A stretch of DNA of 64,000 nt from positions 757,501-821,500 of the forward strand of contig NC_058043.1 in the NCBI RefSeq assembly GCF_020085105.1, in the 5' to 3' direction. The notes under the pieces were generated by a model. The model was not told where the DNA came from, ran no database searches, and saw only the letters and a program-made list of their open reading frames with translations. Made by a program: the position numbers and the translations under genes. This document shows, piece by piece, positions 1 to 64,000 of the stretch. Source of the stretch: Siniperca chuatsi. Lineage: Eukaryota; Chordata; Actinopteri; Centrarchiformes; Sinipercidae. Position 1 is the stretch's first letter. Every line of letters begins with the position of its first letter.

Positions 1-106
1 TGTGTTTATGCATATATATGTTTGTATAAATGTATGTATATATATTTATATGTGTGTAAATATGTATATATATGTGTGTTTATATATATGTATGTATGCA
101 TGTATG

Positions 107-139
<33 letters not shown>

Positions 140-624
140 GTATGTATGTATATGTATATATAGTATGTATGTATGTATGTTTATATATGTGTATGTAAAT
201 ATATGTATGTATGTTTAAATAGGTATATACGCGTATATGTATATATGTTGTATGTATGTATGTATAAATGTATGTTTATATTTAAATATGCATGTATGTA
301 TATGTATGTATGCATGTATGTATATATTTATGTATGTATGTATGTGTATATATAGTTGTATGTATGTATGTATGTATGTTTGTATATATGTGTATGTAAA
401 TACATGTATGTATGTTTAAATATGTATGTCTATTTGTATATATGTATATATGCTTGTATAAATGTATGTGTATATATGCATGTATGTATGTATGTATATT
501 TATGTATGTATGTTTTTATATATTTGTATGTAAATATATATATATAAATTTGTATGTATGCATATATATGTACGTATGTGTATATGTATATATGTATATA
601 TATGTATGTGTATATATATATGCA

Positions 625-660
<36 letters not shown>

Positions 661-2031
661 TATAATATGTATATATGCATGTATGAATGTATTTCTATAT
701 GTATATTTATATATATGTATGTATGTAGTTATATATGTGTATATATGCTTGTATATATGTATATGTAAATATATGTATGTATGTTTGAATATGTATGTCT
801 GTTTGTATATGTGCATATATGTTTGTATGTATGTGTAAATATGAATATTTGTGTATATATGTATACATGTACGTGTATATATGCATGTATGTATGTATAT
901 AAGTGTATGTGTATATATGCATGTTTGTATAAGTGTATGTATCTATGCATGTATATATGTGTATATTAATGTACTAATGTATTAATATGTATGTATACAT
1001 ATATATGTATGTATGTATGTATGTGTATATATACTTGTATGTATGTTTGTATATATGTGTATGTAAATATATGTATGAATGTTTAAAAATGTATGTTTGT
1101 ATATATGCATGTATGCAAATATGTATGTATATAAGTGTACGTGTGTATGTGCATGTATGTATGTATGATGTATGTATAGTTATGTATGTATGTTTTTATA
1201 TATGTGTATGTATAGATATTTACGTGTGTAAATATGTATGTATATGTGTCTTTATATATGTATGTATGCATGTATGTATATGTATGTATGCATGTATGTA
1301 TATATTTATGTATGTATGTGTGTATGTATAGTTGTATGTGTAAATATGTATGTATGTGTATGTATGTATATGTTTGTGTCCATGTATAAATGTGTGTATA
1401 TATGTATGTCAATATGAATTCATGTATGTATGTTTGTGTTTATGCATGTATGTTTGTATATATGTGTATATATAAATATTTATGTGTGTGTAAATATGTA
1501 TGTATATGTGTGTTTACGTATATGTATGTATGCATGTATGTATACGTATGTATGCATGTATGTATATATTTATGTATGTATGTATGTATGTGTATATTTA
1601 CTTGTATGTATGTATGTATGTATGTTTGTATATATGTGTATGTAAATATATGTATGCATGTTTACACATGTGTGTCTGCATGTATATAATGTATGTATAT
1701 ATTTGTATATATGCTTGTATGTATGTATGTGTAAATGTGTATATATGTATATATATATGCTTGTAAATATATATGTATGTGAATATTTGTATACATGTAT
1801 ATGTGTATGCATGTATATATGTATGTATATTTGATGTATATATGCATGTATCAATGTATATCTATATGTATATTTATATATATGCATCTATGTATTTACA
1901 TATGTGTATATATGCATGTATGTATGTATGTGTTTAAATATATGTATATATATTTATATATGAATCTCTGTTTGTATATGTGTATATGTGCTTGCATGTA
2001 CAGTATGTATGTGTAAAAATGTTTGTATGTG

Positions 2032-2065
<34 letters not shown>

Positions 2066-3247
2066 TGTATATGTTTGTGTACATGTATAAATGTGTGTGT
2101 GTATATATATGTATTTACATATGTATGTGTATATGTATTCATGTATGTGAGTATGTGTGTGTTTATGCATGTATAGTTGTTTATATGTATGTATATAATT
2201 ATGTGTATGTAAATATGTATGTATATGTGTTTATGTATATGTATGTATGCATGTATGTATATGTATTCATGTATGTATATATTTATGTATGTATGCATAT
2301 GTACATATAGTTGTGTGTAAATATATATGTATGTGTACATATGTATGTATGTATATGTTTGTGTCCATGTATAAATGTGTGTATATATGTATGTATATGT
2401 GTGTTTATGTATATGTATGTATGCATGTATGTATATATTTATGTAGGTATGTATGTGTATATATACTTGTATGTATGTATGTATGTTTGTATATATGTGT
2501 ATGTCAATATATGTATGTATGTTTAAACATGTATGTCTGCATGTATATACTGTATGTATATATTTGTATATTTGCTTGTATGTATGTATGTGTAAATGTG
2601 TATATATGTATTTATGCTTGTATGTATGTATGTATGTATGTATGGACGTATATGTTTGTGTACATGTATAAATGTGTGTATATATGTATGTATTTAATAA
2701 TGTATGTGAATATGTATTTATGTATGTATGTATGTTTGTATTTATGCATGTATGTATGTATGTTTGTACATATTTGTATGAATATACATTTATCTGTGTA
2801 AATATTTATGTATGTATGTATGTATATATGTTTAAATATGTATGTATGTATGTATGTATATGTTTGTGTACATGTATAAATGTGTGTGTATATATGTATG
2901 TATTTATATATGTATGTGAATATGTATTCATGTACGTATGTGTTTATGCATGTATGTACTGTATGTTTGTTTGTATATATGTGTATGTATATGTATTTAT
3001 GTGTGTGTAAATATGTATGTATATGTGTGTTTATGTATATGTCTCTATGTATGCATGTATGTATATATTTATGTATGTATGTATGAATGTATGTGTGTAT
3101 TTCTATAAGTGTGTGTATATATGCATGTGTGTATGTATGTATGTATCTATGTATGTATGTATGCATGTATGTATATTTGTGTACGTATGTTTGTATATAT
3201 GTATGTAAATATATGTATATATGTTTAAACATGTATGTCTGCATATA
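1..3247 (+). repeat. Degenerate TATG tetranucleotide array, left arm
   Basis: Almost every base belongs to TATG/TATA/TGTA units read on the plus strand, with variants such as GTTTAAATATG and ACATGTATAAATG recurring every few hundred bases. It runs off the start of the window, so its full length is unknown. The reading frames through it (Met-Tyr-Val-Cys repeats) are a by-product of the repeat and are not genes. Confidence 0.97.
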
Positions 3248-5956
3248 TATGTAGTATGTAGTGTATACATATATACACATATATACATATTTACACATAC
3301 ATACAAGCATATATACACATATACAAACAGACATACATATTTAAACATACATACATATATTTACATACACATCTATACAAACACATACATACATACAAGT
3401 ATATATACTTGTATGTATGTATGTGTTTGTATAGATGTGTATGTAATATATATATATATACACATACATACATACATAACTTTATACATGCATGCATACA
3501 TATTCACATACATATATAAATACATACATATATACACACACATAAATATATACATACACATATATACAAACATACATACATACATACATAAACACACACA
3601 TACATAAATACATGAATACATATTCACATACATATATAAATACATATATACACACACATTTACACATGTACACAAACATATACATACATACATACATACA
3701 TACATATTTAAACATATATACATACATACAAGCATATATACATATATACAAATTTTCAAATACATACATACATATTTACGAGCATATATACACATATATA
3801 CATATTTACAACTACATACATACAAGCATATATACAAATATATACATACAGTATATACATGCAGACATACATCTTTAAACATACCTACATATATTTACAT
3901 ACACATATATACAACCACATACATACATACAAGTATATATACACATACATACATACATAAATATATACATGCATGCATACATATATATACATTAACATAC
4001 ACATACATACATATTTACACACACATAAATATCTATTCATACACATTTATACAAACATACATGCATAAACACACACATACATACATACATGAATACATAT
4101 TGACACATATATACACACACATTTATACATGTACACAAACATACACATACATACATACACATACATACATATTTACACATATATACATATAAAAAAGCAT
4201 ATATACATATATACAAATTTACACATACATACATACATACTTACAAGCATATACACAAATATATACATACAGACATACATGTTTAAACATACATACATTT
4301 ACATACACATATATACAGACATGCATAAATACATGCATACATTCTTACAGACATATTATATACACATACACACATACATACAAGCATATATACACATTTA
4401 CACATACATACATACATGCATATAAACAAATATATACATATATACAGACATACATATTTACACATACATATATTTACATACACATATATACAAACATACA
4501 TACTTAAATATACATACATCATACATACATACACACATACATACATGCATATGTACACGTACACTTATATACATACATATATGCATAAATACATGCATAC
4601 ATACATATATACAAACATACATATTTGAACATTCATACATATATTTACATACACATATATACATACATACATGCATACATATATACATACACACGTTAAT
4701 ACATTAGTACATTAATACATATACACATATATACATGCATACATACATACACTTATACATACATGCATATATACACATATATAAATACATACATGCATAT
4801 ATATAAATATACATATAGAAATACATTCAAACAAGCATATATACATCATATATACATACATATATACATGCATATATACGTACATACATATATACACATA
4901 TAAACATATACACATACATACATATATACATGCATACATACACATTAATATATATTTTACATAAACATATATAAAAACATACATAAATATACATACATAC
5001 ATACACACATACATATATACACATACACTTATACATACACATATACACACATACAAACATATATATGCATATATACACATACACTTATATACATACATAC
5101 ACATGCATACATACATACACATACATACATGCATATATATGCATATATATACGTACATACATACATGCATACATATGCATATACATAAATACATACATAT
5201 ACATTTATACACACAGTTATACATATATACATATTTACGCATACATACATACAAGAATATATACACATATATACATATTTACACATACATACATACAAGC
5301 ATATAACCATATATACATACAGACATACATATTTAAACATACATACATATATTTACATACACAAAAATACAAACATACATACATACATGCATACATATAT
5401 ACACACACACATTTATACATAAACCTACATATATAGACATGCATACACACACATACATACATACATGACTACATATGCACATACATATATACATGCATAC
5501 ATATATACATACATACATACATGAATATATATACATATATACATGCATACAAGCATATATACACATATACATACATACATTATACATTTATACATATACA
5601 CACATATATACAAACACATATACATACAAATACATTAATACATATACACATATTTACATGCATACATATATATACATACACGCATACATATATACATATA
5701 TACATGCATATGTATATACATGAATACACATACATATACACATACATAGATACACATACATACATGCATATATACACATACATGCATACATATACACATA
5801 TGTATACACATACATGCATACATATACACATACATTTAGACATATACACACATACATACATTTATACTTAAACACACACATATATACATATTTATACATA
5901 CATACATACAAGCATATATACACACATAAATACATATATATACAGGCATACATATT

Positions 5957-5992
<36 letters not shown>

Positions 5993-6198
5993 CATACACA
6001 TATATACCTGCATATGTACAGATACATTTTACATGTATACATACATGCATATATACACAAATATATATACATACATACATGCATGTAAACACAAATATAT
6101 ACACATACATACATGCATATATACACAAATGTATATACATACATAAATAGACATGCATACATATATACATACATACATAGACATGCTTACATATATAC
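3248..6198 (-). repeat. Degenerate CATA array, right arm in opposite orientation
   Basis: From about 3248 the array changes to CATA/TACA units, the reverse complement of the left arm, and continues to the solo LTR at 6199. A short remnant (tatacatacatatata) continues after that LTR. Phrases from the left arm reappear inverted here, for example the block around 3206-3246 against 3318-3363. The two arms together form an imperfect inverted repeat of roughly 6 kb. Confidence 0.95.
3361..3446. repeat. 86-bp perfect palindrome
   Basis: The segment begins ttacatacacatctatac and ends with its exact reverse complement, with no spacer. Symmetry is about the centre at 3403/3404 and breaks at 3360/3447. 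It lies about 110 bp beyond the strand switch of the array and could extrude as a cruciform. Confidence 0.93.
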
Positions 6199-6635
6199 TG
6201 TCACAGCCTGTCATGTCCTCACCAGCCAGTAACCACATACACATTGCACTCCCTCATCTGAGCACTAATCCAAGACACCTGTCACCTATCACACACCTGC
6301 ACTTAATCAGCACTCCACTCCCCTATAAAACACCATCCCTCTCCTCAGTCAGTTTCCGGTCTCGTTTAGTAAAGGACAGATCCCAATATCATTCCAAGAC
6401 TACGTTACGGACTCCTACCTCGCTTTTGCTAAATCCCACGAACTCCAGTCTCCTGAGTGTGTCTCCACAGCCCCCGATCTTCAGTCTCCTGTGTGGGGCT
6501 CTGCAGCCCCAGTTCTCCAGTTCGGCAAGCCAAAAGGACAGTATCAGTAACATTTCCACTTTGCCTATCATATCGTGCTCAATAAACTAAACTCCTGTCT
6601 CATCTTGGTGTCACCGGCCTGCTCTGTCCGTAACA
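6199..6635 (+). mobile_element. Solo LTR, Ty3/Gypsy-type
   Basis: The 437-bp segment begins TGTCACAG and ends CCGTAACA, the TG...CA termini of an LTR. It has a TATA-like box (tataaaa, 6324) and a polyadenylation signal (aataaa, 6581) in the right order. The 5-bp direct repeat tatac lies immediately outside both ends (6194-6198 and 6636-6640), which shows insertion into the tetranucleotide array. No internal coding region is present, so it is a solo LTR. The Gypsy assignment rests on general form only. Confidence 0.85.
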
Positions 6636-6659
6636 TATACATACATATATAATATTATA

Positions 6660-6740
6660 AAAAGTACTGTCTAGACCTGCTCTATAGGAAAAGCGCAATG
6701 AGATAACTTTGGCACTATATAAATAAAATTGAATTGAATA
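6660..6740 (+). mobile_element. LINE/SINE-type 3' tail fragment
   Basis: The stretch has the phrases ctagacctgctctatagg, gcaatgagataac and a terminal attgaattgaat. The same tail recurs at 26290-26400. It is the widespread teleost non-LTR 3' end; only the last ~80 bp are present here. Confidence 0.7.
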
Positions 6741-6743
6741 TAT

Positions 6744-7240
6744 GCAACACACCAGCAAGTCCACCTCTGAATGGCTGAAGAAGAACAAAATGAAGACTTT
6801 GGAGTGGCCTAGTCAAAGTCCTGACCTGAATCCTATTGAGATGCTGTGGCATGACCTTAAAAAGGCAGTTCATGCTTGAAAATCCTCCAATGTGGCTGAA
6901 TTACAACAATTCTGCAAAGATGAGTGGGCCAACATTCCTCCACAGTGCTGTAAAAGACTCATTGCAAGTTATCGCAAATGCTTTGCAGTTGTTGCTGCTA
7001 AGGGTGGAGCAACCAGTTATTAGGTTTAGGGGGCAATCACTTTTTCACACAGGGCCATGTAGGTTTGGATTTTGTTTTCCCGTAATAATAACAACCTTCA
7101 TTTAAAAACTGCATTTTGTGTTTACTTGTGTTATCTTTGACTAATATTTAAATTTGTTTGATGATCTGAAACATTTAAGTATGACAAACATGCAAAAAAA
7201 TAAATCAGGAAGGGGGCAAACACTTTTTCACACCACTGTA
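6744..7240 (+). pseudogene. Tc1-like transposase C-terminal remnant with 3' inverted terminal repeat
   Basis: The reading frame covers the last ~90 residues of a Tc1/mariner transposase. It includes [12 protein letters not shown], where the final Glu is the third residue of the DDE triad, and later FCKDEWANIPPQ, ending at TAG 7021-7023. An in-frame TGA after KKAVHA and loss of everything upstream make it dead. The element ends in gggggcaaacactttttcac...ccactgta at 7240, the typical right terminal repeat of this Tc1 group. The left end is missing. Confidence 0.9.
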
Positions 7241-8423
7241 TTTCATTGTGCCATCCTGTATTTTATGTACATTCAAACAGGTTTTGTTGTCTGCTCATAT
7301 TAACTTCAGATAAACTAACAAATACATTTTTATACCTAACGAGGAATTATGAATGGATCTGTTAATGTCCAGTATGAACATGAGGAATTATTACAGCAAG
7401 AAAAACTGATTTTTCATGCGGGCATCTGACTGTTGTTTCAAGACAGACAGACTTTAAATGCCAAAGTCAACCTCAGCAGGTATAACAGCAGCTGCATGTC
7501 ACGGCCTCGTCTGTTAAAACTGGATTCAGAAGAATGTGTGTATGTGTGTCCCCTGTTGGTCTGTCCAGTAACCAAACACCAGAGTTTATAGATTGAGACA
7601 GAAATAGCTGCACCACAGAAAGCAGAGAGGGACAGAAATAAAGAGGAGGACGACGAGGTAAAGATAGAGGAGAACTGCACAAGGGCACTGATAGCAGCAC
7701 GGTGTGTATTTATAGTGGAACAGGAGCCTTTTCCTCCTGATCGATGGAGAAGCAGAACAGCACAGGACCTGTCCACTAAGTGTGTGTGTGTGTAAAATAT
7801 TAATGGTCAATAAGAAAGACGGAGCAAAGAGAGAAAGTTTCAGCAGCTTTAACCTGCAAGAAATGCATCTGCACCATGTGCATTTAATTTAGAATTTAAC
7901 AATAGTAGTAATAATAGAAATAAGGCTGTAACTTAACAAAATGTGGAAAAAGTGAAGCGCTGTGAATACTTTCCGGATGCACTGTACATTATATATAAGT
8001 TCAGTTAACAGTCGAGGTTGTTATTGGTATTTATTTTATTTAATGTGTAATTAAATAGTGAAATCACTCAAATAAAATTTTGGGTCTATTTAAGAAAGGA
8101 ACTAAATCATATTATTATTTCTTTCTTTTTTTGTGGAGGCAGCTTTACGTGTAAAGCACTTTGAATTGCCTCTGTGTTTGACAGATGTTGTACATCAGGT
8201 GAAAAAACGCATTAAAACTACATTTAAAACACAATGAAAGGAACATAAAATGAAGTAGAATAAAATTTGATTAAAATTATTAGCTAAAAGAAAAGACCAG
8301 ACGTACACTTACACTACAGTAATAAGATTAAATGCTGCAAATTCAATCAAGGAAATAAAAGTGCCTCAGAGAAATGAATCAATCAAAGGAACCAGAGAAC
8401 AGCAGAGTTTTTCATTTAGATTT
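7241..8423. other. No gene seen
   Basis: AT-rich intergenic sequence with no protein-like frame. A short gtaaagcactttgaattgcct phrase at about 8150 resembles a LINE 3' tail, but too little remains to assign it. Confidence 0.5.
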
Positions 8424-8978
8424 GAAAGTAACTAAGTACTTAAGTAAAGTACAAGTATCATCTTACATACATCTACGATGGAACACTCCTGAACGAATGA
8501 GGGACTACACTGTCTTAAAGTACAAGTACGTCAAAACTGTACTTAAGTGTTTCCATGTTATACTACTTTATATTTCTACTGCACCACATCTCAGAGGGAA
8601 ATATTGTACTTTTTACTGCACTACATTTATTTGATAACTTTAGTTCGCAAAACTAACTTTTAGCAGATTCTGATTATTAATAGAAAATATAATCAACAAA
8701 TAAATGATGATGCATTATTATAAGTTAAAATGAGCTCCCCCTTCACCAGCTGCAACATGAACGTGATGAACACATGAATGCATCAATAATTATAATCCAG
8801 TAATATATATTATTCTGCATAATGAGTACTTTTACTTTTGGTACATTTTGATCTAATACTTTAGTACCTTCACATCAGTAAGATTTTGAATGCAGGACTT
8901 TTCCTTGTAACAGAGTATTTCTGCACTGTGGTTTTACTACTTTTACTGCAGTAAAAGTTCTGAGTACTTCTGTGACTG
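8424..8978 (+). mobile_element. AGTACTT-rich teleost MITE, copy 1
   Basis: It has gaaagtaactaagtac at the left, tcagagggaaatattgtact and aatgagctc in the middle, tataatccagtaatatatat further on and gtaaaagttctgagtacttc at the right. These are the landmarks of a well-known fish non-autonomous element with long inverted ends. The same landmarks occur in order at 31.85-32.9 kb. The outer few bases (CAGTGGTGG) are not recognisable at this copy. Confidence 0.75.
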
Positions 8979-9125
8979 TGAAAGTGTGAGTGGAGCTTTG
9001 ACCAGCCGACTGCTTCCTAAAGATCCAACCGACCAACCGGCTTCAGTTTTTCCTCCTTGTTACCGAATACAGATTTCTGTCTTGTCTTTATGTAACTGAA
9101 GGAAATGTATTGCCTTGAACTAAAT

Positions 9126-9161
9126 CAATAATACTAATAATAATAATAATAATAATAATAA
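9126..9161. repeat. (AAT)n microsatellite
   Basis: About eleven AAT/ATA units, just outside the left edge of the first TRIM duplication block. Confidence 0.9.
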
Positions 9162-9601
9162 CTGCATGAATGTAGAAGGAATAAGGAAGTACTGGCCGGA
9201 CGAAGTTTCAGTTTAAAAAGACAAAAAGAAGGTTTGGAATCTTTAATAAAATGTATTAAATCATAAAGCAACATAATTCAAAAGGGATTCATTATTACAG
9301 GTGAAATGGTTCCACACAGGTGTTCTCTCAGGACTGCTGATCATCGGGGATAAATGAAAACACCTGTGCAGGTGTGCAGGGATTTTTAGAACAGCTTTGT
9401 TAGCTTTGTGGCTATGACAATAGCTGAGATAATAGTATGACAATAAAAGAGTAAAATAAGTGATGGGATTGAGATTAAGGGCTCTTCTCCCTCTCTCTGA
9501 AATATGACCTGAAACTGCAGCTCAGCAGAGTCTGACAGTGTGCTGCTGCCCCCTATAGGACTGTCGTCTGCACAACAAGCAGGCTGCATGTCAGATCTGA
9601 C

Positions 9602-9750
9602 ATAACAGTATGTTAACAGTGACAACGCTAACATGCTGATGTTTAGCAGGTATAATGTTTACCATGTTCACCATCTTAGCATAGTGTGTTAGCATGCTAA
9701 CATCAGCTAGTTAGCAGTACACACAGAGTGCAGCTGAGGCTGATGGGAAT
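9602..9750 (+). mobile_element. Dispersed GCTAACATG/TTTAGCAGG repeat fragment
   Basis: It contains acatgctgatgtttagcagg, ccatgttcaccatcttagc and gagtgcagctgaggctgatg, landmarks of a common teleost repeat seen at six further places in this window. Here it is cut off after gatgggaatg by the deletion specific to copy A. Confidence 0.75.
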
Positions 9751-10116
9751 GTTCACATGAAGACAGAAGAAATCTTCTTACCCACTGTCTACACCATTCC
9801 CTGGTACCTATTACAGTACAAACTACCCCTCTCCAACAATACTCCACGTTACCCCTTTCCCAGAATATTCCCAGGTTTTCACTAAGTTATATTTTAACTC
9901 CTCCACCGAGTTCAAACTACTTTGAACATGACCAGCTGTTGCTGCAGCCTGCTGCACACCATCAGTCCACAGTCCAGTGTTAAAGGTGAAGCGACAGCAT
10001 TTAGCAGAGGAGGTCTGACAGAGCTCCACCCCTCACCTGACTCACCTGAGACAAACCAGGAAACAGTCAGTTCCTGTTCAGTTCTCAGTGAGAAGAGACG
10101 CAGAGACAGACAGACG

Positions 10117-10345
10117 GTAAGATTTACCTTCATTACAAAGCTGTGACTTCAGCTGAGGGAGGACAGTTACAGGGGGGAGTACTGAAGAACTGAAGCACTG
10201 AAGTAGAGAAATACTTCAACTGCAACCTGCTGCTGACTGAAAAACACTCAGAGACTCAAAGTGAAAGTAACTGAGGCAACTTTCTACAGCAGGGAGGGGA
10301 ACACAACTGACTTCCTGTTGTAACGTGCTGTCTGCTGTGTTTCAG
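10117..10345 (+). other. Predicted 5' UTR intron of TRIM gene 1
   Basis: The donor is gacagacg|gtaaga and the acceptor is gctgtgtttcag|cttcac, 17 bases before the start codon. The same sites are kept in both other copies (21430-21650 and, on the minus strand, 57375-57147). The first exon would be wholly non-coding. Inferred from consensus and conservation, not from transcripts. Confidence 0.65.
10258..10271 (+). promoter_or_regulatory. IRF-element-like site in 5' UTR intron
   Basis: aaagtgaaagtaac matches the core bound by interferon regulatory factors (repeated GAAA-type half sites, as in the positive regulatory domain of the IFN-beta promoter). It is present identically in copy C and as cgtgaaagtaac in copy B. 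Function is inferred from the motif. Confidence 0.4.
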
Positions 10346-10362
10346 CTTCACTCAGAGACAAA

Positions 10363-11751
10363 ATGGCTTCCAGATCAGAGGAGGAACTCTGCTGCCCGGT
10401 CTGTCATGACGTCTTTAGAGATCCTGTTCTTCTGTCATGTAGCCACAGCTTCTGTAAAGACTGTCTGCAGAGCTGGTGGAGAGAGAAACCAGCACACGAG
10501 TGTCCAGTTTGTAAGAGAAGGTCTTCAAAGGAAGAACCACCTTTAAACCGGGTGTTAAAGAACCTGTGTGAGGCCTTCTTACAGGACAGAGGTCAGAGAG
10601 CTTCAGAGGCTCTCTGCAGTCTGCACTCTGAGAAACTCAAACTCTTCTGTCTGGACCATCAGCAGCCAGTGTGTGTCGTCTGCAGAGATTCAGAAAAACA
10701 CAGCGACCACAGATTCAGACCCATCGATGAAGCTGCACGACAACACAAGAAGAAACTTCAGGAAACTCTGGAGCCCTTAAAGAAGAAGTTACAGGTTTCT
10801 GAACAAGTTAAAGTGAAGTTTGGTCAAACAGCAGAACACCTGAAGGTCCAGGCCCGACACACAGAGAGGCAGATTAAGGAGCAGTTTAAGAAGCTTCACC
10901 AGTTTCTAGAAGAGGAAGAGGAGGCCAGGATGGCTGCACTGAGGGAGGAAGAGGAGCAGAAGAGTCAGATGCTGAAGGAGAAGGTGGAGGCTCTGAGCAG
11001 AGAGATAGCAGCTCTTTCAGACACAGTCAGAGCCACAGAGGAGCAGCTGAGAGCTGAAGACGTCTCATTCCTGCTCAACTACAAGGCTGCAGTGGAAAGA
11101 GTCCAGCAGCGCCCCCTGCTGGAGGATCCACAGCTGCCCTCAGGAGCTCTGATAGACCAGGCCAAACACCTGGGCAACCTGACCTTCAACATCTGGAACA
11201 AGATGAAGGACATGGTTTCCTACACTCCTGTGATCCTGGACCCAAACACTGCTCATCCAAGACTCATCCTGTCTGAAGATCTGACCAGTGTGAGAGAAGG
11301 AGAGAGACAGCAGCTTCCTGACAATCCAGAGAGGTTTGATTATTTCACCTCTGTCCTGGGCTCTGAGGGCTTCAACTCAGGGACTCACAGCTGGGAGGTC
11401 GAGGTTGGAGACAGTACAGTCTGGAGACTGGGTGTGTTAGCAGAGTCTGCCCAGAGGAAGGGAGACATACAGTCTGGATTCTGGAGAATAGGGTTATATA
11501 GCGGTAAATACTCAGCACGCTCACTACCAGATCCACCCACTGCTCTCCGAGTGCAGAAGAAGCTCCAGAGGATCAGAGTGAATCTGGACTGGAACAGAGG
11601 AACGCTGTCGTTCTCTGATCCTGATACTAACAGACACATACACACCGTCACACACACTTTCACTGAGAGGATGTTTCCATACATTATGACTGGGGATGAA
11701 CTGCAGATATCAGCAGTGAAGGTCTGTGTGACAGTGGAACAGAGCAGTTAG
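10363..11751 (+). CDS. TRIM family E3 ubiquitin ligase (TRIM35/NF7-like), copy A
   Basis: 462 residues in a single coding exon. A RING finger lies near the N-terminus with ligands C11, C14, C26, H28, C31, C34, C47 and C50. A B-box type 2 follows (C85, H88, C96, H99, C104, C107, H113, H116), then a Lys/Glu-rich coiled coil (about 120-245) and a PRY-SPRY domain (about 285-460, with [11 protein letters not shown] and [10 protein letters not shown]). Such proteins transfer ubiquitin through the RING and choose targets through SPRY; many fish members are interferon-induced and cytoplasmic. The start has A at -3 and G at +4 and follows a conserved splice acceptor. Length and domain order are complete, so it appears functional. 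Differences from copy B concentrate in SPRY (27 changes in about 172 residues against 7 in the first 290). The subfamily name is tentative because fish TRIM35-like, zinc-binding A33-like and NF7-like proteins are hard to separate by eye. Confidence 0.92.
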
Positions 11752-12823
11752 AGATAAAGAGGATGATTATATTTATGATGATGTTTATTTCTTAAAGGGA
11801 AAAGTCTCTGAATTGAACGTGTGAAGCTGCACCTGTCCTCCTGCTGCCTCATTATTCCAAACGTATGTTGATCTTTATTCACTCACGGTTTTACTGTTGT
11901 ATTTCTTTTTCTTGTTATTTAGTTCAACACTTTTAGTTTCAGACCAATCAGAAACGAGTATTTAACAAAACCATGTAATAAATTATTTCATTAAACATGT
12001 AAATTCCTCTTAAATCACATCAACTTTCTCTCATTTTAAACAACTTCTGCATACTTCCAGGTAATACTTGATTTTTAACTCTATATGTGATTTGAGCCGT
12101 TTTAAAGTCGAACAAGAGTTTTTAATTGAAACTACAGTTTGTTGGTTCATGGTTTGTAGTTTATAGTTCTTGTGGCTCTTTTTAAGGATGAAAATTGGAT
12201 TTGTATTTGTTTTATTTGTATTTCTTCAGACTTCCACACAGTAAGTCATATATCAACTATAAGAGAACAATGTATAATGATATATAAAGCTACATAATGA
12301 GGCTTGATTTAGAAAATCCTTCATTTTATACAGTACTGACTGACATTTGTGCTTCAGTATCAACATGTTTCTGTTAGCAGGACTGCAACTTTGTATTACT
12401 AGTAAAGGTATAAATAGTGTGTATATATTGTTTTTTAGGGTCATCTTTCAGTATCAAAAGTGTGTTTCTGCCCCGTTGATGATGGTAACGACATGTTTTG
12501 ATGTTTGCTCAGTAAATTCTGTTATCAGAGCTCCAACCAGTCAGAAGCTTCTGTAGAAACTAAACTAAAACTGCTCAAAATAAAACTGTTAAATCTTGGT
12601 TTTCATCACACATGAACCTTCCCTCCTTCTCTGATCACTTCTCCCTTTATATCTGCATTACGTTTCACCGGCCTCAGGCTTCAACGCAGTGCTTCTCATA
12701 TATTACATCCTGTCAGATGTGTCACTTACAGTGTGCTGTGTCAGATACATCATATGTTAGTGGGAGGTCTCACACTGCAAACCTCACCACACTCGGTCCT
12801 GTCAGTTCACTTCCATGTTTGTT

Positions 12824-13635
12824 CCTAATGTTCCTAATTAGTTCATTCATCCGTCTTTCACATTATCGTTTAATTATCTTGGTTTTCTTTTGTTTCATTT
12901 TCATTGTGAAAACAAGGTCAGTTAATAATTTCCATCATAGTTGACAGACATATAAACACCTGGCAAAGAATTCAAAACCGCCTCTGTGGTAGTTCCATCT
13001 ACTGTAGGTGTCTCCAGGACCACATTTTGCCATGATGACACACACACACACACAAGGTGAAAACAATACCAGCCATGCCGTCACGGCTGGTAAAAGAAAC
13101 GATCATCGCCATGTAAACGAAACCTAAATCTACAATCCTGCATCCTAGGTCTGGCCTAGTCCGCAGAGAGACAATAAGAGCAATAAGAAAAGGCAGGATT
13201 ACGTCTTAGATGTCAAATGAAAATTATTCGTAAATTCATGACACACAACAGAAAGAGAATGAAAGACAAACACATACCCCAGGCCACACTATTCTTCATC
13301 TTAGAAAAAATAACTAAACAACATAAAAAATGTCTTTGCTTTGGTTGAGTTTGTTAAATGTTGGCCATCATGTCAAATACATTACATTCAACTTTACCCA
13401 ACTTTGCATTAAACACATCCAGCTCACCATTAATATGTTCTCAAAGTGGAATTGTTGAAATTGAAAGTTCTTTCTTTCACTCAACCTTTAGTTATACACG
13501 GTGGTCCAATGAGAGAAGTTCACTCGTGTTTGCATAATGAGCACCAGAAAGTGATATGCAACCCTTTCTGTCACTTTTTAATCGACGGGTGATGGATAGT
13601 GACCTTTGATTAAACATGAATTAAACCCCACCCCT
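12824..13635. other. No gene seen; short (CA)n
   Basis: Unique-looking intergenic sequence. It holds a (CA)9 run at 13037-13054 and a small hairpin, accagccatgccgtcacggctggt, at about 13070. No coding frame stands out. Confidence 0.5.
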
Positions 13636-13675
13636 TGATCCTCCCTCCCTCCGGAAGTGGTCAGCGCTTTGCGTG

Positions 13676-13790
13676 GACCAATGAGCATGAAGCAGGCATG
13701 GGAGTGAAGTAGGCATTGTGAGTAGGAGCCAATGAGTGTGAAGCAGGCATGGAGAGCAGGAGCTAATGGGAGTGAAGTAGGTGTGGAAAT
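13676..13790 (+). repeat. CCAAT-containing minisatellite, left arm of an inverted pair
   Basis: Imperfect units of about 34 bp share the form agccaatgggagtgaagnagg, with CCAATG at 13678 and 13729 and a CTAATG variant at 13763; an isolated further CCAATGGGAG is at 13996. The reverse complement of the same unit lies at 18547-18643. Both arms end in gaagtaggtgtgg(a/g)aatga and point inward. CCAAT boxes are NF-Y binding sites, so each arm could act as a promoter. Confidence 0.75.
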
Positions 13791-14216
13791 GAAATAAACC
13801 CTGTAAATGAAATATGATTAAATAATTCAATCATTTAAGTGAAATCAATAGTATCAAAATTATAAAAAATAATTTACAAACTTACCATCTGTAAAATCTA
13901 ATCTTTCAGGAGAAAAAGACATGTCTTTCTCTGTTGTCTGTCTGGTGCAGAGTGAGGTGTGAATGAATTGGGAGGGTAGGCAGAGTTTGCATGAACCAAT
14001 GGGAGCGCAGCAGGCGGGGATACGGCTGCCCATCAAGGTGTGGATGAAAATGAAGACTGGAAAAGCAGAAAAACTGGAGGATCTCTTCCTACATTGAGAG
14101 ACATTCTGATGATAAAAAAGACTCTGTTTACAGAAGACACCACCCCCAACTCCTCCTCTGACTCTGACTCCGCCTTGTAATTCATTCCACTTAAAACAGG
14201 TACCCCGGAAATGTCA

Positions 14217-15121
14217 CACTCACACACTCTGAGAAAAAGCATGCCTCTTCCTCTTCTACCACAACCAGAAAGCAGAGAATCGTCTCTGACTCTGAGAACA
14301 GCCATGTCTCTCCCTTGTATCCTGCGACCCGGGAGCCCGGATACCATTGGGACCCCTGTGGCAACACCATCGGAGACCGAGACCCCTCTTAGGATACGAC
14401 CAAGCTGTTTTGCTATGCATCACGAGGAGGGTGGGAATGCGACAATCCCTTCTCCACCACCACCTCACTGTTAGCCTACCCTGTGGAGGAGGAGGAGAAC
14501 CCTACATTTGATCCCAGAAGAGAACCCTGCAGCAGCGCTGCAGGAGCTTGATACGGTTCCTGAAGAAGCAGCAGCACCGCTGCACATTGGGAGCCCTATC
14601 CTCGATATGACACCCCCACCTTCACCGCCGGGGACCCCTGACTGGATTCTACACCATCTCCCCCCCTCGACTGGCCCTCTTCTTCTTCTTTGGTATCCTC
14701 AGCTCCAAGCGCCTCACCACCCCCCTCTCCCAAGAAAAAGGGACAAACCTGACGGGGTGCTCTCTGACCTATTTCTCTAAACACGGTGAGGGTCGTGGTG
14801 GTTCGCCTGTTGAGCAAGGCTCTGACCGCATACAGATCTGAAATCTGTAACGGCTGTCAAATTGATCACCCAAGTCAGCTACAACACGAATGTCTGTTTG
14901 AGATGCCAGATTATTTCTTCCAACGGCACTACAATGAGTTGATGAAACGGCTTTGGATGGATTGTTTTATCAGAGCCGTTCAACGGGCACTTCAAGCACG
15001 CCTTGTCCACGTGTCTGCATATAGAGTCCATGGCGCTTCCGAGGCCTTTCTTCATAACCTCAAAATGACAAGACGCATCGGAGAGAAAATGGAGAAGATG
15101 TACGACGCGCTGATCGGTTAA
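14217..15121 (+). pseudogene. Frameshifted orphan gene with C-terminal Cys/His domain
   Basis: I do not recognise this gene. Protein-like sequence runs through changing frames. From about 14231 there is a basic, Ser/Thr-rich start (KKHASSSSTTTRKQR, then VSDSENS) with one TAG, through VEEEENPTFDP. It then shifts to an acidic, Pro-rich segment (ALQELDTVPEEAAAP, PPPSPPGTP; about 14505-14645) and back to a Ser/Pro stretch ending SPPPSPKKKG (about 14750). From 14786 an open frame of 111 codons holds CNGCQIDHPSQLQHECL, in which C-x2-C-x3-H-x5-H-x-C could bind zinc, followed by an amphipathic helical-looking tail to TAA. A disordered S/P/E-rich N-terminus plus a compact Cys/His C-terminus would suit a nuclear regulatory protein of a virus or large transposon; that is inference. 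The 111-codon frame begins with GTG, so it is an exon or fragment, not a complete gene. Confidence 0.45.
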
Positions 15122-15529
15122 GACGAGAAAAGATTGAGCTGATGAACTATGTTGCGGACTTTTGGAAGGGAATTGAGTGATTCAAAAAATGGGTAATTAT
15201 TGCAGAAAACTTGACTTATATAGAGGAACGTGTAATCGTTAATCAGTTAATCAATGTTTTAGATCAGGTGATTAAAACAAAGTCACTCATGTTGTGGATA
15301 ACGATGTTTTTTTTATTTAGAGACGAAGTCGCTAGACTTTAAAAGATTTTGGACATTGTTTGAAATGTTGAAAATTGGGATCAGATAGTAAGCAACACAT
15401 TATTGGTCTCATCAATTATCCTCTGAATACAATTTTTAACCAATGTGACGTTATTCTGGGGGATAGGTTAATTTCACAATCCAGAGCACCGTGATGAAAA
15501 ATGGGCTACTGGAACAAGATGGAGATGGG

Positions 15530-17600
15530 CGAGATGCGACAACAAGGCTCTGTTAGAATGCTACTAATCCAGTAACCCTAGTCAGAGGGGTTACATGCAA
15601 AGGAAGTGGGATGAATGGTTACTTCGAAACCCACAATCAAGGCTTACAGTGAAGCAACTAGTAGCTTAGTGTTCCAACATCCACAACCGGCAACTGCTAT
15701 CACAACTTGACATTGACGAGATACACAAATGCTACGGCAAGGGGGAGTGAGGACAACAGGTCTCGTAGAAGATGTGAATGCATTGAGTGCGATCCCTACC
15801 ACAACCATCACCAAAACCAATGAGCTGATATACACTTCAGCAGCGATCCTCGAGATGCTTGGCTATAAGAGCAACCATTGGAGCCATGAGAAACAGTACC
15901 CACCACGGAAACTAAAATCAAGGAGGCACAGAGAGAAGTGAGCCAACTGACAGAGGCCGAGAGAGGTTCAATGAAAGGCTGGAAACTGAACAGTACTGGA
16001 AAAGTATATGGGAGAGGGAGGCACCTTGAGGCCAACAAGTGTCCATCAAATGTGGCATATACCAAGGAGATGCTCTGTCCCCACTGCTGTTCTGCATAGG
16101 TCCGACTCAGGAATGGGGCCACCATCAGTCACCTCCTCAACATGGATGAGCTATACACTAAGAGCGAGCGGGATCAGCGACTCACTGGTCCACACCACCA
16201 GGATCTCATTTGGGCTTGAGAAGTGTAGTCGAATGATGACAAAGAGAGGGAAGGTAGTCCACACAGAAGGGGTCTCACTCCCAGAAGGAACAATAGCAGA
16301 CATTGAGGATGGTTACAAGTACCTTGGAATACCACAGGCAAATGGCAACCTCGAAGAGGTAACAAGGAAAACAGCAACTGCCAAATACCTCCAACGAGTA
16401 AGGCAAGTCCTAAGGAGTCAGCTCAATGGCAAGAACAAGGCCCAGGCAATAAACAGCTACGCCCTGCCAGTGATCAGATACCCTGCAGGAATAATAAGGT
16501 GGCCAAAGGAAGAGATACAGACCACAGACGTTAAGACACGAAAGCTCCTCACCATGCATGGAGGGTTCCATCCCAAATCCAGCACCCTGAGACTGTACGC
16601 TAGCCGTAAGGAAGGCGGCCGTGGACTAGTGAGTGTGAGAGCCACTATCCAGGATGAAACATCCAAGATCCACAAGTACATCAGAGATAAGGCCCCAACA
16701 GACGATGTGCTCAGTGAATGTCTCAGGCAATGGGGAACAGAGGAAGAGGTGCTGGAGGAGGGACCATCATGGGAGGACAAACCCCTACATGGGATGTACC
16801 ACTGGAACATAACTGAAGGGGCTGATATCAAGAAATCCTACCAATGGCTAGAGCGGGCTGAACTGAAGGACAGCACAGAGGCACTCATCATGGCTGCACA
16901 GGAGCAGGCCCTGAGCACCACAGCAATAGAGACCCAGATCTACCACACCAGACAAGACCCAAGGTGTAGGCTGTGCAAAGAGGCCCTTGAGACAATCCAG
17001 CACATAACTGCAGGGTGTAAGATGCTGGCAGGGAAAGCATACATGGAGCGCCATAACCAAGTGGCTGGCATAGTGTGCAGGAACATCTGCACGGAGTATG
17101 GACTGGAAACCCCGAGGTCAAAGTGGGAAACACCTCCAAAGGTGGTAGAGAATGACCGGGCCAAGATCCTGTGGGACTTCCAGATTCAGACTGACAGAAT
17201 GGTAATGACAAACCAACCAGACATCGTGGTGGTGGACAAACAGCAGAGGAAAGCCGTTGTGGTTGACGTGTCAATACCTAGTGATGGCAACATCAGGAAA
17301 AAGGAACATGAGAAACTAGAGAAATACCAAGGGCTCAGAGAAGAGCTGGAGAAGGCTTGGAAGGTGACGGCGACAGTGGTGCCAGTGGTCATCAGAGCAC
17401 TCGGGGCAGTGACCCCCAAACTGGAGGAGTGGCTACAGCAGATCCCTGGAAGAACACCAGACATCTCAGTCCAGAAAAGTGCAGTACTAGGAACAGCAAA
17501 GATACTGCGCAGAACCCTCAAGCTCCCAGGCCTCTGGTAGAGGACCTGAGCTCGAAGAATGAGACCACCCGCGGAGGGTGAAGGACGAAGTTTTTAAAAC
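15530..17600 (+). pseudogene. R4/Dong-type non-LTR retrotransposon, internally deleted
   Basis: Reverse-transcriptase-like sequence begins near 15588 (GYMQRKWDEWLL, then QLLSQLDIDEIHKC) and is broken by frameshifts and stops. It resumes with CGIYQGDALSPLLFCIG (about 16045), so most of the palm domain is missing; the catalytic Asp-Asp region reads MDE here. From about 16200 a long frame stays open to TAG at 17540. It covers YKYLGIPQANG, a Cys/His motif (CRLCKEALETIQHITAGC) and a restriction-like endonuclease (PDIVVVD, AVVVDVSIPSD, KEHEKLEKYQGL). That C-terminal order is typical of the R2/R4 group, in which the endonuclease follows the reverse transcriptase. The R4/Dong label is a best guess. 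It interrupts the block bounded by inverted minisatellites. Confidence 0.8.
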
Positions 17601-17896
17601 ATTTTTTTAATAAATATATAAATAAAAACACGAAGATAATATTTATGAGAAACACTATAACTCAAACCAGCGGCTATAATACCTTATGAGAGTCAACTTT
17701 GTAGAAATTACATTTTAAAGCACAACCTCTTTAATTTCACGCGTACAAAACCTTCCGTGTTTGCTTATGATGTAAAATGAGAGAAAAGTAGAGAAAAGGA
17801 AGGTACATGTGTTCCCTGCTGGGTAATTATTACATTTATCTGGCGTGATTGAATCGTCTCACAATGTACCGTAAAACAATTTAAAAGCAAATAGAC

Positions 17897-18461
17897 TTAC
17901 AGTGTGCCGCTGGAAGCCCTACGGGATCTCAAGTGTGGATTCTCAGAACTGGAACTGGTTCTCCTGTGGTTGCGACCCAGTGAGAATCCTGGATCTCTGT
18001 CCGCTGGTTGAGCACTAGACCTCCACAGCCGTCCGTGGTTGATTAGGTCAGACTTGATTAGAGGTGTCAGTTGATGACTCTGAAAGACATAATTTATAAT
18101 CACGATAGGAAATAAAAGTCTTGAAATATTTCTGTATTAAAAATACACAATATAGACCTGTACTTACCAGACTCCTCTGCTTGAAGGTTCAGCCCTCCGT
18201 TTAGAGTCACTGCAAAGAATGAAAAAACTCCCTATGTTTTTGCCTAAAGGTTTAAACGCATGAAATATAGTTTTAAAGCCATTTCCCATTGTCCCATAAG
18301 TGTGTATGAAAGTGTTGTCCGGCTGACATGCATTCAGCATACCATAAAGCCTTAAAAGAGACATTCCTCAGTCTGTCTTCACACAGTCTGCCTTCAAGAA
18401 GAGCAACAAACAGCATGGGCACCCCATATGGTTTATATTTACCCTGTGTAAGGAGTTTCAC
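17897..18461 (-). pseudogene. Orphan spliced-looking sequence, right half of the inverted-repeat block
   Basis: I do not recognise a family. On the minus strand, frame VKLLTQGKYKPYGVPMLF...ECMSAGQHFHTHLWDNG (18461-18273) overlaps a second frame, NGFKTIFHAFKPLGKNIG...CSDSKRRAEPSSRG, as if one frameshift separates them. The latter ends at a donor-like gagtctg|gtaagt. An acceptor-like tgtctttcag at about 18084 opens a Ser/Arg-rich stretch (RRTSSSSENPHLRSRRASSG) ending at another donor-like cacact|gtaagt. Joining these sites does not give one continuous frame, so the sequence is either degraded or non-coding. It reads inward from the right minisatellite arm, mirroring the gene on the left. Confidence 0.35.
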
Positions 18462-18546
18462 CCGCTAATTTCAGACTGCCTTCACAGATGATTGAGTAGC
18501 AAGGAATCTTCAGAAAGAGCAACAAACTTTGACCCTTTTTTCATTC

Positions 18547-18643
18547 CCACACCTACTTCACTCCCATTGGCTCCTGCTCACCATGCCTTCTTCACTCCCA
18601 TTGGCTCCTGCTAACCACCCCTGCTTCACTCCCATTGGCTCCT
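18547..18643 (-). repeat. CCAAT-containing minisatellite, right arm of an inverted pair
   Basis: Three units of 33-34 bp share tncttcactcccattggctcctnc, the reverse complement of the 13676-13790 units. CATTGG boxes are at about 18565, 18599 and 18633. Units here are more regular than in the left arm. Confidence 0.8.
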
Positions 18644-18971
18644 ACAGTCCAACAGTCCAAAATCCAACAGTTAAACAAACATATAAAAATTACAAGACTG
18701 CAAAGAGGGGTAACATGGAGAATGGGTTAAAGGCATGAAACCAGCATTTAATAAAATAAAAAAACACCAGTATGACATCAAAATCTACACTGCACTCAGA
18801 TCTAACCACTGCAGGTGCAGCAAGAATCAATGTTGGACTAAAAATGTAAAATCTGCCAAAAAAATGAGTCGATCTAACTTCCTGAGTGAAGTCAAACATT
18901 TAGATGATGTTTTACAACAGATCCAAGAAATTCAGACTGTTTTCCTACAAGTGCTTTATAAATATATTCTA

Positions 18972-19125
18972 ATTCATGTGGAGGAAACCTTGTACATGCT
19001 TCTATAACATCCAGAATCGATCACTATAATGCACTTTTATCTGGCGTACAGCACAAAAACAAAGCAGCGCGAGTTTTTACAAAATCTAAGAAGTTTGATC
19101 CTATAACACCTCAAAATCCTCCTTT
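18972..19125 (+). pseudogene. L2-type LINE reverse transcriptase fragment
   Basis: One open frame reads LVHASITSRIDHYNALLSGV, then KAARVFTKSKKFDPITP, the conserved tail region of L2/CR1-type reverse transcriptases. The ~20 residues normally between those blocks are missing, and nothing of the rest remains. Confidence 0.7.
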
Positions 19126-19239
19126 TCTTTAGTCTTTCAGCAGGACAGGAAGCCGGCGGTGGGGAGACTGGTAGAGGAGCTGGTAGAACCATTGATGTCC
19201 GGGAACCCGGAGCCTGCCACTCCGGCAGAGAAAGAGGGT

Positions 19240-19610
19240 ACTGCTGCTGCAACGCAGCAGAGGGTTCAGCGGTGTGCCGCGACCCAGCAGACGGTCCAGC
19301 AGACGGTTCAGCGGCATGCTGTGACCCAGCAGACTGTTCAGCGGTGTGCTGTGGTCCACGCGGGGCAGGAGGCGGCTGCGATCCAGTGGCAGCGAGGGAT
19401 TGGTGCTGCTGCGATCCAGCGGCGACGAGGGATTGGTGCTGCTGCGATCCAGCTGGGAAAGTGATCAGCAGAGTCCTGGGACCGGGAGCTGCTGCGATCC
19501 AGCAGAGAGTCCTAGGACAGGAGCTGCTGCGATCCAGCAGGGAGTGATGGCTGCTTCGATCTAGCAGGAAGTGACGGCTGCTGTGATCCAGCAGGGAGTG
19601 ATGCAGTCTG
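19240..19610. repeat. GC-rich tandem repeat (gatccagcagg / acccagcagac units)
   Basis: Short units such as gctgctgcgatccagc and cgacccagcagacggttcagcgg recur about a dozen times with variable spacers. They give a Gln/Ala-rich frame on one strand and a Leu/Pro/Ser-rich frame on the other. The stretch lies directly next to an LTR fragment, so it may be the leader or early coding part of a retroelement. I cannot identify a product. Confidence 0.7.
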
Positions 19611-19879
19611 ATAACTGTGAGGACTACCGAGAGCCAGGCTGGTGCCTAGGTATGGGTTCGGAACTGGGACTGGTTCGGGACAGGAAGATTTCAGGCTCAG
19701 GTAACCAAGTCTGACTGATAAAGAGCTAGCAGGCAGTCTGGCTGGAAAACCGGCTGAGTAGCAGGCAGGGTTGTAGGCTGGGATGTGTCTGGGTATGCAG
19801 GTAGTCCGTGAGCCACTCAGGGATGGCCTCCCTGAGCCCAGGCAATGTTGAAAGTTTTGTTTCTACCCGACATCTGATT

Positions 19880-20106
19880 GCCTCTCTGTGGGACTCGTTG
19901 ATCCGACACTGAACAAAGAAAATACCTGGACTAAATACCCTAAGGGAGGTGAGACAATGAGACACAGGTGCAAACAATCAAGGAAGGGCCAACAATCAAA
20001 ACTGGAGGGAAAGCAAACAAAGACAGGAAGTAAACCCACAAGACACACAAGGAGAGGAACACACTACAAAGTAAAACAGGAAATGACAAAACCTCAAACT
20101 ACAACA
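19880..20106 (-). mobile_element. LTR fragment, family shared with 48.1-48.5 and 58.7-59.2 kb
   Basis: The plus strand shows gagacacaggtgcaa, caatcaaaactggaggga, agcaaacaaagacaggaag and a terminal actacaaca, the same ordered phrases as the two other copies. On the minus strand the LTR would begin TGTTGTAGTTTG. Its edge coincides with the left edge of duplication copy B, so the insertion truncates or marks that boundary. Confidence 0.75.
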
Positions 20107-20449
20107 AATTCAAAAGGAATTCATTATTACAGGTGAAATGGCTCCACACAGGTGTTCTCTCAGGACTGCTGATCATCGGGGATAAATGAAAACACCTGTG
20201 CAGGTGTGCAGGGATTTTTAGAATAGCTTTGTTAGCTTTGTGGCTATGACAATAGCTGAGATAATAGTATGGCAATAAAACAGTAAAATAAGTGATGGGA
20301 TTGAGATTAAGGGCTCTTCTCCCTTCATTCACTCTGGTTTACATGAAATATGACCTGAAACTGCAGCTCAGCAGAGTCTGACAGTGTGCTGCTGCCCCCT
20401 ATAGGACTGTCGTCTGCACAACAAGCAGGCTGCATGTCAGATCTGACAT

Positions 20450-20690
20450 AACAGTATGTTAACAGTGACAACGCTAACATGCTGATGTTTAGCAGGTATA
20501 ATGTTTACCATGTTCACCATCTTAGCATAGCGTGTTAGCATGCAAACATCAGTTAATTAGCAGCAAACACAGAGTGCAGCTGAGGCTGACGGGAATGTCA
20601 TCAGCTCTGCAGGTATTTGGTCAGAAAACAAAGTGTTGGACACGGTAACATGTCGACCTGATGGTGGCACTAGAACCTTGAAAGTTCAAT
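20450..20690 (+). mobile_element. Dispersed GCTAACATG/TTTAGCAGG repeat, fuller fragment
   Basis: The fragment matches the one in copy A and continues through catcagctctgcaggtattt and acatgtcgacctgatggtgg. Its presence at the same place in both copies shows that it predates the duplication. Confidence 0.8.
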
Positions 20691-21429
20691 TACCACAGAG
20701 TTATTAAACTGTTGTCAAACTACCAAATGAACCTGGATAAAGATTCAGATTTCTTACAGTTTAATACTGTCCGTCAAACAAGAAGGAACCAAACCTAAAA
20801 GCAGGAAGACAAGACAGATGACGTTGAGTTGACTCATTGTTTAGCATGCTAACATTCACCTCTCCCTGTGGCACAAACAAAGCTGCTTTTTATTCCAAAT
20901 ATCATACAAGCCAAGACTCCGAGCCGCCTCCAAGCTGTTTACACCCCGATACTCCCCCTCCAGTGTTCAACCAGCTACTGATGTCACAGTTGGCTGCTTC
21001 ACTGATGCTCATTCACTCAGAGTCAGTGTTCACATGAAGACAGAAGAAATCTTCTTACCCACTGTCTACACCATTCCCTGGTACCTGTTACAGTACATAC
21101 TACCCCTCTCCAACAATACTCCACGTAACCCCTTTCCCAGAATATTCCCAGGATTTCACTAAGTTATATTTGAACTCCTCCACCAAGTTCAAACTACTTT
21201 GAATATAACCAGCTGTTGCAGCAGCCTGCTGCACACCATCAGTCCACATATCCAGCAATGAATCAAGACTTTGGAATGAAACACAACCTGTGTTACAGGT
21301 GAAGCAACAGCATTTAGCAGAGGAGGTCTGACAGAGCTCCACCTCTCACCTGATTCACCTGAGACAAACCAGGAGACAGTAAGTTCCTGTTCGGTTCTCA
21401 GTGAGAAGAGACGCAGCGACAGACAGACG

Positions 21430-21650
21430 GTAAGATTTACCTTTATTACAAAGCTGTGACTTCAGCTGAGGGAGGACAGTTACAGGGGGGAGTACTGAAG
21501 AACTGAAGCACTGAAGTAGAGAAATACTTCAACTGCAACCTGCTGCTGAATGAAAAACACTCAACGTGAAAGTAACTGAGGCAACTTTCTACAGCAGGGA
21601 GGGGAACACAACTGACTTCCTGTTGTAACGTGCTGTCTGCTGTGTTTCAG
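21430..21650 (+). other. Predicted 5' UTR intron of TRIM gene 2
   Basis: Donor cagacg|gtaaga and acceptor tgtgtttcag|cttcac match those of copy A. This copy is shorter by eight bases because of a small deletion just before the IRF-like site. Confidence 0.65.
21565..21576 (+). promoter_or_regulatory. IRF-element-like site (copy B variant)
   Basis: cgtgaaagtaac keeps the GTGAAAGT core although the adjacent bases differ from copies A and C. Confidence 0.33.
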
Positions 21651-21667
21651 CTTCACTCGGAGACAAA

Positions 21668-23056
21668 ATGGCTTCCAGATCAGAGGAGGAACTCTGCTGT
21701 CCGGTCTGTCATGACGTCTTTAGAGATCCTGTTCTTCTGTCATGTAGCCACAGCTTCTGTAAAGACTGTCTGCAGAGCTGGTGGAGAGAGAAACCAGCAC
21801 ACGAGTGTCCAGTTTGTAAGAGAAGGTCTTCAAAGTCAGAACCACCTTTAAACCGGGTGTTAAAGAACCTGTGCGAGGCCTTCTTACAGGACAGAGATCA
21901 GAGAGCTTCAGAGGCTCTCTGCAGTCTGCACTCTGAGAAACTCAAACTCTTCTGTCTGGACCATCAGCAGCCAGTGTGTGTCGTCTGCAGAGATTCAGAA
22001 AAACACAGCGACCACAGATTCAGACCCATCGATGAAGCTGCACGACAACACAAGGAGGAACTTCAGGAAACTCTGGAGCCCTTAAAGAAGAAGTTACAGG
22101 TTTCTGAACAAGTTAAAGTGAAGTTTGATCAAACAGCAGAACACCTGAAGGTCCAGGCCCGACACACAGAGAGGCAGATTAAGGAGCAGTTTAAGAAGCT
22201 TCACCGGTTTCTAGAAGAGGAAGAGGAGGCCAGGATGGCTGCACTGAGGGAGGAAGAGGAGCAGAAGAGTCAGATGCTGAAGGAGAAGATGGAGGCTCTG
22301 AGCAGAGAGATAGCAGCTCTTTCAGACACAGTCAGAGCCACAGAGGAGCAGCTGAGAGCTGAAGACGTCTCATTCCTGCTCAACTACAAGGCTGCAGTGG
22401 AAAGAGTCCAGCAGCGCCCCCTGCTGGAGGATCCACAGCTGCCCTCAGGAGCTCTGATAGACCAGGCCAAACACCTGGGCAACCTGACCTTCAACATCTG
22501 GAACAAGATGAAGGACATGGTCTCCTACACTCCTGTGATCCTGGACCCAAACACTGCTGATCCAGAACTCATCCTGTCTGAAGATCTGACCAGTGTGAGA
22601 CGAGGAGAGAGACAGCAGCTTCCTGACAATCCAGAGAGGTTTGATGATTACTGGTCTGTCCTGGGCTCTGAGGGCTTCAACTCAGGGACTCACAGCTGGG
22701 AGGTCGAGGTTGGACACAGTACAGACTGGAGACTGGGTGTGTTAGCAGAGTCTGTCCAGAGGAAGGGAGACATACGCTCTGGATTCTGGGGAATATGGTT
22801 CTATGGAGGTAAATACTCAGCATGGTCACCATCAGCTCCACCCACTGCTCTCCGAGTGCAGAAGAAGCTCCAGAGGATCAGAGTGAATCTGGACTGGAAC
22901 AGAGGAACGCTGTCGTTCTCTGAACCTGATACTAACACACACATACACACCTTCAGACACACTTTCACTGAGAGGATGTTTCCATACATTAACACTGTGC
23001 ATGAAATGCAGATATCAGCAGTGAAGGTCTGTGTGACAGTGAAACAGAGCAGTTAG
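21668..23056 (+). CDS. TRIM family E3 ubiquitin ligase (TRIM35/NF7-like), copy B
   Basis: 462 residues, same length and single coding exon as copy A. All RING (C11, C14, C26, H28, C31, C34, C47, C50) and B-box 2 zinc ligands are kept, as are the coiled coil and PRY-SPRY. Outside SPRY it differs from copy A at only seven positions (for example [22 protein letters not shown]). Inside SPRY 27 residues differ, clustered in loops: [29 protein letters not shown] and YINTVHEMQ. Nearly all nucleotide changes in those clusters alter the amino acid. The expected role is RING-dependent ubiquitin transfer with target choice by SPRY, in the cytoplasm. The gene shares the 5' UTR intron and IRF-like motif, so both copies are probably regulated alike. 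Confidence 0.92.
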
Positions 23057-24000
23057 AGATAAAGAGGATGATTATATTTATGATGATGTTTATTTCTTAA
23101 AGGGAAAAGTCTCTGAATTGAACCTGTGAAGCTGCACCTGTCCTCCTGCTGCCTCATTATTACATTATTTTAAATGGACTATAAGAGAACAATGTATAAT
23201 AATAATATATAATAATAATATAATAATATATAATTCTGTTAGCAGGACTGCACCTTTGTATTACTAGTAAAGGTATAAATAGTGTGTATATATTATTTTA
23301 TTGTTTTTTTAGGGTCATCTTTCAGTATTAGCAGTGTGTTTCTGCCCCGTTGATGATGGTAACAACATGTTTCGATATTTGCTGAGTAAATTCTGTTATC
23401 AGAGCTCCAACCAATCAGAAGCTTCTGTAGAAACTAAACTAAAACTGCTCAAAATAAAACAGTTAAATCTTGGTTTTCATCACACATGAACCTTCCCTCC
23501 TTCTCTGATCACTTCTCCCTTTATATCTGCGTTACGTTTCACCGGCCTCAGGCTTCAACGCAGTGCTTCTCATATATTACATCCTGTCAGATGTGTCACT
23601 TACAGTGTGCTGTGTCAGATACATCATATGTTACCGGGAGGTCTCACACCGCAAACCTGACCGCACTCGGTCCTGTCAGTTCACTTCCATGTTTGTCCAG
23701 TTTGAAGAACCTTAAATTTGTGCTTGAGTTCAGTGTGCAACCGTGAAATGTTTCCCCCTCAGCTGCTGCTGTTCCCTGTTCTGACAGCAGGTGGGAGTGT
23801 TGAGCTTCTCTCTTTTCTTCTTCTGAATGATTTATCAGCGTGTACCTCCCTCTCTCCTCTCTGTGTGCTGTGTCTGTATATGTACGTGTGTGTACATGTG
23901 TGTGCGTTTGTGTCTGGGGGGGGGGCAGTCTAATCAACAAATGTCATCTATCTGATGATCCTCGTCAGGCCGATTTTCATCTTACATGTCTGTGCCTGCC

Positions 24001-24127
24001 GTGTGTGTGTGTGTGTGTGTGTAATGTAAGTGTCTCTGAGTTTTATGCGTTTTCACTTTTGCATTCCTTCCTCTGCTGAGCACCTTAAAATGACATATTG
24101 ACAGCTCATTTCATTCTGTTTCGAAGA

Positions 24128-24173
<46 letters not shown>

Positions 24174-24243
24174 TTTTCCTGGTCGGCTGAGCTCTGATTT
24201 GCTGCTGCAGTTTGCCACATCAAGGTCACGCCTGCAGACAATT

Positions 24244-24277
<34 letters not shown>
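24001..24277. repeat. Cluster of (GT)n and (CA)n microsatellites
   Basis: (GT)11 at 24001-24022, (CA)21 at 24130-24171 and (TG)15-16 at about 24246-24277. The inverted order could pair into a hairpin. Confidence 0.95.
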
Positions 24278-24292
24278 ACAGAGGTTTTGCCA

Positions 24293-24420
24293 GTGGTGGA
24301 AGATCTCAGATCTTTTACTCAAGTAAAAGTCCCACTACAACAATGTAAAAATACTTCAGTACAGAAGTATTATCAGCTGAATGCACTTCAAGTATCAAAG
24401 TAAAAGTAAACAAAGTAGTT
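24293..24420 (+). mobile_element. AGTACTT-type MITE terminal fragment
   Basis: It begins cagtggtggaagatctcaga and continues tactcaagtaaaagtcc, aatacttcagtacagaagta and agtatcaaagtaaaagta, the terminal region of the element seen complete near 8.4 and 31.8 kb. Confidence 0.7.
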
Positions 24421-25600
24421 GGATGATAATAAAACCTTGAGTCTTGTACATTGCGTACGATGTGTTTTAATGTGGCTTCTCTGTTCACACTGAACAGAAA
24501 CACTGAACCCCCGGTCAGGTTCGTCTAGTGACAATTCTAGATGGTGGGGGGTGGGGGGGCTTCCCTTTTGCCTTTGTTGTCTCTTTTTCTTTTAACTGGT
24601 GCATTCAGAGGTGGACTTAGTTTAAAACGTGACAGCGTCGAGCTCTTTTCCCCTCAGTGCTTCCAACGAACCAGGAGGACAGATGGCGTCATTAATGGAG
24701 GAGGTGAAAGCTAATGTTTGCGTTATGGCCCCTCAAACTGTCCCCCGGGTTTCATTCATCTCACTTACACAAACTTTTTAGGTCTAATCATGGAAACATC
24801 TCAGTCGTTTAATTAAACACACTGTGTGTGTAAGTAACCCTTTCAGGGTCACAATTAGAGGAAAATATACGCATGTATCAGGAGTTTAGTCTCATTCAGA
24901 CACTGTTAGGTCTAACCATGAAAAATAAAAGGTTTAACACTTTCAATCCAAGCTAAGGCATCTAGTTAAACCTGCAGTGGAGCCAAAGGTCTCCTGTTGT
25001 TAACCTCTGGGATGCATCGCTATCCTTTGTATTTTTGCCATCACAAACTAGCTCTGATTAACCTTTAATTACTCGGTAATCTGTGGATTGTTACGATTAA
25101 CAAGAGTCTGGAGAGACTCGTCATGGAGACAGATTTGTTTGTGGACTCTGACCAGTTGAAATGTTTCAGTCTGAACAGAGTGGAGGCTCGCTACACTATC
25201 GCTTGTTGCTAATAGCTGAATAGTCTTTATGTACGAGTGGAGTTGTTCTGTTTGAATATGTTTTTAATGCTTTTCATCACTTCCGCTCCAACAGCCTCTA
25301 AGGGTGACCAGCCTGACAGCTGCTCAGCGATGCCACTGCTGTGAGCTGACAGTAACAGCTGAAGTTAACATCTTGATCAGCTGCTCTCGTCTCTCAGCCG
25401 GACAGTCACAGGACGTTCACAGAGATTTTAGTGACGACGAGAGTTGTTGGACCAAAAGAAAAGTTCCATCACAGTGAACTTCTGGATTTTTATAATCTTC
25501 TCCCTCTATAAAGGCCGATCAGATGACACAATGACGCCCAGGTATAATAACGGCCTGCGAGCGAGGTAAAGCAACAGTGAACACACCTGTTGGTTTTGAT
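24421..25600. other. No gene seen
   Basis: Intergenic or intronic sequence without a convincing reading frame or recognised repeat. Confidence 0.5.
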
Positions 25601-25603
25601 CAG

Positions 25604-25680
25604 TGACGTCATTAACAACTTCAGCGACTTTATAAAACATACGGACAGATACGGGGAGAGAGAAACAGGAAGCGGCGGGT
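25604..25680 (+). promoter_or_regulatory. Candidate core promoter: CRE, TATA box and splice-donor-like end of exon 1
   Basis: A perfect cyclic-AMP response element tgacgtca (25604-25611) lies 19 bp before a tataaaa box (25631-25637). About 40 bp further on, gcggcgg|gtgagc at 25678 resembles a first-exon splice donor. No downstream coding exon is visible, so the assignment is speculative. Confidence 0.3.
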
Positions 25681-26202
25681 GAGCAGGTGTGTGTGTGTTT
25701 GCAGATTAAAGTAGTTTGTGAGGAAACACTACAATAAGGCGGAGAATGAAAACAGTTTGTGAAGCTCGGAGCTGCTGCCGGTAACCGAGCGCAGGCTGCT
25801 GCGGTTCAAGTCTCAGAGAGACAGAGGGACACGTTGCCACATGTCGTCTCGTTATTTGAATCCTTAATATACAATGTTGTTACGAACACTTAAATAAATA
25901 AATAAAGCTATACAACAAATAGAAGGGTTCAAATCGACCCCAAAAATCCTGTCAGCAAATAATTCCCTGTTGCATTTGGGAACAAAAAAAAACAACTGCA
26001 CAGCAGCGAATAATTGATCTGAAAGTGCTGAATGTTTGATCACCTTTAGCTTCCTGTTGAAGTTAAAGCAGCTGATCCTCCTTCTGATGATCAAACTGTC
26101 ATAATATCCTGCTCCAATACTGTCTAAGTAGAAAATAAAGGGACTTTGTTTCAGAACCTAACATGGCAGCGGCGGGGCATTGTGGGATGGCCGCCCACCA
26201 TT

Positions 26203-26400
26203 GAGTCTGGTTTAGCTCGAGGTTTCTGCCTCTTAAAGGAAGTTTTTCCTTGCCACTGTGGCCAAGTGCTTGCTGGGATTTGTTGGGTCTCTGTAAATAA
26301 TATTATAAAGAGTTTGGTCTAGACCTGCTCTATAGGAAAAGTGCAATGAGATAACTTCTGTTATGAACTGGCGCTGTATAAATAAAATTGAACTGAATTG
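26203..26400 (+). mobile_element. Non-LTR retrotransposon 3' end
   Basis: gaggtttctgcctcttaaag, aagtttttccttgccactgt, ctagacctgctctatagg and the terminal attgaactgaattg are the landmarks of a very common teleost LINE/SINE 3' end. The shorter copy at 6660-6740 shares its right half. Confidence 0.8.
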
Positions 26401-27264
26401 TTTGTGAAACACCTGAGATGTTTCCACTAAAGTCGCTGCTCTCCTCGACGCTGAACTCTGAGCTGAAGCGCTAACGTCATCAACGCACAGAAAAAGACAT
26501 TGATTTCCCAGATGCTTCAGCTCGTTCTCCAGTTGCCAGCTTCCTACTGAAACAATCAATAAGCCTTATTAATGATGAATACAGTGTGGCAGAGAGCTTC
26601 AGCTCTGCCGATACTGAACGTGTCGGTAAAATATAAACCCTTAAACCTTTCATGGTTATGTTCACAGTAGGGATGCAACTATTTTCATTATCAATTATTC
26701 TACGAATTTCTTGAAGTAAAAAGTACTCAGAAATGTTTTTTGGCGCATATTTAACATGTTACAAGAGATAAATGAATAATTAATGAAAGGACAGGTTTGA
26801 ACTTGGAAAATGTATTTTTCATTTCACTGTGTCTTTAAGGACCTACAGTGTCACACAAAGCTGAGAGTTTCAATCTGTAACATATACACAACACAGCTCG
26901 GGGCTAAAACAGTACATGAGCAGCTCCTGTTCATCAGCCTTGCAGTTCAAATCAATCAGGCTGATTGACAAACTGACCAGCTGTCTAGCAGTCGATGCAG
27001 CGGCCCGCTGTGGGAGCTGCTGTTCTGTTAAATGAGATGAAAATGAAGCTTTTTGTTCTTCAGAGAAATGCTGAAGAGGCGTCGCAACAACGGCCATGGG
27101 ATCTGAAACCCATCAGACGTCTGGGATCTCAGTCTGTGTGCAGACGGTGTTTCTAACCAAGCACAGCCGAGGCCACGATCAGCATCCAAAAAGACAAACT
27201 GGTGTGTATTCCACTGGACAAAGTCTATTTTCTCTTTTATAAAAAGGTTTCTGGTTTTATGTGT
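26401..27264. other. No gene seen
   Basis: No supported frame; intergenic sequence leading into the 352-bp satellite. Confidence 0.5.
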
Positions 27265-27294
27265 GCTTATAAAATCCTCTGCAGAAAGCAAAGC

Positions 27295-27336
<42 letters not shown>

Positions 27337-28722
27337 TTCCTGTATATGCACCAAAGTGGGGTCCAAATAAATTCACATGAGAGGTGAGGACCACCCTTCT
27401 GCTATACTTGGAGACAAATGAATGCTGGATTTCAGCACTAGGTGGCTCCCTGACCTCAGTTTCCACCTCAGCTTCTTTAATAAAAACTAAAACATTTTAC
27501 CAGTGAAGTGAGGACCTTTTCATGGGGGTGCTATTGGGTTTGTTTCAGAATAGACTAGTTTAACTGCCTTCTGTCTTTAGCTTGTAGTTAATCTTTGCTA
27601 CCATTTTATGTTTTAGTACAGATAAATAATTTAATAATGCTTATAAAATCCTCTGCAGAAAGCAAAGCAACACACATGCACACACACATTCCTGTATATG
27701 CACCAAAGTGAGGTCCAAATAAATTCACATGAGAGGTGAGGACCACCCTTCTGCTATACTTGGAGACAAATGAATGCTGAATTTCAGCACTAGGTGGCTC
27801 CCTGACCTCAGTTTCCACCTCAGCTTCTTTAATAAAAACTAAAACATTTTACCAATGAAGTGAGGACCTTTTCATGGGGGCGCTATTGGGTTTGTTTCAG
27901 AATAGACTAGTTTAACTGCCTTCTGTCTTTAGCTTGTAGTTAATCTTTGCTACCATTTTATGTTTTAGTACAGATAAATAATTTAATAATGCTTATAAAA
28001 TCCTCTGCAGAAAGCAAAGCAACACACATGCACACACACATTCCTGTATATGCACCAAAGTGAGGTCCAAATAAATTCACATGAGAGGTGAGGACCACCC
28101 TTCTGCTATACTTGGAGACAAATGAATGCTGAATTTCAGCACTAGGTGGCTCCCCTGACCTCAGTTTCCACCTCAGCTTCTTTAATAAAAACTAAAACAT
28201 TTTACCAATGAAGTGAGGACCTTTTCATGGGGGCGCTATTGGGTTTGTTTCAGAATAGACTAGTTTAACTGCCTTCTGTCTTTAGCTTGTAGTTAATCTT
28301 TGCTACCATTTTATGTTTTAGTACAGATAAATAATTTAATAATGCTTATAAAATCCTCTGCAGAAAGCAAAGCAACACACATGCACACACACATTCCTGT
28401 ATATGCACCAAAGTGAGGTCCAAATAAATTCACATGGGAGGTGAGGACCACCCTTCTGCTATACTTGGAGACAAATGAATGCTGAATTTCAGCACTAGGT
28501 GGCTCCCTGACCTCAGTTTCCACCTCAGCTTCTTTAATAAAAACTAAAACATTTTACCAATGAAGTGAGGACCTTTTCATGGGGGCGCTATTGGGTTTGT
28601 TTCAGAATAGACTAGTTTAACTGCCTTCTGTCTTTAGCTTGTAGTTAATCTTTGCTACCATTTTATGTTTTAGTACAGATAAATAATTTAATAATGCTTA
28701 TAAAATCCTCTGCAGAAAGCAA

Positions 28723-28761
<39 letters not shown>

Positions 28762-28762
28762 T
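27265..28762 (+). repeat. Satellite: four tandem units of about 352 bp plus a partial fifth
   Basis: Units begin gcttataaaatcctctgcag at 27265, 27639, 27991, 28344 and 28696 (spacings 374, 352, 353, 352). Middle units are nearly identical. The first unit is longer because its internal CA run is expanded, and the partial last unit ends in another expanded CA run. A ~70-codon minus-strand frame repeats in each unit but has no coding character. Confidence 0.96.
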
Positions 28763-28871
28763 GTCTTCACACAGTGAAAAACAGAGCAAACCTCACTTTT
28801 CCAAACAACTTTTTTTCATATTCTCAGCTACCTAAAATCAACGCGTTATGATTAAGATGGCTGTCACGCTG

Positions 28872-29243
28872 ATGCTGCGTTCCAGGTGCACGACGTCAAA
28901 TGTAAACAAAAAACATGGCTGACCGCGACAAACTGATGTTTCTCTGGCCGGTGCACACAGCCGAACTCTCAGCAGAGCCGCCTCCTCTCATATATAAACC
29001 CAACAGAGGAGGAAACAACGACGCATGAACAGACGCCATTATACACTTTATCTAACGGGACTTTTATCTTCATTCACCCCCCTCCGCCGTTGATAGAAAT
29101 GTAGCCTGATGTGGCTTCCATGGTGCCGCCATGGCTGTGCTGCTTCTTCGTGAAGCACAAGTAGGAGCTCCGACTTTAAGAGCCGTTCCACTTTTTCTAT
29201 TAGGAGTTTGGAAATGCTCAAGAGTTGTCTGGAACGCAGCTTT
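28872..29243. mobile_element. Candidate MITE with GCTGCGTTCCAG inverted ends
   Basis: gctgcgttccagg at the left is matched by ctggaacgcagc at the right, about 370 bp apart, with no coding capacity between. Similar ends occur in common fish MITEs. No target duplication was confirmed. Confidence 0.5.
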
Positions 29244-30135
29244 AGTTTAATCGTTCTGCCAGACATGTGGTAAAGAAACATCAGAAGAAGCTTCTTCTGG
29301 TAGATCTGTGGCGCGTTATTTATGGCTCTATCAACAGATAATTTGCGACTTCAGTCACAACATTTATTAAAATGCGAAATATATATATTTTTTAAGTCAC
29401 AAAGGTTTTATCAAGATCACTGTAAATGAATGAGTTAGCTTTTGTTGACGTTCAAGTGTCGAGTACTCTTTATTATGAGCAGCACACTATGACGACACCT
29501 TCTCACTGCAACTCAAAATCCATTCTTAACCGAAATACATGCCTCCCTTTTTAAAAAGCATTGTCCATCTCACGGTCTTAAATACTAATCACGTGGACCC
29601 AATGTTATAATATCGGACGCTAGAGAGCGACCACAGCGTTTCACTGGGTTAAAGGAAGTGGGATTTTAAGCTAATCAACAGATTTCCTTCAAATTCATCC
29701 CTGAAATCTGTGACAAACAGTTAAACTGTGGCACCTTTGATGCACTTTCACCTCTCTGTCATTATCTTACCTCTTGCTGTAAATCAACCAACACAATTAG
29801 CATCTCCTGACGCTACAGAAGCAGTCTCAGTCTTTAACTGGCTGCAACAGAGAACATCAGCCTAACATCAAAGTGGATTCTGCAGCAGTCAAATCACTGA
29901 AGGAAATTAACTGAATCGTCTTCAGAACGCGGTGAGGTATCAGACTGTGACGCATGGCACTTTCACATCTCCCATAATTACCCATGTCCCTTAAAGGAGA
30001 CGAGATAGTGGAAAAACACATTACTGATTCAGTTTGATCTGAAAACACTGCAGAGAAAGTTGATTGCAGTGAAGATTGAGTGGACCTCCTGGTGACGCTC
30101 AATCACTGCGCTCATTTTCTTATTGACATGAGTAA

Positions 30136-30166
<31 letters not shown>

Positions 30167-30643
30167 GCAGGAAGTTTGATTTGTCAACAATGCTGGACAA
30201 TGAAAACATCAGTAAAACATCCCGAGGGGCAGATTCATTTAGTGTGTGTTTTTATCACAGTGGGAGAAACACAAAGTGTGTATCTGCAACACATTGTAAG
30301 TACAATTTGTGTGTTTGCGTGTTTTTCCCATAAATGCACTGAAAACAGTCGTAAACTATCGTAACTTCTTAAACAGTCACCATAAGCAGCCATTAAACCA
30401 CAGGGGCCAGACTGGGGCGACACGCCATCTAAAGCAGAGGTTTGCAAACTGGGAGGGAGGGGTGAGGCGAGATACTGTGTGAGGTGAGAAGGACAGGTGC
30501 ACGCAGGTGTTTCTAACAGCAACAGCAGGTGGAGCTGATTAAGACACTTTTAAACATTTAGAGACAGATTGCAGTGAATCGAGTAAAAACTAACTTCCGT
30601 CAAATCTGAACCCTTTACCCTTTAACCCTTTACTTCCTATGGA

Positions 30644-30676
<33 letters not shown>

Positions 30677-30804
30677 TGAACACGATGCCACATGCGAGGC
30701 TGAGGTGTGTGATTCATGAGAGGAGCCGTGACACTTTCTTTACAAACACAGAAACAGACGATGGACACACGGGACTGCTGAGACAAACTGAGGGCGTCGC
30801 TAGT
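29244..30804. other. No gene seen; (TG)n and (CA)n runs
   Basis: Contains (TG)13-14 at about 30138-30164 and (CA)14 at about 30646-30674. No supported gene. Confidence 0.5.
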
Positions 30805-31016
30805 CAGCACACAGAGTGCAGCTGAGGCTGATGGGAACGTCATCAGCTCTGCAGGTGTTTGGTCAGAAGCCAAAGTGTCGGACACGTTAACATGTCGACC
30901 TGATGGTGGCGCTAGATGGAAAGTCAGAGGATCAGCAGAGTTATTACAGTTCATCCTGAGGGGAGCATGAACGATGAAGCACGTCTCATCACAGTCCAGC
31001 AGCTGCTGAGACGTTG
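30805..31016 (+). mobile_element. Dispersed CTGAGGCTGATGG repeat fragment
   Basis: It contains gagtgcagctgaggctgatg, ctctgcaggtgtttggtcag, acatgtcgacctgatggtgg and gttcatcctgaggggagcat in family order. Confidence 0.8.
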
Positions 31017-31844
31017 TGGCTCTGAGGACTGAAAGTATGTGTGTGTCGTTTATGCCGCTGCGCTAAATTATACATCAACAAAACTGCAGTCGGATCATCA
31101 AACACAGTTAACAGGGGGGGGGGGGGGCGACCCCCCAATCTGTCTTTCATCTCAACCTCTGATGTAATGAACTGTGTAGTTTTGTGTATTTATGTAACTG
31201 TTTTATATCATGTCTGAATTATTTATTATTTCCATTTTGTCTTTTATTAAAAAGCACTTTGTCACATCTATAAATATGCATTTTACTTATTACCTCATCT
31301 GATGTTGACATATAATAATTATCTGCTTTTTAATTTGAATCAGAACGAGTTTCTACCTTTAGATATTTTGAGCAGTAGCTCATATTTCTGTTCGTACTGA
31401 GCGTCTCGGAGTGAAGTTACTTTGTTTCCAGCTCGCTCCGCTGCCTCCGAGTATAAATAAATAAATCTATTTAAAGCTGCTTTAAAGTATTAAATCAATT
31501 TCAAATGTGCGTGACGGTTCACATGGAGGTCGATCTGCGGCCTCTGACTTCGCAGAGCTCGATGTTACAAATGACTCGTTAATCTCTAGTTTGGAGTTAA
31601 TGTCACCGAACTACACGGAGCTTATCTTCGTCTCCTCGTCGTCCTCAGCTGACGTCATACCTGTGGGCTTCCTTCAGGTGTGACGTCTCTCTGCGACCAC
31701 GATGTGAGGGAAAAGGTAATGGCACCTTCCTGTTTCGTTCACTTAAGAAACACGTTGCTACTTTTATTTCCTGGAACCTGAGAGTTTCATTCTAACGGGT
31801 GTTTCACTATCGGGATTCACAGCTGGCAACACACGACCTTCGCT
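31017..31844. other. No gene seen; poly-G run
   Basis: A run of about 13 G at 31114-31127 is the only notable feature; a CRE-like tgacgtca lies at 31650. Confidence 0.5.
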
Positions 31845-32899
31845 TGGACGTACTTGTACTTTATGCTGCGTTATGCTTCTACTCCGCTACATCTCAGAGG
31901 CAAATATTGTACTTTTTACTTCGCAGACTCCGATTAATAATTACAAAATACAAGTTGTTGTTATAGATTCCAATAAAAGGGGAAATCAGCAGTTTTTAAA
32001 GTCATTAAAATGAGCTCCACCTTCAGCAGCTGCAGTAAAGTGATGAACACATTAATGCAGCAGTAATTATAATCCAGTAATATAATATATATTATTCTGC
32101 ATGATGAGAACTTTTACTTTTCGTAAGTAACATTTTGAATGCAGGACTTTTACTTTTAACAAAGTATTTCTACACAGCTGGATTTGTACTTTTACTTAAA
32201 GCTTCTGGACATTAATACAGCAGCAAACAACTATTTGCTATATAAAGTTATAGAGGAGTGATGACGTCACCCCCCCTCCGAGTGGGACGCCATCGCAGCT
32301 CTTTGTTTTAGTAGCCGTCCGGAAACATGTGCGTGTGTTAGTGTGTGTGTGCGTGTTGGTGCGTGCGTGTCCCTCCCGTGAAGCTGCTGCTGTGAGCTGA
32401 GCGATGTTTTCTCATCCAACTCGGTGAATTAAGGATTTCTTTCGGCCAAACCAGAGCCGGTGACTGTCGGAACAGTGGAAAGACGGTTATATTTTGTTTC
32501 TGTCCAGTCTGAAAGTTTGGATGATCTGTTAGATAAAATTACTGTTTTTGTCAATGGAGTCTGGTGGCGAGCGAGAGCGCTATAACGGCTGTTTCTGGTT
32601 AAACAAAAAGGATCTTGCTGTTTAACAAAAAGGTCTCTGTAGGATCCTTTCCATAATGTCGTTTCAGTGAGTTTTATTTTGTTTGTCGTTTTGTTTTATT
32701 TTCTGTCCAGTGTGAACGAAGTGTGTTTTACGATGATCTCCAAGGTAAAATTACATTTTTTCTCAGTGGAGTCTGGTGCGCCGTAGCGCCCATTTGTTTT
32801 GGTCTGAGATGCTGCTGCTCTGGAGCGACATCTAGTGGCAGTGGATGTGGCCTACAGCTCCTTTAAGTAAAAGATGTGAGCACTTGTTCCACCGCTGCC
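31845..32899 (+). mobile_element. AGTACTT-type MITE, copy 2, split by an insertion
   Basis: The left portion runs from about 31845 to 32199 (tcagaggcaaatattgtact, aatgagctccacctt, tataatccagtaatataata, aatgcaggacttttac, tgtacttttacttaa). The element resumes at 32863 with ttaagtaaaagatgtgagca and ends ccaccgctg at 32896. The 663 bp in between are foreign. Confidence 0.75.
32200..32862. mobile_element. Nested insertion with TTAA target duplication
   Basis: It lies between ttaa at 32196-32199 and ttaa at 32863-32866, exactly where the host MITE is interrupted. It carries two imperfect ~70-bp copies of a segment (about 32503-32569 and 32706-32775, each ending tggagtctggtg), a tatataaag box and a CRE (32262). 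The terminal inverted repeat is weak. A TTAA target suggests a piggyBac-like mover, by inference. Confidence 0.5.
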
Positions 32900-34144
32900 T
32901 GGACTCTTATTGTAAGTTAGTTGGTAGAAGATTCACATAAATCCCTGAAAAGCTGAATAAAAGTTCAATTGCTACAAAAAAGTAAAAGTAAATAGAGGAA
33001 ATGTAATTTATGAGCATTTATGCGAAATGAAGGTGATGGAGGGGTTTTAATGTTTGTTAACGTGCATCACTGAAGCTCAGTCTGAAGCTGGGTCATCCTT
33101 TATTACCTGATCTGTCACATCACACCTCCATTATTTTAGTTCTGTGCTTATATGTTAAAAATTAATTCATGTGATTAAACAAATGATCACACAGCATTTC
33201 TGAGGCAGTGCAGAAAAGCTGCACATGATGCACACAGCCTGAAGTACTCATCACACAGCAACAACTTAAAACAGCCTGCAGCTCCCAAACAGTCCCACGA
33301 TCGCTTCACCTGCACGTCATGTTTTACTCTTTACCATCATGACAATACAGCACAAAACCTTGAACCTCGATACACACAGCAGATGCACGTTAATCCCAGC
33401 ACGGGACTGTATTGCAGTAGGTCTACAAAACTCAGTAAAAACAAATACCAATAATAATAATAATAATAATAATAACTCCCCAGAGGCCAGAGGGACGCCT
33501 TCACATGTCTTGTTGTGTCCAGAAGCTAAAGATATTCACTTCACTGAGACAGAAAACAGAGAAAACACTGGAAAAGCTGGAACCAGAGAACGTTTCAATC
33601 AACTCATCGATCGATCGCTTCAGCTCGACTGTCCAACCGCAAACCAGCAGACGTGTGTGTGTTCTTTGTTAGTTGTGGTTTGTGTTGAGATCAGCTGATG
33701 ATCTTCACAGAAAACTCAGATTTCACTGTGTGGAGTCAAAGTGAGGCAGAGTGATGTAATGTTTAACGTGGTTTGATGCGTCGCCGGCTCCTTTCTGTTG
33801 CTACTGACTGCAGCTTATATTCTGCGTTGAAGTGTGAACTGAAGGGAGTGAAACCATAATTAATGAGATGAATGTGTGTAATTGTGGTTAATATACACAG
33901 TGAAGTGAAACTGTCAGAGGTAACTAATTAAACATTTTATCGACTGTCAATCAGCGGCTTTAGATGGAGCTGGCTGCCTCCGTGTTTGTGCACGAGGTTA
34001 GAAGTCTAAATGACTCCGTATTGATTGCTGCCTGGCAGGGATTCAGCGTCTCGCCCACATTATCAGTCTGTGATGGATCTGAGAGCGTCACAGATAACTG
34101 ATCCGGAGTCGGTATCAGAGAGACGCAACAGAAGATCCACTTTA
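32900..34144. other. No gene seen; (AAT)n
   Basis: An (AAT)8 run lies at about 33450-33474. The 119-codon frame across it has no coding character. Confidence 0.5.
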
Positions 34145-34320
34145 TGATAACTGTCAACATATTATCTGGGCTGGTATTAAAGATACAGCTCTTGATTGGT
34201 TTCACTCCTACCTTTGTGATATACTTTAATATATACCGCCCCCCCGGACCTCTCGTGGCCCCCAAGGGTCAGTATTAGGTCCTCGTTCATTCTCCACTTA
34301 CCTGCAGCCATGCGAGCAGC
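34145..34320 (+). pseudogene. L2-type LINE reverse transcriptase fragment
   Basis: One frame reads AGIKDTALDWFHSYLCDIL, a stop, then GPQGSVLGP with a Ser/Tyr-rich continuation. ALDWFxSYL and PQGSVLGP are hallmark blocks of L2-type reverse transcriptases. The fragment has a deletion and a stop. Confidence 0.75.
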
Positions 34321-34354
34321 TCTGTGAGGCTGTACTTAGACACAGTGGTGCTTT

Positions 34355-35245
34355 GAGCTAAATGCTAACATCAGTATGCTAACAATGCTAATGTACTGAT
34401 GTTTAGCAGGTATAATGTTTACCATGTTCACCATCTTAGTTTAGCGTGTTAGCTTAGGATACGGTCAAACTGCATCCCAAGTAGAATTCAGTAAAATGAT
34501 AAAAAAATCTTCTTGTAAAAAATCCATTACAAAATATTTAAAAGATGCCGGTTAGGGAATAAAAGATCAAACCTCGTATATTTTTCTGCAGTCTCCCATC
34601 CGGGCTGTGGTCAGGTTCAGTCCCTGAGGCAGCGGTGTGGTTGGTGTTAGGGGTAGGGTTAGGTACAAGGGTAGAGGTGTGGTTGGAGCCCATGGGGGGC
34701 CCCCCAGGTCCCAGCCATATGGACAGAAAGCTGAAGGGTCCAGAGACCAAGGCCACCAGTCGAAGGACCGCCCTCCACTCGGCCAACATAACCGGGCAAG
34801 AATAAAATGAAAGATAAAAAAGTTAAATAATAAAATCATTATCAGTAGGAGGGATAACACATACATATATGTTGACAAGTACTATAAATTAACACAAGAG
34901 TTGTTAGTAATAAGTGCTATCAAAATATGGCAACGGTTAGCATGCTAACATTAGCTAGTTAGCAGTGAACACAGAGTGCAGCTGAGGCTGATGGGAGCGT
35001 CAGCAGCTCTGCAGGTGTTTGGTCAGAAACCAAAGTGTCGGACGCGTTAACATGTCGACCTGATGGTGGCGCTAGATGGAAAGTCAGAGGATCAGCAGAG
35101 TTATTACAGTTCATCTTGAGGGGAGCATGAACGATGAAGCACGTCTCATCCAGTAGTTGTTGAGATGTTTCGGTGGTGGACCGACCGACCGACCGTCCAA
35201 CGTTGCCATCCGTAGAGCAGTGGGGCTAGCATGGCTAAAAATGAG
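34355..35245 (+). mobile_element. Dispersed GCTAACATG/TTTAGCAGG repeat, longest copy, split
   Basis: It runs from aacaatgctaatgtactgat and tttagcaggtataatgttta to gcgtgttagc (34453). It resumes at gttagcatgctaacattagc (34936) and goes on to ttgttgagatgtttcggtgg and the ccgacc repeats near 35190, ending near agcatggctaaaa. Confidence 0.75.
34454..34935. mobile_element. Unidentified insertion within the dispersed repeat
   Basis: 482 bp between two gttagc motifs (34448-34453 and 34936-34941) at a point where the host repeat should be continuous. It contains agggttagggt-like and ccatggggggccccccagg stretches. Family unknown. Confidence 0.45.
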
Positions 35246-35589
35246 CTAAGCGTGGCTAACAGGCCAGCTGCCCGTTTCTACTGTTCTACTGTAGGCGACC
35301 TGGAGGCCCGTTAGTCCCTGAGGCTTAGTCAGTAAAGATACATGGCACTGAAAAGTCCCGGCACGATGACGGGTCTGCATTTAGCACGGACGACAAAAGA
35401 GCATTTATCCTTCGTGGTAGCAAGCAGCTGTCTTTGTTGTTTCAGAAGCGGGTACGTTTCCTGTTTCCCATCATCCTGACAAAACGTTGAACATAATCAC
35501 TGCAGGAAGGTACCATCTGTCTCAGCCAGTTACCTGGTAGGGAGATACCATCTTCACATGTTCTTCCTACAGTCTGGTACTATTGATTA

Positions 35590-35619
35590 CTGCACACACG
35601 CACACACACACACAAACAC

Positions 35620-35650
<31 letters not shown>
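35590..35650. repeat. (CA)n compound microsatellite
   Basis: About 30 CA units with occasional CG or AA interruptions. Confidence 0.95.
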
Positions 35651-38600
35651 AGAAGTTAAATTTAACGCAGAGCCTGATTAACCTAATCAGACCCAATCAT
35701 CCAGGGAAAGTGATGTGTGTGTTGCCTGTGCTTCAGCAGAAGTGTGTGTGTTGGGAGTGTGATAGGAAGGTCTGACGGAGCAGATAAGTGTCTGTCTCGT
35801 TCTGCAGACGTGGTATCTGTTTCTTGGATCACCTCTGAGGCAGCTCATTGATCCACTTATTTCTGTTTCTCTTCCTTAACTGTCCGTTAACTGACGGTTA
35901 GGAGACTGCGAGCCCATCACAGGCCCCTGCAGCTCAAATACAGACGATTTAGTTCATCAAGTTAATTATTTGGAGTTTGGACGACACATCTGTGCTGAGC
36001 TGCACTTGTTGAGATGAGATAAAGCTGTAGTTCGTTAGTTGTTGCCCTTTTAATGAAATAATTTCAAATTTAACCATGACAAATACAAGGCTTAATAAGT
36101 CCTAATATAAGTCCTGATTTTAAGTCCTGACAAAAACGCAACTATGGAAAAAAAAAAGTCACAAAATGAGAGCAACATCAATAGATACAGACGATGTTGT
36201 GCACCAGATGGACATAAAACATAACATTTAGTTCAAATCTAAACGCTTAAAAGGAGGCAGTGTCCCAAGTGCATGGATCCAAAATAACCTTAACAGTAAT
36301 CACCACGACCGTCACCATCCGAAGAAGAGATGATGCTCTGCGACGGCGGTCAGACCGGCCGTCAGATCGAGTAGCTCCACACCATCCGCCAGGTTCAACT
36401 GATTTAAACCGGTTGTTATTTAACTCTACTAATCGTATAAACGGGGATATCGTTAGTTTTCAGAAAACTGAACAGTCGACGTTTAGGTGGTTTAGTTAAG
36501 TTTGCGTTCACACTACCATTACTGCACCAGGTGGAGTGGCTGAAGCGGCACATTTGAACTGTTCATCCATTCGTTTTCGTTAAGGTTGTGGTTGCCTTCA
36601 GTGACTTGAAATAAATAACCACTCTCAGGTTCGTGGGAACCAAACTCTGAGATTCAGAAGAACAAAACTCTGTTCTTCATTTAGTACAAAGTAGGTTGTT
36701 CTTCGGACTGCAGGAAGTACATCACAAATCTGGAATACTAAGCTCCTCCTTCTGGTTGGTCAATAATTCAATCACTCAAACTTTGTGACTGGTATGATGC
36801 TGAGGCACGGATCACGTGTCATTACGCTGTTGCTAAGTGGAGCGCCTGTCTGACGAAACCCTCCTCACACCAACGAGCCTGGCTGTTAGTCTTCTAGTGT
36901 TCGTGTGACGACGTTACTTAATTTCTGATCAGTAATACGTTTGCTTTGATTAAAACAAACACATGTAGGTTATACGTCGATTATTCAAATAACAACATTT
37001 CCTTCAACATTAACTATGTGAACTGTTTGAACAGTTGAAGTTTCAGGAATCTAGTATTTCATCCACGTAGTCCAGGCCTCTCCAACATCCGGCCCAGCAG
37101 CAGCCTCCGAGCGGCCCGGCGTACATAAAGCTGATGTAGGACAATAAGTAAACTACACATACAGTGTGTGGAAGCAGCTAACGAGTGAGCCGCCTCGCTT
37201 CCTTCTCATCTCTGCTGAGAGCTGCACATGCTCAGTACCGATGGGGTAGGACGTTTACAGATGTAGCGCCGCCGCCGATCATATCTTTCACAAATCAACG
37301 TTCCCAGCTTTTCAACACATCTGGCTGACAGGCACAAGCAGGAAGTGCTCTGCCGACAATATGTCAGCCCTGAACCATCAGTTCGACGCTGCCTGGACCG
37401 CCAAGTGTTTGTTCATTTTACCGCCGTCTGCAAACGCCTGCTATTTTTATTACATTCATTTGTTTAAAATTTGTCACTACCAAACACTAAAAAAAAGGTT
37501 TTAAATAGGCTGAAGATGTCCGGCCCATCTGCATTTCCTGGTTTTAAAATCCGGCCCAGCTGAATTTGTAAATTAAATTACTTATAATAGGAACGCAAAG
37601 CGTTCAGGTGTTACAACCGACTCAATATACAGATGTAAAAAACAAAAACAAATCACAATTTCTATTTATACTCTACAATCTTTCTGCACAACCCCTAGAG
37701 TAGGGAGGTACACGTCACTAAAAGTGTGCAGCAGACTCGTTTCACTGCTCTTTGCTGTTGTGTACTGTGGAAGAAGCACGAAGGCCGGGGGCGTCTACAG
37801 GCCCCGCAGACCGCAGTAAAGGAAGGGAAGTCATTGCCATCTGGCTGCACGCTGCTTCCTGCCACACCAACAGGTGTCCGGTCACAACGCGCTGTTTCTC
37901 TGAGTTCCCCCGCTGCGAGCTGCTGCAGACAGCTGCAGCTCTGACCTCCAAACCTGCTGGTTCTTCAACATATCTCTGTGGATCTGCTGACATGTGCATA
38001 TTCACACACACACACACACACACACACGTCATACATATTTCAGTCCCTCTGTTTGTGGGCTATGTCCCTCTGTAACTGTTTAACACTGTATGTTTGCAAT
38101 TCATTTCCATCACCTCCATCTGTATGTTTTATAAGGAGATTGTTAACAACGAACATCTGTTGGATATTTCTGTCCATATTTTACCTCCATCTGTGCATCA
38201 TAATAACTAACAATAGATATTTACACATGCAGCATGGAGCACATTATGTACAACAGTTTTTCTCTGTGTAGGTTGACGATATAATAACCTGCAACCTGCT
38301 GTTACAGTCTCGAGGGGGAAAACACTCAGCACACTGATTGGTTTGCAGCCTTTTACAGTGCAAACAGACTGAACTCAGGACTGTCACACACTAATAATAC
38401 ACTTAACACAGCAAATAAAACAGTTACAGTAATATTAATAATAATAATAACTAGTTACTGTTCATCGCTCCTTTCAAAACAAAGTTACAAAGAGCTTTAC
38501 AGCAAAAACAAAGATAGTTTGTATTTTAACAGGCCGGTATAAAGAGTTTGTTCCTGAAATTCCAGCCTTAAATAAAACCACCAGTTCAGTTTGGTCAACA

Positions 38601-39560
38601 GAAAAACTCAAAATGGCACCAACTCAACCAGAAGTCAAGAGAGCGGCATAAAATACAAGCAGGAAACAGCTCAGAAGAAAACGCAGTCCAGGTGTAATAA
38701 CTCACAGCACCGCGAAGCAGCCAGCCAGGGACAGTCGCTACAACCCGAGCCCCGCTTCGTCGAGGCCTTTGTTTCAAACTGTCACCATCAAAAGTAGTTG
38801 AATTAGCTATTAGCGCTTCCTGTTTGCAGCGGATGTACAGACAACTATCTCAAAGTGAGACGTGTTTGTAATGTCGTCACTGAGGTGTGTGTGCTTTCAG
38901 ACGCTTGGTTTCATCTCAGGCTTTTATTGTGATGTTTGGTTTAATGCAGCAGACAATGACCTCCTATTGCAGATGTGTTGTACATCAGTGTATATGTCGG
39001 TAGATCACTAACAGTTAATGTCAGTACAGAAATGGTTTGAGATGATTTAGAAACGGCGTCTCTGCTACAGAGTTTGTCCACCAGAGATGTTTACTGTCAA
39101 ACGCTCGGTATGTTTCTGAGTCTCGATTCTTTCAAAGAAGAAACTCGAAGGGATTCGTGTATCAAGATTATTTATGTAAAAATGAAATCCAGTATTGGTG
39201 GATATATCATGTTTTAGCATCATTCTGTGGATCCACCATGAAGAATATATATCACACGGCGGCGACGGACGGACATTTCCTCCACGCAGTGTGAACACCG
39301 TCAGCTGCAGCTCCGCAGCCTCCTGCCATCAGCAGACGGATCATTAGCTGTCTCTATAAAGCCGAGCTCTCCCAGGACTCCACGTCACCTCTCTGGCATC
39401 TGGGACGAGCCGGCCCGGCACCGCAGCAGTTAAAAAGAGCCGCAGGCCAGTTAAAGGAGACTAACGCCCGCTGCCCCGGGACAATAACTGTATTTCTCTT
39501 CTCACCGTAAATACCTCTGTGAGAGAAATCAATAGGAGGAGGACCTGATAACTATCTGTC

Positions 39561-39598
<38 letters not shown>

Positions 39599-40599
39599 AT
39601 GGCTGGTGCTTCTCCCTTTGGTGCCTATTATGGAGGATTCTCATTCAGGAACCGCTGTGAGGCTCTGCAGACCCCATCGACCCAAACATCCATCTGGAGC
39701 ATGAAAGTGATTTCGTCTCAGTCCAGCAGGAGATCCTAAGTCTCTCTCTCTCTCTCCTCTGTGTATTCTTTTTCTCTTTGGATCTCCATCCCCCATCTTC
39801 TCTTCGTCGTCACTTTCTTTCTCACTTGATGAGATTAGATTTTCCCCAAACCCCAAAACATAAATATGGTGTCTCTGTCAGTGTTTCTGTGTCTGTTCCC
39901 GAGCGATCCCTCTGTTCGTCCCACGGCTGATTAGTTAAGCTGGACTACTCCGACGCAGATGACTCGACTGCTGGAAACTTTTCAGAAGCATCAGTTCTTC
40001 AGGACACACATTCACAATATAGTTTAGCTGTTTTCCCCACATTGCTCATGTTTTATGTGATGAACACTTATGCATTTATTTGGTTTTATTGGGCTTAATT
40101 TCAGATGATATTTGTCTTTTCTTTAGAAAATACAAAGACAATGCCCTTGCTGTGGCAGCATGAGACTGACGTTTGCCAGAAGGAGCTGAAGCGTAGAGAA
40201 GCCACGTCTCCCTGTCTCAGCGGTTCTGTCCTGTATTTCAGGTCGGTCAACCTCGCCGACGCTGTTGTTGTTTGTTAGCTAACGCCGAGGAGTCCGTTCA
40301 GTTTCAGTAAGAGGTCAAATGAATCAAAGAGTTTGCTTCACTCTTATAGAAGTAACTCCCGCCGTGAGAAATGGCGGCGATGCACTCTGTTAGTGAACGT
40401 GCTCGAGGTAAACCGTTAGCTTGGGCCGCAGGTCTCTATCCGGCTACATAGAAATGATCGAGGAATCATTGAGGCCACGCTTCATTTTCAATGATGTCGA
40501 GAGTCCAAAACGGAATAAGACCATTCTGGGGTTTCTTGCACAGCAGGCAGTGGACGATGCAGCAAGTCTTCTCGTTGTGAGAATAAAAAATAAACAGTG

Positions 40600-40600
<1 letters not shown>
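35651..40600. other. No gene supported over ~5 kb; microsatellites
   Basis: Holds (CA)12 at 38005-38028 and (TG)16 at 39566-39597. A ~500-bp stretch at 37080-37560 starts ccaacatccggcccag and ends ccggcccagctgaatttg, which recalls hAT-type element ends but is not conclusive. No reading frame looks coding. Confidence 0.45.

Positions 40601-40601
<1 letters not shown>

Positions 40602-40650
<49 letters not shown>
40602..40650. repeat. (TA)n microsatellite
   Basis: About 24 uninterrupted TA units. Confidence 0.97.
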
Positions 40651-40660
<10 letters not shown>

Positions 40661-42794
40661 CATCCATTTAAAGTGAAACACCGTTGGTTTATTTTTAGTT
40701 AGGTCTTCTCTAGAAATTAATTGAATCCCATTTTAAAAGAAACTTTTTCAAATGGAGGGTTGTGACATCTGGTGATCTAAAAACTTTGCCGGGTGAAGTG
40801 TGAACTGGGCATTTCTCTGCTAATGAATCTATTCAGGGGCTAATCACTGAAACTCTCAGCTGGAATGGTAGATTTAATAAATGGTGGCAAAAAGCGCGAA
40901 TGATTCCTTAATTTTTCCGGCAAAAAACTTCTACTTTTCCTCCTGTATGTTTCGTTAGGCTGGTTCAGTTCAAACATGTCATGCAGCAATTTAAAGCTTT
41001 CAATGGCAGCGCAACCTGGCTGGTTAACAGAAGTTTTTCATTTGCTCACGTCGTTGGAACTGGCCACAATTTTAGTTAGTCTGTCTTGTTCACTGCTATG
41101 AAACACATGCGTCTATTAAAGAGAAAATGATTCCACGAGTTGTTGCCACATTCGGTTCGGTTAGGGTTAGTTTGTAGGGCACGACCAGATGTACATTCTT
41201 ATAAGAAATAAATCATTTAATAAGAAAACAGAAAGCATGTCATGAAATCAAAGTAAAGCACTGTTTGCTGTCTTTTCTGGTCACAGTATGGATAGCCAGC
41301 AGTGCACAGCAGAAAGACGAAGACATTCTTCACTTCATTTAAAGAGAAGTTTGTACACATGAAACAAGTCGTAATAAAGTCTATACAAGGAAGAAAGTTT
41401 TTCCCCCCAAGAGTGTCTACAGTGCAAATCTAGAAAGAAAAATTGATTTTAACTTTCCCCTTGGAAGCCATTCTTCAAAGCCAGGAGAAGCCTTCAGTGT
41501 AGATGGGAACCCTTCTCTAGCAGAACTGGTAACTGGCATCTGTTGGGCCCATCTCATGTCTATCTGACAGCCCCGCCCACAGTCCTCTATTATTAGCATA
41601 TGCACACCTGCACACCTGAGTGGGGGCCTGCCTGACGCTCTGTGCTTGACTCTAAAATGTAAGAAAAAACTAAAGAATAGTTATATAATACATGTTATTA
41701 CATGCTTAGTGTGTAAAGGTGTCAGGACTCAATAGGAGAATCTGATTAAACGTGTTGTTATATACTGCTATGTACCTGTTCTTCCCTAATATTATAAACA
41801 GATGGTATTTATATTTGAAGTTTAAGGGAAAAAACATCCCATTGTAACAGTTTACGCTCACAGCTTTAATTTGTGCTCCATGCAGCGTGTGCAGTTCTTC
41901 CATTCTCAACATGGACATTGTTTCATGTATATTTAACTGAATTATCAATAACATGATACATTAAACAATATGTTTAATGTTGTTCCAACATTTTTTCTAA
42001 AAACAGGGCAGGGTCAAGTGAGGATGCCCCCCCCCCAGTGTGGCCAACCTGTGATTAAGTGCTAATGAATCTATTCACAGGTGAATAACTCCTGCTTAGG
42101 AGTGCCAAGTCTCCACTTGACTTCCAGCATTGCTATCTTAATGAGGCTACTTAAAAAACAGCAACCTACTGTTTTCATTCCTGCTGAGCAAGTCGGAGCT
42201 GAGCTTGAGTTAAGACTGTGTTACTAGACTACTGTACAAAGGTAAGAGGGGAGTAAACTGGTCTGTTTTATAATGAGTAGATTTCAAACTATCTGTGAAA
42301 CTGAGTCAATGTGCTGAATATGATCAGCTGTTCTGATACCGATATGTTGACATTATTGAGATTTGGGTATGCAGCTTATATAGCCCAAAGTCTGAACATA
42401 CACATGTTTAATGTATCCTCCTGGTTTTAACCCTAAACAGGCCTCATGCATACTATTTTAACTGAATGATCAATAATCAGTAGTGTGTGTTGTATCTGAC
42501 TTTAATATAAATAACTGAAAATACGGCGACACTTTAGATTTTTTTTTAGGTTTAGACTGTGTTGCTTTTATTTGAACTGTACCACTTCGCAAAGGTAAGA
42601 GGGGCGTAAACACTGTTTTGTAATGTTTACAATCTCCATTGTTTGCTGCTGTTTTCATTGACAACTTTGATCTTTTATTTGCTTTCAGCCTGTGAAGCAT
42701 CTAGAACGCGCAGGTCTTCTGGAAGTGGCCTTTAGATTATCCCTAAAGGCAGAACAACAGCCCACAGTGATGGTCCTCTCTGGAACAGCCTTCC
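40651..42794. other. No gene supported
   Basis: Two related stretches, at 42205-42275 and 42550-42620, each carry agactgtgttnct and caaaggtaagagggg, which looks like a duplicated splice-donor context. No coding frame accompanies them. Confidence 0.4.
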
Positions 42795-43260
42795 TGAAGA
42801 CCTTCTTCTTCTTCTTCTTCTTCTTCGTCTGATGTTTTATGGCGGTTGGAAAACAGCTTTTGGTGCCACCTTCTGAAATGGAGCGTGGATCAGAATGGTG
42901 TTATGCCGTCCCTATATTTTACCCGTCCTGAGTTCATATGTAGTAACTCCTTTATTCCGAACTTGATGCATACTTTTCCCAGTCTTTTTTTTTTAGAAAA
43001 AAGTACCTTGGACAATTGATAATTACATGTTCTACTGTTTCCTGTATGTTACAATACTCACACAGACCAGTCATCTTAAGTGTACTGTTAAGACCAGTAT
43101 GCCCAAACCTCATTCTCAACATGTTTTTTTGTTTCCCTCATTTCTCCGCTTTCTTTTGGATACTATAGTAATGTCTACCTTTAGTTTCCCTGTTCCAGCT
43201 TTCCTGCCATTTCTTTTTCATTTCTACTTTAATTGTGCGTTTAAGTTTTTCTGAAGACCT
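42795..43260 (-). pseudogene. I/Nimbus-type LINE C-terminal fragment and 3' end
   Basis: On the minus strand a frame reads NRETKGRHYYSIQKKAEK, a stop, then LRMRFGHTGLNSTLKMTGLC and EYCNIQETVEHVIINCPRYF. This is the Cys/His block found after the RNase-H region in I-type LINEs. The 3' end is ccgccataaaac followed by a GAA repeat (plus strand: cttcttctt, about 42800-42828). Everything upstream is missing. The clade name is a best guess. Confidence 0.65.
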
Positions 43261-45879
43261 GAGGGCAACAGAGAATTAAAAGCAAACTCTAGACCTACCT
43301 TTTTAGTCTGGTTTATATTGTAATCTGTTTTATTACTTGGTAAAACGTATTATTTGTGAGCGTGGTCAATTTGGGTTGTTGCAGTTTGAATGACGTGTAA
43401 CTGTCTGCAGAATGCCAATAACTAGCATGCAAAAAATAAACATTACATTTCTATTATTACCAAACTACTTGTCAATATCTTAAGGTGAACTGCTAAATAT
43501 ACATATGGACAACCTACAAGCAACGCCTCTGCTGGAAAACCAACCGGGTGGCACCAGATTGACACCTGAGCTCCTGTCACAAATTCTACTAGACCATGTG
43601 CTCACTAAACTTCCTACTTCCGGTCTGCACAGGAAGTGAAGCAACAGTAGGAGGGGCTAAACTAAACATCAAAAAACAAAAACGACGATGTGTACAGTCA
43701 GGGTGCTAATGGCTAGCGAATGTTCAGATTTGCCCAGCCACTCATCAGATTGCCATCATTTTTCATGAGTTGTGTGAATAACTAAATGTTCATTCAGCCA
43801 AAAATATCTGATCTTGCAACAACAGCCGCTCGTAGAAACTGAAGCATTCAACCTTTTATGGTTCTGTTCAGACTCACTGCTGAAACATTGTTGGCAAAAC
43901 AAATATATAAATTTATTTTCTAGAAGGCAGAGTTGCAGTAGGTCCGGCTTTAAAATGTATAGGGATGAGACAGACAGCGATGAACAGACCTGTCGCTCCC
44001 TCTCGTTTATCTCCCGCAGGCCGTGCTCTCTCCGCAGAGTCACCGATCCACTGAGACCGTCCCATTACTAGGCAACACACTGAGAGGAGGACCGAGGGGG
44101 GGGGAGGCAAAATGAGAAAGACAGGAGATGGAGGACAGGAAGGATGCTGCAGAGGAACGAGAACTAGTAAAAAGCCTCCTCTCTTTTAAACCCAGATCTT
44201 CTATAATCCTTTCCACAGCCGAAGGTGAAATACTCAAGTTTCTGGCGATCCGCAGGCTGTTTCTGCCTTTAACAACTATTTGTCAGCTGCATAACGCACC
44301 TTGACTGTTTGCCAGCGGCGGCCAGTCTTGACAATGCAAATTCCTCTGGATACTTAAACTGCCGAGGAGTGTGCAGGACCAATGGGCCAGGAAACCCCCG
44401 CTGGAGCCGAGTGTTTATGTTCCACTTTGTTGGGGAAAAAGAGGTAGTTTTGGCAGCGAGAGGCTCAACATTTACATGATAAAATGTTCCAAATACAGAG
44501 CTGAGTCTGTAGGTGAGACACAGGAGTGGGCAGGCTGGTGCAGAGCAGGGATCGGAGCCTGGACACCGCAAGAATCTAGGAAACATTTCACAACACAAAA
44601 CACTTAACACAAGGCAGAACCGTTTAGTGTCACTGTAAAACAATCGTACAGGTGAAACAAACTGAACATTATAACCTTCATGAAGGAGGATTTATTACAG
44701 GACTGTTGGAGAGACTGACTTTGTTTTAGCTAGGTGTACCTAATAAACTGGACACTGTATGTATCCAAAGCACAAATGTCAGCATCACGCAGCAACAGCT
44801 CGCTGTCTGAAAGCACCTTAAGATGTCAGAAGTCTTCATTACATGCAGCTGAAGACACAGTCTGGCATTAGAGATGAAGCCTTTAGCAGCTCCATGTACT
44901 TGTTCATGGTAGTGCAGCGTCGTCTTTACAGTTTGAACTGAAGATAGAGTGAAGCGATGATTCGTCTGCACGTGTCAGGCTGCTGCATCTTCGTTATGTG
45001 CTCAATGATTATAATAATTCTGATGAGACAAACAGCTGTCTACTGCTCTGCTTCATAAGGTGGCTGCTTCTTTCAAACTAAACACTCTGGTGACTGAAAG
45101 CTGAAACAGATTCACAGATTTGAGAAAAGAAACAGATTCCCATGGAAGCTATCCACACCTGCTCCAGTGTGGCTTTCTGCATTGTGTGCTTCATTTCTCA
45201 CTGAAAAAGAAATAAAATGGAGTCTGCATGTAGCAGCAGTGGTTGTGATGTCCTTCTTGGAGCTGAGGTGACAGTTCGGTTCGTCACAATGCTTTAAGGG
45301 TGTATTTTCTGAATGTCATCAGCACAGTTTGATGCCTCAGTCAAAATGCTAGTTCCACACCTCAGGAGGCCACATAGTAAATACTGTGACCCAGTCAACC
45401 TTCAGCTACATTTGGCAGTGTGCTGGAGGAGGGTGACTTTTTGATTAAATCATCAGCAGACTAATAAAAACCTCTGAAGTTGTCACAGGACTCAGGAGGG
45501 GCAGTTTACAGGTAAACTAACCTGAAGGGCTGAGGAGGAAAGGCAAGAAACAGCAGGTCATTTAAAGGTTGCAGACTGGCTCATGTCTGATTCTAATGAA
45601 AGCACACACATTAAACTGTTACTGAATAAACTGGCCTGTATTTATAAATCAGAAATACTTTGATCTGAGAGGAAACGTTCGTTACAGCAGCTCACTGTCA
45701 CGTCAGTGCACACAGGGATAGAAGTACTAAGCAAAATCAAAATACACTATAATACAGTTAAGATAAACTACAAAGTTGATACAAGTATAAAAGCTAAAAT
45801 AAGTGCAAGTACCAAAGTGGATTTAGAGGTTGATATTACTACATTGTATTATACCGTACATAACAGTGCAATAATGAGT
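43261..45879. other. No gene supported
   Basis: No convincing exon apart from the small helix-turn-helix-like fragment at 44156-44275. A phrase gtgtacctaataaactgg at 44736 resembles the end of a common vertebrate transposon. Confidence 0.45.
44156..44275 (-). pseudogene. Helix-turn-helix-like fragment, possibly of a transposase
   Basis: The minus-strand frame reads SLRIARNLSISPSAVERIIE then DLGLKERR, which fits the helix-turn-helix pattern at the N-terminus of Tc1/mariner-type transposases. No flanking transposase or terminal repeat was found, so this may be chance. Confidence 0.22.
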
Positions 45880-46250
45880 ACTATAGTCCTTGGAGCCACT
45901 GGGACGCAGCGTCTTCGGCACAGGAACGAGGCAAGATGTCTTCCACAGGACAGGGACCCTTTGGAGGCTCAGGTTGAAGACATGTTGAAGGACTCCACAT
46001 AGCTGGGGGGCACAGGCTTTTAGCACCCCGGGGCAAACGCCATCAGGGCCTGCAGCCTTGTTTGAGTGGAGTTTCATCAGCTGTCCTCTCACCTGGTCAG
46101 CAGTCAGGCACACAGCAGAGGTTACAGGCGGGGGAGGGGGGTCATTAGTGTGAAGAGAGCCGTTAGCCGGAGAGCCAGTTGAGGGGGGAGTAGGACTCTC
46201 CCAGGAAGGAGGAGTCTGATCACCTATACTCTGTACAAGAGATGTTGTAT
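45880..46250 (-). pseudogene. Rex1/L2-like LINE reverse transcriptase N-terminal fragment
   Basis: The minus strand reads LTADQVRGQLMKLHSNKAAG, then PDGVCPGVLKACAPQLCGVL and KTSCLVPVPK, the start of a CR1-superfamily reverse transcriptase. The fragment then runs out. It may belong to the same family as 51558-52697, which holds the C-terminal half. Confidence 0.8.
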
Positions 46251-48104
46251 TTGAGTGAGTGCTGGCTTAACGTTTCATTCCGAGTGTATGTGATATACTA
46301 TAGGTAAGGAATAAGATAAGCCCGCATGGTGCGAGTTGTGTTTTGAAAGCTGCCAGGGCCAAGTCTCTTACAGTATACCAAAACCATAGACACTGTCTTT
46401 TGGGGCAACATGCTCTCACAGACATTGTGCTGCTACAATCCACTCCAAGTTGCAGGACAAGCTGTGGTCTAGGAATAGCTTACTTATAACCAATAGTCTC
46501 AGCTATAAGGATTTTCAGAATGGTAATGAGGAGACTACAGAAGCTATGACATTAAATCGAACCCTATAGCTAGTCAATACTCGCCAAAGTATCAATTAAG
46601 CAAAACATTTTATAGCCTTATCCATTGCGATCAACCTCGGGGTGCTGACAGAGGCAGCCATCTACTGGAGTTGCAGTGACCTAAATGCAGCGATTCACAA
46701 AAATTGTGAAAAATTACTCATATAGTCAACACACTTTAGTCTCTTTACAATACTTCCTAATGGGCTCTCCTATAACAGTTATGCTGATACGTCACTTTTT
46801 CTGACCATGGCCAGCTCAAGATGCTGTGTCCACCAATCTTTTGCTAAAGTTGTATTAAAATGTAATTATAACTACTGGGCTAGTATAAAATGACGTAAAA
46901 TATTTTCAGTTAACATAATGGTGTAAGAGTAAAGTCTAAGTTCTTACATTTCTAACCGATCATTTTAACCATTTACTTTAGCTTTGTCTTGACCAGAGTC
47001 TGCAGAAGGATTGTGTCACTGATGCCCTGAGTTGGCCATCCTAATCTCTTTGCTCTGAACACTAGCTTTGTTAGCACTGCTGATTTTGCAGGCATAGTTG
47101 GCCAAATCAACAATGCTGTCAACACATCCAGCACAGTGCTTCTGTCCTTCACAATAACATACCATATTTCAACTACTCCAAATTATGCAGTAACATTAAA
47201 AGGCTTCAGCAGCGCAGTGAAAATACAGGAAAGAGTGTCACCCAAGAGCGGCGTAACCGTTCTTAGGGGCCAGGCCGCTCAGATGATGCGCACAAGTTTG
47301 TTTTCAATGGAGACGCGCGACAACGGCGCTCAAAACCAAAAGACACTTTTCCATCACTGTGCGCCCCAAAAAACAGGCGCGTCACAACTGTGCACCGCGA
47401 TTAAAAAAAAATAAAAAAAATAAAAAATCAGTTTGAATGCAGCTAGCACACCAGTCTTTGACAAGAATTAACTAATCAGCTTCACATGACTTGCTTCACC
47501 CTCCATCCAAGGGCATCACAACATCTGGCTGAAAGGTCAGATAAACTGAAGTAATTGAAGATGGAAGAGCAACTGATAACTCATTCTGATTGAGCGTGAT
47601 TTGGATCAGTTTCTTAGTAATGGCAGGTGCAACCATAACGCAACTTCCCAAGCACCTTGGATAAGAGGCCCCTTACTTTTTTCTCTATTCATAGTCACTT
47701 TGTTATAGTAATAGGCATGTAAATGTTCACATATGTATGAAAGTTGACATGTAGAACTGTATAAATTACATAGCATTGGGTACCAAAAACAATCTCCGCA
47801 AAAAGACCGTAAAATATGTCCAACTCACTCAAGACACAGTAACGTTACAGTCTAGGCTAGAGGTTATAGAGACAGTTATCAGTTTCTTTGTATGTTTAGC
47901 TGACAAGCTAAATTAGATTAGATTTTCGGCTAACAGTTGATGTTACTCACCAGTCATGTTAATGTTACCGTTAACACTGCAACCACCCGTCCAGCATCCA
48001 GAAAAAGGCTCCAAAAGAGACCACCTGCAAATCACATAAATCCAGAACATATATTTAAATAAAATCCAAAGGATGCACTTGACAATACTAAACAAAGTTG
48101 TTTA
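46251..48104. other. No gene supported; CG-rich patch
   Basis: About 47240-47410 is unusually rich in GCGC/CGCG for this window (gagcggcgtaacc, gacgcgcgacaacgg, caggcgcgtcac). It may be the end of a DNA transposon. No frame is convincing. Confidence 0.4.
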
Positions 48105-48510
48105 ACAAGCTGTTAAAAAGGCTTACACAGATTTCAGGTAGTCCAACAGAGGTAAAACAATTCAGACTGGGAGCAGACAAGCAGGCTCAAAAGAAACACA
48201 ATCCAACAGTTGACAAGCAAAATCCAAAAATCTACAGACAGACAAGGTACAGGGAATCAATAACTCCACAGTCCAACAAACCAGGACGCTTGACATGGGT
48301 ACAATGACAAACTAACACTGAACAAAAGAAAAACTCTGACTAAATACACTTAGCTAGGGGCGACAACGAGACACAGGTGCAACTAATCAGGGCGGGGCAA
48401 ACAATCAAAACTGGAGGGAAAAGCAAACAAAGACAACATGACACACGAGGAGAGGAGAACACTTCAAAATGAAACAGGAAATAACAGGACAAAACCCCCA
48501 AACTATGACA
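48105..48510 (-). mobile_element. LTR fragment, same family as 58.7 and 19.9 kb
   Basis: Phrases ggacgcttgacatgggtaca, gagacacaggtgcaactaat, caatcaaaactggaggga and a terminal aactatgaca match the complete LTR at 58673-59184 in order. The distal part is eroded. Confidence 0.8.
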
Positions 48511-50522
48511 TAAAGGCCTACTTACCATGTTTGTCAGTTACTTATTTTCTCTTTTGTTTTCACTTCCACCAAAACAGTTAAAAACACTTGAAAATAAATC
48601 TCCCTTGCCATTGGTCAGTTTTTTGCTGGGCATGTTTGCTAATGGATTTACAGTAGAGAAGATTAGTGACCGAATATTTTCCTAAAATCCTTTGCTATCT
48701 ACAGTAACATACTGTAGACATGTTTCACAGTATCTTACTGTACACATTACAGTAAAATACTGTTTTACAAAAAACAGTTACAAGTGCACCTGAGTGATGA
48801 ATGTGTTTGAGTTCTGCTTTGTGATGGTTATTTTACAAGGTCTCTGTTAGATCCAAGCGTTGCTCTGTTAAATGAACTCTGTACAGCATGCAGATCTTTT
48901 GTCTGACTGTTGCCTTCAGTTTGTTGTTTGATGTGTAGAAGCTGTTTGGATGTGCGTACCCTACACTCTGACTGTTGGGTCCTCAGGCTGGAAATGAAGC
49001 CAAGTGGCTGATACATAAAGCACAAAAAACAAAAAGACTGACAGTCTGAGTCAGTGATGTGAAAAGGGCCAAACTGATATGTTCAGATAGTTTATTAACT
49101 AATTTATTATTATGTACTCAATGTGGAGCTGTCAGCAACTCAAATCACACTGAGTTTACAAATGTTTTATTAGAAATATAATGTCTGTGTGCTTGAATCT
49201 GACATATGTGAAGGATTTCATTAGTTGAACAACAGAAATCCATAGAAACTAACGTGAATCTCAAGTTTTCTTTCTTGGTGTTCGACAGTTCTGCACTTGC
49301 TATTTAAGCCCCATTACACTTCATGAAATCAATTTCTCTAAAGTTATGTGCAAATTATCCACACAGAGATTCATGGCTGGAATGAAAAGGCTTTTATTCC
49401 AATAAAGGAAACATCGGAGCCAAACACTTTGTTGTGATGGTCGCGTCAACATGTGACTTTTGAGAATAACAAAGAAAAGAACTGAAGCTGCAGGAGTTCT
49501 CTAAAGGAGGAAATCAATGGCACTATTGTAGCGCTTTTAAAAACATTCATGAGAGGAAGTTCACTTTCCAATAACTGCAGCTACTGACTGGGATAACTGG
49601 AATACACTGGGTCCTGAAAACAAGATTAACTCTGCGTATATAAGCATTTCGTATATCAACTTTGCAAAAGACACATTGTGATAAAATCGGTGTTTATATC
49701 AGTATTATTTATGATTTACACCTACTGAAAAGATCAGACCAGAAAACAATAATATTTTCATTCATTTTTAACCAAATATAAATTCTTGTTTCAATCATCG
49801 TGGATTGGTGTCTATTTTTGGGACAATAATATAATTTCACATCGTCAACTAAATAAAAACTTTAATCATTTTCCCCAAAAACATTGCAGAAGAGATGACA
49901 TTATGTTTCTGTGAGTGGAACCTTCTGTCCGTCTGGATCCAGCACCAACAAGCTCCACCAAACAGAGTCGGTGTAACTGCCTCTTGGTGTTTGACCACTC
50001 CAGCTTCAGTCCAATCTAGCTGATTGATCATCTTGTGAAGCTGCAGTCAGACCGAAATACACCTGGTGAAATTTACTCGCATGTTGTGGCCATAGCCTGT
50101 ATGGTTGTGGCCAAAAGTAGGAGGGAGCAGGAAATAGTGTGAGCAGGGTTGTAATCAAACTGCAGGAGCTAGCATAACTAACATGCTAACTCACTGCAGC
50201 CAATCAGCATCTTTTCTTGTCTTTCTTGGATTATTTCACCTGCAGTTATAAAACAAGAATATAAACAAACTATATTTCCTGAATGAGAGGTCAGTCCCGC
50301 CCCCTCTCTCTGATTGGCTGGACATTGGAGAGCCTACCGCTTTGATTGATGAACAGAAGTTCAATCAGACTGAACTCTGCAGTCAGTGAATCTGTGTCGA
50401 CCTGTTTCACATAGAAATAAATGGGAAGTGAAATCCGATCTGACTGTAGCATCATTAACACAGATGAATGACAGTGTTTGATTTAAACGCTGTATACTTT
50501 CTAACTTTGTGGACTTCTGTTG
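48511..50522. other. No gene supported
   Basis: About 48690-48780 has several acagta...tactgt inverted motifs typical of a fish repeat. The rest shows no coding signal or clear element. Confidence 0.45.
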
Positions 50523-51360
50523 TTAGCCTGCTAGCCCTGGGGGTGTTGTCAGTTCCCCTTTGATGCTGTCAAAGGCCTGCTGTTGTTGCGACCTCCAGGC
50601 CCACAGCAGGTCCCTGAGAGGACGCGTTCTCTCAGCAAGGTAAGGCAGGAATTTCCCATGGTGATTTGTCATCCCCAGAAAGCTCACCTCGCTGACATTA
50701 CTGGGCTCTGGCATGGCTTACAGTGTTCACTTTATCGGGGTCTGTGCTGACCCCCGATGCCTCAATGACCTGCCCCAGGAACTTTATCCTGCTCTTGGAA
50801 AATTCACACTTGTTGTTAAGCGTCACTCCCACCTTCTGCAGGCGTGGCACCTGCCACAGTCTCTCATTGTACTCCATCTGTGTGGCTCCCCAGATGAGCA
50901 CATCGTCCATCTGACACAGAACACCTTCCAGGCCCTCCAGGATGTGTGACATGCGTGGAAGTGTTCAGGTGCCAAGGAGATTCCAAAGCACAGGCGATTA
51001 TAACAATACCGGCCGAACAGAGTTATGATGGTGGTTAGCAGAGATTACTCCTTGGACAGTGGAATTGGCCAAAATCCTGTGTTGGCGTCTAGCTTTGAAA
51101 ACACTTTGGCTTCAGCAAGCTGTCCTAAGGTGTGTTCCACTGAGGGGAGGGGATGCTTCTCTCTCATCATTGATTTATTCAGCTCAGTGAGGTCGGTGCA
51201 TATTCTCACCTTGCACGTACCTGTGCGTTTGGGCACCACCACCATAGGCGCACACCATTCAGTGGACTCTCTGCTGCTCCATACAGTCCAGCTCCTCTTT
51301 AACCTTATTCAGGAGTGGGAGGGAGATGTGTCTGGGCGTTGAGAGTGCAGTTATTGCACA
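50523..51360 (-). pseudogene. Ty3/Gypsy pol (reverse transcriptase) fragment
   Basis: Minus-strand segments in three frames read VVVPKRTGTCKVRICTDLTE, KHPLPSVEHTLGQLAEAKVF, a stop after PLSKE, then GRYCYNRLCFGISLAPEHF, CQMDDVLIWGATQM (catalytic MDD box) and KFLGQVIEASGVSTDPDKV. This is the standard order of a Gypsy reverse transcriptase, with frameshifts and at least one stop. Integrase and the other LTR are absent. Confidence 0.88.
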
Positions 51361-51557
51361 TTACCTCCTTAGCTGGACATTGTTGCAGGCTATGCCCTCT
51401 TGCATCGCCACATCTTTTGCATTGTGTCTGTCTTTCCTGCTGTGCTTTCTTGTCTGTCTGTCTACAGTATATTGCAGCTTGGATTGCTTTGGAATTGCGC
51501 TATTGCTCTGTTGCGCGTGCACGCTGTCGAGCTGCGTGTTGGAGATATCCACTTTAA

Positions 51558-52697
51558 AGTTCATCTTTCTGATGACTCTGCAGTGGTGAGGAGTCTGAAT
51601 ACAGGGCTGTGGTGGGGAACTTTGTCTTATGGTGTGAGCAGAACCATCTGCAGCTCAATGTGACACAGTCTAAGGAGCTGGTTGTGGATCTACGAAGGGC
51701 CAAGGCACCAGGGACCCCGGTTTCCATCCAGGGGGTCAGTGTGGACATGGTAGAGGATTACCTGGGAGTACACATGGACAATAAACTGGACTGGGCCAAG
51801 AACACTCAAGCTGTTTAAAGGAAGGGCCAGAGCCGCCTCTATTTTCTGAGGAGGCTGAGGTCCTTCAACATCTGCCGGACAATGCTGAAGATGTTTTATG
51901 AGTCTGTGGTGGCCAGTGCTATCCTGTATGCTGTTGCATGCTGGGGCAGCAGGTTGAAGGTAGCGGACGCCAACAGACTCAACAAACTGATCCGTAAGGC
52001 CAGTGACATTGTGGGGGTGGAGCTGGACTCTCTGGCGGTGGTGTCAGAGAGGAGGATGCTGGCCAAACTACACGCCATCTTGGACAGTGTCTCCCACCTG
52101 CTCCATGACGTGCTGGTCAAACAAAGGAGCACCTTCAGCAGAAGACTCATCCCCCCACAATGCACCACAGAGCGCCACAGGAAGTCATTCCTGCCTGTGG
52201 CCATCAGACTCTTTAACTCCTCCCTCTAAGTGTCTGTCTGTTTGACCCTAGGTCATTAACCTGGACATTGGTCATTAACATCTCTGCAATAGTTGACATA
52301 ATTGTGCAATATTCTGTGTTAATACTCCTGTGCAATATACTCTTTTAAATTCCCTATTTATTTATAGATATTTATTTATACTTCTATTACTGCTGTGCAA
52401 TATCCACTGTCTCATAATCATCTTAATAAGCTACACTTAACTTGAAAGTTCATGCACTATTACCGTATACCGTATTATTATCATCAACCGGTAAACCCAC
52501 TTTGTACTTCAAACTTATTTTATTTTATACTTATACCCACTTGGTACTTAATTTATTTTCTGACCTGTATTATAGTGTATTATATTTTTTGCTTAGTACT
52601 TCTGTTCCTGTGTGCACTGACATGACAGTGAGCTGCTGTAACAAAAGAGTTTCCCCTCGGGGATCAATAAAGTATTTCTGATTCTGATTCTGATTAA
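51558..52697 (+). pseudogene. Rex1/L2-like LINE, 5'-truncated, inserted into the Gypsy element
   Basis: It starts at HLSDDSAV (the catalytic DD box), shifts frame, then reads WCEQNHLQLNVTQSKELVVD, a stop after NTQAV, and MLKMFYESVVASAILYAVAC onward to TTERHRKSFLPVAIRLFNSS with a natural stop near 52229. The 3' UTR ends gtttcccctcggggatcaat, aaagtatttc and a tctgattctgatt repeat. Gypsy sequence lies on both sides, so this insertion is younger than the Gypsy element. Confidence 0.88.
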
Positions 52698-52715
52698 GCA
52701 TTTCTTGTTGCTTCT

Positions 52716-53148
52716 TCACCTGCTCACTTTGTTAATTGCTTTCTCTAGCATCAGGTCAGGGTCTAGTTGTAACTGTTCTAACAAGCGTTTATCTCTCAGA
52801 TCCACAACAAGTCTATCTCTCACCATTTCATCATGCAGAGCCCTGTATCCACAGTGCTCCACTAGGCAATGTAGCGCTGTGTGAAAGCTGTCAGCCGACT
52901 TATCCATTTCTTGCTGTCTCTGATTAAACTTTGCTGTCTCAAAGATTACATTTCTGCGTGTTACGAAGTGATAATCCAACTTTTTCTTGACTGTGCTGTA
53001 TTCACTCGCTTCCTCTGGGCTGAGGTTGATTTTCATCCGCTTGCGTGTCTAATCCAGACACGATGCGAAATCTTGCAATGTGTTTTATCCACTTAGTCCA
53101 ATCTTCGGCTTTGAACTTCTCTGGTGGAGAAACTTGAAACTGACTCAT
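52716..53148 (-). pseudogene. Ty3/Gypsy gag fragment
   Basis: The likely start codon is at 53148 (MSQFQVSPPEKFKAEDWTKW, then KHIARFRIVSGLDTQADEN). After a frameshift with apparent loss of residues, it continues INLSPEEASEYSTVKKKLDY, RRNVIFETAKFNQRQQEMDK and LVEHCGYRALHDEMVRDRLV. It belongs to the same element as the pol fragment at 50523-51360 and the LTR at 53311-53658. Confidence 0.85.
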
Positions 53149-53310
53149 GTCGCCGCCTCGTGAGCTTGCTAGCTTTAGTATTAGCCCAAACTTTCGTCGA
53201 TCAGCGGAGAGAGAAAAAAAAAAGACTGCAGCAAACTTGGCGGTCTCTGGACAACTACACTAGACTTTCTTTTAATGTCCGTTAATGTGTAATTCTTTCT
53301 TCTGACACCA

Positions 53311-53658
53311 TGTTCAGTGGTTTATAGGTACATCAAAACCTATCTGGAGGCTCTACACAAGAACACAGCAGCATGCCTGTTCAGCCCACGGCTTTATTGT
53401 CTCCCCCTTTCAACCGTCACCTGCTCAAGATTCCTACCCCTGTATTCACCCTAATACTGCACCCAGGTCGACAAATATCGCCGTTTTGTCACGTCCCTTG
53501 GCGTCTCATACAGACGCAGAAGGTACCCTTTAGCGTTTGCTGCTGTCAAGTGAAAGAGGAAGTCTGCTGTCGGCTGTCGGTTTAAATGAAAGGATGTCAT
53601 CAGCTGCAATCCCTTTAAACGGTCCAATCATAGTGCATCTCCTGCAGCTCGTCACACA
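53311..53658 (-). mobile_element. 5' LTR of the broken Gypsy element, with primer-binding site
   Basis: On the minus strand the LTR begins TGTGTGACGAGC (53658) and ends CCACTGAACA (53311), with aataaa near its end. The primer-binding site TGGTGTCAGAAG follows directly (53310-53299), then a leader and gag. This arrangement shows the element's orientation clearly. Confidence 0.8.
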
Positions 53659-54579
53659 CTTACACTCACTCTATGCAAAGTGAAGGAGAGACAAACCTGT
53701 CAAATAAACCATCAAAACAAATAAATGACCAACAAGCTGAAAACCATCAGCTCATTAATTGATTCGTTCACCGACAATTTATTTACTTACTTATTTATAC
53801 AACTGTTTTGATAATTGATTCATTATTTGAGTCCTTTTTTTAAACACAAAAATAAAACATTTGCTGGTTGCAGTGTCTCGGTGTGAGGATTCTGCATTTC
53901 TTTGTCTGATGTGACAGTTAACTATATTTTGGTCGGACAAAACAAAACATCTGAAGACGTCTCCTTCAACTCTGGGAAGTTGTTACGAGCAATTTTCACT
54001 ATTTTCTTACATTTCATAAGTAAATTGATTGATTTATTAATTGAGAAAATAGTCTGATTGATCGAAAAATAAAACAATCATTAGTTTTAACCCTAATTTC
54101 CTTTCCTTAAATGAGACATTTCAGAGATGTGATGTTGGACTAGATGTTTACATTGGGCCTTCAAATGTAGAAATAATTGAATGAATAATTCTCAGTTTTG
54201 TCTGTTGTTTTATTGACCATTTTCACCTTTTTAGCTCTAATTTACTTGTAACGACATCTATCTTCTTATTCAACACGAGACGCAACATCTAAAGGGAAAT
54301 ATGTTTTTGTGGTGTTTGACTGCTGCAGATGTTTAAAGAGATACTGACTCAGCAGTAGCACAACAGCAACAGCTGTGTGTGTTTTAGTTTTTGTGTGGAT
54401 TCTTTATCATCTCCACATTTAATGACATTTTCATGTTTAATGTTTTGTTTTGTTTTTTGTATCTTTTTTTCAGAAATGTACCGTTGTTATTATGTTAGAA
54501 AATCAAAGTGTTGACTGTCAGATTTGATTGTTTTAGCACATTGAAACACAGCAGATATAAGAAATTAGCCATTATACAG
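53659..54579. other. No gene supported
   Basis: AT-rich sequence with no coding frame or recognised element. Confidence 0.5.
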
Positions 54580-54785
54580 TAGTTGGTCCAGACTGAAGTA
54601 TCTCAACAACTACTAAAGGGGTTGCCATGACATTTTATAGACATTCATGTTCCCCTGAGGATGAACTGTTATTACTCTGCTGATCCTCTGACTTTCCATC
54701 AGGTCGCCATGTTAACGTGTCCAACACTTTGGTTTCTGACCAAATACCTGCAGAGCTGATGGCGTTCCCATCAGCCATCAGAAAT
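54580..54785 (-). mobile_element. Dispersed CTGAGGCTGATGG repeat fragment, inverted
   Basis: gtatctcaacaactact, ccctgaggatgaactgttat, ctgactttccatcaggtcg, ccatgttaacgtgtcc and ctgcagagctgatgg are the reverse complement of the family landmarks. Confidence 0.8.
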
Positions 54786-55614
54786 TGATGAAACTCATGT
54801 AGATGTTACTTTCAGTTTTTAGTGTTTTGGAACCTTTTTGACTGTTTTTAATTTTCTTTTTGTTGCTATTTATTTGTGACAATTTAGTTTTTGTTTCCAT
54901 TGTAAGTTTCTATTGTCCATCTTTTCATATGTGAGTTATTTCACTTATTTTCTGATCTTTATATTTGCCATGTTTTGTCTTTTCTTATTTTCTGACAGGA
55001 GAAACAGCAGAGAAATATTTAGTTCTTAAATCACCAACATTATATGAAGTCTGAACCCAAACTGAGATGTCCACCTTAAAACTGAGACGTCCAAATAATA
55101 ATAAATATATGACCAGCAGCAGAATTCAAGTGATGAAAGTGAATGAAAACACTTTACAGACAGAATCATCTCGGCTTCATTACATCAAACAGAAAACTGT
55201 ACAAAGATTTTGGATCATTTCAAACTTTTATTTTATATATTGTCAACATCTCATACATGTAAGTAAACACTGATTTTAATGTTGGAAACTTTATAATCTG
55301 GACTAGAATTTAAAATGAAGGCTGTTGGATCTGAACAATGATTGGCCGCTCAAACATGCAGCTATTGATAAACTGATTGTTGTTTCTTTATCTGGATCCT
55401 CATCAGCTTCACAGAGTGGCTGCTGCTCTTCATGGCTCCACACACACCAGTCCAAATAATAAAACATGGACAACTATTTCAAATGACAGCATCCATAAAA
55501 AAGAAAAGGCATGTGAAAGCATTTCACATATGAAAAGGTCGACAACAGAAACTAAAAGTGTCGAACTAAATACCAAGAAAAAGAAATAAAACCAATGAAA
55601 AACAGTAAGTGAAC
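54786..55614. other. No gene supported
   Basis: AT-rich sequence downstream of TRIM gene 3, without recognisable repeats or exons. Confidence 0.5.
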
Positions 55615-55740
55615 CAAAGATCAACATACGTTTGGAATAATGAGGCAGCAGGAGGACAGGTGCAGCTTCACAGGTTCAATTCAGAGACTTTTCCCTTTAA
55701 GAAATATACATCATCATAAATATAATCATCCTCTTTATCT

Positions 55741-57129
55741 CTAACTGCTCTGTTCCACTGTCACACAGACCTTCTCTGCTGATATCTGCAGTTCATCCCC
55801 AGTGTAAATGTATGGAAACATCCTCTGAGTGAAAGTGTGTGTGACGGTGTGTATGTGTCTTTTAGTATCAGGATCAGAGAACGACAGCGTTCCTCTGTTC
55901 CAGTCCAGATTCACTCTGATCCTCTGGAGCTTCTTCTGCACTCGGAGAGCAGTGGATGGAGCTGGTGGTGAGCGTGCTGAGTATTTACCTCTATAGAACC
56001 CTATTCTCCATAATCCAGACTGTATGACTCCCTTCCTCTGGGCAGACTCTGCTAACACACCCAGTTCCCACTGTGTACTGTCTCCAACCTCGACCTCCCA
56101 GCTGTGAGTCCCTGAGTTGAAGCCCTCAGAGCCCAGGACAGACCAGTAATAATCAAACCTCTCTGGATTGTCAGGAAGCTGCTGTCTCCCTCCTCCTCTC
56201 ACACAGGTCAGATCTTCAGACAGGATGAGTTCTGGATGAGCACTGTTTGGGTCCAGGATCACAGGAGTGTAGGAGACCATGTCCTTCATCTTGTTCCAGA
56301 TGTTGAAGGTCAGGTTGCCCAGGTGTTTGGCCTGGTCTATCAGAGCTCCTGAGGGCAGCTGTGGATCCTCCAGCAGGGGGCGCTGCTGGACTCTTTCCAC
56401 TGCAGCCTTGTAGTTGAGCAGGAATGAGACGTCTTCAGCTCTCAGCTGCTCCTCTGTGGCTCTGACTGTGTCTGAAAGAGCTGCTATCTCTCTGCTCAGA
56501 GCCTCCATCTTCTCCTTCAGCACCTGACTCTTCTGCTCCTCTTCCTCCCTCAGTGCAGCCATCCTGGCCTCCTCTTCCTCCTCTAGAAACTGGTGAAGCT
56601 TCTTAAACTGCTCCTTAATCTGCCTCTCTGTGTGTCGGGCCTGGACCTTCAGGTGTTTTGCTGTTTGACCAAACTTCACTTTAACTTGTTTAGAAACCTG
56701 TAACTTCTTCTTTAAGGGCTCCAGAGTTTCCTGAAGTTTCTTCTTGTGTTGTCGTGCAGCTTCATCGATGGGTCTGAATCTGTGGTCGCTGTGTTTTTCT
56801 GAATCTCTGCAGATGTGACACACTGGCTGCTGATGGTCCAGACAGAAGAGTTTGAGTTTCTCAGAGTGCAGACTGCAGAGAGCCTCTGAAGCTCTCTGAT
56901 CTCTGTCCTGTAAGAAGGCCTCACACAGGTTCTTTAACGCCAGGTTTAAAGGTGGTTCTGACCTTGAAGACCTTCTCTTACAAACTGGACACTCATGTGC
57001 TGGTTTCTCTCTCCACCAGCTCTGCAGACAGTCTTTACAGAAGCTGTGGCTACATGACAGAACAACAGGATCTCTAAAGACCTCATGACAGACCGGACAG
57101 CAGAAATCCTTCTCTGATCTGGAAGCCAT
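55741..57129 (-). CDS. TRIM family E3 ubiquitin ligase (TRIM35/NF7-like), copy C
   Basis: 462 residues, single coding exon, same architecture as the other two: RING (C11, C14, C26, H28, C31, C34, C47, C50), B-box 2 (C85, H88, C96, H99, C104, C107, H113, H116), coiled coil and PRY-SPRY. It is the most divergent copy in its N-terminal half ([37 protein letters not shown]), so it probably separated before A and B did. SPRY loops again differ: [43 protein letters not shown]. The start codon sits 17 bases after a conserved splice acceptor on the minus strand. Expected role: RING-dependent ubiquitin ligase of innate defence in the cytoplasm. Open throughout with no damage, so likely functional. The subfamily name is tentative as for its paralogues. 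Confidence 0.92.
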
Positions 57130-57146
57130 TTTGTCTCTGAGTGAAG

Positions 57147-57375
57147 CTGAAACAAAGCAGACAGCACGTTACAACAGGAAGTCAGTTGTGTTCCCCTCCC
57201 TGCTGTAGAAAGTTGCCTCAGTTACTTTCACTTTGAGTCTCTGAGTGTTTTTCATTCAGCAGCAGGTTGCAGTTGAAGTATTTCTCTACTTCAGTGCTTC
57301 AGTTCTTCAGTACTCCCCCCTGTAACTGTCCTCCCTCAGCTGAAGTCACAGCTTTGTAATAAAGGTAAATCTTAC
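57147..57375 (-). other. Predicted 5' UTR intron of TRIM gene 3
   Basis: The minus strand reads cagacg|gtaaga at the donor (57375) and gctttgtttcag|cttcac at the acceptor (57147), matching copies A and B. Confidence 0.65.
57222..57234 (-). promoter_or_regulatory. IRF-element-like site (copy C)
   Basis: aaagtgaaagtaa on the minus strand is identical to copy A and sits at the same place in the intron. Confidence 0.4.
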
Positions 57376-58135
57376 CGTCTGTCTGTCGCTGCGTCTCTTC
57401 TCACTGAGAACTGAACAGGAACTGACTGTTTCCTGGTTTGTCACAGATGAGTCAGGTGGGGGGTGGAGCTCTGTCAGGCCTCCTCTGCTAAATGCTGTCG
57501 CTTCACCTTTAACACAGGTTGTGTTTCATTCCAAAGTCTTGATTCATTGCTTGATATGTGGACTGATGGTGTGCAGCAGGCTGCTGCAACAGCTGGTTAT
57601 GTTCAAAGTAGATTGAACTCGGTGGAGGAGTTCAAATATAACTTAGTGAAATCCTGGGAATATTCTGGGAAAGGGGTAACGTGGAGTATTGTTGGAGAGG
57701 GGTAGTATGTACTGTAACAGGTACCAGGGAATGGTGTAGACAGTGAGTAAGAAGATTTCTTCTGTCTTCATGTGAACACTGACTCTGAGTGAATGAGCAT
57801 CAGTGAAGCAGCCAACTGTGACATCAGTAGCTGGTTGAACACTGGAGGGGGAGTATCGGGGTGTAAACAGCTTGGAGGCGGCTCAGAGTCTTGGCTTGTA
57901 TGATATTTGGAATAAAAAGCAATTAGCTTTGTTTGTGCCACAGGGAGAGGTGAATGTTTGCATGCTAAACAATGAGTCAACTCAATTTCATCTGTCTTGT
58001 CTTCCTGCTTTTAGGTTCGATTCCTTCTTGTTTGACTGACAGTATTAAATTGTAAGAAATCTGAATCTTTATCCAGGTTCATTTGGTAGTTTGACCACAG
58101 TTTAATAACTTTGTTGTAACTGTGGTAATTTAACC

Positions 58136-58672
58136 TTCTGTTGGCATTGTATGTTATTGTCGTGTCAGATATTCTGCTGACATTAACCTATTGTATTATA
58201 AAGGACACTGTTTGTGAGAAATGTTGAGGATATCATTAAAAGAAAACCTTAACATGGGAATTAACAGTAGAAAAATACCTCTGGGTGGCGGGTTAATATT
58301 GGAGTGAATGGACGGCCGGAGCAGTTCCTCTGAGCGTCTAATATTGCCGCGGATGGTTTTACATTGGAGTTAATTGACAGCCTGGTGCATCGCAAACAGA
58401 CGCACAAGGTACCCTTGAGTGGTCGGTATTTGACAACCTGGGAATGACAACAGGTTGGCAATCCAGGACAAAGTTTAAGGATGACGTGAGCTGATGTTTC
58501 TACTCAGATACTTTTTTCTATTTCCATTGTAGGGCTACAATTCAACACACATCCATTGCACACTGACGGCCTCAGATTGATGTTATGCAGTCTAATTTTA
58601 TTAGACATGAAATCTCCCACCATCGCTGTTGTCGCACAGTTTAAATTAGCCTTTGTTGATAATTGTTGCATG
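58136..58672. other. No gene supported; motif shared with the Gypsy LTR
   Basis: cagacgcacaaggtaccctt at 58394 closely matches cagacgcagaaggtaccctt within the LTR at 53311-53658. This suggests an eroded piece of related repeat. Confidence 0.4.
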
Positions 58673-59184
58673 TGTCAAGCAGGGAAACAGGGAACACAAG
58701 GGAATAGGACCCAAATGCAGACACAGAGGCAGAGCAAGTGCAGTTCAGTGATTTATTACTAAAAAGGCTTACAGAGATGGTCAGGCAGGCATGTGTCGAA
58801 ACCAGAAAAGCAGTCCAGTGCAGACAAACAAATACAAGGGACAGGCAGAAAGTCCAAACAACATAAAGCAAGGTCCAAAAACAGGCAGGTAACAAGTCTC
58901 CGATAAACTAAATGAAGGTACAACAACACTAGGAAAACACTGGAACGCTTGACACAGGGTACAAAGACAAACTGACACAGAACAAAGGAAGCACACAGAC
59001 TTAAATACACTCAGGTGAGGGGAGATAACGAGACACAGGTGAAACTGATCCGGGCGTAGCAAACAATCAAAACTGGTGGGAAAAGCAAACAAAGACAGGA
59101 AGTAAAACTACCAGACACATGAAGGGAAAAGAGCATTTCAAAATAAACAGGAAATAACTACACTTCAAGCCTCAAACCATAACA
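58673..59184 (-). mobile_element. Solo LTR, complete
   Basis: 512 bp. On the minus strand it begins TGTTATGGTTTG and ends CTGCTTGACA, with a TATA-like tatttaag and the polyadenylation signal aataaa (plus strand tttatt, about 58752). No clear target duplication is seen at the edges. Fragments of the same family lie at 19.9 and 48.1 kb, all in the same orientation. Confidence 0.8.
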
Positions 59185-60849
59185 GTTAAGATGATACTGA
59201 ATCCAGAGTGTGTGGCTGGTGCATTTAGGAGAAAATAATTTGTATCTGTGGTGAACTCAACTTTACTGATCTGATGTGACATGTTAAGCTGTGATAAAGA
59301 TTCACTACCTGAACAACCTGCTAAGGTTATCAAAAGTATCACAATAGCGTGCACTTAAATTGATATTGATTTTTTTAGGTGGCTAAAATACATTTTGTTG
59401 CTTCCCAGGTCCACAGCAGTGGGTTGCTTAGCTTCCGTGCTGGTACTCCTGTCTGTTTCTCCAAAATTATACTATTTTGTGAACCTAGGACTTTTGTTTC
59501 TTTTTGTCGTGGTATCAAAAGAGGTATCGAGTATAATTTTTTTATACTAGTATTGTATTGAAATTCTACCTTCCAACCTTCCAGTCTGTTACTACTGGTT
59601 TCACCAATAACTGCAGTCTGTAAACAACCGCTGGCATATGATGATAATATTCACTGCTTGTACCGTCACACTGGAGGCATCTTTATCACAAAAATAGTGT
59701 TTGAAATTTCTCAAAGTAAGAAACTAAAATCCATGGTAAGTCCTCTACACAAGTAGCGTGTGAACAGCGGAGCTGTAAACACACAATGGGATTAATTTTC
59801 CTCCACTATTCCAGAGATCAGGCCCAGAGGCAGCTCAACACAGCTTGTGCACTTTGCTGCACTCAAAGATAATTTTCAAACTTGTGTTTTTTTTCCTCTG
59901 TCGTTTATTTTTCTGCCCACCTTTGACAGGTACATCCAGCTTTCCTGTATGACTACGGGCAAGATGTATTAATCTTGGGGAACAATGACTGTTTCATTTG
60001 AAATGTATGGATTTCAGTGGCCTGTCGGTGCTGCAGCTTTTCAAAAGGTGGTGAGGGGAAGATTGGTGGCCAGCTGGGATCAAGGTGGCAATCGTTTATT
60101 TCTTGACATCCTTTTTTTCCTTCAGTTTTATTACTAGCAACACAGGAAATACCACTGACCAGCCTGTTCAATAAGTCATGAAGAAGAGATGGCTGAGCGG
60201 TTAAGGAGCAGTGCTGTGATGGACTGCCAGCCTGATGGGACTCCTTTGTAGAACAGAGGGAAACATTACAATATGAAGACGGGTACAGAGGCTGTTGTAC
60301 AGTCACCAGGACTGTGTTGAGTGTTTATTACTCTAATGACTCATTATAGACTTTTATTCACTTCACCTTGTGGTATCCTAAAAAAGAACAATCAGCTGCC
60401 TTCATCGCCTTCAAGCTGATGCAAGTGTGCGTTAAAGCTGGAAAGTAACTATTGTACCCTGCTGTATGGTAACATAAAGGCTGGGTTCACCCTCCCTTAC
60501 CTCGGCTGCTCTATCGCAGGCCTGTGAGGGCTGTGATGATGGAAAGATGGATTTATCATTCTCTGTCTCAACAACCAATCTCCAATCAAACACAATCTGC
60601 ACGGTCTTTATTATAGATCAGTGTTTGGAGTATAACAAAATAACAAAACTGAGGGAAACCATCTAAACTAACTATGCTGCGTCTACAAACATTAGCGATA
60701 AAAACTTAAACAGCAAGAGAAAACGTTAATAATGCTGAAGATATTCTTCAGGTTCGCAAAGGCAAAATTACACGAGCACAGGTGTGATAAATACATACGG
60801 GTCACATGACTAAATATCACAGTCTTCATTTTTCATCAAAGTATTTGAA
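59185..60849. other. No gene supported
   Basis: Apart from a tRNA-like stretch at 60187-60240 there is no coding or repeat signal. A 117-codon minus-strand frame at about 60 kb has no recognisable domain. Confidence 0.45.
60187..60240 (+). other. tRNA-like A-box fragment
   Basis: gatggctgagcggttaagga resembles the D-arm and internal A box of serine/leucine tRNAs. It is followed by tgtgatggactgcc, which could be an anticodon stem remnant. No B box (GGTTCGA) follows, so this is at best a tRNA or tRNA-SINE relic. Confidence 0.3.
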
Positions 60850-61210
60850 GCAGTTGAATTGTGTTAATCCCTGTATTTAAAGATAAATAGCCAACATGAC
60901 TCTCCATCACCTGACAAAGCTGATCCTGAACCAGTTTCTGTCTCTTTTCCTCCTTCATCTTCATCTTCAAACCTTCTCCATGTTTCTCCCTCACTGCTGC
61001 CTACTCTCTCTTTAGCTCTTCATTCACTCTCTGGAAATTTAAAAGGCCTCTTTTTGGAAACTCTGACATCAAGCATTAAAGTGAAAAAAGAGCTCACCCG
61101 GGTCCATCCAATAAGTTTCCTCTGGCGACGGGCTGTCTGCGGTCGTTCTTTTCTCTGATATTACTTTGAACATATGGCATTTTGTGGCCTCAGCACATTC
61201 TTGTCTTGGG
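60850..61210 (-). pseudogene. Candidate exon pair of an unidentified gene
   Basis: I do not recognise the product. The minus strand encodes LVDPRQECAEATKCHMFKVI, then SEKRTTADSPSPEETYWMDP, ending at a donor-like ccgg|gtgagc (61097). About 65 bp later an acceptor-like aaatttccag precedes VNEELKRE and a TAG. The same frame then continues open and highly charged beyond that stop (AAVREKHGEGLKMKMKEEKR, QKLVQDQLCQVMESHVGY). Using the AG two dinucleotides further on keeps the frame. Either the stop is the natural end, or the second part is a decayed coiled-coil exon. Confidence 0.25.
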
Positions 61211-61754
61211 TCCACCAACTTGCAACAGTGCCAGTGTCTCCCACAATCGAACATTTACGGGCAGATCCATGGTCTTATCGATCCAGAGGTTTCTTGGCGT
61301 TTGAGTTCACATTGAAACCTTTAAGTATTTTCTATCTGCAGTCGTCTGCTGGAGGTCAGTCGCTGAAGCAGCCCTCCGTCAGAAGTTTAGCCCTGAGCAG
61401 CCCGTTTGACTCATTAACCCTCGTGACTCCACAGCTGGAGGCAGCATCGCGTCCTTTGGGCTTCCTGCTCGTGTCAGGTTCTGTTTATCTGTTAGAGAGC
61501 TCAGCTGTGTGTGTGTCTGTACTGTATAGGACTCCCAGCTGTCAGGTCCTGAGAAACAGATGGGTCCAGTCAGGGACGATCCTCGAATCTGTCATCACAC
61601 ACACAAACATACTGTACACACACACACACAGCTGCAGGTTGTGTTAGGGGAGCAGTGTAAGTGGCTTGACTTCTCGATACAGTCGCCAGATGTTTTAAAC
61701 TTTATACTGTAGCTGCAGACAATGTTTTACTTATTAAATTTACAAGCTGCACTG
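61211..61754. other. No gene supported
   Basis: The 157-codon plus-strand frame here overlaps the candidate minus-strand exon and has no recognised domain. A short CA run lies at 61616-61630. Confidence 0.45.
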
Positions 61755-61965
61755 AACACACAGTGCAGCTGAGGCTGATGGGAACGCCATCAGCTCTGCA
61801 GGTGTTCGGTCAGAAACCAAAGTGTCGGACACGTTAACATGTCGACCTGATGGTGGCGCTAGATGGAAAGTCAGAGGATTCATCCATTCATGTGTTTACT
61901 ACATTATAGATATTTCAGTCTGGACCACAGTGGTGAACAGGCTGACCAACATTACCATCCATAAC
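61755..61965 (+). mobile_element. Dispersed CTGAGGCTGATGG repeat fragment
   Basis: gtgcagctgaggctgatggg, ctgcaggtgttcggtcag, acatgtcgacctgatggtgg and tatttcagtctggaccacag appear in family order, with an internal loss after gtcagagga. Confidence 0.8.
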
Positions 61966-63174
61966 AAAGACAAAAACTTGCAGTTGCAGTTGAGAAAAAC
62001 ATAACTCAGCTGGATACTAGAAACTAAACTGAAGTAACTCTTTTAAACTTTTGTATTACGGTTATGAAACTTTTCTTTAATGAAAGCTGCAGCGAGAACC
62101 TGCTCTGTGTGCTGTTGTTGGATCCAGCTGAGTTGCGAGTGTTTTGTTTGGGAATATTTGGGCTCAACTTGATCGACTGGATGAAAGCATGAACGGGCTC
62201 ACGAGGCCTTGGTGCATCAGAGGAGCAGCACAGATGAAGGCTCGGTTTGATTCATTGGATTTTAAGAGTTTTGATTAAATTCTCTTCAGAGAAAAGGCCG
62301 GATGCATTTTCATCTGAGCGAGGTCAGTTTTGCACACATAACATGGCCGCTCTCATGACACGACAGCAGCTCGTCACGCAGTCAGCTAAAGCACAGACGC
62401 ATTCTGCCAATACAGAAGAGCTCGGACTCGCAGTCCAGCGGTGGGTTTCCAATAAAATCAAGAAGTTCACAAAAAAGGGTCAACATAGTGATGGTAAAAT
62501 ATCTATTTTGACTGCTGTTCAACTACACCTGAGAAAACTACCACCACTCAGAAAGAGTACTCGTTCGTATATTATAATAACCCTTTTGCTGCCGTCAGGC
62601 TGGATGTTGTTCCAGCTGTTGACCCGACTTTTTAACGTCGCTCTTTTCGATTTGATCTCGTTTGCATTACATGCCTTTTCTCTGTAGACTGCATCAAGTT
62701 CAAGCAAGCTATAAATATATTTAGCTGCACCTGTGTTCTGTGTGGAACAAGACGTTTCGAGCTTCTCTGAGTCTGATGCATGTTGTCTCCTGAAATGTAA
62801 CCAGTGTGGTGCCGCCTGCAGGACGCAGAGATGTTGTTGATGTAAAAGTTTTCTTTTCTTCCGACAGATTGATGGCGGCCATTATTGTGTCCCTGTTGTT
62901 TCTTTGTAGTAATTCACCTTTTTGGTGTAAGATGGTTTTTCTGTTCTTGGAGTGTGTGTCACACTCACAAGTGTCTCTCTCTGTGTGTGTGTGTGTGTGT
63001 CATTTCAGCTGCTGTCATGTGACCAGGACACAACATGTTTGTTGTATGATGGATCGCCATCTTGGGACTAAACAAATGGAGTTGAACACACACACACACT
63101 CACACACACAGTCGTGTTTCCATCACTTCAGAGGACATCACACTGACTTACATTCATTTCCTGGAGACTGACTA
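61966..63174. other. No gene supported; (GT)n
   Basis: (GT)9-10 at 62982-63000. The 146-codon plus-strand frame at 62.2-62.7 kb lacks coding character. Confidence 0.45.
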
Positions 63175-63440
63175 AGTCAAGTCAGTTTTATTTATACAGC
63201 CCATTTGCCTCGAGGGGCTTTACAATCTGTACAGCAGACCTTGGACCATCAATTCAGATGACCCTAACCACTACCTGCCTAAACCTTACTCTAACCTTTT
63301 AACCAAGTCTCACCCTCAAATTGAATGATTTACATTATGGGGACTTGCTTTTTGTCCCCAAAAGGAAGGTGAGTCCCCACAGAGTGACTGTGTAAGCAGG
63401 TTATGTCCCCACAACATGAGTAATACATGTCTACACACAC
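63175..63440 (-). mobile_element. LINE/SINE 3'-tail fragment and GTCCCCA repeat
   Basis: caagtcagttttatttatac and gaggggctttacaatctgta form an inverted LINE/SINE-type 3' tail common in fish. The adjoining stretch with ctttttgtccccaaaagg, ggtgagtccccacag and ttatgtccccacaacatgag is another well-known dispersed teleost repeat. Confidence 0.6.
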
Positions 63441-64000
63441 ACACACTGCTCTGTTATTGGTAATGTTGTGGCCTCTGGTTGGATGTGAGACAGCTCAACG
63501 TTCAGTCTTTGCTGGTGAACAGCATTTCCAGGGGACACTTACTGAGCATGTCCCTAATTACAGTGATGTCACTGCCTGTTTCTTACTGACAGCTCTTGTC
63601 GATCAAAGTGTTCCAGGAACTAGAGGAGCCAGAGGAACTAAACTAAAAAGTCCCGTTGCACAATAATGTTTGTTTCCAGCACATCAGAAGTTCATCTGAA
63701 ATTGATTATTATTAATTCATTGTTAATTAAAGGACTAAAAAGCGATGGCAGTGATTCAGCTGTTTTTGTGTTGAGGTGGCTCCACAGTAAATGATCTGCT
63801 GAGTGTTTGGTGATTTATTTCTGCTTCAGAACGTAAGCGTCACGAAGAAGCTCCTGTGGTGGAAGCAGCCCACAATGAGCCGCAGTTCATCTGATTTGCA
63901 CAAAGTGTTGAAAATTTAAACCTGACGCCGGCCTGTTTGGACTCTGCTTCTGTCTCCGGACGTATCCGGCTATCTGTCCTCTGTCGTGGCGTACTGGACT
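63441..64000. other. No gene seen
   Basis: Sequence to the window end shows no supported frame or repeat. Confidence 0.45.

Follow-up and report, generated by a model that had tools for sequence, protein, structure and literature searches.

Adintoviruses and Polintons (Mavericks) have inverted terminal repeats in animal genomes and small regulatory genes near their ends, and the target duplication of Polintons is 6-bp. Two-gene DNA transposons with subterminal repeats are also known, PIF/Harbinger being an example. Within the Parvoviridae, terminal repeats are described as self-priming hairpins (PMC11357303), and the sea-star densoviruses are reported to be ambisense, with NS1, NS2, NS3 and VP (PMC7737747). 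Additionally, zinc-finger NS3-like proteins, to which four conserved cysteines are ascribed, are described as common to densoviruses, bidnaviruses, baculoviruses and a nudivirus (PMC4061559). In the literature that we searched there was no recognised description of a unit such as the one considered here.

We analyzed a decayed block of ~5 kb whose neighbours on either side are immune genes, namely two TRIM genes in tandem, each with an open frame. Throughout, the window refers to the whole 64-kb stretch of DNA analyzed, and all positions are those of the window. Our main reading, which we put forward tentatively with a probability of about 0.37, is that the block is the decayed remnant of a two-ended mobile or viral element of unassigned family with promoter-bearing inverted repeats. 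The features to which we refer are as follows.

9269-12822, plus strand: left tandem copy, with a TRIM gene inside (open frame 10324-11751)
13674-13797, plus strand: left arm, consisting of irregular ~34-bp CCAAT units and an inner shoulder outside the repeat (TGTGGAAATGAAATAA); its inverted partner is 18536-18659
13963-14097, plus strand: short frame without a Pfam match; no codon score in the block exceeds that of its reading frame (+0.13, 13910-14149)
13968-14052, plus strand: degenerate stretch oriented as the left arm, possibly a third arm unit (CCAAT at 13996; score 48-49)
14195-14548, plus strand: Ser/acidic-rich part of the left frame, in two pieces (14195-14389 and 14393-14548) of the same frame with a stop between them
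14475-14777, plus strand: Pro-rich piece on the left, in another frame, without a family match
14768-15118, plus strand: 117-aa piece of the left frame with a zinc-like motif (CNGCQIDHPSQLQHEC) and no convincing family match
15500-17600, plus strand (ends approximate, by eye): probable broken LINE, C-terminal part of an R2/R4-type protein
17901-18079, minus strand: second exon-like piece, open in one frame, with splice sites by eye that fall under the scan threshold
18168-18209, minus strand: exon-like piece with acceptor and donor signals
18536-18659, minus strand: right arm, consisting of three ~34-bp CCAAT units and the inner shoulder, in the orientation opposite to that of the left arm
20102-23696, plus strand: right tandem copy, with a TRIM gene inside (open frame 21629-23056)

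The direct repeats that carry the two TRIM genes (9269-12822 and 20102-23696) align in pieces that are 94.4-94.7% identical, and the stretch from ~12823 to 20101 between them belongs to the duplicated stretch of neither copy. These 3.5-kb direct repeats were also considered as very long LTRs, a candidate that we rejected because each repeat is one copy of a tandem TRIM gene duplication. The window has three open TRIM frames of 475 aa, 10324-11751 and 21629-23056 in tandem and 55741-57168 inverted, the inverted copy being 94.7-95.9% like the other two at the DNA level. The TRIM frames contain RING, B-box, PRY and SPRY domains as determined by Pfam (for the left copy, the first 316 residues were scanned). 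Together with the repeats and the type of the LINE, the type of these TRIM genes suggests that the host is probably a fish.

Several other repeats are found in the window. A G+C-rich minisatellite with 27-42-bp units (19255-19603) adjoins the block, and its neighbour at 19905-20101 is a dispersed repeat with other copies near 48.3 and 59.0 kb. Positions 1-6200 are a 6-kb simple-repeat array, (TATG)n to ~3266 and then (ACAT)n to ~6198, whose halves resemble reverse complements and whose GC skew flips from +0.70 to -0.72. Lastly, 27318-28746 is a tandem satellite with a 352-bp unit in 4.1 copies (98% matches).

The initial annotation had placed the same ~34-bp CCAAT unit at both edges of the block in inverted orientation, and our analysis agrees with that placement. 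TRF detected arrays of the ~34-bp unit at 13698-13781 and 18547-18643, in opposite orientation. The ungapped core of the arms (13698-13797 and 18536-18635) covers 100 nt at 87% identity (BLASTN E 7e-28), and the gapped alignment of 13674-13797 with 18536-18659 reached a score of 152. As a control, we aligned 977 random segment pairs from the window, which had a mean score of 27. Two control pairs scored above the arms, at 186 and 156, and both were pairs of TRIM copies; the next scores were 149 (overlapping the arms), 101 (another dispersed repeat) and then 70. The 20-base unit probe CACTCCCATTGGCTCCTGCT, allowing up to 3 mismatches, matched 5 times in 64 kb where 0.01 matches were expected, twice in the left arm and three times in the right. 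The initial annotation had also raised the question of arms occurring alone elsewhere; at up to 3 mismatches the probe gave no further match outside the arms within the 64-kb window.

The similarity of the arms extends past the tandem units, inward into the common shoulder and outward by a few bases. Because the match reaches beyond the tandem array, a common origin of the two arms is probable, rather than two minisatellites that arose by chance. Copies in the left array are irregularly spaced, at 51, 34 and 233. The arms differ by 13%, more than the 5-6% between the tandem TRIM copies, and therefore the arm pair would predate the tandem duplication, provided that the arms were identical at origin and that neither gene conversion nor fast minisatellite change misleads this comparison. 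The possible third unit at 13968-14052 is weak and only suggestive, as 5 of 1947 random segments reach a score of 48.

As putative termini, the arms were compared together with their flanks. These alignments did not yield exact ends of the block, and the flanks have no direct repeat longer than 10 nt in common, a single 10-nt repeat lying away from the arm ends. As DNA, neither arm folded better than its shuffled versions (z +0.82 and +0.94), and three neighbouring stretches used as controls gave z values of -0.44, +0.38 and -0.82. The fold result disfavours parvovirus-type telomeres, at least as the arms are preserved. The arm pattern had no match in IMG/VR, and its sole bacterial match, in a Flavobacterium locus (L006), was taken as chance.

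The CCAAT boxes point inward at both edges, four of five on the left (13400-14100) and all three on the right (18400-18700). A TATAAA sequence is also found inward of each arm, at 13861 on the plus strand and at 18432-18437 on the minus strand, which is a weak sign because the DNA is AT-rich. With these signals, the arms may have driven transcription into the block.

On the left side, the pieces 14195-14389, 14393-14548 and 14768-15118 share one frame. Read by eye, they give a Ser/Pro/acidic N-terminal part followed by a 104-117-aa part with the zinc-like motif, whose pattern is CxxC-x9-HxC (within 14768-15118, plus strand); this last piece may, again by eye, continue with a change of frame as far as a stop at 15180. 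We scored codon usage with a training set that consisted of all three TRIM frames plus a portion of the LINE. The left frame came first among the six frames throughout six successive windows (14750-15289), it led again in 14270-14689 (with one tie), and a minus frame led in four windows (14510-14929). The left frame scored between -0.06 and -0.29, which overlaps the top range of a noncoding control at 12823-13542 (best scores -0.13 to -0.32), and the TRIM control, which is part of the training set, scored far above the left frame at +0.34 to +0.42. Stops per 360 codons on the left numbered 12, 16 and 12 in the plus frames and 16, 11 and 7 in the minus frames; because one minus frame has only 7, these counts do not favour the plus strand. 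The Pfam search of the 14195-14548 pieces returned nothing better than E 0.19, and the predicted structure of the 104-aa left piece had a mean pLDDT of 49.4. Taken chiefly on its motif and its steady frame, the left frame is a possible pseudogene.

A single dispersed minisatellite of promoter- or enhancer-like character (a MITE, a solo terminal repeat or a duplicated promoter) could instead have been placed at both edges in opposite orientation, the DNA between the two copies being unrelated, decayed host or repeat sequence. We consider this explanation doubtful, although several of the observations above suit it: the arrays are irregular and unequal in length, the block contains a weak third copy in direct orientation, no exact termini emerged, and codon usage between the arms scores no higher than in the noncoding control. 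It fits less well with arms that face each other and have shoulders outside the repeat in common, or with a probe that has no further match in 64 kb.

The open frame in the middle of the block, 15990-17537, encodes 516 aa of LINE-like sequence. In Pfam this frame matched zf-RVT with an E of 2.3e-4 and 22.2 bits, under the cutoff of 27.5, as well as L_protein_N (E 0.0029) and BsuBI_PstI_RE (E 0.13), each under the curated cutoff. At E up to 1, its only matches in the PDB were three R2 retrotransposon proteins (E 0.13-0.22); its C-terminal 316 residues alone gave no R2 match there. Judged by sequence likeness, the middle element is probably an R2/R4-type LINE. The dead R4-type LINE claimed earlier for this position is thus upheld as a LINE-like frame, and likely as to its type by zf-RVT and R2, but the 516-aa frame had no Pfam match to a reverse-transcriptase domain.

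Further analysis of the right side rested on splice signals, stops and codon usage. A splice scan of the minus strand of 5.4 kb returned 22 acceptor-like and 2 donor-like sites, and with so many splice-like sites the exon-like piece at 18168-18209 may be a matter of chance. One minus frame on this side contains 10 stops in 307 codons and the other five frames contain 16-22, and codon usage on this side singled out no clear frame. A facing gene on the right is weakly supported, hardly beyond the two exon-like pieces. Of the protein-like sequence that had been said to read inward from each edge, the left frame with its motif was recovered; its codon scores, however, do not exceed those of the noncoding control, and the right side yielded only short pieces.

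The exon-like piece with its splice signals would be expected if host genes and promoters had decayed and been rearranged by inversion or inverted duplication in the TRIM cluster, leaving two pseudogenes, duplicated CCAAT promoters and ordinary introns. The locus did undergo both tandem and inverted duplication, as seen from the TRIM genes at 10.3, 21.6 and, inverted, 55.7 kb. We nevertheless find this explanation unlikely: splice-like sites are frequent by chance in the scan, the arm probe is absent from all three TRIM copies, the orphan pieces lack a convincing Pfam match, and the left piece lacks a match to a solved protein.

For Pfam, we scanned 37 proteins: 34 frames of the block (four of them LINE), one frame immediately to its right and two TRIM frames. 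Without the TRIM frames these amount to 35, or half of the 70 listed frames of at least 40 aa. As the initial annotation had noted for transposases and polymerases, the 34 block frames had no Pfam match to a transposase, replicase, polymerase, integrase, ATPase or capsid. They also had no Pfam match to NS1 with its SF3 helicase, and the LINE occupies the middle of the block. Profile searches of the orphan pieces, a step that the initial annotation had suggested, brought up no convincing kin among the pieces scanned. The best Pfam match of the orphan pieces had an E of 0.12 and none was convincing, the best PHROGs match (E 0.26) was not taken as real, and the best NCBIfam match was to a bacterial regulator (E 0.016; 14.9 bits against a cutoff of 219). 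The left piece, which alone was compared with the PDB, had a best E of 1.5, and it matched no phage record at E up to 1.

Searches of IMG/VR with the left piece were similar in outcome. Its peptide pattern matched 27 stretches, none of which was confirmed by tblastn. A scan with the zinc motif returned 5 loci that we took as chance; a stop falls within the motif in two, two have identical sequence, and one (L004) is part of an open frame of 125 aa. Two other zinc-motif scans converged on a single locus, L007, with a similar motif. The zinc-motif locus L008 was set aside, since a frame on its opposite strand looked likelier by eye, and one further scan returned no locus.

A giant-virus-like contig (L007) encodes an AAA ATPase with intein-type domains and, at 1204-1464, a small protein with a C.GC....PNQL.H....GGC-like zinc motif. 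This protein and the left piece share C.GC....P[SN]QL.H (7 of 14 identical) at an E of 2e-4, which is not independent evidence because L007 was itself picked with that motif.

We consider it improbable that the block represents a known type of endogenous small DNA virus, be it an ambisense parvovirus (densovirus), a bidnavirus or an adintovirus/Polinton, with the left frame an NS3-like zinc protein and the right an opposite-strand gene: the ~5 kb length, inverted ends and inward reading would agree with it, as would the NS3-like zinc-finger proteins reported in densoviruses, bidnaviruses, baculoviruses and a nudivirus (PMC4061559), the ambisense gene layout described for sea-star densoviruses (PMC7737747) and the resemblance of the L007 protein to the left motif (at an E-value that is not independent), but the arms show no hairpin folding (z +0.82, +0.94), NS1, polymerase, integrase and capsid are unmatched in the frames scanned, and a viral-contig relative is unconfirmed, with 0 of 27 pattern matches upheld by tblastn.

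The reading that we favour, at the tentative level given above, is that of a two-ended remnant, mobile or viral in origin and now decayed, whose inverted repeats bore promoters. A single mobile or viral unit of DNA would have integrated between two TRIM genes. Its inverted-repeat ends would have doubled as promoters, by means of CCAAT arrays with a possible TATA box, and a transcript would have run inward from each end. The left transcript may have encoded a protein whose N-terminal part was disordered and Ser/Pro/acidic and whose small C-terminal domain bound zinc, perhaps similar to a nuclear regulator. The middle of the unit, the expected site of a replication or capsid gene, would have been lost or replaced. 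The LINE would later have broken the integrated unit, which decayed. Of the mobile or viral layout proposed in the initial annotation, the inverted promoter-like arms, the inward left frame and the LINE are retained; that all of these belonged to one unit is our conjecture, for which neither exact termini nor, in the frames scanned, a transposase, replicase or capsid match were found.

We give a still smaller chance, a slim one, to the block being the relic of an undescribed lineage of small DNA viruses in a vertebrate genome, whose inverted terminal repeats would be not hairpins but CCAAT promoter arrays driving a pair of convergent transcripts, and whose zinc regulator would be of a kind common to arthropod ssDNA and dsDNA viruses. 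The evidence at present is one decayed locus. If copies exist, their alignment would reveal whether there was once a spread through fish of a small DNA virus or of a two-gene transposon with promoter-bearing ends. A relationship of the left frame to the NS3-like proteins, if there is one, would place a gene of arthropod viruses in a vertebrate.

The comparison with known systems is mixed in each case. Similar to adintoviruses and Polintons, the block has inverted ends in an animal genome; in contrast to them, its scanned frames match no integrase, PolB, ATPase or capsid, and neither exact ends nor, in consequence, a 6-bp target duplication were found. Two-gene DNA transposons resemble the block in its inverted ends and perhaps in two transcription units, but the block has no transposase-like family match. 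For the middle of the block, the likeness is to Rex6 and R4-type LINEs, through weak zinc-knuckle-like and restriction-endonuclease-like matches at the C-terminus, a placement made by weak profile and R2 matches only. The ambisense densoviruses (Parvoviridae, Densovirinae) and the Bidnaviridae differ from the block in that its frames as scanned match no NS1, VP or PolB and its arms have no hairpin, a comparison in which the true ends of the block may be missing. With these viruses the block has in common its size, its inverted ends and its inward reading (weak on the right). Additionally, the left frame has a zinc-like motif, CxxC-x9-HxC, and a putative kinship of this frame to NS3, drawn from the description of the zinc finger, is a lead.
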